DNA of 37,760 nt, taken from positions 1 through 37,760 of the forward strand of contig JAAWOG010000032.1 in NCBI GenBank assembly GCA_022799355.1, in the 5' to 3' direction. Shown piece by piece: positions 1 through 37,760 of the stretch. This DNA is from Lachnospiraceae bacterium (GTDB lineage Bacteria; Bacillota; Clostridia; Lachnospirales; Lachnospiraceae). Positions within the stretch are counted from its first letter, which is position 1. Each line of letters begins with the position of its first letter. Made by a program: the position numbers and the translations under genes. The notes beneath the pieces are model-generated. The model saw only the letters and a program-made list of their open reading frames with translations, had not been told where the DNA came from and made no database searches.

Positions 1-54
1 AAGCATCGCCGTAGAACATTCCGCGACCCTCGGCAAAGATGTCAACATAGGGGC

Positions 55-261
55 TTACGCGGAAACGGCCGGCAGTTCATAATCCACACCGCGGGGATCT
101 TTATCCACATCCATCAGGCATAGTATTGTATCATCTACCCTGTGCCTGGAAATATTCCTCTCTTTCGGTTCCATCACATCCTTTAGAAATATAATAAGAA
201 TAAAAAATGTTATTCCTGCTATCGCTGCAATTAACCTGTTTCTTCTGCGTTTTCTCTCCAT
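55..261 (-). CDS. Small single-pass membrane protein, possible immunity protein of the adjacent PAAR effector
   Basis: This 68-aa protein has a very basic N-terminus (MERKRRRNR) followed by one hydrophobic segment at about residues 10-26, then a charged tail of about 40 residues. The start is supported by a GGAGGG site 7 nt upstream, inside the end of the effector gene, and only 3 nt separate the two genes, so they should be cotranslated. I recognise no family. Its position directly after a gene for a predicted wall-cleaving effector suggests an immunity protein that protects the producer, but this is inference from context. The basic N-terminus predicts that the tail faces outward, where a wall hydrolase would act. 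It is the last CIS gene visible before the window edge. Confidence 0.6.
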   Translation of the reverse strand: MERKRRRNRLIAAIAGITFFILIIFLKDVMEPKERNISRHRVDDTILCLMDVDKDPRGVDYELPAVSA

Positions 262-264
262 CAG

Positions 265-1743
265 TCAGCCCTCCAAAAATTCTTTCTTTGCCCTATCCCA
301 ATCTGCCCTTCTTTCTTCCCACCCATTTGGCAATGATGTGCTTCTTTTATCACTGGAAACCATAGTCATTTCTTCTTTCCATATATCCTCAGGCGCTTTA
401 CAGATATATTCCAAGTCGCCTTTATAAAAGTCTCGTTTACCATTAACGGCATACTGTAATGCGAGAAACAGATTATCCTGATTAGCATTCTCAAAATGAT
501 CTATATATTCATTAATTGTCATATTGATTTGCAGGTCATCCTTTTGTGTTTTTTCATTCCACTCAAAAAGGGCTACATTTTTGTCTGTGATTCCCCAAAA
601 CCATACGGCGGATTCAATCGAATATTTTTTTGCGACAAATTCTGTAGAATTCAATTTTTCTCCATCTATAATTGCCTTATATGTATTATCTGTTACATCT
701 TTCCCCCCTACACGGCTGGTAGTATATTGTTCCAGATAATTTTCTACAATATCTCTTTCCTCACCTTCCGGCAGGATTTCATACAAATACTTCATAAAAT
801 TTTCCTGTGTTTCTCCGGTCACATGAATGAGTCCCGCTCCCCGCGTGTTTATCGTATAATCCTTCTTATCAAAATATCCGTCATTATATTTCTCCGTCAA
901 ACCCACACCATACTCACACTCTATACCAATCGTACTTAAAAACATCAGTATGCTTCTTTCCTCCGTGATCCCCGCCTCATACATTTCCTTCTGTAATACT
1001 TCAAAAAACCTTCCGTCATACCTTTCCTGCAGTGTCGCCATATCCCACCTTTTATTAATATCTTTTAAAGCTTTTTCATTCACATACTTATAAATATATT
1101 TCATCTCCTTCATTATTTCTCTTCTCTCCGCCATCTCCCTCCTTATTTCAACAAGGTCTTCCCTGGCTCCTTTTACTTTACCGTCGCCCCCGTCAGGGAA
1201 CCCCCCTGCCGGCGACAGTACCGGTGCTGGTTCCACCGAAACTTTCTCCGCCGTCAGTTCCTCATCCTCCACCGCTTCTTCCACCTGCAGCACGACCGTA
1301 ATAATCCCGCCGTACCTGCAAGCGCACTGGCTCTCAAGCGTCAGTGCAGGCGCTCCGTCGATCATATGGTCCTCGCTGGTAAATACCCAGGGGAGGGGCG
1401 TATCCGGCTCGCACTTGTTGAACATCACATGCTCCCTTAAGAAAGCCTCTATCTTAACAGCCCTTTTAGCCTGCCTTTTTGCCGCCTTCATAAAAAAGCT
1501 GTCTCCCTCCTCAGCCTTAAATTTTTCATCCGCCTCTTTTTTTGCCTGCTCATAGATCTCTTTGGAATTGCAGTCGCCAAAATGCGTCAGGTTGATCTTT
1601 ACCACATGGTCGTTCGCGTTCAGGACCGGCTGTCCCTGAAAGATGATCCCATGCCCTGTTTTCGTCGAAATATAGTTTTCCATTGTGCCTTCGCTGCATT
1701 TTGCCATCATCCCGTACACTACATATTTTTTGTTTTCTTCCAT
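265..1743 (-). CDS. PAAR-like (DUF4280) spike-tip protein fused to a GH19/lysozyme-like effector domain
   Basis: Residues about 5-152 match the PAAR-like DUF4280 pattern: an early G-x-x-x-K-C, then FGDC at 55-58, a later Cys at 111, and a CxC followed by GG-I at 140-147. Such proteins cap the VgrG spike. A linker at about 155-200 (acidic, then Pro/Gly-rich) leads to a C-terminal domain resembling GH19 chitinase/lysozyme folds. Its landmarks are GIECEYG (candidate catalytic Glu275), LTEKYN (Glu284), RGAGLIHVTG at 301-310 (like the family's G-x-G-x-I-Q-L-T-G) and an ESAVWFW motif near 377-383. It would therefore cut peptidoglycan or a related glycan when injected. The C-terminal coding part is visibly more AT-rich than the N-terminal part, as expected for an exchangeable toxin module. 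The start codon abuts the previous stop (TAA-ATG). The PAAR call is firmer than the hydrolase call. Confidence 0.75.
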   Translation of the reverse strand: MEENKKYVVYGMMAKCSEGTMENYISTKTGHGIIFQGQPVLNANDHVVKINLTHFGDCNSKEIYEQAKKEADEKFKAEEGDSFFMKAAKRQAKRAVKIEAFLREHVMFNKCEPDTPLPWVFTSEDHMIDGAPALTLESQCACRYGGIITVVLQVEEAVEDEELTAEKVSVEPAPVLSPAGGFPDGGDGKVKGAREDLVEIRREMAERREIMKEMKYIYKYVNEKALKDINKRWDMATLQERYDGRFFEVLQKEMYEAGITEERSILMFLSTIGIECEYGVGLTEKYNDGYFDKKDYTINTRGAGLIHVTGETQENFMKYLYEILPEGEERDIVENYLEQYTTSRVGGKDVTDNTYKAIIDGEKLNSTEFVAKKYSIESAVWFWGITDKNVALFEWNEKTQKDDLQINMTINEYIDHFENANQDNLFLALQYAVNGKRDFYKGDLEYICKAPEDIWKEEMTMVSSDKRSTSLPNGWEERRADWDRAKKEFLEG

Positions 1744-2271
1744 TTATTTTACCTCTACCCTCTGCAGACTTACCCCGTAGGGCCTTCTTCGCAAAATACT
1801 CTCTGCCACCGGCAGCGCCACCACAACTTTATACTCCAATATTCCCCCGATCCGGAATACAGGGTGCCCTTCTGCCTTCCTTTCGTCCAATACCAGCCTT
1901 TTTAACATCCCGTTATCGTACTTCTCTGCCGATTCGTGAAGGCAGTCTACCCTCTCAAAGCCGGGAACCCAATACATGGGATACCTGCCGCACAGTTCCG
2001 ATGTCGGAAAGAGTTGCACCCCCTTACATTCCAGCGTTTTGTCATACAGCTTCAAAACCTTTCTCAGCCGGTCCGATACCATATAAGCCGGATCTGTCAG
2101 GATATCACATGCCTCTTCTGTCTCCCTTCCGCTGAAATAGGCTACCTTCAGCCTCTCAAGCGCCTCAAAATCCTCTTTTGTCATTTCATGGTTATATTTT
2201 TTTCTGTCCAGCTTCATGACCGCCACCGGATTTCTCACATTTTTACTCTGTACAAGTTCAAAATACTCCAT
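1744..2271 (-). CDS. Unassigned 175-aa protein, Imm11/Imm43-like in pattern
   Basis: This is a soluble mixed alpha/beta protein with no signal peptide or membrane segment. A central stretch (VSDRLRKVLKLYD, then VQLFP about 10 residues later) resembles the arrangement 'serine-x-x-leu-x-x-leu-leu ... val-x-phe-x-pro' seen in DUF1629/Imm11- and Imm43-type immunity proteins of polymorphic toxin systems. The resemblance is by eye only. It lies between the pentapeptide-repeat gene (15 nt upstream) and the PAAR effector gene (no gap downstream), so it belongs to the effector end of the operon. It could be an effector chaperone, an immunity protein or an accessory spike factor. A weak AAGGG site precedes the ATG. 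Confidence 0.5.
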   Translation of the reverse strand: MEYFELVQSKNVRNPVAVMKLDRKKYNHEMTKEDFEALERLKVAYFSGRETEEACDILTDPAYMVSDRLRKVLKLYDKTLECKGVQLFPTSELCGRYPMYWVPGFERVDCLHESAEKYDNGMLKRLVLDERKAEGHPVFRIGGILEYKVVVALPVAESILRRRPYGVSLQRVEVK

Positions 2272-2286
2272 ACATAACGCCCTTTC

Positions 2287-3354
2287 TCATCTGACAGCAT
2301 CCTCATCCGCAGTCTCCCCGGGGGCCTCCGCTCCCCGGCATAAAATCTCAAGCCCTTCCACATCGCATTCCTTTAAAAGCGCTTCAAACCCCGGGCAGCC
2401 CTCTATCCTTCCGCCGGCAAACCCGCAGCGGTAAAATTCCGCCGGCTCATAATATTCCTCCATGCCTGCGCCGTCCTCCGGCAGAAAGGATACCTTCTCA
2501 AAGGTGCTGCCGCGGAAATCGCATCGGATAAACAGCGCGCCCTTCATCAGGGTATCCCTGACGGTTATATTGTCAAACCTGCAGCCGTCAAAAACACAGT
2601 CGTTCATCCGGCACTCTTCTACCTCGCTGCCCTCAAAAACACAGTCCGTAAACCTGCAGTTTTCCATAGCCAGCCCCTTAAATGCTTTATCCTTATAATG
2701 CACTGCCGCAAACCTGCGAAAATCCAGTGCTGTATTTTCATCACAGTTGAATACATCCACCTCCGGCAATATGGCATAAATAAGCTTCTGCCAGTCTCTG
2801 TATTCCCCCATTCCTATCACAAACGTCTTTTCTTTCCGTACCCGCGCCAGCATCCTCAAATCCAGCGCATCCGCTATGATGTAGCGGAACCTGCCGGAAA
2901 AATAATACAGTAAGCTGCGAACAGCGCGCAGTTTCAGCCTTTCCAGTCCTGCCGGGTAAATATACCTTCCCAGCCCTTCTTTTGCGATCGCAGCCTTTAA
3001 CTCATCTGTCATGATATCCAGGTATCCGGCAAGCCAGGGCGCCGGCATATACCCTGTCAGCACCTCATCCCCATAAACCCTTCCGCCTTCCCCATAGCTG
3101 TCGATCCGGAATCCGGCATCTTTATCCCCTAATGAGGTATACAAAAACGAAAGCGCCACCTCCGCCACAGGCACTGCTGATTTCTCTTCCTGCAGCTTTA
3201 TAATGCCCTCCATGTACCGGCACAGGCAGCTTCTGACATCCCCCGTTATCCCTTCCTGCCTCCTGTCAAATTCCCCGACCGTATGAAGCGCCATTTTCTG
3301 AAATGCCGGAGGATAGTAAACCTCCTCAAACATTTCCATATAACTCTCCGCCAT
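2287..3354 (-). CDS. Pentapeptide-repeat protein of the CIS locus
   Basis: This protein of about 355 aa has an alpha-helical N-terminal half and, from roughly residue 225 to 295, a run of pentapeptide repeats (units such as CRFTD, CVFEG, CRMND, CVFDG, CRFDN, CDFRG, STFEK) that should form a right-handed quadrilateral beta-helix. I chose the ATG at 3354 because AAGGAGGG lies 5 nt upstream; a GTG two codons earlier is the alternative. Pentapeptide proteins are found next to VgrG genes in some type VI clusters as effectors or spike accessories. Here the gene sits immediately after vgrG (15 nt), so a role as cargo, adaptor or spike extension is inferred. No catalytic motif is visible. Confidence 0.75.
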   Translation of the reverse strand: MAESYMEMFEEVYYPPAFQKMALHTVGEFDRRQEGITGDVRSCLCRYMEGIIKLQEEKSAVPVAEVALSFLYTSLGDKDAGFRIDSYGEGGRVYGDEVLTGYMPAPWLAGYLDIMTDELKAAIAKEGLGRYIYPAGLERLKLRAVRSLLYYFSGRFRYIIADALDLRMLARVRKEKTFVIGMGEYRDWQKLIYAILPEVDVFNCDENTALDFRRFAAVHYKDKAFKGLAMENCRFTDCVFEGSEVEECRMNDCVFDGCRFDNITVRDTLMKGALFIRCDFRGSTFEKVSFLPEDGAGMEEYYEPAEFYRCGFAGGRIEGCPGFEALLKECDVEGLEILCRGAEAPGETADEDAVR

Positions 3355-3369
3355 CAGCACCCTCCTTCG

Positions 3370-4782
3370 TTAATTGATCAGCACTTCGCCTGCCGCCAGT
3401 GTCGCCGTGTTTTCCGTAAGTTCCAGATAGGCATCCTCCGTACCGATCACCACCTGGTTTGACGCAATGATATGGACATCCTTAGATGCCGTAATGCTTA
3501 CCTTTGCCTCCGATGAGATCGTTATGTCTTTATCGGAATGAATATCGATCCCATCCTCGTCTGTCAGATTGATAAATATTTTTCCTGACTTTCCGATGAT
3601 ATACATTCCCTCATCCGTTAAAAGGATCTCCTTGCCCCCGGGCGCCTTCCAGCTTTTATTATGGGGATTGGACGGGGGCGATGCACAGACAGAGCTTGCC
3701 GCAAAAGCCTCTCCTTCCTCTCCGGAAGGAAAAAATACCAGCACCTCGTCCTCTTCCTCGGGCATGCAGTACCAGCCGCTTCCATCGCTGGAGGAATACG
3801 TGGTGGAATAGGGGAACCACCAGTTTCCCCCTGTATCGTACTCCTTATCCACAGAGGTGAGAAACACCTGCACTTTATCCCCCTGTACCGCCTGAACCCT
3901 CCCCTTCATCATCTTTCCTGATGCCTGGGCATTTGCTGTCTTTGGCACCGCAATCCCCGCAAAACGGCTTCCGGTCCCTCCTGTTCCTCCCCCGCCGCCT
4001 CCCAGCAGCCCATACTTCATCTGTAAAATACCATCCTCCAAAGATGCTTCCACACTTTTGATATTCCTTACCCTTCCGTTGAACAGAACCTCGTCTCCCA
4101 GATACGCATATGCATAAGACCGCACTGTTTCGCCGGAAAAATCCTCTGCCATCGCCCCCGGTGATCCTGCAAGCCCTTCCGTATCGCTGCCATAATCAAA
4201 AAACGCCGTGTCTTCCGATACCCGCCGGCATGCCGGCGGAAGCCCTACATATATCTGGGATCTTTCCGAAAAAAGGTTGGCTGTCAGCGGGGCATCCAGC
4301 CTCGATGCCATTCTCTTCGCAAACTCCCAGTCCGTCTCCCCGTACTGCATGACCAGGGCGCCGATTGCCCTGTCTGAGACCATCATATGCACATCTGCAA
4401 TATCCTCAATATTCCCCCCTATGGTCTTTTCATAAGTTGCCGCCGTATTCTGATACGTTTTGTTCTTCTTTACAACGTCCGTCAGCCTGCTCGTCGAACA
4501 AAGTTCCAGAGTGACCAGACTGTACGCATTATCCTGTTGCAGGGATGTCGCGGCTATTATGCCACAGAACAGCTTTTTCGGCTGCCCCTCCGCCGCAGCA
4601 GTAATAAGGATAATGCTTCTCTCATCTAACCTCTGCAGGCTGTCCTGTACAGTCTGCGTATCCGCCTCCCCGACGACTTTTGCCATGGCGTGTTCGTTCG
4701 GCACATGCCGAATCGACAGCGAACGAACCTTTTGAAAAGGAAACCCCTCTACTTTGATGTTGAGATACGAAATTGTCTCCAT
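3370..4782 (-). CDS. vgrG: VgrG/Pvc8-family spike protein
   Basis: This 470-aa spike protein would trimerise at the tip of the inner tube. Residues 1-255 form a gp27-like hub with the family's typical QYGETDWEFAKRMASR stretch (146-161). A glycine-rich linker (260-271) follows, then a gp5-like OB-fold from about 289 to 370 (MMKGRVQAV; WWFPYST; GWYCMPEEEDEVLVFF). A repetitive beta-strand C-terminus (about 384-470) has the K/D/I-rich periodicity of a triple-stranded beta-helix needle. It ends after this needle with no C-terminal toxin domain, so cargo probably rides on the separate PAAR protein encoded three genes downstream. A strong AGGAGGAG site precedes the start, and the upstream stop is 2 nt away. 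This is the firmest single marker that the locus is a contractile injection system. Confidence 0.93.
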   Translation of the reverse strand: METISYLNIKVEGFPFQKVRSLSIRHVPNEHAMAKVVGEADTQTVQDSLQRLDERSIILITAAAEGQPKKLFCGIIAATSLQQDNAYSLVTLELCSTSRLTDVVKKNKTYQNTAATYEKTIGGNIEDIADVHMMVSDRAIGALVMQYGETDWEFAKRMASRLDAPLTANLFSERSQIYVGLPPACRRVSEDTAFFDYGSDTEGLAGSPGAMAEDFSGETVRSYAYAYLGDEVLFNGRVRNIKSVEASLEDGILQMKYGLLGGGGGGTGGTGSRFAGIAVPKTANAQASGKMMKGRVQAVQGDKVQVFLTSVDKEYDTGGNWWFPYSTTYSSSDGSGWYCMPEEEDEVLVFFPSGEEGEAFAASSVCASPPSNPHNKSWKAPGGKEILLTDEGMYIIGKSGKIFINLTDEDGIDIHSDKDITISSEAKVSITASKDVHIIASNQVVIGTEDAYLELTENTATLAAGEVLIN

Positions 4783-4784
4783 GC

Positions 4785-5408
4785 CTACTCCTCCTCTATG
4801 AAATGAAACGACTGCAGCATCTCCTCCGCGATCACATGATACCTGTCAAAATATTTATAATGAAAGTTGATAAACCCTATCAGCATCCTTCCCTCTAAAG
4901 AACTGAAAAACATGATATTATATACGGCATCCGTAACGGTATGAGAGACCAACTCTATATGTGATATGGTATGTTCCCCCTCCCTGCGCACTTTCTGCCC
5001 GTAAATTTTGACTTTAGGTCCCATTTTTGCCAGAATCATCTTTGCCAGTTTCCCGAATTCTCCCATATATTCCTCCGGAACCTCATGGCTCGTATAATGA
5101 AACCCCGCTGAAAGGTTCAGATATGCATTCCCAAACACTACATCCGGTTTGTTCCCGAGGATATAAATGGCTTTCACAGCCTCCGGCGTAAGCTCCTCAA
5201 AATCATCGGGCATCCACATAGCCGCTTTTCCATCTAACAGCACCCGCTCGGAAAACCTTACCGGAACCTTATGGATTTGGACCGTCCCGTCAAATATGGA
5301 CTGCTTCTTCTCTTCCTCCACCGTCTCCTTCGCAAAACGCTGTTTCTCAAACTCTTCCATTTTTTCTTTTTGCAGTAATATTTTTTCATCCACCTGTCTC
5401 ATATGCAT
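4785..5408 (-). CDS. Unassigned 207-aa CIS protein, possible PsbP/DcrB (Eag-like) fold chaperone
   Basis: Residues 1-35 are a charged helix (KEKMEEFEKQRFAKETVEEEKK). The rest reads as a compact alpha/beta domain that opens with a strand set, 'MWMPDDFEELTPEAV', and closes with 'MLQSFHFIEEE'. An opening lipid/amphipathic strand followed by a closing I/L-x-S-F-x-F strand is typical of PsbP/DcrB-like folds, which include the DUF1795 Eag chaperones that load type VI effectors onto VgrG. The position directly upstream of vgrG fits such a role. This is a fold guess from pattern, not a recognised family. Two in-frame starts, 5408 and 5402, are both possible from the spacing of GGAG and GAGGAG sites. 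Confidence 0.5.
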   Translation of the reverse strand: MHMRQVDEKILLQKEKMEEFEKQRFAKETVEEEKKQSIFDGTVQIHKVPVRFSERVLLDGKAAMWMPDDFEELTPEAVKAIYILGNKPDVVFGNAYLNLSAGFHYTSHEVPEEYMGEFGKLAKMILAKMGPKVKIYGQKVRREGEHTISHIELVSHTVTDAVYNIMFFSSLEGRMLIGFINFHYKYFDRYHVIAEEMLQSFHFIEEE

Positions 5409-5412
5409 CTCC

Positions 5413-6189
5413 TCACTCCACCATAATCTTCCACCGCTTCTTATTCCCTCCTCCTTCCGCCCTCTCCCCGCGCTTTACCTCCTTCAGTATCCTCGCAAGT
5501 TCCCGGTAAAGGGCGGCATTGGATATATCCCGCAGCTTCTTTTTATCCCTGTGTCCCACATAAGCCGAGAGCGCCTCTGCACATACCTGCCTCTCCTGCT
5601 CCAATAACTGCACACAGAACATCGCGTCAAAATCCGACAGCCCTCCCGCCTCCAGCATCTCCTCCGCAAACGCCTTCAGGATCTCCGGCGACAGAGTGCT
5701 CCCGCCCCTTGCCGCATATGCCGCATGGATCGTATTTAACGTATCAAATTCCGTATTCCTGTCCTCGAAATCCTGATACCGGGACCGGAGTTTTGCCCCC
5801 TTCTGGAGCTTGAACCTGCACAGCTCAAACTCCCCTTTTCCAAGCTTCTCCTCCTCTGTCAGCGCAAGGCTGATCCTGCGGCTGATAAAGTTCTCCTCCT
5901 TTGTCTTGTCGGATATATGGAGTTTCAACACTGTCGTGGTATCTGTCGGGTAATAGGCTGCCGCCATGGGCTCTTTGATCAGGACCATCTCCCCTTCATA
6001 AAATACGATACCTTCGTTTAAGATAATGTCATCCTCCGTCGTTGTCAGCCTGCACCCCGACAAAATGCCATCCCCCCAGTCTTTATACAGAAGCTGCCCT
6101 GCCAGATAGGCGTGGTCCGACAACGCCTCAAGCATACTCTTCCTCAATATATGCGCGTCCTGAAAAAGCGGGATCGCCTGCCTCATCAT
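5413..6189 (-). CDS. Unassigned 258-aa CIS protein, possible baseplate/fibre connector (TssK-like position)
   Basis: The N-terminal approximately 130 residues have the look of phage baseplate or fibre-attachment proteins and of TssK shoulders. They start with a short 'LFQDAHILRKSMLEALSDHAYLAG' type helix, then a beta-rich part (GILSGCRL, ILNEGIVFYEGEMVLI) in which a zero-state description alternates with strand pairs, then 'LKLHISDKT'. The C-terminal half is helical and charged, rich in Arg/Lys/Glu at the end. There is no membrane segment. It lies between the Hsp70-like gene (15 nt) and the chaperone-like gene (4 nt). I do not recognise the family; assignment to the baseplate is inference from neighbourhood and strand pattern. 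Start: GGAGGA lies 3-5 nt upstream of two consecutive ATGs, so either may be used. Confidence 0.5.
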   Translation of the reverse strand: MMRQAIPLFQDAHILRKSMLEALSDHAYLAGQLLYKDWGDGILSGCRLTTTEDDIILNEGIVFYEGEMVLIKEPMAAAYYPTDTTTVLKLHISDKTKEENFISRRISLALTEEEKLGKGEFELCRFKLQKGAKLRSRYQDFEDRNTEFDTLNTIHAAYAARGGSTLSPEILKAFAEEMLEAGGLSDFDAMFCVQLLEQERQVCAEALSAYVGHRDKKKLRDISNAALYRELARILKEVKRGERAEGGGNKKRWKIMVE

Positions 6190-6204
6190 AGTCCTCCTCC
6201 TTCC

Positions 6205-8826
6205 TTATTTTGTCCCATCAAAGAAATTCGTCAGCCAGTCCTCTGTCTCGAAGAGAAATTCCTGCTTTGGCCCCAGCATAAGCTTTTCATCCCTCCGCAG
6301 GATGGGCACTACGGAAAATCCCCATCGCTCTTCATCTGCCAACACAAAAGCGCGCAGTTCTTTCTCCACAATGGAATCCACATCATCCTGGATGATTTCT
6401 CCCCGGTATTTTTCTACAATCTCTTCCGCCGCCGCCGGTTTAAACTTTTCCCTGCTGAAAGAACAGTTATACTTATAGCGCTGCCTGCCGCCCGCATCTT
6501 TCAAAAACAGCTGCAGTGTCAGGTCTGTCATATTCCTCGAAATATATCCCCATGTCTGCCCCCTGTCCAGGCTGCGGATCAATACCCTCTCCTCCCCCGT
6601 ATGGGTGAACGCGGTCACGACATAGGGGAATGCAGCCTGCTCGTTTACGATCGTGACATCCGCATAGCCGAAGCGCCGGTCCCTGATATACCTGATCGCC
6701 CCGTCCAGGCACATCAGCTTCAGCCCGTGCTCCTCCTCCCCTGCCCGACTCCTCCGGGAAGACTCGATGATCCTTCCCGGGATAAATTCTTTTAATGCCT
6801 CCCTGAACAGCCCGATCTTACAGGACTGCCCGGTCAGCCTCATGATCGAATACCTCTGCAGCTCATCCCTCTCATAGGGCGCCTCGATAAAGCGTTTTAC
6901 GATCCGGTAGACATCCCCTTTGAGCAGGCGGCCCAGCTGGCTGATACTGAAACTTACCGCCGGAATGTCTTTCAGCATCCGCAGTTTCCCGTTGTCATAT
7001 ACGGAGAGCTTAAACCGCTCCGCCTGCACAAAAGCAGCCTGCTCCTCCTGCGCCGCCTTCCCGGGAAACGTGCTGCCCACCGCCACCCGCAGCGCGTCCT
7101 CCCTTCCGTAAAATGCCTTTTTCACTTCCTCCGCCAGCCCGAACAAAAAGTAAAAATTATTTTTTACCGCAAAATAGTCCGCATTGCTTTTGTGCTCATA
7201 GTCTTTGAACCTGGTAGGGACCACTGCCTCGGCACGCCGGTACTCTTCCTCTAAAAGTCGGTATACCTTATCTGCCCCTTCCCGGTCGATCCTGCGGTAA
7301 ATATCCGTGCCGATATCTTCCATGATATCCCGCAGGGAATACTCACCTGCCCCCTCAAGGCTCCGTACCATGGCTATCTTTAACAATTCCATAATGCGGT
7401 AGGTCAGGTTGTTTCCGCCGAAATCCGTATCACCGTTTTCGTAAGCCGTCGCAATACGGATGCGGTAGGCGATCCTCTGGTCAAAGATGGTAAAACGGCT
7501 GGAGGAAAGATCTGTGGTCCCGCCGCCGCAGTCGATGATCAGCGCCTGCAGCTCCCCGCCGTTATGAAACCTTCGCTCCGAAATCAGTTCCGAGATGGAA
7601 TTGTAGAGCACCGCCACACCCTCATCCAGCATGTCCTCCCCTTCCATGATCCGGTACTCCGGAAATATCTCTTTGTAAAGGCGGGCAAACAGCCCTTTCT
7701 GTTTCACCGGCGCTGAAATATGGAGGCTCGTAAAACGGCACTTGAACCGCTGTGTGGCACAGGATATGACATACATAAGAAATGCCCGGATGATCTCCTT
7801 CCGTTTCACATAGCAGCGCCTCCCGCTTCCGTCCACCAGCTCCTCCTCTCTCTCCGGGTCGCTGATCCAGCGCTTCATATCATAAAAGACGCAGAATCCC
7901 TCATCGATATAGCTCGAACGGAACAACTCCTCCGCCTGATAGCCAAAGACATACTTAACCTCATCCCCCTGGATATGCAATACCCCTGCCACAGAGGGAA
8001 GGACCGGCGCCTCCTCCCCGCCCCCTTTAGGAAACATCACATAATTCGCCTCATTCTCCTTAAGGCTCCCTCTGATCGGGTCCCCCTCCATCCGTTCCAC
8101 ATATGCGGAATCCAGGTAGATCCCTGCCGTCGTATTCGTCGTCCCGAAATCGATGGCGAGGGGCATATCCATCTCCATCAGCTCCCGTATCTGGAAATCC
8201 ATAACCGGCACCCTGTAGAAATTTAAATGTTCCGGCTCTATTTCATAGGCTTCTTCATACAGCCGGTATATCCAGTCCGACTGTCTGCGGTCCATACAGT
8301 ACAGCTGATAGCTTTTAACAGGGGCATCCTTACACGGAAGTTCCGCGGATCTTGTCAGGTACAGTCTGTCCTTCTGCCCCTTCATCTGCCGCACCTGGAA
8401 AATGGCGCAGACCTTTCCTCCGCTGACTAAAAGGGCATTGGTGTCCACGATCCGGGGCATATAGCCGATCGTAAACCCGTCCGCACAGGTGATGGATATC
8501 CCTTTATAGGCAATGATCCGGGCACAGCCGCGCACCGTCTCGGGCAGTATATGTATCTTTGCCTCCCCGAGCAGCCCCTCTATGCGCTCCATTCCCTTTT
8601 CACTGTATTTTGTGATAAACAGTTCCTCTTTCTTTCCCCGAAACCGCATGATCTGCCGTATCAGCATATCCCTGTCAAGGGGTGCCTGGATGCCGTTGAT
8701 GATCCGCTCCCGCCAGCAGATGTCCCGCAGCTGGTAGGTTGTCATCAACTCCAGCTCCTGCCTGCTGTAACTGCACCTCTCCTCCACTGAAAGGTTCTGC
8801 TTTAATGTATAAGTATATTTATCCAT
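6205..8826 (-). CDS. Hsp70/actin-fold ATPase with a long N-terminal extension
   Basis: This protein is about 873 aa when started at the ATG at 8826, which follows the previous stop and has AGAGGA 9 nt upstream; an ATG-like start at 8874 would overlap the preceding gene. Residues 1-220 are an unrecognised helical/beta extension. An Hsp70-type ATPase then begins with the phosphate-1 loop IDFGTTNTTAG (226-232 core) and has phosphate-2 IIDCGGGTTDLS (432-439 core). The remaining about 430 residues replace the ordinary DnaK substrate domain and show no EEVD-like or classical SBD signature. DnaK itself is about 610 aa, so this is a divergent Hsp70 relative. A J-domain gene lies in the same operon, which suggests a dedicated chaperone pair for assembly or recycling of the injection apparatus. 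No GrpE is present here. Confidence 0.85.
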   Translation of the reverse strand: MDKYTYTLKQNLSVEERCSYSRQELELMTTYQLRDICWRERIINGIQAPLDRDMLIRQIMRFRGKKEELFITKYSEKGMERIEGLLGEAKIHILPETVRGCARIIAYKGISITCADGFTIGYMPRIVDTNALLVSGGKVCAIFQVRQMKGQKDRLYLTRSAELPCKDAPVKSYQLYCMDRRQSDWIYRLYEEAYEIEPEHLNFYRVPVMDFQIRELMEMDMPLAIDFGTTNTTAGIYLDSAYVERMEGDPIRGSLKENEANYVMFPKGGGEEAPVLPSVAGVLHIQGDEVKYVFGYQAEELFRSSYIDEGFCVFYDMKRWISDPEREEELVDGSGRRCYVKRKEIIRAFLMYVISCATQRFKCRFTSLHISAPVKQKGLFARLYKEIFPEYRIMEGEDMLDEGVAVLYNSISELISERRFHNGGELQALIIDCGGGTTDLSSSRFTIFDQRIAYRIRIATAYENGDTDFGGNNLTYRIMELLKIAMVRSLEGAGEYSLRDIMEDIGTDIYRRIDREGADKVYRLLEEEYRRAEAVVPTRFKDYEHKSNADYFAVKNNFYFLFGLAEEVKKAFYGREDALRVAVGSTFPGKAAQEEQAAFVQAERFKLSVYDNGKLRMLKDIPAVSFSISQLGRLLKGDVYRIVKRFIEAPYERDELQRYSIMRLTGQSCKIGLFREALKEFIPGRIIESSRRSRAGEEEHGLKLMCLDGAIRYIRDRRFGYADVTIVNEQAAFPYVVTAFTHTGEERVLIRSLDRGQTWGYISRNMTDLTLQLFLKDAGGRQRYKYNCSFSREKFKPAAAEEIVEKYRGEIIQDDVDSIVEKELRAFVLADEERWGFSVVPILRRDEKLMLGPKQEFLFETEDWLTNFFDGTK

Positions 8827-8854
8827 AAACTGCCGTCCTCTCCTCTCCCGCCTG

Positions 8855-9565
8855 TCAGTACAATGCCGTCTCATCCATCCGCATTGCTTCCTCCATGCCG
8901 ATCACGCCAAAATGGTACTGCCAGAATATCCTGAGCGCAAAGCCCACCGGCAGGAAAAGGTCCTGCACAAACTCCATGGCGTCCTCTTTCCTTTCCGTCT
9001 TTTTATCGCTCAGGTATAAAAGAAGCTTCTTTGGTTCGTTTTTCATCTGGTATAACACAGCCTCCGGGTGCAGGATGCGCACCGCCCGCCTGAATATGCC
9101 CAGGGAAGAGCCCGTTTCCATCTGTGCCAGCAAAAGTGCCGCAAGGCGCCCCTGTTCCTGATACTCTACCGCCCCAAACTTTTCCGCCGCCCCCTTCCAG
9201 AATACGCCTCCTTGCAGCTCTTCCAGTATCCTGTGGATATAGACATCCCTTTTGCTGAGCCCGTGCCGCAGGTCCGTAAAAAGGAGCTCGTGCAGCGCCG
9301 CATCCGTAAAGTATGCCCGAAACGCCTCAAACTCACCCTCTTTGAGCCCCATTACCTCCGCTGGCGCCAGTATCTCCTGAAAGATCTCCGCAAACCGATA
9401 AAGCAGGTTCAGTTCGATTGTCCCTGCTCCCACCTGCTGTTCATTGATGCAGGGGAAAGACTGTTCAAAGAACGGGCTGTATTCCTCTGCCTGCCTGAAT
9501 AACATGTCTTCTTCCTTTTCTCCCTGCTGCACTGCACGCAGTACGATGTCCCATAAAAAATTCAT
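8855..9565 (-). CDS. Unassigned 236-aa CIS protein, candidate baseplate component
   Basis: This is a soluble, mostly helical protein with no signal or membrane segment. Notable stretches are IELNLLYRFAEIFQEIL near residues 50-66 and a C-terminal LRIFWQYHFGVIGMEEAM. Its start overlaps the preceding stop as ATGA, with GGAGGT 5 nt upstream, so it is translationally coupled to the 438-aa gene. Such a tight pair resembles tssF-tssG or phage gpJ-gpI gene pairs, in which the smaller second gene encodes a wedge partner, but I see no sequence motif that proves this. It precedes the Hsp70-like gene by 28 nt. Confidence 0.5.
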   Translation of the reverse strand: MNFLWDIVLRAVQQGEKEEDMLFRQAEEYSPFFEQSFPCINEQQVGAGTIELNLLYRFAEIFQEILAPAEVMGLKEGEFEAFRAYFTDAALHELLFTDLRHGLSKRDVYIHRILEELQGGVFWKGAAEKFGAVEYQEQGRLAALLLAQMETGSSLGIFRRAVRILHPEAVLYQMKNEPKKLLLYLSDKKTERKEDAMEFVQDLFLPVGFALRIFWQYHFGVIGMEEAMRMDETALY

Positions 9566-10878
9566 GTCCCACCTCCCTCTGCAAGCCTCCCCACGCAGTG
9601 GTATTCCGGAAAGATCTTCTGTATCTGCGTCACCAAAAAACTCATGATATCCTCATTCAGGTAACATGCCGGATCTTTTGCCTCAAAGTCAACCACCAGC
9701 ACTTCCCCACTTACACCTGTCCGTATCTCATCCTGCAAAAAACCGTCCATATTGTAGTTTCCCGCCATACACTCCATGGGAACATTTTCGCAGATATGAA
9801 ATCCCAGAAATGTCACATATTCCCCATAGTCAAAGGACTCGATCAGCCGTGCCATCTCCCCCTTTGTTTTGATGCTCTTTTTAAACATTTCCGTTATGCT
9901 GCCGGAAAAGCTTTCTTTGTACCTGTTTGAAAGGACGGGATATAGGTAATTCTCCTTCCCCGGCTCGCTGCTCACCTGATACAGGCGCCATTCACAGGGC
10001 ACGTTCTTCGGGGAAGTGATAAACAGGTCCCCGCCGATACGTCGAATATTAGTAATCTCCATATCTGTATTCTGCACTAAATACTCACATTCCGGATGCA
10101 GACTGCGGGAAAATATCTGATGCTCATAGTTGACTTTGTCAATACAGGGCTCCGGATAACTGCCTGTCTTTACCGTCAGCGTCTCAAGATTCCATAACGG
10201 CACCATATCATACCTGATGCACCCGTCATATTCCTCGAAATCCGCCCTTGCCTCCAACACCTCCTCCTTTCCCTTCATCTCTTCTGCCCCGCACAGATAT
10301 ACATCCAGCATCTTGGCAAGATATGCAGTGCACACTGTAAACCACGGCTGGCAGTTCGCCCCGAAAACATCATACAGAGATTCGACCATATCCATATATT
10401 CCTGATTTCTCCGCAAAGCAAAGGAGGCCTGGTATTTACCACTCCCTGTCTTTATAGTTCCCCGGAAAATCCGTTCCTTTTGGCATGCCAACTCCCGGAT
10501 CTGTGACGCGCTCCCCTGAAAGAATACGGTATATAACTTCATCTCCTTATTTTTTGCCAGTGTCTCCCGGATTTCCTGACAGTTGATTTTCGTATTCCTG
10601 ATATCCGCAGGGCGCATGGGATGCATAAAAGTATCTGTCGCATCGTAAAGCTTTTTCTCTGTCATCGTCATACAAACCGCATATTTCTCTTGTGAAAAGC
10701 CCCTCTCCTCCAATATCCGCTCCTCCAGTCTCTCATATGCCTTCCGGTTGTATTCATACAGGGAAAGCAGAATATCCCCGACTATTTTTTTAAACAGCCT
10801 CCTCTCATCCAGATCCGTGATCTCCATCATGCGTTTTTCTAAATACGCTTTCATATCAAATCCCTGTACATTTTCCAT
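9562..10878 (-). CDS. Unassigned 438-aa CIS protein, candidate baseplate (TssF-position) protein
   Basis: The N-terminal approximately 60 residues are helical (MKAYLEKRMMEITDLDERRLFKK and after), comparable to the helical start of phage gp6/TssF wedge proteins. The remainder is mixed alpha/beta with several aromatic strands, no membrane segment and no recognisable enzymatic motif. TssF is usually about 600 aa, so it would be a short version. GGGAG lies 8 nt upstream of the ATG. It is coupled to the next gene by an ATGA overlap. The call rests on gene order: a CIS needs a wedge protein, and the uncharacterised genes at 4785-10878 are the only candidates inside the window. Confidence 0.45.
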   Translation of the reverse strand: MENVQGFDMKAYLEKRMMEITDLDERRLFKKIVGDILLSLYEYNRKAYERLEERILEERGFSQEKYAVCMTMTEKKLYDATDTFMHPMRPADIRNTKINCQEIRETLAKNKEMKLYTVFFQGSASQIRELACQKERIFRGTIKTGSGKYQASFALRRNQEYMDMVESLYDVFGANCQPWFTVCTAYLAKMLDVYLCGAEEMKGKEEVLEARADFEEYDGCIRYDMVPLWNLETLTVKTGSYPEPCIDKVNYEHQIFSRSLHPECEYLVQNTDMEITNIRRIGGDLFITSPKNVPCEWRLYQVSSEPGKENYLYPVLSNRYKESFSGSITEMFKKSIKTKGEMARLIESFDYGEYVTFLGFHICENVPMECMAGNYNMDGFLQDEIRTGVSGEVLVVDFEAKDPACYLNEDIMSFLVTQIQKIFPEYHCVGRLAEGGGT

Positions 10879-10896
10879 CTTTTTATCTCCCGCACT

Positions 10897-12720
10897 TTAA
10901 TCGCCCGCCGGCTCTTCCTTCTGTTTTTCTGCCTCCGCTGCTTTTTCCGCTTCCGCAACCTTCGCCGCTTCTATCCCGGCTTTTATGTCCAACGCATCCA
11001 TCTTCCGGGAGATTTCGTCTACCTTATCCTCCATTTTCAGGGAGGCATACACATCCTTTGCAAGAAGACAGTATTTTTTTGCCGTCATATAGTCTCCTAT
11101 ATCCGCTGCTTCCTGCGCCTGCTGCTCATACTCCTCTGCTTCCTGCTTCTGTAAATCCCTCTCCCTTATCTTCTGCTCTACGGCATTTTGTTTTTCCTGC
11201 GCCGCCGCTGCCTGAATCTCATCCTCCATACTACCGTAAGTCTGCTGTGCCGAAGCATAATATACCTTTGCACTCTCATAATCCCCCTGCGCAAAAGCTT
11301 CGTCCCCTTTCGCTATATAGTTGGCTCCGGACTCCTGTTGCGCCAGCTGCTTTTTTATCTCTTCATCCTCCGCCTCTTTCTCCGCCTTCTGGTCCGTATA
11401 CAACTTTTCCAGGGCATCCATAGCACTGGTGCGCCCCTCATCAAAGTAGATCCTGCCGGCAAGGGCTTTTGCCTCCAAATATTTTTCCTCCGCCTTGCTA
11501 TATTGAAGGTTGAGCGCTAACACATCTCCCAGGTTGATCAGATCATAGACCGAAATATAATTCGCTGTTAAGGCAAGCCGCTCTTCTATATAATCCATCC
11601 CCACATTGTCCGTATACCTGGAACGATTCGCCGCTTGCTGATAGCCTTTCTGTGCCTCCGCATACTTTTTGCCATCCAATTGTTCCTCCGCCGCAAGGAC
11701 TGACTCAATCAGTTTCTGACAGTTCCCCAGTTCCTTCCGCATCCCGGTATCTTTCAGTTCCTCTGCCAGCGCAAGAGCATCAGCACACCTCTCGCCGGCG
11801 CGTACATAATTATCCGACTGAATATACTCAATGGTATCCGTATATCCCAGTTCCATTTGTTTTTTCTTCTCCATTTTCCGGTTATGGCGCACCACAAGCA
11901 CCACTGTTATAATGCTAAGCATGATAACGATCGGTATTGCTGCCATAAGTATCCTGCGGATTCGGCGTTTTTTATTGGGATCTGTGAATACCTTGTTGAT
12001 AAACAAGGTGACAAAGGTATATTTACCGAGATTCTCCGGTTGCCTTGACAAAAGCATCTCTTCCACATTGTCAACCAGTTCCTGCGGATCATTAGACGCT
12101 TCTGCAAATACGTCCCTCAGCTCTCCTTCATCCACATGCTCCCAGATGCCTCTGGTATACAGGGCCAGCGCATCCGTATTTGTCAATTTTATTTTTTTGG
12201 ATATAAAAGGATGAAACTCCTTTGCCTGCCCGAGGTAGGCGTACAGGTTATTTCTCTCCTCATGGTCAGATACCTTGTCAGGCTCCACCCGCTCTTCTTT
12301 CACAAGATCCGCCGTCAGGGACTGGTCAGTGGACTGCTGCCTGATAAAACCATTGTGGTACAGGCGCAGGCGTATATTTCCTGCCTGTCCATACCGCAAT
12401 TTTACATAATTGGTAAGCACCACCATAATGGATGCCTTCAGCCTCATCCTGCTCTTTGCTTCTAAAAGTGCCTTGTTCGCCGCTTGCAAGCAAGAGAGCA
12501 TAGTACGCCTGCCCATGGACGGCGCCTCAGAAAACGCACTGACTGCCGCCGCTACCGCAAGCTTTGCGCTCAAAGCATCCGCCTGGTCATCGATTCCGTC
12601 CGCGATTACATAACAGGCAAAGTCATCCAGTTCTACAAAACCGAAATAATCCGTATTTTTTAAATCATGATCCGCTTCTGAAGTAAAAGCTGTTTTAAAC
12701 TCCGCATTCTGTTTTCTCAT
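10897..12720 (-). CDS. Degenerate PP2C-like domain with membrane segment and TPR-like C-terminal region
   Basis: Residues about 15-245 follow the PP2C fold but have lost catalytic acids: the DGxGG loop is ADGIDD (40-45), the GDS strand is AGN (113-115), the SDG motif is TRGIW (189-193), and the terminal DN is replaced by KYTF (233-236). A transmembrane helix follows at about 257-277, flanked by basic clusters on both sides. Residues 285-607 are helical repeats in TPR style (AEEKYLEAKAL; GDEAFAQGDYESAKVYYASA; GDYMTAKKYCLLAKDVYAS), with a Lys/Glu/Ala coiled tail. It is probably a pseudophosphatase that senses or binds phosphorylated partners in the cytoplasm and presents repeats across or along the membrane. 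It overlaps the active PP2C gene as ATGA. Membrane anchoring makes it a candidate docking component of the apparatus. Confidence 0.75.
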   Translation of the reverse strand: MRKQNAEFKTAFTSEADHDLKNTDYFGFVELDDFACYVIADGIDDQADALSAKLAVAAAVSAFSEAPSMGRRTMLSCLQAANKALLEAKSRMRLKASIMVVLTNYVKLRYGQAGNIRLRLYHNGFIRQQSTDQSLTADLVKEERVEPDKVSDHEERNNLYAYLGQAKEFHPFISKKIKLTNTDALALYTRGIWEHVDEGELRDVFAEASNDPQELVDNVEEMLLSRQPENLGKYTFVTLFINKVFTDPNKKRRIRRILMAAIPIVIMLSIITVVLVVRHNRKMEKKKQMELGYTDTIEYIQSDNYVRAGERCADALALAEELKDTGMRKELGNCQKLIESVLAAEEQLDGKKYAEAQKGYQQAANRSRYTDNVGMDYIEERLALTANYISVYDLINLGDVLALNLQYSKAEEKYLEAKALAGRIYFDEGRTSAMDALEKLYTDQKAEKEAEDEEIKKQLAQQESGANYIAKGDEAFAQGDYESAKVYYASAQQTYGSMEDEIQAAAAQEKQNAVEQKIRERDLQKQEAEEYEQQAQEAADIGDYMTAKKYCLLAKDVYASLKMEDKVDEISRKMDALDIKAGIEAAKVAEAEKAAEAEKQKEEPAGD

Positions 12721-13568
12721 CTACGCCCTGCTCCCGTTCCTATCCCGAGGAGGATGATGCTGGCATTATCTTTGTCCTTAGCCGGATTTATATTTACCAG
12801 CTCGATCACATCAAACGCTTTTCTCTGACAACTTTCCGCCCTCCCGAGGGCCTCCTCGATCTCCTTTGTCCCCAGCAGTTCATATACTCCATCACTCATC
12901 AACGCCACGATATCTCCCTCTTTCAGCCTGATGGGCGCATCAAAATATTCGATATCCCGAAAGCCGTCCTGCCCGAGGTAATTATAAAGCCTCCTGTTTT
13001 CTAAAAGGGCGAGAGCATCTTCTCTTGAAATGGCTCCTTCTTTAAACTTCTGCTCCGCCAATACTGCCACTGTATGCCCGGATGATACCGGCACAAGGGC
13101 TCCCTCACGAAAGACACAGACCTTTACATTCCCTACAAGCGCATAATATAAAAATCCCTTCCGGATCATAGCGCATCCCGCGCTGGCAGAGCCTCTTCTT
13201 TCATCTCCAAGCACTTTCAAAATTTCTTTATTGGCACAGTGAAACGCTTTCCTGAAATAATACTGTGGATTATTAAAGGCATTATAGTCCTTAAAAATAT
13301 CTGCACAGGTATTCACTGTGATCCGGCTGGCAATCCTTCCGCCGAAAGCCGTCCCTGCTCCGTCCGCAAGCACCGCCATCACGCCAGCGTCCGTCCTTAT
13401 GATTTCCCCTTGGTCCTCCTGGACTTCCCTGCTACCGATGGTCATGCTGATCCCACCGTCCACATCATTTCCTTTCTGCTTAACGGGCCGGCGGATAAAC
13501 AGCTTCGCAGCCTCCAAAAGCAAGATGCAGCCTGCCATCAGGCAGATTGCTAAAAAATATATATCCAT
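12717..13568 (-). CDS. Membrane-anchored PP2C-type Ser/Thr phosphatase
   Basis: This 283-aa protein starts at the ATG at 13568, chosen because GGAGG lies 5 nt upstream and no such site precedes the ATG at 13604. One N-terminal membrane helix (3-25) is followed by a complete PP2C domain. The metal-binding motifs are present: QED at 50-52, DGAGTAFGG from 69, GSASAG (the usual G-x-x-G strand) near 126, LMSDG with Asp226, and KDN with Asp267. It should remove phosphates from Ser/Thr in a metal-dependent way at the membrane. It is the likely equivalent of PppA in the threonine phosphorylation pathway of type VI systems, with the two upstream FHA genes as readers. No kinase gene is visible in the window. 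Confidence 0.88.
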   Translation of the reverse strand: MDIYFLAICLMAGCILLLEAAKLFIRRPVKQKGNDVDGGISMTIGSREVQEDQGEIIRTDAGVMAVLADGAGTAFGGRIASRITVNTCADIFKDYNAFNNPQYYFRKAFHCANKEILKVLGDERRGSASAGCAMIRKGFLYYALVGNVKVCVFREGALVPVSSGHTVAVLAEQKFKEGAISREDALALLENRRLYNYLGQDGFRDIEYFDAPIRLKEGDIVALMSDGVYELLGTKEIEEALGRAESCQRKAFDVIELVNINPAKDKDNASIILLGIGTGAGRR

Positions 13569-13582
13569 AAGCACCTCCGCCC

Positions 13583-14101
13583 TTATTCCGCTTCGTTTCC
13601 CCACATAAAGTTCATTCCGCAGAACGGGATAAATACAAAGGTGGATTTTCCCAGTTCAATCTTGTCATAAGCATTGAGCGACGTCGGTACATATACCGCA
13701 TCCTCATTCAGATATACCAGCCCGTTGGAATCTCCCGGCAGGAGTACCGTTTCTTTCTTTTTTGGATCAAAAACGATAACCGCATGGTTGCGGCGGGATA
13801 TTTCATTGTCTCCAAGTATTTGGATATCCATATCATCCGCCCTTCCTACAAAATTTTTGCCGGATACAACCTTATAATCCTTTCCCTGCCTGGGCCCGGA
13901 GATACATACGATCCAGCCGCATACCGGCTTGATATCCTCCCGAAACAGCGCCTCTTCCACATCGATATCCGATTGTCGAGTCTCCTTTTTTTCCGGCGTT
14001 TCGGTCTCTAAGTTACAATACGGGCACACTGTCCCATAACGTTTTCTACTGAACATATGCCCATTCTGGCACCGAATTAAGTTTGAAACCGTATCTCCCA
14101 T
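13583..14101 (-). CDS. FHA-domain protein with N-terminal zinc-ribbon-like motif
   Basis: This 172-aa protein begins with CQNGHMFSRKRYGTVCPYC (residues 11-29), a probable four-ligand zinc knuckle (three Cys plus a His). The second half is an FHA phosphothreonine-binding domain: G-R at FVGRADD, the S-R-x-N-H stretch in EISRRNH, and a closing strand near LNAYDKIELG. FHA proteins bind phosphothreonine on a kinase substrate; Fha1 does this in type VI systems to license assembly. Together with the neighbouring FHA and PP2C genes it forms a phospho-signalling module. GGAGG lies 8 nt upstream of the start. It is soluble, with no membrane segment. Confidence 0.88.
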   Translation of the reverse strand: MGDTVSNLIRCQNGHMFSRKRYGTVCPYCNLETETPEKKETRQSDIDVEEALFREDIKPVCGWIVCISGPRQGKDYKVVSGKNFVGRADDMDIQILGDNEISRRNHAVIVFDPKKKETVLLPGDSNGLVYLNEDAVYVPTSLNAYDKIELGKSTFVFIPFCGMNFMWGNEAE

Positions 14102-14135
14102 TTCTCATTTCCTCCGTAAATTTAATATGATGCAT

Positions 14136-14678
14136 TTATATAAGCTGAAGCCTTGTCATCCCGATATGGATAATATCCCCCTTCTCCATCCTGCATGGCT
14201 TTCCATAAGCGATCCTGTATTTTTTTCCATCCCTTTTCTGCACACTCACGCCGTTTTGTGATGAGATATCCTCTATATACCAGTTATTGCCGGAATAATT
14301 AAGCACCGCATGTTCCACGTCTATCATGCCCGCATAGGCTGTCTGGTCCAAGTTTACATTTACATGGTTCTCCCCTGTATCCCTGCCGATCACCAGTCCG
14401 TTTTTACCGTAAATATTCCAGCTCGTAATCCGCTTCCCCTCTTCATCCAAAAGCACCAGTTCTGTTGGCGTCCTCTCCGGGGCACGCTCTGCCGCCGGTG
14501 CCTCAAAAGCATTTATATGACTTCTGCCGCCGGCTACCGCCAGCATTAGGTGCAGCGCTCCGGCAGCCACCGAGAAAATGATCCAACGCCGTCCCTCATC
14601 CCATCCAAGCCGGCTCCAAAAAAGAAGCGCTACCGCTATAAATAAAATTGTAATGATCAGGTTTATCTTTCTTTTCAT
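14136..14678 (-). CDS. Membrane FHA-domain protein
   Basis: This 180-aa protein has two predicted membrane helices at about residues 5-22 and 31-48, so both ends are probably cytoplasmic. The C-terminal FHA domain starts near residue 83 and carries LVIGRDTGENHV (the Gly-Arg that contacts the backbone), DVEHA (the S/D-x-x-H loop) and SSQNGVSV (the Asn-Gly turn). It would recruit a threonine-phosphorylated protein to the membrane. The start overlaps the J-domain gene stop as ATGA, so the two are coupled. The two FHA genes here are not close copies of each other, so they probably read different phosphosites. Confidence 0.88.
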   Translation of the reverse strand: MKRKINLIITILFIAVALLFWSRLGWDEGRRWIIFSVAAGALHLMLAVAGGRSHINAFEAPAAERAPERTPTELVLLDEEGKRITSWNIYGKNGLVIGRDTGENHVNVNLDQTAYAGMIDVEHAVLNYSGNNWYIEDISSQNGVSVQKRDGKKYRIAYGKPCRMEKGDIIHIGMTRLQLI

Positions 14679-15109
14679 GACTGCCTTTTAATCCCCATAA
14701 ATTTATCAAAAATATCTGACGCATCCAGCGGATTTTTTGTCCCCTGTCTCAGCCTGTCTTCGTTCACAATATCCTTCGTATCCGGATTAAATCCGAAGAA
14801 ATTCTCAAAGCTTCTGTATACATTCTGAAAATCCACTGGATTCACATCCGGCATGGAGTCATGAGTCTTTGCCCTTTCTACATTTTTTTCCTGAAACCCC
14901 CGGCTCCTCTCCTCATCATATGCCCTGCGCTTTTCCGGATCGGAAAGGATGCTGTATGCCTCCGATATTTCCCGGAACCTCCGCCCGCACTCTTCATCCC
15001 CCGGATGCATGTCCGGATGGTACCTTTTCGCCAGCTTTCTGTATACCGTTTTTATCTCTTCCTCCGGCGCATGCGAGGATACGCCAAGCACCTGATACCA
15101 ATCTACCAT
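14675..15109 (-). CDS. J-domain (DnaJ-type) co-chaperone
   Basis: This 144-aa protein has an N-terminal J-domain with the essential HPD at 31-33 (KRYHPDMHPGDE) and the typical YRKLAKRYH and EISEAYSILSDPEKRRAYD helices. There is no Gly/Phe linker and no zinc-finger region, so it is a minimal type III J-protein. The C-terminal approximately 65 residues (NPVDFQNVYRSFENFFGFNP) are probably the client-binding part. It very likely stimulates the Hsp70-like ATPase encoded 6 kb downstream in the same operon. It is the first gene after the terminator hairpin at 15140-15168, so its expression depends on readthrough or an unseen promoter. Confidence 0.9.
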   Translation of the reverse strand: MVDWYQVLGVSSHAPEEEIKTVYRKLAKRYHPDMHPGDEECGRRFREISEAYSILSDPEKRRAYDEERSRGFQEKNVERAKTHDSMPDVNPVDFQNVYRSFENFFGFNPDTKDIVNEDRLRQGTKNPLDASDIFDKFMGIKRQS

Positions 15110-15139
15110 CTTTATTTTCCACCGCCTGTTTCTCTTTTT

Positions 15140-15168
15140 AAAAAAGGCATGTCCCCAACGGACATGCC
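15140..15168 (-). terminator. Intrinsic terminator/attenuator between tube and regulatory genes
   Basis: On the minus strand a perfect 9-bp stem (GGCATGTCC with GGACATGCC, loop of 5) is followed directly by six T. It sits 23 nt after the stop of the tube gene at 15192 and 30 nt before the J-domain start. No promoter is obvious in the short space after it. It probably lets only part of the transcripts continue, giving high sheath and tube output and lower output of baseplate and regulators. Confidence 0.8.
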
Positions 15169-15191
15169 CTTCTCCTGCGTTTCGGTAACCA

Positions 15192-15620
15192 TCAGGCTCC
15201 TACATACCCGCCTTCAATCTGGATCGTATCCAGCTTATCTTTTTTCTGTTTGATTACGATCGTAAACACGCCTGTCCCGTCGCTGTTTGAAAAATCTTCT
15301 TTATAGTCGATCACAAACGCCCTGGGGAAGCTGTACTTTCTCTCCACTACACCGGCGCTGATAATCTCCACCTCAACCTGCCTGTACGCAGCCGCATCTT
15401 CTGCCGGGACCATGGACCATTTTCCCAACTGAAGCGTGCTGTCAAAAGGATCGCCGTCTGTTGCCACCAGTATCTTACCGGATATTTCCAGTGTACAGCC
15501 CACATCCTTCGTCCTGGCATTGGAATCCAACGGGATATCTGTGCGGAACTTTACTTTCTGTACACACTCCTTCGCAACCTCAAAACTGTTTGCACCATTA
15601 ACCGTTACTCTTAATGACAT
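15192..15620 (-). CDS. Contractile-system inner tube protein (Hcp-like), copy B
   Basis: This 142-aa all-beta protein resembles tail-tube/Hcp subunits: a short opening strand (MSLRVTVNG), a conserved stretch around 'IPLDSNARTKDVGCTLEISGKIL', a central WSMVPAEDAAAYRQVEVEII segment, and a closing repeated pattern FVIDYKEDF...FTIVIKQKKD. It is paralogous to the next upstream gene (copy A) with the same layout and the shared words SNAR, FV-x-x-Y-x-E and KQKKD. Hcp is about 160 aa, so this is slightly short. It should stack as hexamers inside the sheath. AAGGAGG lies 8 nt upstream and 14 nt separate it from copy A. The large intergenic terminator follows. Confidence 0.82.
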   Translation of the reverse strand: MSLRVTVNGANSFEVAKECVQKVKFRTDIPLDSNARTKDVGCTLEISGKILVATDGDPFDSTLQLGKWSMVPAEDAAAYRQVEVEIISAGVVERKYSFPRAFVIDYKEDFSNSDGTGVFTIVIKQKKDKLDTIQIEGGYVGA

Positions 15621-15634
15621 TTTTATGTTCCTCC

Positions 15635-16060
15635 TTATGCTCCAAATCCGCCTTCAACTGCAACCATCCTGGTCAGGTCCTTCTTCTGCTTTACATGCAG
15701 GTAGAATTCGCCAACACCGGTCTCATCGTCAAGCGACTCCTCGTATTCCATCACAAACGCATTTGGCAGGGTTACTTCCCGCACGATTTGTCCCGCTGCC
15801 ACCACATTCACTTTTACATTCCTGTAAGCGTCCGCGCTCTCGCTGGGCACAACGCTCCATTTTGCCATGTTTAAGGTTGCATCCTGCGCCTCCGCTCCCA
15901 GTGAGAACAGCATTTTTCCCCAGATTTTCAGCGTAGCGCCGTTATCTGTCGCCCGCGCATTGGAATCCGCCGGGATCTCCGACTGAAACTCCACTCTCTT
16001 CACACACTGTTCAGTCAGGCTAACCGGGCCTGAACCATCAATTGATACTCTGAATCCCAT
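15635..16060 (-). CDS. Contractile-system inner tube protein (Hcp-like), copy A
   Basis: This 141-aa all-beta tube subunit is a paralogue of copy B. Shared landmarks are a CV-x-x-V-x-F stretch, IP-D-SNAR, GATLKIWGKML, a W-S-V-V-P-S-E-S-A-D-A-Y-R core, NAFVMEYEE and LHVKQKKD, ending GGFGA. The copies differ in many surface positions, so they could form different parts of the tube (for example tip rings against body rings) or separate tubes, as in extracellular CIS that encode several tube proteins. AGGAGG lies 8 nt upstream. It follows the sheath gene by 72 nt, the usual sheath-tube pairing of phage tails and type VI systems. Confidence 0.82.
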   Translation of the reverse strand: MGFRVSIDGSGPVSLTEQCVKRVEFQSEIPADSNARATDNGATLKIWGKMLFSLGAEAQDATLNMAKWSVVPSESADAYRNVKVNVVAAGQIVREVTLPNAFVMEYEESLDDETGVGEFYLHVKQKKDLTRMVAVEGGFGA

Positions 16061-16132
16061 AATTCATTCCTCCTGTTACAATGATTTTTACCGAATACGG
16101 CTCACGGCAGACGTGCCATGTCCCTATTCCCT

Positions 16133-18325
16133 TTACTGTGCATGAGAAGTCAGACGGTTTATCTGTACTTCCAGGTTTCTTGGACTGCCATTAAAGGAGA
16201 TCGTCAGTTCACAAATCCCTGTCGTCTCATCGATCGTATACTCCAGGTTATCTCCTTCCCTGATGATCGCGTTAATGCAGTCCTTTTTCGCCAGCCACCG
16301 ACTCTTCTGGCTCTTCGGGTTAGTGGAGAAGAAATTCTTTAAATTGTCTTCCTTGAAATCCCCTGTCACATACCGGAGTATCCTTTCTATATAAGTAGTG
16401 ACCTGCGTTTTATATACCGGTTCATATGTCGAATGCTCCGAATCATATAAAAGATTTCTCGCCTTATAAACCGTTATATTCGTGATTGCCGCACCATTTA
16501 AAGATGCGTTCTCCGACGCAAACACCCAGCCGAAATTCTTCTGGTTGATCTGTGTCTTGATCGTATTGGTAAACCCTGTGATCTCCTTGGGCATGGTAGT
16601 ATATGCCATCAGAGAGTTATTCCCCGCCTCGATATCAAATCTGACACCGGGTAATTCTAAATCTGTCTTCACTTTATTCACTGCAAAATGGTTCTTTATG
16701 TATTCCGGACACTGGCACGCCGCGCGGAATCCTGCCGCCACATACGCGCCGTTGATATAAACACCCTCGATCCACAGCCTTACCACATCTTCTTTTTCTT
16801 TTGACAGCTCCACGCCCTCCTCCTTCGTCATATGCATTTTACTGTCAAGGATAACGCCGGATTTATTTTTGGGCAGTACTGTAAAATTCGGAACTACCGG
16901 TATCGCAAACTCACTGTATGTTTTTCCCATCAACGGCTTGCAGCGCTCAATTGCTTTTTCGATTCCCTCTGCCGCTATGGCATTAAATGTGGTCTCCTCC
17001 CTGTTCTCAAAAGAAAAGAAGGTTTCAACCCGGTAATCCTTCAATACGTTGAGCAGCGTAGATAAAGATTCCATACTGTTTACATCCGTCCCGGCTTTCT
17101 TCACATTTCCCTGGAACCTTTCCCTGTGGATCTTATTGGTAACATTCTGGTTCCAGGATAAGTTTGGATAAATCGCATACCAGAGCGTATCATTAAAATT
17201 ATTTTTGCTGTTCGTCGTATTTAAGTATGTGATCAACCGCGGAATGTTGGAACTCTTTGCCAGCATCTCCGGTGAGATATTGACAATCACCAGCGCAGGC
17301 GCCATCCCCTTCGTTCTCGTCTTATACTGGTCAAAGAACATCCTGATCCCAAGCAGCTTCTCCACCAGGGGTTTTACAACTTTGATAAAATTATCCTTTG
17401 ACGTACGGTAAAACTCCAGATAAGAATTGTAATTCGCCACCTCTGTTTTTACATCTACTTTTGTCTGGTTCATCCCGGTCAGAGGGCAGAATGTCCGTAC
17501 CACAAGGTCTTGTACATAATCACTTGGTTTTTCCACGCTGACAGACTGATAATCATCCTTCAGTACTTGTGCAAGCCCCGTCATGGTATTATCTTCCAAC
17601 ACCGCCAATCCCACGCTCTCTTCTTTTGGTGCTTCCAGCACTTTCAGTTCACCGTTTTCTGCCATCGCAAGGTAACCGGCAACCACTCCCTTTCCGCTGT
17701 CCGACTCATCCCCGGCGCCTAACAGGAGTCGGGTTTTGATATCCTCTATCGCCAACGGAAGCATCGCCATAATATTATTGTAGTTTTTGCTGGCGTCCTC
17801 AAATAACAAATTCAGCTTATCCCCCAGGTCCAGCTTGGCGGGATCTCCCTCTTCCAATTCCGAATATTTTTTATAATTGTACTGTATCTCCTTGCGGACC
17901 TGCCTGATGTCCTCCATTACCTTCTTTGGGGAGATCATCTCGAGGAGCTTCTCAAAATGAAACTCTACGTTCAAAAGCCCCTGGGATTTTCTGGAATCCA
18001 TCACTGTGAGGATTGTCTTAAAGAAACTGTCATAGTCGTTCAGGTTGATCACTGTCAGCATGGATTCAGGAATGTTTTCCGGGCGTTCCAGCGTATACCT
18101 GACCGACTGGGAGCCCGCGTCATAAAATGACCATACCCGCGGCTCAAACTTACGCTCCATCTCTTCATAGCTGCGGCATTCCAGATGCTGGTTGATCTCC
18201 CGCATTTTGTCATCATCCAGGCTGTCCAGCCCCCTTACGTCCCCCACCAGCGTCAGCAGGTCCATCTTATCGGGATTCACCACATCCAGAAGCAGTGTCC
18301 GATTTGTTTGGTTGATTATTTCCAT
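16133..18325 (-). CDS. Contractile sheath protein, 730 aa, probable TssB-TssC-type fusion
   Basis: This very large sheath candidate is placed directly before two tube genes. Residues about 85-175 resemble TssB: a strand with LNVEFHF (118-124), then L-x-x-I-S-P-x-x-V and a helix with the spacing of the TssB 'NVxLxFxSLxDFxPxxV' region. The remaining approximately 500 residues have the size of TssC and end in strands ELTISFNGSPRNLEVQINRL, like the C-terminal handshake strands that interlock sheath subunits. Typical TssB is about 165 aa and TssC about 500 aa, while single-chain phage sheaths are mostly 350-500 aa. The match is by eye. It is soluble with no signal. GGGAG lies 8 nt upstream of the start. 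Confidence 0.75.
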   Translation of the reverse strand: MEIINQTNRTLLLDVVNPDKMDLLTLVGDVRGLDSLDDDKMREINQHLECRSYEEMERKFEPRVWSFYDAGSQSVRYTLERPENIPESMLTVINLNDYDSFFKTILTVMDSRKSQGLLNVEFHFEKLLEMISPKKVMEDIRQVRKEIQYNYKKYSELEEGDPAKLDLGDKLNLLFEDASKNYNNIMAMLPLAIEDIKTRLLLGAGDESDSGKGVVAGYLAMAENGELKVLEAPKEESVGLAVLEDNTMTGLAQVLKDDYQSVSVEKPSDYVQDLVVRTFCPLTGMNQTKVDVKTEVANYNSYLEFYRTSKDNFIKVVKPLVEKLLGIRMFFDQYKTRTKGMAPALVIVNISPEMLAKSSNIPRLITYLNTTNSKNNFNDTLWYAIYPNLSWNQNVTNKIHRERFQGNVKKAGTDVNSMESLSTLLNVLKDYRVETFFSFENREETTFNAIAAEGIEKAIERCKPLMGKTYSEFAIPVVPNFTVLPKNKSGVILDSKMHMTKEEGVELSKEKEDVVRLWIEGVYINGAYVAAGFRAACQCPEYIKNHFAVNKVKTDLELPGVRFDIEAGNNSLMAYTTMPKEITGFTNTIKTQINQKNFGWVFASENASLNGAAITNITVYKARNLLYDSEHSTYEPVYKTQVTTYIERILRYVTGDFKEDNLKNFFSTNPKSQKSRWLAKKDCINAIIREGDNLEYTIDETTGICELTISFNGSPRNLEVQINRLTSHAQ

Positions 18326-18362
18326 CTTTCACACTCCCTTACTTTATATTTTGAAATAGTTA

Positions 18363-18381
18363 ACCTGCCCATCCGGCAGGC
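18363..18381 (-). other. Short stem-loop in the VWA-sheath intergenic gap
   Basis: The 113-nt gap between the VWA and sheath genes contains a 6-bp GC-rich stem (CCTGCC with GGCAGG, loop of 5). There is no T-run after it on the minus strand, so it is not a normal terminator. It could slow RNA decay of the sheath-tube part of the message. Nothing else was recognised in the gap. Confidence 0.4.
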
Positions 18382-18438
18382 TTCATGCCACATTTTCCGA
18401 TATGCTGCCTTTTACTGCACATACTCACTTTACCCGGG

Positions 18439-20232
18439 CTATGCCATCTCGGAAGGTTTTAAAACTTTATATTGGAACGTCAGTTCACTCACCTCATCCT
18501 CAAACGCGATATCCACCTTCGCTTCTTCCGGCAAAGGATAACTCCTTTTTTTCATCAGTATCTCCCCACTCTTCATGATGCAGCAGTCTGACTGGTTCGT
18601 CAGTATTACGCTCTTACCCTGCCCGGAACTTACATAAATCCGGTCAGCGCCTTCAAACTGCTCCCTCACCCCACAACTCTCAAGAATCTCTGCAAAAGAT
18701 ATCACCTTTCCGGAAGGAAGTCGGAACAAATCATAGGATAATGGGGCAATATCATAACCTGATGGAGCCCTGGTGATATAAATATTCAGCTTTCCTACAT
18801 AGCTGGACTTTCCTGGGGCCGGGCGCCCATCCTGTACGAAACGTACCGCCGCCTTCTGCGTTTTGTATGGCCTTCGGAAGATCAAAACCGCAAGGATGCC
18901 TGCTATAGAAGCCGTGAGGATTCCATAAAGCGCGTAAGGTGGTTCCGGTTCGGGCTCCGGAATCGGGCGCAGCGGCGCTTCCTCCAGTTCTAACAGGACA
19001 TTACTCACAGCCAATACATTTACCGGAAGCGCGGAACAGTCAAAACTCACTTCCCCTCTCAGGCTTTCTTTTACATCCCTCCGATCCGTCAGTTTTCCAC
19101 CTTCGATGGGCATTTCCTCAAATGCCCCTCCCACTCTGACGCCGATTTTTCCATGTGTAAAATATTCTTCCGTCCAAAGCCTGATATTTTCATTATCCGC
19201 GTCATAAAACGTATATTCTATCAGTGCTTCTCTCTCATACCTGAGCGCTGTCCCATCAGAAGGCTCCCTGTCCTCATAGGTTACCTTTACCTTTGGTATC
19301 ACCCGGTATTCCGGGATCAGCATGATCCGCACCTGGCTTCCTGCAGTTCCCGCAAAGCCGATCTCGAGCTTGTCATCTTTCGGTTTGCTTATTTCAATCA
19401 GGGAATACCTCTCACCTGTTATTTGACGCGCTCCCTCTGACTTAAAATTTGTTTTGACATTCCGGATCGGCGCATCACTCGTTAGCAGCACCCGGACCGT
19501 ATCCGCATATAAAAACGGCAGTTCAACCTGAACTTTTTCCGCTTCTCCATCCGCATCTATAATAGATGCCCTCATCTGCTTTATCCCGAAACGGTCAGTT
19601 AATACGGATTCCATCACCTCCGAAAGCCTAAGCGCCTGGGGAGTATAATAAATGCCTCCCCCTGTTGCGGATGCCGCCTGAAAAACAGAGTTTCCCGTAT
19701 CCTCCATCTCTTCCCCCAGCCCTGCCACATGGATCGTGATCCCCTCTCTGGCTGCCCGCTCTTCTGCCTCCTGATATACCCTTCGGGATAGTTCTGTACT
19801 CTCCTCATCCTGCATTAGTACTTCCCCATCAGAGAGCATCACAATACTTTTTTTATCTGCCGGGGAATACTCCAGAATCTCCACCGCCCGTAAGAGCCCT
19901 GCCCCCGCATTGCTGTAATTTTCATACTTCACATCACGGGCTGCTGCCATGATCCGGTCTCTCGACATATTATCCACAAGGGGTATGTCTGCACAAACAT
20001 TCGTATTATATGCCACGAATCCGGTTTCATAATCCGTGGGCAGGCTGTAGATAAGCTGTGCGATACTATCCGCAGCATATCCGAGCGGATCGTTTGTTTT
20101 CATGCTTCCGCTGGCATCTAAAAGAAATACAACAGCTTTTTTATCTGCAGCCACATCTTCTTTTGCGCTTGCCATACATGGGAAAAGCAGAAAAAATATG
20201 ATGCACACAAATACGCCCGCCGCATTTTTCAT
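18439..20232 (-). CDS. Membrane-anchored von Willebrand factor A protein, first gene of the CIS operon
   Basis: I start this protein at the ATG at 20232: AAGGAG lies 7-8 nt upstream, the product then begins with a clean signal peptide (MKNAAGVFVCIIFFLLFPCMASA), and a start at 20259 would fall at or upstream of the predicted transcription start. The 597-aa protein has an extracytoplasmic VWA domain from about 33 with MIDAS DASGS (39-43) and LSDGE (Asp135). Beta-rich domains follow, then a Pro-Glu linker, one membrane helix at about 433-452, and a cytoplasmic beta-rich tail of about 145 aa that looks like a degenerate FHA-type sandwich. It could sense envelope contact through metal-dependent adhesion and relay this inside to the phospho-module. 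It is the first gene behind the agr-like promoter. Confidence 0.85.
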   Translation of the reverse strand: MKNAAGVFVCIIFFLLFPCMASAKEDVAADKKAVVFLLDASGSMKTNDPLGYAADSIAQLIYSLPTDYETGFVAYNTNVCADIPLVDNMSRDRIMAAARDVKYENYSNAGAGLLRAVEILEYSPADKKSIVMLSDGEVLMQDEESTELSRRVYQEAEERAAREGITIHVAGLGEEMEDTGNSVFQAASATGGGIYYTPQALRLSEVMESVLTDRFGIKQMRASIIDADGEAEKVQVELPFLYADTVRVLLTSDAPIRNVKTNFKSEGARQITGERYSLIEISKPKDDKLEIGFAGTAGSQVRIMLIPEYRVIPKVKVTYEDREPSDGTALRYEREALIEYTFYDADNENIRLWTEEYFTHGKIGVRVGGAFEEMPIEGGKLTDRRDVKESLRGEVSFDCSALPVNVLAVSNVLLELEEAPLRPIPEPEPEPPYALYGILTASIAGILAVLIFRRPYKTQKAAVRFVQDGRPAPGKSSYVGKLNIYITRAPSGYDIAPLSYDLFRLPSGKVISFAEILESCGVREQFEGADRIYVSSGQGKSVILTNQSDCCIMKSGEILMKKRSYPLPEEAKVDIAFEDEVSELTFQYKVLKPSEMA

Positions 20233-20259
20233 TTTGGTACTCCTTAGCCTTTTTGTCAT

Positions 20260-20310
20260 ATTTTATCGAAAAAAGTATTTTCCTGTAAATATCTGGAAGA
20301 CAATGTGACA
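20260..20310 (-). promoter_or_regulatory. Promoter of the CIS operon, near-copy of the agrD promoter
   Basis: On the minus strand: -35 TTTACA at 20284-20289, an 18-bp spacer, -10 TAAAAT at 20260-20265, giving a leader of about 20 nt before the VWA start. The box CACATTGT (20300-20307) sits 10 bp upstream of TTTACAGGA. The whole stretch aligns without gaps to the agrD promoter: same box, same 10-bp spacing, same 19-bp spacing to ATATGACAAAAA. A further 38 bp upstream (AAATGA word at the same distance) is also related. A shared activator, most simply the LytTR protein AgrA, is inferred. Confidence 0.75.
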
Positions 20311-20439
20311 TTTTTAAACAAAAATGATCGTTTTTTTGATCATTTATCCTCAAAATGTGTACATTTCACTTTCAGCTTCCACAACTTTCTGAAGCATAAG
20401 CATATATAAAGTTATTTTGAGAGCCTCTTTGTCATTTTA

Positions 20440-20467
20440 AAAGAAAAATCCCCCGTCTCCGGGGGAT
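20440..20467 (-). terminator. Intrinsic terminator after the agrDB transcript
   Basis: On the minus strand a 7-bp stem (ATCCCCC with GGGGGAT, loop of 6) is followed by TTTTTCTTTT. It separates the agr transcript and the Rpn remnant from the CIS promoter, so the injection system is not simply read through from agr. The roughly 130 nt between it and the CIS promoter box contain no gene. Confidence 0.85.
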
Positions 20468-20495
20468 TCTCTGTAACGTCTTTGCAGGCAGTTTA

Positions 20496-20694
20496 TTATA
20501 CTGTCTGCTTTCCAAACATTTTGATATATTCCTGCGCCATCTGCAGCGACACATTCAGTTTCTTTTGTAACCTCTCCAATATATCATTTTCAGAAAGCCC
20601 AAATTCAAAGCCTGTTTCAATAATTTCTATCGCTCTGCCTTTTTTCACCTTTTGCTTCATTTTCTCTTGCAATTTCATCAAACATAGTACACAT
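20496..20694 (-). pseudogene. Frameshifted C-terminal tail of an Rpn-family transposase/nuclease
   Basis: A well-placed AAAGGAG and ATG (20694) start MCTMFDEIARENEAKGE, which looks like the late part of Rpn/PD-(D/E)XK transposase-like proteins common in Lachnospiraceae. That frame stops after 25 codons. If one base is adjusted at the run of six A (plus-strand T6 at 20640-20645), reading continues as GRAIEIIETGFEFGLSEND...ILERLQKKLNVSL...AQEYIKMF, the typical helical Rpn tail, to a stop at 20496. The nuclease domain is absent. It is probably a decayed remnant. A small functional protein made by frameshifting at A6 is possible but unlikely. Confidence 0.55.
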
Positions 20695-20795
20695 ATCAAA
20701 GTCTCCTTTCTCAGATAATGCATCCAAAACGGTCCATCCCTGCCTCCCTTTCATCTTTCAAGGTATAATTCTCAGTAGCTCTGTTGCAGAGAGTT

Positions 20796-21374
20796 TCATT
20801 GCCCCAGTTTTCCCAGTACCGCTAAAACAGTGTTCAGCCCCATTCCCACCGTCATGAAATACGGCAGCCGGATATCTCCGGCTGCCGCCCATATAGTGAT
20901 ATAAAGGATAAAAAAGATGATAGAATCCCAAATCTGGCGGCGTTTAAAAAATAAAACTTCTTCCTGATCCAGTTTTCTGTTTTGATGCTCCACCGGGGTA
21001 AGCCGCCACATCAGGCATATACCCGCCGCCAGAAAAAGATGCACCTGCCACGGCAGTACATACCGAAATCCGTCAGCCAGAAAAAGTCCTGCCGTAATCG
21101 CCGTACAGGAAAAAACATAGCAGCCCATCCGCGTTTTTGCGTGAAAGCCGCCGGTATTTCTCCTGAAAAAACTTAGTATACCGAAAATAATAAGAAACTC
21201 CGGTATTTTTTTCATGACAGCCGCTATCAGCATATAGGTGGAAATGTGCGCCGCCTTTAACAGCATGACCTCCACACCGAATTTATATGCCTCCGCCTCC
21301 GTGTCATCTATCGCCTTATCTGCCAGCAGGCAGCTTACGATTTTATCAGTCAGCTTATGAACAATGCCTTTCAC
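20796..21374 (-). CDS. agrB: AgrB-type cyclic-peptide processing protease
   Basis: This 192-aa polytopic membrane cysteine protease has the catalytic pair His78 (RRNTGGFHAKT) and Cys85, the same 7-residue spacing as His77/Cys84 of staphylococcal AgrB. Several membrane helices follow, for example 60-70 and 100-121. It cuts the C-terminal tail from AgrD and forms the thiolactone ring before export. The start is a GTG at 21374 with AAGGA about 6-7 nt upstream; it overlaps the agrD end by 20 nt, so the pair is coupled. Family length is about 190-210 aa, so it is complete. Confidence 0.93.
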   Translation of the reverse strand: MKGIVHKLTDKIVSCLLADKAIDDTEAEAYKFGVEVMLLKAAHISTYMLIAAVMKKIPEFLIIFGILSFFRRNTGGFHAKTRMGCYVFSCTAITAGLFLADGFRYVLPWQVHLFLAAGICLMWRLTPVEHQNRKLDQEEVLFFKRRQIWDSIIFFILYITIWAAAGDIRLPYFMTVGMGLNTVLAVLGKLGQ

Positions 21375-21513
21375 GATTTTTCCTTCCGTTTTTCATCTGT
21401 TTCACCGACTCTGGCATATGGGGCTGATAGCCAATAATACAGCATGCGCTGTCCTTCTCTTTTTCAATAACTTTTCCTGCTATTTTTGCTAAAAGGTCTG
21501 ATGCTTTTTTCAT
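21355..21513 (-). CDS. agrD: AgrD-type autoinducing peptide precursor
   Basis: This 52-aa precursor has an amphipathic N-terminus (MKKASDLLAKIAGKVIEKEK), a core around 22-29 (SACCIIGY) and a C-terminal recognition tail QPHMPES followed by a charged end. Clostridial AgrD peptides commonly show Cys-x-x-x-aromatic and then (E/Q)P-x-x-P-E. The predicted mature ring is Cys25-Ile-Ile-Gly-Tyr29 closed by a thioester, perhaps with Ser-Ala-Cys as an exocyclic tail. Two adjacent Cys (24, 25) leave the ring choice open. The ATG at 21513 is preceded by AAAGGAGAG; longer in-frame readings upstream run through the promoter and are not real. Confidence 0.9.
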   Translation of the reverse strand: MKKASDLLAKIAGKVIEKEKDSACCIIGYQPHMPESVKQMKNGRKNRERHCS

Positions 21514-21542
21514 TGGACACTCTCCTTTTATTTTTTTGTCAT

Positions 21543-21649
21543 ATTCTATAATAAAAGGAACCTTCCTGTAAACGGCGAAACCACAATGTGTCAATTTTAT
21601 GCATATAATGGTCATTTTTATGTCATTTAAAGTCGAATTTTGACACATT
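21543..21649 (-). promoter_or_regulatory. agrD-agrB promoter with 10-bp inverted repeat
   Basis: On the minus strand: -35 TTTACA (21567-21572), an 18-bp spacer, -10 TAGAAT (21543-21548). Box CACATTGT lies at 21583-21590. The 10-mer AATGTGTCAA occurs at 21585-21594 on the plus strand and its exact inverse TTGACACATT at 21640-21649, 45 bp apart, giving two facing half-sites upstream of -35. The CIS promoter has the same proximal box and a related distal TGTACATT at nearly the same distance. It is likely bound by the AgrA-type regulator for positive feedback. Confidence 0.75.
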
Positions 21650-21651
21650 TT

Positions 21652-21678
21652 AAAAAAAACAGGGCTCTTTAAGTCCTG
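21652..21678 (-). terminator. Intrinsic terminator after agrC
   Basis: On the minus strand a stem with one mismatch (CAGG-a-CTT paired with AG-a-g-CCCTG) is followed by eight T. The agrC stop codon lies inside the hairpin. It separates the agrA-agrC transcript from the agrD promoter. Confidence 0.7.
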
Positions 21679-22973
21679 CTTTTTATCTCCTGTCCTTTCA
21701 TATTCAACCATATTTCACATATTAATTTGTTTCCTTTATCCCTGTAATCTATCGTTCCGCAATAGGTATCCACACATTTTTCTATATTCAAAATCCCAAT
21801 TCCTTTTTTAGATACCGCAATCATCCCATTCCGAATCGGGACCGGCTCATCGACACTGTTTTCTACCCGAACAAGCAACATATCATTACACCTGCTCAAA
21901 AATAACCGGATATATTTTTCACCCCCACAGTTTCCAGCAGCTTCCACTGCATTATCCAGAAGGTTTCCAAATAAAGTAGTGATATCTATAGATTCCATAA
22001 AGTTTACATCGGCCGTCGATACATCTATCTCAAATGAAATCCCACACTGTTCTGCCGCCCTGATCTTGTCAATCAGCAGACAATTCAGGATCGGATTATT
22101 GACATATCTCATAGGCATCAAAGGTTTTAACATTTCATTGATCTGTCTTGTATAATCTAATGCCTCCCTCCTGTTCTCCCTGTATAATGTCTCAATCACG
22201 TTGATGTGTTTTTTTACATCGTGAAGTACGGATAATGCTCTTGTGTATGTTTCTTTTTGTATCTCATAATTCTCAAAGCGCAGCTTTTCCTGCTGATGCA
22301 TCATATCATTCTGCAGTTTATAAAAATTTCTTTCATCCAGGTATTTCATAAAATAGAGCAGAAACATATTGGATAATACAATACTTCCCATGACAACCAT
22401 CAAAAGGCGCGGATGCTCTTCGCCAGAAATAGAAGCGGTTGCCAAAACATTTACTGTACTGTAAAAAAACATAGCTAAATAGATAAAATACTGGAAAGTT
22501 GTACGAACCATCCTTCTCCGCCACAGCCGCACGAACAATACATAATAGAGAAAGAGCATAACCGCTTTTGAAAAAGTATATTCTATGCTTCGCAAAAGCT
22601 GCGGATCTGCTGGCATAATCCCCAAAGTGTCCATTATAAAATCAATGAAATAAACACCTACTGCTTCTGTCACACCAAGTACCGTAAAAAAAGCACCTGA
22701 TTCAAATATCCTCATAAGCCTACTAACATTCTTTCCTTCATAAAACCAGGCACTCACGATCACAATCATAACCATATTGGATAAAAGGTTTAAAAAAGGA
22801 TTCATCATCGTATTCGCAGTCATTGCGGCGATAACATATATGAAAGCAAGAACCTTATACAAATGCTTTACCGTATACTTTCTTTCATATTTCTCGCCCC
22901 AAAACTGGAACATCATAAAGACAACCGTAACACAGGAAACAAAAGAAGAAAACCATAATGCTATTTTATACAT
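21669..22973 (-). CDS. agrC: AgrC-type sensor histidine kinase (GHKL)
   Basis: This 434-aa kinase starts at the ATG at 22973, where GGGGGGTGGA precedes it and an 8-bp overlap with the end of agrA suggests coupling; a start at 23063 would overlap agrA by about 100 nt. About six membrane helices span residues 1-210, the usual peptide-sensing module. A coiled segment leads to the H-box SVLHDVKKHINVIE with His251. The GHKL ATPase has NLLDNAVEA (337-345) and a G-box KKGIGILNIEKC. It should autophosphorylate on binding the cyclic peptide and pass the phosphate to the response regulator. Confidence 0.92.
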   Translation of the reverse strand: MYKIALWFSSFVSCVTVVFMMFQFWGEKYERKYTVKHLYKVLAFIYVIAAMTANTMMNPFLNLLSNMVMIVIVSAWFYEGKNVSRLMRIFESGAFFTVLGVTEAVGVYFIDFIMDTLGIMPADPQLLRSIEYTFSKAVMLFLYYVLFVRLWRRRMVRTTFQYFIYLAMFFYSTVNVLATASISGEEHPRLLMVVMGSIVLSNMFLLYFMKYLDERNFYKLQNDMMHQQEKLRFENYEIQKETYTRALSVLHDVKKHINVIETLYRENRREALDYTRQINEMLKPLMPMRYVNNPILNCLLIDKIRAAEQCGISFEIDVSTADVNFMESIDITTLFGNLLDNAVEAAGNCGGEKYIRLFLSRCNDMLLVRVENSVDEPVPIRNGMIAVSKKGIGILNIEKCVDTYCGTIDYRDKGNKLICEIWLNMKGQEIKSRT

Positions 22974-23727
22974 TCCACCCCCCCATCGAGCTATAAAAGA
23001 ACTCTGCCATCTTTTCCCGAAAATCCACACTCCGTCTCCGGGACAAAGGCAGCTTCTCTCCATTTTTTAAAATCAACTCCTGCGTTTTCATTTCTCGGAC
23101 CTTCTCAAAATTTACCATAATTCCTCTGCTGCAGATTCCAAAACCAAACAGTCTGAATTTTTCTTCAAGTTCAGGAAATTCCGACTGATACAAAAATACG
23201 CCATTTTTGGTAGTGACTTTAATGAAACTATCATTTTTTATCCCCTCGAAATATATGATATCTCGCACTGGAATCCTTGTCGTATGTTGTTCTTCTCCTT
23301 TGGTGGGGTATATCCATTTAGTGTTGCTGAAAGTTACCCACATATTCTGTATCCCTTCTCTTGTCCTCAGGAATTCTTCAATTTGATTTTTTAACAATTC
23401 CTTTTCCACTGGTTTTGTCAAGAATGCAAAGGCATGTGATTTATTGACAGCATTCACACACTCTTCGCTAAAATTTGTCTGGAATATAACTTTTACATTT
23501 CTATTTTTCCAATATATTTTTTTCCCTATCTCAATTCCATCTTCTCCATTTAATTTGATATCTATAAAAATGAGGTCAAATGATAATCCTGAGTCCAACA
23601 ACTCTTCTCCCGTATCAAAATTCTGAATATCATACCGCACAGAAAAATGATCCATTACCTCTTCAACCAGTGTCCGCATATGTAACAAGTCCTTTTTCTC
23701 ATCATCACAAATCGCTATCTGCAGCAT
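22966..23727 (-). CDS. agrA: AgrA-type LytTR response regulator
   Basis: This 253-aa protein has a receiver domain with the acidic pocket DD at 8-9, the phosphoacceptor Asp56 (IFIDIKLNGEDG) and the conserved Lys in FLTKPVE. A LytTR DNA-binding domain follows from about 145 (IPVRDIIYFEGIKNDSFIKV; SEFPELEEKFRLFGFGICSRGIMVNFEKV; LPLSRRRSVDFREKMAEFF). LytTR proteins bind direct repeats of about 9 bp upstream of -35, matching where the shared promoter boxes lie. It precedes agrC in one transcript. Its own promoter matches consensus, so the sensor pair is probably made constitutively while agrDB and the CIS are the regulated outputs. Confidence 0.92.
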   Translation of the reverse strand: MLQIAICDDEKKDLLHMRTLVEEVMDHFSVRYDIQNFDTGEELLDSGLSFDLIFIDIKLNGEDGIEIGKKIYWKNRNVKVIFQTNFSEECVNAVNKSHAFAFLTKPVEKELLKNQIEEFLRTREGIQNMWVTFSNTKWIYPTKGEEQHTTRIPVRDIIYFEGIKNDSFIKVTTKNGVFLYQSEFPELEEKFRLFGFGICSRGIMVNFEKVREMKTQELILKNGEKLPLSRRRSVDFREKMAEFFYSSMGGWNV

Positions 23728-23802
23728 ACGCCCCTTTTATCCCTTTCATAATTATCCCGCCATTTAGTCAATCCCCTGCAGTAAAAATGAAATTCCGACA
23801 AG

Positions 23803-23831
23803 ATTATAAAATCGCCTGTATATTTTGTCAA
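23803..23831 (-). promoter_or_regulatory. Consensus sigma-A promoter of agrA-agrC
   Basis: On the minus strand: TTGACA (23826-23831), a 17-bp spacer, TATAAT (23803-23808), a perfect match to the vegetative consensus. The leader to agrA is about 70 nt. The MITE-like element begins about 30 bp upstream of the -35. Confidence 0.85.
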
Positions 23832-23852
23832 TCATAAAATATTAAGAAAGAA

Positions 23853-24009
23853 AATCCGGCGTAACAGTTCAGCCCAGGACTTTGCATTTACTGCAAAGTC
23901 CGTGAAAACATGTAAATTGTGCCAAAAGAATCTGCCCCTCGCCGAAGGCGACTTGAAATGGGCAGATTCCGTAACAGGGAAGCCGAAGGCTGAACTGTTA
24001 CAATCCGGC
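23853..24009 (+). mobile_element. 141-bp MITE-like element with terminal inverted repeats and 8-bp target duplication
   Basis: The perfect 14-bp inverted ends GTAACAGTTCAGCC (23861-23874) and GGCTGAACTGTTAC (23988-24001) bound a 141-bp element. The 8-mer AATCCGGC flanks it directly on both sides (23853-23860 and 24002-24009), as a target-site duplication would. Inside are two further hairpins: a 10-bp stem at 23877-23901, and a 10-bp stem at 23928-23969 with a nested 5-bp TCGCC/GGCGA stem. No transposase is encoded, so it would need one supplied in trans. Short open frames across it are not genes. Confidence 0.75.
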
Positions 24010-24025
24010 CTTTTTCCACTACAAT

Positions 24026-24059
24026 AAAAAGACACTGGTTATATTCCCAATGTCTTTTT
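24026..24059 (-). terminator. Bidirectional terminator at the end of the glycan operon
   Basis: A 12-bp stem with wobble (AAAAGACAtTGG with CCAgTGTCTTTT on the minus strand, loop of 8) continues into T-runs on both strands. It lies about 85 nt after the kinase stop and would end the glycan operon. Between it and the kinase stop are smaller stems (GCCCG/CGGGC inside CTCACAC/GTGTGAG) that look like additional structure of the 3' end. Confidence 0.7.
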
Positions 24060-24143
24060 TAAACCATTTACCCGGTCCTGCTTTCCTCACACTAACTCCC
24101 GTTCGCCCGCTTTGCCGGGCACTCACATTCTCCTGTGTGAGAC

Positions 24144-25250
24144 TCACACTATATACTGCTCCGCAATCCCCTGCAGTATTTCCCATTTCTCCTCCATATC
24201 CTTCACCAGCTTAAACTGCGTCCTGCAGCGGTCAAGGTTTTGCTCCGGGCAGTGAATCTTATAATAGCAATCTCCCTCCAGATAATCCGTCAGAAAACGG
24301 ATTCCCTGTTCCAGCGTTATCACTTTTGCTCCCATGGGCATCATACGGATCTCCTTCTTTGTCAGAGAGCCCTCGCACCCTTCTATAAATCCTTTTGTAT
24401 ATAAAGTAAACAATTCAATATCGCAGGATACCTTTTCTAAATCCGTCTCATCCTCCGCGCCCGTGCTTGCACCGAAGCGGATGGAATCCCCATAGTCATA
24501 AAGGGCGGAACCGGGCATAACCGTATCCAAATCAATGACGCAGATTCCCTTTCCGGTCTCATCGTCTATCATAATATTGTTCAGCTTCGTATCGTTATGC
24601 GTCACCCGCAGCGGGATCTCCCCCGAGGAGAGCATATCACAGATCACATGGCAGTCCTTCTCTCTGTCTAAAACAAACCGAATCTCTTCCTGCACCTGCG
24701 CCGCTCTGTGGGCCCTGTCTTCCGCGAGCGCCTTTTTAAAGTTTTTCAGCCTGTCCGCCGTATTGTGAAAATCAGGAATCGTCTCATGGAGCGTCTCCGC
24801 CGGGTAGTCCGAGAGGAGATTCTGAAAATGTCCGAATGACACCGCGCTCTCATAGAAATCCTTCGGCTCCTTCACCTCGTCATAACTGGTCGCCCCGTCA
24901 ATAAACTCATACATCCGCCAGTAAGTGCCGTCCTCCCACTTACAATAAGAAGCGCCATCCTTCGCAGGCACCACATGCAGCGTCTCACGCGCCGCATCGC
25001 CTCCCGCCTCCGCAATCTTCTTTTGCAGAAACTCGGTGACATTCACCACATTCTCCATCAGCTCCCAGGGCTTTTTAAAGACTTCATGGTTGATTCTCTG
25101 CATGGTATATTTTTTATACCCATCATTGGTTTTGCATACCAGCAGGTACGTATCGTTGATATGCCCGCTCCCATGGGGCGCAGCGCTCTCCACCGATCCT
25201 TCCTCCAAAAAACGTTGTGCAATCCGAAATATTTTCTCTTCCTGTGCCAT
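24144..25250 (-). CDS. nahK: N-acetylhexosamine 1-kinase (NahK-like, APH-fold)
   Basis: This 368-aa APH-fold kinase has the NahK-type N-terminus: GSGHINDTY near 27-35 (nucleotide loop) and YTMQRINHEVFKKPWELMEN (48-67), which I recognise from N-acetylhexosamine 1-kinases of about 360 aa. The catalytic loop is HNDTKLNN (218-225) and the metal site IDLDT (239-243). It would phosphorylate GlcNAc or GalNAc at the anomeric carbon with ATP. The GH112 phosphorylase in the same operon releases exactly those sugars, so the pair completes the galacto-N-biose/lacto-N-biose pathway. GGGGAG lies a few nt upstream. It is the last gene before a terminator. Confidence 0.85.
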   Translation of the reverse strand: MAQEEKIFRIAQRFLEEGSVESAAPHGSGHINDTYLLVCKTNDGYKKYTMQRINHEVFKKPWELMENVVNVTEFLQKKIAEAGGDAARETLHVVPAKDGASYCKWEDGTYWRMYEFIDGATSYDEVKEPKDFYESAVSFGHFQNLLSDYPAETLHETIPDFHNTADRLKNFKKALAEDRAHRAAQVQEEIRFVLDREKDCHVICDMLSSGEIPLRVTHNDTKLNNIMIDDETGKGICVIDLDTVMPGSALYDYGDSIRFGASTGAEDETDLEKVSCDIELFTLYTKGFIEGCEGSLTKKEIRMMPMGAKVITLEQGIRFLTDYLEGDCYYKIHCPEQNLDRCRTQFKLVKDMEEKWEILQGIAEQYIV

Positions 25251-25326
25251 ATCTCTCCCCTTCTTTTATCCGGCCTCTTCGCCCGTTCCCGCGGTATCCG
25301 CAAATATCGTGAATCTCCGCCTCTTC

Positions 25327-28527
<3,201 letters not shown>

Positions 28528-28546
28528 TTACCTATCTTGTCATAAC

Positions 28547-30718
28547 TTATATAGTATACCATCTAATCTCATTTGCTTTCAAGTCCAGAGGAAAACTTTT
28601 TCCGTCGCCCTTATATACTATGGTGCTCTGCGGCTCATACGTATTATTAACCACACAGAACTTCCCGTTCTTCACATAGGCATGGACATCCACATAATAG
28701 TTTTCGGAGAACCACTGATGAAGCTGTGCTTCGCCGTTGCTGCTCCACAATATGGCGCGGTACAGGATACGGCTGTTCTCAAAACTGTAGGGCAGCCCCG
28801 AGATATAGACAGTGCGCCCCTTCCCGTACTCATTTACCGCCATCTGGACTTCTTTGTCATGCTGCACCAGAATCTTCGTCCCCTCCAGCGCGTACATGTT
28901 TTTCTTGCCCTCGCCGAAATCCACCTCCCCGGCACTATCCGCCAGGATAAAGTGTTCTCTGTCCTCCTCCCAGTTATACTTATCATACCCCAGAGTAAAT
29001 CCCGTTTCCTTCTCCACTCCAAGGGCTTTCGCAAGCTGCAGGAAATGTCCCTGATACTGATGCCCGGAAGGTTCTCCAACACCGATAAAGCCGCCGCCCT
29101 GATAGATAAACCGGCGGATTACGGAAGAAATGGCCTCATCCTCCCAGACGGAACCTCCCGTATGGGCGGTATCGCCGTCTCCGATGTTAAGTATCACATC
29201 AATCCCCTCCAAAACCCCGGGATTTTCCCGGATATCGTCAAAGGATAAAAATACCACATCAAAGGGCGCCCCCGAAAGGCTTTCTATCACTCCCGCATAA
29301 CCGTAATTCTGTTTCTGGTACAGGGCGTGGTGCACCATATGGCATCCCCAGGAACGCATCCGTCCCCAGCAGTTCAGCACCGCCACACGCTTCTGACAAT
29401 ACCCTTCCGTCCCGCATATATTCTCATAAAGCTCTCTGAACTCCCCGCACACACTCTCCACATAGTCGATAAATTCCGGGAACTGACATGCCAGCTTCAG
29501 ATAACCGCCGTAGCCAATCCTGTCGATAGGCTTCCGCAGAATCGCCCTGCGGGCCGTCACCCAATTTTCCATCGCCTCCTTCACCGGATCGCCGCCCTCA
29601 TGGAATGTATCCGGGAAAAAGTAGGGCAAAAATCTGCCTTCCGTATAACGTACTCCGGGAATATCCGCGATCAGCCGCAGGGTGGAACCGTTGCCCACCG
29701 AACCTACCACCGCATCCACGCCCGTCCTGCTAAACTCGTCCATAAAGGGCTCCGTGCCGATCCAGTGATCTCCCAGGAACATCATCGCTTCCTTTCCCAG
29801 TTCATGTGTCAGATCAACCATCTCCCTCACCAAAGCCGCAACTTCACGGCGCTGGAAAGCCATAAAATCTTTATATTCCCGGCTGGGTTCTCTGTACTGA
29901 TTATTGTAATACCCCTGATCGATGATATATTCCGGCCTGAACCGATAGCCTGCCTCTTTCTCAAATTTTTCCAGGATATACGGAGATACCGAAGCGGAAT
30001 AGCCGTACCAGTCCACATATTTTTCCCGTTTCAGCTCATCAAAGATCAGCGTAAACTGATGGAAAAACGTCGTGTAGCGAATCACATCCACGTGGGGATT
30101 CTCCTCCACAAACCGGCGCAGACGCTTCAATGTATAAGCATGTGTCTTGGGCTGGCGCACATCAAAGGTGATCTGATGTTCCACGTCCTTCCAGTCATTG
30201 ACCACCGCATTGTACATATGCACGGGATCCCATATCAGATAAGCCAGAAAACTCACCGTATATTCATGAAAAGGCACCGGCTCCTTCAGGACCACGCAGC
30301 CCTTTTTATCATCATACTCCCATTTATCAGGGGGAAGAGGCACTCCGGCACTTCGGTCCATAACCTCCCACCAGCGCTTTTTATCATCACGGGTATTGAC
30401 CATCAGAAGTTCCTGGCTGATCCCTGCCATCAGCGGTATCTCCAGAGTCCCTTCCTTCGCCAGATGAAATCCGGTCATAATATAACACTGCTGCACTTCA
30501 TCGGGATTTGCCTTTGCCCACTCATTGTCCTTTCTGGTCGTATAATAGGTAGAATAGACCTTTGCCTCCACCGCTTTTAATGCCTCCGGGTAATCCGTGC
30601 CGTCACAGTCACGGATCGCATCCGCCCCCCAGCGCTCAAGCAGCTCAAGCGTCTCCGGCACTACGTCCACATCCGTAGGAATCGTTACCCTGCCTCTGTT
30701 TTTTATGTTTTCGTTCAT
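28547..30718 (-). CDS. GH112 1,3-beta-galactosyl-N-acetylhexosamine phosphorylase
   Basis: This 723-aa enzyme is a galacto-N-biose/lacto-N-biose I phosphorylase, recognised from its length and motifs: GRVTIPTDVDVVPETLELLERWGADAIRDCDGTDYP at the start (9-43), RYTTFFHQFTLIF, and GDHWIGTEPF with Asp317 in the position of the family's catalytic acid. The C-terminal part (from about 440) has a class I amidotransferase-like domain (VILNIGDGDT; FIGVGEPSGHQYQG) and then a beta domain. It splits beta-1,3-Gal-GlcNAc/GalNAc with phosphate into Gal-1-phosphate and the N-acetylhexosamine, saving one ATP. There is no signal, so it is cytoplasmic. Whether it prefers lacto-N-biose (milk) or galacto-N-biose (mucin) cannot be read from the sequence by eye. 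Confidence 0.92.
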   Translation of the reverse strand: MNENIKNRGRVTIPTDVDVVPETLELLERWGADAIRDCDGTDYPEALKAVEAKVYSTYYTTRKDNEWAKANPDEVQQCYIMTGFHLAKEGTLEIPLMAGISQELLMVNTRDDKKRWWEVMDRSAGVPLPPDKWEYDDKKGCVVLKEPVPFHEYTVSFLAYLIWDPVHMYNAVVNDWKDVEHQITFDVRQPKTHAYTLKRLRRFVEENPHVDVIRYTTFFHQFTLIFDELKREKYVDWYGYSASVSPYILEKFEKEAGYRFRPEYIIDQGYYNNQYREPSREYKDFMAFQRREVAALVREMVDLTHELGKEAMMFLGDHWIGTEPFMDEFSRTGVDAVVGSVGNGSTLRLIADIPGVRYTEGRFLPYFFPDTFHEGGDPVKEAMENWVTARRAILRKPIDRIGYGGYLKLACQFPEFIDYVESVCGEFRELYENICGTEGYCQKRVAVLNCWGRMRSWGCHMVHHALYQKQNYGYAGVIESLSGAPFDVVFLSFDDIRENPGVLEGIDVILNIGDGDTAHTGGSVWEDEAISSVIRRFIYQGGGFIGVGEPSGHQYQGHFLQLAKALGVEKETGFTLGYDKYNWEEDREHFILADSAGEVDFGEGKKNMYALEGTKILVQHDKEVQMAVNEYGKGRTVYISGLPYSFENSRILYRAILWSSNGEAQLHQWFSENYYVDVHAYVKNGKFCVVNNTYEPQSTIVYKGDGKSFPLDLKANEIRWYTI

Positions 30719-30749
30719 TCACAATACCTCGGTAATTTTACTTTATTAT

Positions 30750-30778
30750 GGCAGGCTGATCTTCCGATCCGGCCTGCC
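30750..30778 (-). other. Stable stem-loop upstream of GH112
   Basis: The 100-nt gap between the small membrane gene and GH112 contains GGCAGGC paired with GCCTGCC, with an inner GATC/GATC pairing. No T-run follows on the minus strand, so it is more likely an mRNA processing or stability element than a terminator. Nothing else was recognised in this gap. Confidence 0.45.
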
Positions 30779-30818
30779 CTGTTAAACATCCGTATTTCAC
30801 GTATGCGCAGTATACGCA

Positions 30819-31016
30819 TTATTTCTTTCCGTCTCCAAATGGTTTATTATATACCATAAGCGCCGTCAGAAGCAGGACCAGCCCTATCAGCATGATCACC
30901 AGCCCCGTAAGCTCCCCCGTCATCTTCCAGCCGCCAAATACGAGTGCCAGCCCCACCACAAAAAATGCAGCGATAACCACAACTCTGAGACTTTCATGTT
31001 CTTTCCAAAAATTCAT
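30819..31016 (-). CDS. Small two-helix membrane protein next to the sugar transporter
   Basis: This 65-aa protein has two hydrophobic helices (about 12-29 and 36-55) and short polar ends. Small proteins of this kind (I believe the DUF6903 group) are often seen in Lachnospiraceae beside CUT1 sugar transporters or glycosidases. The function is unknown; it may stabilise the permease complex. It lies between the MalG-type permease (59 nt) and GH112 (100 nt) in the same direction. The protein family name is from memory and moderately sure. Confidence 0.65.
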   Translation of the reverse strand: MNFWKEHESLRVVVIAAFFVVGLALVFGGWKMTGELTGLVIMLIGLVLLLTALMVYNKPFGDGKK

Positions 31017-31075
31017 ACCAATGACCTTACCCCTTTCTCAACCTGCAAATTTATGCCTCCGGTATCACACGAACC

Positions 31076-31963
31076 TTACCCTTTCAGACCGCCCAGTGTC
31101 ATACCCTGCGTCAGCTTTTTCTGAACACAGATATAAAGAATCAGAGTGGGCAGCATTACCAGCACAAGTCCTGCGTAAAGCTGACCGTACTGCGCCGCGG
31201 ACTGCTGTGCCTGCGTCAGCTGCATCAGTCCCACCGGAAGCGTCTTGCCTCCCTTCGGATCAGACAGTAATGTCATTGCGATGATATACTCGTTCCAGAA
31301 AGAGAGAAAGTTGAATAAAATAACCGTTATGATCGAAGGCTGCGCCATCGGAAAAATAATTTTCAGCATGGTTATGCCGTAGCCCGCTCCGTCGATATAG
31401 GCCGCCTCCTCATAATCGTGTGCCAGCGTCGAAAAATATCCCGACAGCAGATAGATCGTAAAAGGAAGCGCCGTTGAGGCATATACCACGGCAAGCACAA
31501 AAATATTATTCAAAAGAAAGCCGTTGCCGACAACTCCCTTTAAAAATTTATCCCCATCCACCAGCATCAGAAAGATCGGCACTACAATATAGTTTACATT
31601 GATAAACAAGCCTCCCATAAATGCCGCATTTAAAAATTTACGTCCTTTAAACTCAAAGCGTGAAAAAACATAAGCCGCCGGAAGTGCCACAACCAAAAGC
31701 AGTAAAAGGGCCAGTGCCGTAACCACCACGGAGTTTATCATATACTCGCCCATCCGCGCTTTGCCCCAGGCATCTATAAAGTTCTGAAAATAAAAACCTG
31801 CCGGCATCGCCCAGGGATTGCCGTAAAATTCGCTGTTTTCCTTAATGGATGCCAGAAATACCCAGCCCACCGGAATAATAATCGTGATCGCCAGTGTAAT
31901 AAGCGCCACGTAAATAAATAATTTATACAGCCTGTCGGCTGATGTTGTTTTCGTCCGTTCCAT
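31076..31963 (-). CDS. CUT1 sugar ABC transporter permease (MalG type)
   Basis: This 295-aa permease has six predicted helices and the EAA loop EEAAYIDGAGYGITMLKIIFP, which docks the ATPase. The C-terminus QKKLTQGMTLGGLKG is typical of MalG-like partners. It should form the channel with the upstream MalF-type subunit for the sugar bound by the lipoprotein. No ATPase gene is present; such Firmicute CUT1 systems usually share one MsmK-like ATPase encoded elsewhere. The likely substrate, from the neighbouring enzymes, is a beta-1,3-Gal-HexNAc disaccharide or a larger glycan. Confidence 0.9.
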   Translation of the reverse strand: MERTKTTSADRLYKLFIYVALITLAITIIIPVGWVFLASIKENSEFYGNPWAMPAGFYFQNFIDAWGKARMGEYMINSVVVTALALLLLLVVALPAAYVFSRFEFKGRKFLNAAFMGGLFINVNYIVVPIFLMLVDGDKFLKGVVGNGFLLNNIFVLAVVYASTALPFTIYLLSGYFSTLAHDYEEAAYIDGAGYGITMLKIIFPMAQPSIITVILFNFLSFWNEYIIAMTLLSDPKGGKTLPVGLMQLTQAQQSAAQYGQLYAGLVLVMLPTLILYICVQKKLTQGMTLGGLKG

Positions 31964-31999
31964 TCCGCGTCCTCCCGTTTCGCATTTGCTGATCTACTG

Positions 32000-32887
32000 T
32001 TAAAATTCCAGCGGTTCACGCTTTGTCACTGCATTGACTAACGCCGACAGCCCAAAGGAGAACACAAAGACAAGCGCACCGATTGCCATGCCGAAACCGT
32101 AGGAAGAATTGGTATACGCCTGCTTATACATATAGGACAACGCCACTTCGGACGCCCCGTTAGGACCGCCGGATGTCATCGCCTTGACAAACAGGAACGC
32201 CATATTGATCGTACTGATGATAAAGAACGTCAGCGTTGTACGAATATTGGTCCAGATAAGCGGCAGGGTGATCTGGAAAAACTGTGTGATCCGTCCCGCA
32301 CCGTCCAGGCTTGTACTTTCGTACAGGCTCTGCGGAATACTTGCCATTGACGCCATATACATAACCATATAATAACCGATCGCCTGCCATACCATCGCAA
32401 TGATCAGGCTGGTCATAACCATGTCTTCCCCTTTCCAGAGAATCGCCACCGTCTTTCCCGAAAACAGAGACAACAGACTGTTCAGCGTGCCGTTATTCGT
32501 ATCATAGATCGCACTGAATACGGCGGAAATGACAACCACCGACAGAATATTCGGAATATAGAAAATAACCCTGAAAAAATTCTGTCCCTTAAGCTTCTCT
32601 CTTGTCAGAATTGCCGCAAATACCAGAGCAAAACCAAAAGTGATAATTGTCACCACCACGATCAGCAGAATCGTATTCTGCATGGAACGGATAAAATTCG
32701 TATCCTTCAAGAGACGTGTAAAGTTATCCAGCCCCACAAAATTTTCCGTCGTAGAATATGCGCTGCGTTTAAACAGTGACATCCTGAACACATTAATCGT
32801 CGGTATAATCATAAATACCGTGAACAAAATCACCGCCGGCGCTGCACACAGGAAAATAAAACCATTGCGGCCTGATCGTTTTTTCAT
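32000..32887 (-). CDS. CUT1 sugar ABC transporter permease (MalF type)
   Basis: This 295-aa permease has six helices and the EAA-type loop YESTSLDGAGRITQFFQITLP. The N-terminus KKRSGRNGFIFLCAAPAVILF matches short MalF-like subunits lacking the large periplasmic loop. AAGGAGGTG lies about 10 nt upstream. It is the first gene after the attenuator that follows the binding-protein gene, and it pairs with the MalG-type subunit 36 nt downstream. Confidence 0.9.
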   Translation of the reverse strand: MKKRSGRNGFIFLCAAPAVILFTVFMIIPTINVFRMSLFKRSAYSTTENFVGLDNFTRLLKDTNFIRSMQNTILLIVVVTIITFGFALVFAAILTREKLKGQNFFRVIFYIPNILSVVVISAVFSAIYDTNNGTLNSLLSLFSGKTVAILWKGEDMVMTSLIIAMVWQAIGYYMVMYMASMASIPQSLYESTSLDGAGRITQFFQITLPLIWTNIRTTLTFFIISTINMAFLFVKAMTSGGPNGASEVALSYMYKQAYTNSSYGFGMAIGALVFVFSFGLSALVNAVTKREPLEF

Positions 32888-32910
32888 AGATCAGAACACC
32901 TCCTTCTTTT

Positions 32911-32947
32911 AAAAAAACGGCGGTGAGCAGCCTGCCACCACCGTTTT
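32911..32947 (-). terminator. Terminator/attenuator between binding protein and permeases
   Basis: On the minus strand AAAACGGTGG pairs with CCGCCGTTTT (10 bp with one wobble, extendable), followed by a T-run. It probably lowers permease and enzyme transcription relative to the binding protein, a common layout in CUT1 operons. The rest of the 136-nt gap holds only the downstream ribosome binding site. Confidence 0.75.
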
Positions 32948-33023
32948 CTCATTCATGACAATAGAAAATCCGCTAAACCTGATTTCTACCGTATATTTTC
33001 ATATCTCCCAAATAACCGTTTTA

Positions 33024-34427
33024 TTACTGAATCAGATTGTCGCGCATCTGATCGTTTACTTCCTTGATGCCATCGATCCACTCCTGCTCGGTCATGTTTC
33101 CGGATACCAGAGAGTTTACGGGATCAAACCATATCTCACGGTTTGTTACGCCGATCACGCCGCTGTCATAAGCTGCGAAGTTACCCATAGCCGCTTTTGC
33201 ACCGTTATCGTAGATCGCGTAGAACATCTGGTTGTCGCCCTCAAGTGTCTGAGCAATATTCAGAACCGGCTGGATTGCGTTTGCTTTTGCAAAGATTGCA
33301 CATGCCGCATCGCTGTAAAGGAATGCAATAAACTGTTTTGCGCCATCCTGGTTTGCTGCGCCGCCCGGAATCCATGCCTGCTCAAACCATGTGTAGCTGT
33401 AGCCGTCACCGCCTGCTTCCACTGCCGGAAGAGCCGTCATACCCCATTTGAAGCCGTCAGCTCTGGGAGCTTCCGCCATCTCGCCTACGATCCATGTGCC
33501 GTTCGGCATAAACAATGCTTTGTTGTCAAGAACAAGCTGCTGGTTCTTTGTGAAATCCTGGTCGTTCGCCTGTGCCGGTGTTGTGGGCTCAGTATATTCA
33601 GCAAGTTTTGCTACGATATCAAAACATTTCTGTGCTTCCGGTGTCTCCCAGATGCCTTCCTCATAGTTGGTCGCTTTGTCAAAGAAATCAGCGCCGCCTA
33701 CGGAATACATCAGTGCATAGAAGAAAGCGTCAAAGTAACCGGTTGTCGGGTATGTAAACAGAGAAATACCTTCTGCCTTTGCCTTATCGCCCAGTTCCCA
33801 CATCTCATCCCATGTGGTGGGTACGCTCCAGCCCTTCTCCTCGAACAGTCCCGCATTGTAGAACAGTCCGCAGGGAGAGTAGAACATGGGTGCCAGATAA
33901 GTCTTTCCGTCGCCGTAAGGGTTGGTCAGGCTTGTCTCTGTGAAACCGCCGGCGATCTTATCGCCTACTTTCGCGTCTTCACCGGGTACCGTCATAGACA
34001 GTACGTCCGTAATATCAACGATGTTCTGGTCTTTGATAAATGTCTCTGTGAGAGCTTTCTCACGTCCGGTTGCCAGATGGATCACATCCGGGAACTCGCC
34101 TGCCTGCATGGAAGGTCCGATCACGTCTTCCAGATTCTTGTCTGTGATCAGTTCTACCGCAATGCCTGTCTCAGCCGTAAAAGCGTCACATACTTCCTTC
34201 CACATATCACTTCCGTAAGCAGTCTCGATGGCTGCTACGGTGATTGTGCCGCCCTCTGCGGGTGCAGCTTCTTCAGCGGGCTCTTCCGCCGGTGCTTCGC
34301 TTTCGGCTTCCGCTGCCGGTTCTTCAGCCGCAGGTTCCTGCGCCACATCGCTTCCGCTGTTGCCGCAGCCTGCCAGCATGGACATTACCATTGCCGCTGC
34401 AAGAAGGATACTGAGTATCTTTTTCAT
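33024..34427 (-). CDS. Extracellular sugar-binding lipoprotein of the ABC transporter
   Basis: This 467-aa solute-binding protein has a lipoprotein signal peptide and lipobox LAGC at 18-21 (the Cys would be lipidated). A low-complexity Ala/Glu/Pro linker (about 27-60) follows, then the mature CUT1 domain starting GGTITVAAIETAYGSDMW. Conserved family stretches include PDVIHLATGRE and NGTWIVGEMAE. The Ala/Glu/Pro linker would hold the domain off the wall. Its ligand is inferred from the GH112/NahK genes as a Gal-HexNAc unit. AGGAGG lies 10 nt upstream of the start. It is the first gene of the operon and likely the most highly expressed. Confidence 0.92.
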   Translation of the reverse strand: MKKILSILLAAAMVMSMLAGCGNSGSDVAQEPAAEEPAAEAESEAPAEEPAEEAAPAEGGTITVAAIETAYGSDMWKEVCDAFTAETGIAVELITDKNLEDVIGPSMQAGEFPDVIHLATGREKALTETFIKDQNIVDITDVLSMTVPGEDAKVGDKIAGGFTETSLTNPYGDGKTYLAPMFYSPCGLFYNAGLFEEKGWSVPTTWDEMWELGDKAKAEGISLFTYPTTGYFDAFFYALMYSVGGADFFDKATNYEEGIWETPEAQKCFDIVAKLAEYTEPTTPAQANDQDFTKNQQLVLDNKALFMPNGTWIVGEMAEAPRADGFKWGMTALPAVEAGGDGYSYTWFEQAWIPGGAANQDGAKQFIAFLYSDAACAIFAKANAIQPVLNIAQTLEGDNQMFYAIYDNGAKAAMGNFAAYDSGVIGVTNREIWFDPVNSLVSGNMTEQEWIDGIKEVNDQMRDNLIQ

Positions 34428-34873
34428 AATGGTTATACCTCCTGAATAATAGTGTATGATTATAGTAGGTTTCCGGAATTTCTCCGATACCTGCTAACAG
34501 TATATCAGCATCTTCCTGCTCTGCCTATCTCAATATTGCTTATTTTTTTATATATATTGTTCAGTTAGGCTATTTTTATCCTGTTTTCCTGTTTTTTCGC
34601 ACTCCATATATACAAATTAACCAATTTTATCCCGCGCCGCCCGCAAATTTACAGCAAAATGATTTTCTTTTCCGAAATCAAACTTGTTTCACAGGCAAAA
34701 AAGAATTATAATAAAGAAAAATGATAAAAAAATATAGTATTGTTACCTTTCATTTTTTATAATTATTGTTACCATTCAACCGCAGAGGGCAATATTTCTG
34801 TATCCGGACGGCCGTTTTTTCCGCCCCCGCTCTCTCAAAAATAAACCGATCCATACCAGGAGGTATCCCTACC
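34428..34873. promoter_or_regulatory. Divergent control region between binding protein and AraC regulator
   Basis: The 446-nt intergenic region is AT-rich. For the minus-strand operon a TATAAT -10 lies at 34459-34464 with a poor -35, as expected for an activator-dependent promoter, and a TTCCGGAA palindrome (34471-34478) lies in the -10/-35 spacer. For the regulator (plus), TTGTTT (34684-34689), a 17-bp spacer and TATAAT (34707-34712) form a promoter, giving a leader of about 155 nt. No gene is present in the gap. Confidence 0.6.
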
Positions 34874-35740
34874 ATGAGTACAAGCCGCTACGTTCTCGAT
34901 CCTCTGGCAGTCAACCCCATCGACCGCTCCGTCACAAAGCTTCTCTATGTCAGTATAGCCCGCTACAGTGCCGAATGGAATTCCATGCTGCATACCCATC
35001 CCTGCGCCGAGGTATTTTTCGTCACCGGCGGCTCCGGCTTCCTGCGGACAAATGAACTCTCCATGCCAATCGGCACCAATGATGTCATTATAGTGAACCC
35101 CAACACCGAGCACACGGAAGTCAGCTCCGAGGCCCATCCCCTGGAATATATCGTCATGGGAGTGGACGGCATTGAATCGATCTCAAGCGATGACACGGAG
35201 GGCGGCTGTTCCATTATCCACTCCCAGAGCGTCAGTGAACAGATCCTCTTTTATCTGCGGAGCCTCCTGAAAGAAATCGAGCAGAAGCAGCCCGGCTATA
35301 ATACCGTCTGCCAGGACCTTCTCGAAGTCGTCCTGCTGCTTCTGATGCGTCACAGCCGCTTTACCGTGACCTTTGTTCCCGCCGCCCGCAAATCCAGCAG
35401 GGAGTGCGCCATCGTCCGCCGCCACATCGAAAACCATTTTAAAGAAAGCCTCACACTGGACGACCTGGCCGCCCTTGTCCATGTCAGCAAATACTATCTT
35501 GTCCATGCCTTCAGCCGGGAATACGGTACATCCCCCATCAATTATCTGCTCTCCTGCCGTATTCGGGAAAGCCTCTATCTTTTGTCGGAAACCCGGATGT
35601 CCCTCTCCCAGATCTCAGGCACCCTCGGTTTTTCTTCCCCCAGCTATTTTTCTCAGAGTTTCCGGCGCATTCAGGGCCTAAGTCCGATGCAGTACCGGAA
35701 TCAGTGCCGAAGAGGAGAGGATCTGAAAAACGGGAACTGA
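34874..35740 (+). CDS. AraC-family transcriptional regulator of the glycan operon
   Basis: This 288-aa regulator starts at the ATG at 34874, with AGGAGGT at 34858-34864; readings from upstream TTG codons cross the leader. The N-terminal cupin-like sensor has HTHPCAEVFFVTGGSGFL and NPNTEHTEV. The C-terminal 100 residues are two AraC helix-turn-helices: SLTLDDLAALVHVSKYYLVHAFSREYGTSP, then MSLSQISGTLGFSSPSYFSQSFRRIQGLSPMQYR. It is divergent from and probably activates the transporter-phosphorylase operon on sensing an intracellular sugar. It is the only clear plus-strand protein-coding gene in the window. Confidence 0.92.
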   Translation: MSTSRYVLDPLAVNPIDRSVTKLLYVSIARYSAEWNSMLHTHPCAEVFFVTGGSGFLRTNELSMPIGTNDVIIVNPNTEHTEVSSEAHPLEYIVMGVDGIESISSDDTEGGCSIIHSQSVSEQILFYLRSLLKEIEQKQPGYNTVCQDLLEVVLLLLMRHSRFTVTFVPAARKSSRECAIVRRHIENHFKESLTLDDLAALVHVSKYYLVHAFSREYGTSPINYLLSCRIRESLYLLSETRMSLSQISGTLGFSSPSYFSQSFRRIQGLSPMQYRNQCRRGEDLKNGN

Positions 35741-35743
35741 AAA

Positions 35744-35770
35744 GGGAAGGCGTTGCGCCTTCCCTCTTTT
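35744..35770 (+). terminator. Terminator of araC, shared with convergent transketolase
   Basis: GGGAAGGCG (35744-35752) pairs with CGCCTTCCC (35756-35764), with a 3-nt loop, followed by TCTTTTACTTTTTT on the plus strand. On the minus strand it is followed by TTTTC, so it can also end the transketolase transcript, whose stop is at 35801. Confidence 0.85.
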
Positions 35771-35800
35771 ACTTTTTTCTTTTTACCTGATTATGCTCCG

Positions 35801-36748
35801 TTACTGTAAAAACGCTTTCGCTTTCTTATAGATGCTCTCACCGTCCAGTTCGTATTTCACTACCAGAGCCGCCGCTGGGCCAGATTCTCCGAAGGTATCG
35901 TTGACACCGATCTTCAATACCGGTACAGGATGCTCCGCACAGAGCGCGTCGCATACCGCGCTGCCAAGGCCGCCGATCACAGAGTGCTCTTCCACGGTGA
36001 TCACCTTACCTGTCTTTTTCGCGGAAGCGATGATCAGCTCCTCATCGAGAGGCTTGATCGTATGGATGTTGATGACTTCCGCATCCACGCCCTCCGCTGC
36101 CAGTTTCTCCGCTGCCGCCAAAGCCTCAGCCACGCAGATACCGGAGGCGGCGATGGTCACATCTTTCCCCTCTCTCACAACAACGCCCTTGCCGATCTCA
36201 AATTTGTAATCCGGGTTATCATTGATCACAGGTACGCCCGCGCGCCCAAATCTCAGATACACAGGTCCCACATGGTTGATAGCGGCTTCCACGGCTGCCT
36301 TCGCCTCCACATCGTCCGCCGGAACGATAACGGTCATGCCCGGGATCGTGCGCATCAGCGCCACGTCCTCATTACACTGATGGGTTGCGCCGTCCTCTCC
36401 CACCGTGATACCGGCATGGGTTGCGCCGATCTTCACATTCAGATGGGGATAGCCGATGGAGTTGCGGACCTGTTCAAAGTTTCTGCCCGCCGCAAACATC
36501 GCAAAGGAACTGATAAACGGAATCTTTCCACAGGTAGCCAGCCCTGCCGCGATGCCCGTCATGTTACATTCCGCAATACCGCAGTCGATATGTCTATCAG
36601 GGAATGCCTTTTTAAAAACGCCTGTCTTGGTGGCGCCAGCCAGATCGGCATCCAGCACTACCAGATTCGGATATTTCGCACCGCACTCAGCAAGCGCATT
36701 ACCATAACTTTCTCTTGTCGCGATTTTCTTTACATCTGCCATGATCAT
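35801..36748 (-). CDS. Transketolase, C-terminal subunit
   Basis: This 315-aa protein is the pyrimidine-binding plus C-terminal domain half of a split transketolase. It begins with the typical ATRESYGNALAECGAKYPNLVVLDADLAGATKT, followed by the ThDP-activating Glu region FPDRHIDCGIAECNMTGIAAGLA and GATHAGITVGEDGATHQCNEDVALMR. It carries out two-carbon transfers in the pentose phosphate pathway together with the N-terminal subunit. Its start overlaps the stop of that subunit as ATGA, so the two are made in equal amounts. Split transketolases are usual in Lachnospiraceae and many archaea. Confidence 0.92.
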   Translation of the reverse strand: MIMADVKKIATRESYGNALAECGAKYPNLVVLDADLAGATKTGVFKKAFPDRHIDCGIAECNMTGIAAGLATCGKIPFISSFAMFAAGRNFEQVRNSIGYPHLNVKIGATHAGITVGEDGATHQCNEDVALMRTIPGMTVIVPADDVEAKAAVEAAINHVGPVYLRFGRAGVPVINDNPDYKFEIGKGVVVREGKDVTIAASGICVAEALAAAEKLAAEGVDAEVINIHTIKPLDEELIIASAKKTGKVITVEEHSVIGGLGSAVCDALCAEHPVPVLKIGVNDTFGESGPAAALVVKYELDGESIYKKAKAFLQ

Positions 36749-37587
36749 TCACCTGCTTTCTTCAATTCTTCATCGATCTTTTCCAGATCTGCCATTGCCA
36801 CCGCAAGTTCTTCATCGCTGGGAGCCTTGCCGTGCCAGCCTGCGTTATTCTCCATAAAGGAAACGCCCTTGCCCTTTGTGCTCTTCATAATGATAGCTGT
36901 GGGCATATCCTTTGTCTCCCTCGCTTCCTTCATCGCCGCGCGGATTTCATCGAAATTATGGGCATCAATATTGATCACATGGAAATTAAACGCCTCAAAC
37001 TTCTTATCGATGGGATAAGGTGAACATACATCCTCGATCTTACCATCGATCTGTAAGCCGTTATTGTCTACTATTACCACAAGGTTGTCCAGTTTCCTCG
37101 CCCCTGCAAACATGGCTGCCTCCCAGATCTGTCCCTCCTGGATCTCGCCGTCGCCGAGCAGCGCGTAGGTTCTGTACTCTTTATTGTCCATCTTTGCCGC
37201 AAGCGCCATACCTACCGCTGCGGAAAGTCCCTGTCCCAAAGAACCGGAAGACATATCTACGCCGGGCGTCTCCTGCATACAGGGATGCCCCTGCAGCCTT
37301 GATCCCACATGGCGCAGTGTCAAAAGTTCCTCCACCGGGAAATATCCCCTGTGTGCCAGCACCGAATAAAGTCCCGGCGCCGTATGCCCTTTAGAGAGCA
37401 CGAAACGGTCCCGATCTTCCTTCTTCGGCTCTGCCGGATCAATGTTCATCTCCTCAAAGTACAGGTACGTAAAGAGGTCAGCCGCAGACAGAGATCCACC
37501 GGGATGTCCGGCTTTCGCACTGTGAACGGCTCTCACAATTCCTTTACGAACCTCATTGGCTGTTTTTTGAAGTTCCAAGTTTGTCAT
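36745..37587 (-). CDS. Transketolase, N-terminal subunit
   Basis: This 280-aa protein is the ThDP-diphosphate binding half. Landmarks are RAVHSAKAGHPGGSLSAADL (20-39), SKGHTAPGLYSVLAHRGYF, and the ThDP motif GDGEIQEGQIWEAAMFAG ... DNNGLQ (Asp-Gly then the Asn ligand of Mg). SSGSLGQGLSAAVGMALA is also typical. AGGAG lies 8 nt upstream of the start. Its promoter should lie in or beyond the repeat region at the right edge; none was clear. Confidence 0.92.
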   Translation of the reverse strand: MTNLELQKTANEVRKGIVRAVHSAKAGHPGGSLSAADLFTYLYFEEMNIDPAEPKKEDRDRFVLSKGHTAPGLYSVLAHRGYFPVEELLTLRHVGSRLQGHPCMQETPGVDMSSGSLGQGLSAAVGMALAAKMDNKEYRTYALLGDGEIQEGQIWEAAMFAGARKLDNLVVIVDNNGLQIDGKIEDVCSPYPIDKKFEAFNFHVINIDAHNFDEIRAAMKEARETKDMPTAIIMKSTKGKGVSFMENNAGWHGKAPSDEELAVAMADLEKIDEELKKAGE

Positions 37588-37601
37588 CTCTTATTCTCCT
37601 A

Positions 37602-37658
37602 TTTTAGTTCCGCATCTGTCCTTCCAGTGCCTTTTGCGGCAGAGAAATTTCCGTACGC
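37602..37658. repeat. 57-bp direct repeat, copy 1
   Basis: This unit matches copy 2 (37704-37760) at 55 of 57 positions; the copies differ only in GCCTTTTGCGG against GCTTTTTACGG. The start-to-start distance is 102 bp. Its 3' half (CAGAGAAATTTCCGTACGC) pairs with the next 22 nt to form a hairpin. It lies just upstream of the transketolase ribosome binding site, so it is in the leader or promoter region. Confidence 0.9.
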
Positions 37659-37700
37659 TTTTGCGCACGTAAATTCTCTGTGCACTGTCCGGACCGATGC
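37609..37700. repeat. Large imperfect stem-loop spanning repeat copy 1 and the spacer
   Basis: GCATCtGTCCttccAGTGC (from about 37612) can pair with GCACTGTCCggaccGATGC (about 37682-37700), and the inner CAGAGAAATTTCCGTACGC pairs with GCGCACGTAAATTCTCTG with a bulge. Together this is one palindromic element of about 90 bp. Since copy 2 begins right after it, the structure may repeat in tandem beyond the window. Confidence 0.65.
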
Positions 37701-37703
37701 TGT

Positions 37704-37760
37704 TTTTAGTTCCGCATCTGTCCTTCCAGTGCTTTTTACGGCAGAGAAATTTCCGTACGC
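37704..37760. repeat. 57-bp direct repeat, copy 2, cut by window edge
   Basis: This is the second unit, with two differences from copy 1. It runs to the last base, so the partner arm of its hairpin and any further units lie outside. Confidence 0.9.

Follow-up and report, generated by a model that had tools for sequence, protein, structure and literature searches.

Within a 37,760-nucleotide stretch of a Lachnospiraceae genome (the window; contig JAAWOG010000032.1), an agr quorum-sensing module and the operon of a contractile injection system (CIS) lie on the same strand, each behind a promoter that closely resembles the other. From these sequences, it is very likely that the module is wired to the CIS, with AgrA activating both the agrD–agrB and the CIS promoter and the peptide inducing the CIS. 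If AgrA does activate both promoters, the autoinducing peptide would therefore turn on CIS transcription. Such control through matched promoters had been proposed in the original prediction. Support for it comes from the ranking of promoter pairs within loci, a 21-bp repeat period in the promoters, and the adjacency or fusion of agrB and the first CIS gene in relatives.

The agr module and the CIS operon

All features given here are on the minus strand. agrA (22966..23727) encodes a 253-aa response regulator with a LytTR DNA-binding domain (Pfam Response_reg, 2.5e-13; LytTR, 2.6e-15). The 464-aa ORF of agrC (21669..23063) encodes a GHKL histidine kinase (HATPase_c_5, 5.5e-16), and its real start is probably the internal MYKIALWF. 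The cluster thus holds both an AgrC-type kinase and an AgrA-type LytTR regulator. agrD (21355..21513) encodes a 52-aa autoinducing peptide precursor that contains ACCIIGYQPHMPE and matches the AgrD-type cyclic peptide precursor family TIGR04223 (34.5 bits versus a cut-off of 19; 1.6e-08). The product of agrB (20796..21374) is a 192-aa peptide-processing membrane endopeptidase (PF04647, 106.6 bits, 1.3e-30). Its sequence GGFHAKTRMGC holds a histidine and, 7 residues further on, a cysteine, the pair known from S. aureus. Between agrB and the CIS operon lies a 75-aa ORF (20496..20723), the sole Pfam match of which is under its cut-off; it is probably the leftover of an inserted gene.

The CIS operon begins with a VWA protein (18439..20231; Pfam VWA, 2.8e-12), which is joined to AgrB in some relatives. 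Also encoded are a 730-aa contractile sheath-like protein (16133..18325), tube protein 1 (15635..16060) and tube protein 2 (15192..15620; 41% identical to tube protein 1). DnaJ, two FHA proteins and a PP2C-type phosphatase (12717..15109) were assigned by Pfam. The spike and tip are represented by a VgrG-like protein (3370..4782; Phage_base_V, 25.5 bits versus a cut-off of 23.8) and a DUF4280 protein (265..1743; Pfam, 1e-19) that is presumably PAAR-like. Using a tube structure model with a mean pLDDT of 72.9, Foldseek returned 24 matches at E ≤0.001, with eCIS tubes and Hcp on top (best E for tube protein 1, 1.2e-04), indicative of the Hcp/gp19 tube fold. At the sequence level, the sheath and tubes had no significant match in Pfam, PHROGs or NCBIfam (the best was a PHROG of unknown function, E 0.069). 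A search of 33 sheath members against Pfam likewise gave no significant family (best match irrelevant, 0.0034), and a PDB sequence search gave no match for the tube. For the sheath, the PDB search returned two matches, both short (∼40 residues) and both to viral NS1 proteins (best E 0.0033), which we took as chance.

Judged by its tube fold and its sheath-like, spike-like and DUF4280 proteins, the CIS of the window looks like a genuine machine. It resembles the extracellular CIS (AFP, PVC) and T6SS in its Hcp/eCIS tube fold, contractile sheath fold, VgrG-like spike and DUF4280 protein. It differs from them in having an operon with VWA, DnaJ, two FHA and PP2C genes, and in the lack of significant Pfam, PHROGs or NCBIfam matches for its sheath and tubes. 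This class of CIS is present in Lachnospiraceae, Paenibacillus, Selenomonas and Pelosinus, among others.

Matched promoters in the window

The gapless likeness predicted for the agrD–agrB and CIS promoters was borne out. In the best ungapped alignment, 72 of 110 bases are identical and the score is 208; none of 1000 dinucleotide shuffles scored higher than 97. Read on the minus strand, both promoters carry the same box, CACATTGT, at 21590-21583 for agrD and 20307-20300 for the CIS. Both cores have a –35/–10 spacer of 18, which is suboptimal: TTTACA-18-TAGAAT for agrD (21543..21572; TTTACA 21572-21567, TAGAAT 21548-21543) and TTTACA-18-TAAAAT for the CIS (20260..20289; TTTACA 20289-20284, TAAAAT 20265-20260). 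In each promoter, an AAATGA word begins 38 bases ahead of the box, again as described.

LytTR/AgrA sites consist of a 9-bp repeat with a spacer of 12–13 bp. Upstream of both –35 elements we found direct repeats ∼21 bp apart, as expected for AgrA-controlled promoters. At agrD, the proximal repeat AAAATTGACACATTGT (21583..21598) contains the box, and the upstream direct repeat AAAAATGACCATTATA (21604..21619) is 21 bp away. At the CIS promoter, the box lies in AAAAATGTCACATTGT (20300..20315), which is kept in the orthologous promoter of L038, and the upstream repeat AAAAACGATCATTTTT (20320..20335) is 20–21 bp away. The distal half-sites had also been called similar. The inverted copy AAAATGTGTCAA of the agrD promoter (21640..21651) and the word ATGTACACATTTT of the CIS promoter (20352..20364) do resemble each other, but they are out of register. 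The CIS promoter of L038, by comparison, has AAAATGTGTCAA in register with the agrD copy of the window.

Terminators separate the transcripts, as had been stated. An intrinsic terminator (20444..20466; read 20466-20444) precedes the CIS promoter, and a terminator-like stem plus T8 run (21652..21678; read 21678-21652) lies between agrC and the agrD promoter; the latter was read from the sequence, since the terminator listing gives this stem for the + strand only. With a terminator and a separate promoter intervening, readthrough from agrB is unlikely to be the sole source of CIS transcript in the window.

The suggested genome scan gave a clear result: CACATTGT-N10-TTTACAGGA occurs at exactly two sites in 3,790,911 bases, the agrD and CIS promoters. 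A longer version of the pattern, tolerating as many as two mismatches, found one poor third site, which is at chance level because a reversed control pattern also gives two matches at this setting. In the window, allowing up to three mismatches again yielded two matches, versus 0.04 expected. Chance likeness of AT-rich DNA is ruled out by the shuffles, the genome scan and the within-locus ranking described below. One way for the CIS promoter to have arisen is by duplication of the agrD promoter; gene conversion, or co-evolution with AgrA, would fit equally well.

Promoter pairing and gene arrangement in relatives

In seven of the eight loci with two promoters, the CIS (VWA) promoter was the top-ranked sequence window against the agrD promoter, out of 269–745 per locus. 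Margins were thin at L059 (95 versus 94) and at L066 (136 versus 132), where the AT-rich, low-complexity alignment deserves little weight. L063 has a complete agr, yet no box common to its agrD and CIS promoters. Among nine loci including the window, six of the seven with room for a second promoter exceeded all 100 shuffles, and neither of the two without room did so. We also compared every agrD promoter with every CIS promoter in a seven-locus matrix, which omits L062, L064 and L093, where agrB and VWA leave no space for a second promoter, L065 and L079, whose contigs lack agrD, and L066, whose agrD came to light in the course of this comparison. Across 5040 permutations, the own-pair score sum was matched solely by the identity order. 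Individually, three agrD promoters (L059, L063 and L077) had higher-scoring partners among the CIS promoters of the other loci than at their own locus. The sequence common to agrD and CIS promoters changes from locus to locus. Because the boxes vary in this way, no fixed repeat consensus of the S. aureus type is to be expected.

Gene arrangement provides a second line of evidence. In 17 of 80 relatives, agrB sits directly before VWA, overlaps it or is fused with it, and in five of those (L073, L075, L078, L082 and L087) AgrB–VWA is a single clean ORF. L035 also has a single ORF, with an incomplete VWA part; it is doubtful as a working gene, being on a short contig and missing VWA stretches of relatives. 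In L062, L064 and L093 the two genes adjoin or overlap, as measured from the first start codon, and readthrough from agrB is the likely route of CIS transcription. Judging from gene order, agr and CIS can form one transcription unit wherever agrB and VWA adjoin, overlap or fuse. A fused-protein search of 397 genomes of the family, with two candidates scored per genome, found no AgrB plus VWA in a single match.

Other relatives retain parts of the arrangement. In L095, VWA lies behind a retained agr promoter and beside agrA, and agrD, agrB and agrC were not found. L024 has a truncated agrC and no AgrB in its genome; its CIS core promoter is retained and the box is gone. In L038, the box of the orthologous CIS promoter is conserved, and box and core are better preserved than the DNA upstream; AgrB was not found in this 2.2-Mb genome, where VWA is preceded by just 241 bp of contig. 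At 27 of 80 loci (with at least 2.5 kb upstream), there is no same-strand agrB within 700 bp and no LytTR gene within 3 kb, and agr is therefore not essential to the machine; L032 and L033 are classed as LytTR loci solely via a 600-aa ORF 1.4 kb away.

These comparisons bear on whether the CIS promoter is simply the product of a recent local duplication of the agrD promoter, copied passively and without selected regulation. The extent of identity, which includes the core promoter, would fit such a copy, and the 75-aa ORF and terminator that separate agrB from VWA suggest that the region has been rearranged locally. However, the pairing recurs at other loci with different sequences, the conservation in L038 favors box and core, and agr and CIS adjoin or form one ORF in other genomes. 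We consider a passive copy highly improbable.

The spacing of repeats within promoters was assessed by comparison with 200 shuffles. For 11 agrD promoters, period 21 ranked first and no shuffle was as high, at 21 or at any period, as expected for AgrA-type LytTR sites. Pooling 23 promoters gave the same outcome (0/200 at period 21 or over all periods). For six VWA promoters, period 21 also ranked first (3/200 as high at 21), and 43/200 shuffles reached an equal maximum anywhere; for six fusion promoters the corresponding values were 0/200 at 21 and 64/200 at some period. Taken alone, the period is not significant in either set of six. The L099 VWA promoter was dropped from this test for its 14-bp satellite, and that of L066 was left out.

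The intended control was a set of 25 CIS promoters with no LytTR gene in the vicinity, some of which are near-copies of one another. Period 21 ranked 16th of 37, and a weak 20-bp peak was seen (2/200 shuffles at 20, 8/200 over all periods), which leaves the control less than fully clean. Seven loci with LytTR only, L018 included, peaked at 20 (0/200 shuffles as high); when L076, a sequence containing Ns, was removed, 3/200 reached an equal maximum.

The weak 20-bp period could mean a distant regulator, and the promoters of the window might answer to another LytTR regulator of the genome rather than to this AgrA. Six AgrA-like proteins are encoded in the genome, as are three AgrB proteins, and at certain CIS loci a LytTR gene occurs where agrBD is absent. 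Yet the box varies between loci in step with the local agr, and the exact box occurs at just two places in the genome of the window. This makes control by another LytTR protein quite improbable, and the AgrA encoded beside the CIS operon the favored regulator.

Proposed mechanism and known systems

In the mechanism we propose, AgrB would mature AgrD into a cyclic peptide, presumably the signal, and AgrC would sense this peptide and phosphorylate AgrA. AgrA would then bind the LytTR-type direct repeats ∼21 bp apart, just upstream of the two promoters with suboptimal 18-bp spacers. The agrD–agrB promoter would serve signal amplification, and the second promoter, past a terminator, would drive the CIS operon from VWA, such that peptide accumulation, presumably with cell density, leads to a syringe being built.

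The prediction that the two promoters mirror P2 and P3 of staphylococcal agr stands in part. In S. aureus, P2 and P3 are divergent and the second output is RNAIII; the window instead has tandem promoters, of which the second serves a protein operon, that of the CIS. Repeat sequence and gene order (agrA–agrC–agrD–agrB in the window) also differ from those of S. aureus, as does the fusion of AgrB to the first protein of the output in some relatives. Shared are the AgrD/AgrB/AgrC/AgrA set, with a LytTR response regulator, and the regulator-site logic of direct repeats ahead of two promoters with suboptimal –35/–10 spacing, which in S. aureus is 18 at P2, as in the window, and 20 at P3 (PMC4227749).

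The same comparison speaks to the direction of control. AgrA might instead repress the CIS or set only its basal level, with another signal triggering production or firing via VWA, FHA and PP2C. The FHA and PP2C genes of the operon suggest post-translational control, and site position is no proof of activation. But sites upstream of –35 combined with an 18-bp spacer are like the AgrA-activated promoters of S. aureus (PMC4227749), and the CIS is probably co-transcribed with agrDB in fused and adjoining loci. Repression or basal control is thus unlikely, and activation by AgrA remains our preferred reading.

GerE (LuxR-type) regulators adjoin eCIS loci, some with a histidine kinase (Nat Commun 2021, PMC8213781). 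As in the window, a regulator gene lies beside the CIS operon; those regulators are LuxR-type with an unknown signal, whereas the window has a complete peptide quorum-sensing set and matched promoter sites. Our literature search, the coverage of which left out bioRxiv and most subscription journals, found nothing that places a CIS under agr control in the texts available to it. We know of no signal that turns on CIS in gut Firmicutes.

More tentatively, agr could be a built-in trigger of this CIS class in clostridial gut bacteria, recruited or lost on repeated occasions and in co-evolution with its promoter sites. One clade would then have AgrB as a physical part of the VWA membrane protein, possibly coupling peptide export to weapon state in one polypeptide; the AgrB–VWA fusion points to such a physical link between signalling and machine. 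If agr does control the CIS, the cognate cyclic peptide would be a direct handle, and added peptide should induce the syringe. Strain-specific peptides could then make injection kin- or density-dependent between gut bacteria.

The agrD and CIS promoters of the window

The original prediction held that the promoters of agrD and of the contractile injection system (CIS) operon, whose first gene is VWA, align without gaps and have the same –35/–10 spacing. Both points were borne out, with 72 identities over 110 bases, no gaps, and a spacer of 18 bp in both cores. The alignment scored 208; 1000 shuffles averaged 60 and reached 97 at most. The proposed genome scan for the box, a short motif shared by the two promoters upstream of –35, showed that box plus –35 region is present exactly twice in the 3.79-Mb genome. 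A longer box pattern allowing up to two mismatches gave one weak extra site, level with the reversed control. The genome has three AgrB genes (C34, C75 and C127); the exact box is confined to the agr and CIS loci of the window. In the agrD promoter, repeats AAAAATGACCATTATA and AAAATTGACACATTGT are 21 bp apart; for the counterpart words of the CIS promoter the distance is 20 bp when measured between A-tracts and 21 bp when measured between CATT cores. In one study (PMC4227749), the S. aureus P2 promoter is given an 18-bp spacer, like both window promoters, and every known AgrA-activated promoter of S. aureus a suboptimal one.

Between agrB and the CIS lies a 75-aa ORF (20496–20723, minus strand), which we take to resemble the tail of an Rpn/transposase-like protein; it is possibly an insertion that parted agrB from VWA. 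Genes for lacto-N-biose phosphorylase (28547–30718) and beta-galactosidase (25327–28527) next to the cluster suggest that the bacterium is a gut glycan user.

Gain or loss of agr beside related CIS loci

Scanning with ten sheath sequences yielded 366 loci, of which the best 80 were taken, and LytTR, AgrB and AgrC were sought in these by profile search. In 17/80, agrB was either fused to VWA or on the same strand no more than 700 bp upstream. Eight had a LytTR gene within 3 kb and no such agrB (L032 and L033 being doubtful), and 27, each with at least 2.5 kb of upstream sequence, had neither. Upstream sequence was too short to classify another 17, and in 11 the sheath gene was not directly preceded by VWA. 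Fifteen AgrD precursors were found in the 80 loci; all 10 scanned matched TIGR04223. The 27 include L046, where agrB (5198–5785, minus strand) and the VWA gene of the CIS are divergent, with 273 bp between them, and no LytTR gene was found in the stretch examined. Nine Paenibacillus loci (L074, L081, L084, L086, L089, L090, L094, L096 and L101) carry the same CIS, but VWA, which lies upstream of the sheath gene, is encoded on the other strand; neither LytTR nor AgrB was found in the stretches examined.

A quick sheath tree of 66 rows omitted most of the loci whose upstream sequence was too short; 19 rows have agr, counting the window and one genome beyond the 80 loci. The agr label needs 12 changes on this tree, at least eight of them forced by well-supported branches: beside this CIS, agr was repeatedly gained or lost. 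L024, from the window's genus and also among the 27, has decayed agr: agrA is kept, agrC is a 104-aa remnant, the LytTR gene is 3.9 kb away, and AgrB was not found in the genome. Its CIS promoter keeps TTTACA-18-TAAAAT and not the box. Upstream of the decayed agr, in L014 on the same contig, a second LytTR gene (4028–4771) is followed by a VWA-like fragment (4985–5161); this may be a vestige of some previous gene order. In L023, another close relative of the window, AgrB was not found in the genome and the CIS promoter looks unrelated.

Promoter pairs and direct repeats across loci

Eight tandem loci have agrD on the contig and space for a second promoter. When regions were ranked within each locus by similarity to the agrD promoter, that upstream of VWA came first in seven. 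Its score and that of the best segment elsewhere in the locus were 208/81 (the window), 159/87 (L020), 170/94 (L083), 109/78 (L077), 108/95 (L099), 95/94 (L059) and 136/132 (L066). In L063 it ranked fifth. Nine loci were also compared with 100 shuffles each: the agrD–VWA score exceeded all shuffles in the window, L020, L059, L077, L083 and L099, and did not in L063, nor in L062 and L064, where a second promoter is not expected. In a 7 by 7 promoter matrix, the own-pair sum was reached by the identity order only, of 5040 orders; individually, the agrD promoters of L059, L063 and L077 scored higher against other loci's CIS promoters than against their own. The sequence common to agrD and CIS promoters varies from locus to locus, and such locus-specific pairing would be expected were each AgrA to recognize its own pair of promoters. 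In L099, a 14-bp satellite repeat with units like GAGATATTATCAGT separates the CIS promoter from the start of VWA (about 8100–8280).

L063 and L038 are the main observations yet to fit a coupling of agr to the CIS. L038 is a close relative of the window, and the box, core and distal word AAAATGTGTCAA of its CIS promoter align in register with the agrD promoter of the window, but AgrB was not found in its 2.2-Mb genome; the contig breaks off 241 bp upstream of VWA, so agr was either lost or not assembled.

Period 21 ranked first for direct repeats in 11 tandem agrD promoters, and again once 6 CIS and 6 fusion promoters were added to the set (0/200 shuffles as high in each case). Alone, the CIS and fusion promoters gave weaker signals, with equally high maxima at some period in 43/200 and 64/200 shuffles, respectively. 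Among 25 control CIS promoters with no agr or LytTR nearby, period 21 ranked 16th of 37, with a weak peak at 20 (8/200 shuffles with an equally high maximum); seven LytTR-only loci gave period 20 (0/200). Because the control lacks the 21-bp signal, these data support a tie between that period and agr, though the control is not free of a neighboring period.

AgrB–VWA fusions and predicted control of the CIS

In five loci, AgrB and VWA form a single ORF (770 to 774 aa), immediately preceded by agrD: L073 (7664–9988), L075 (1004–3322), L078 (7664–9988), L082 (2018–4330) and L087 (7671–9989). All five keep the AgrB His and Cys, 7 residues apart, and agrA is divergent from the fusion, as is agrC where the contig extends that far. 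Pfam scans of L078, L087 and L035, a further fusion elsewhere in the sheath tree with an incomplete VWA part, gave AgrB then VWA in all three. The five and L095 form one well-supported group, so the five fusions probably reflect a single event. In L095 (7929–8215), agrA and the agr promoter are kept, with apparent loss of agrD, agrB and agrC, which were not found in the stretch examined; VWA lies immediately behind this promoter, still alignable with those of L087 and L078. In L062, L064 and L093, agrB and VWA are adjacent or overlapping when the first start codon is used.

Taken singly, agr, promoters of the AgrA type and CIS are all of known kinds. The literature searched, which did not extend to bioRxiv or most subscription journals, yielded no account of the coupling between them, of its recurrence or of AgrB–VWA fusion. 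We regard a regulator common to the agrD and CIS promoters as established, short of experiment. This regulator is very likely the adjacent AgrA, and the CIS is likely to be activated by the agr peptide.
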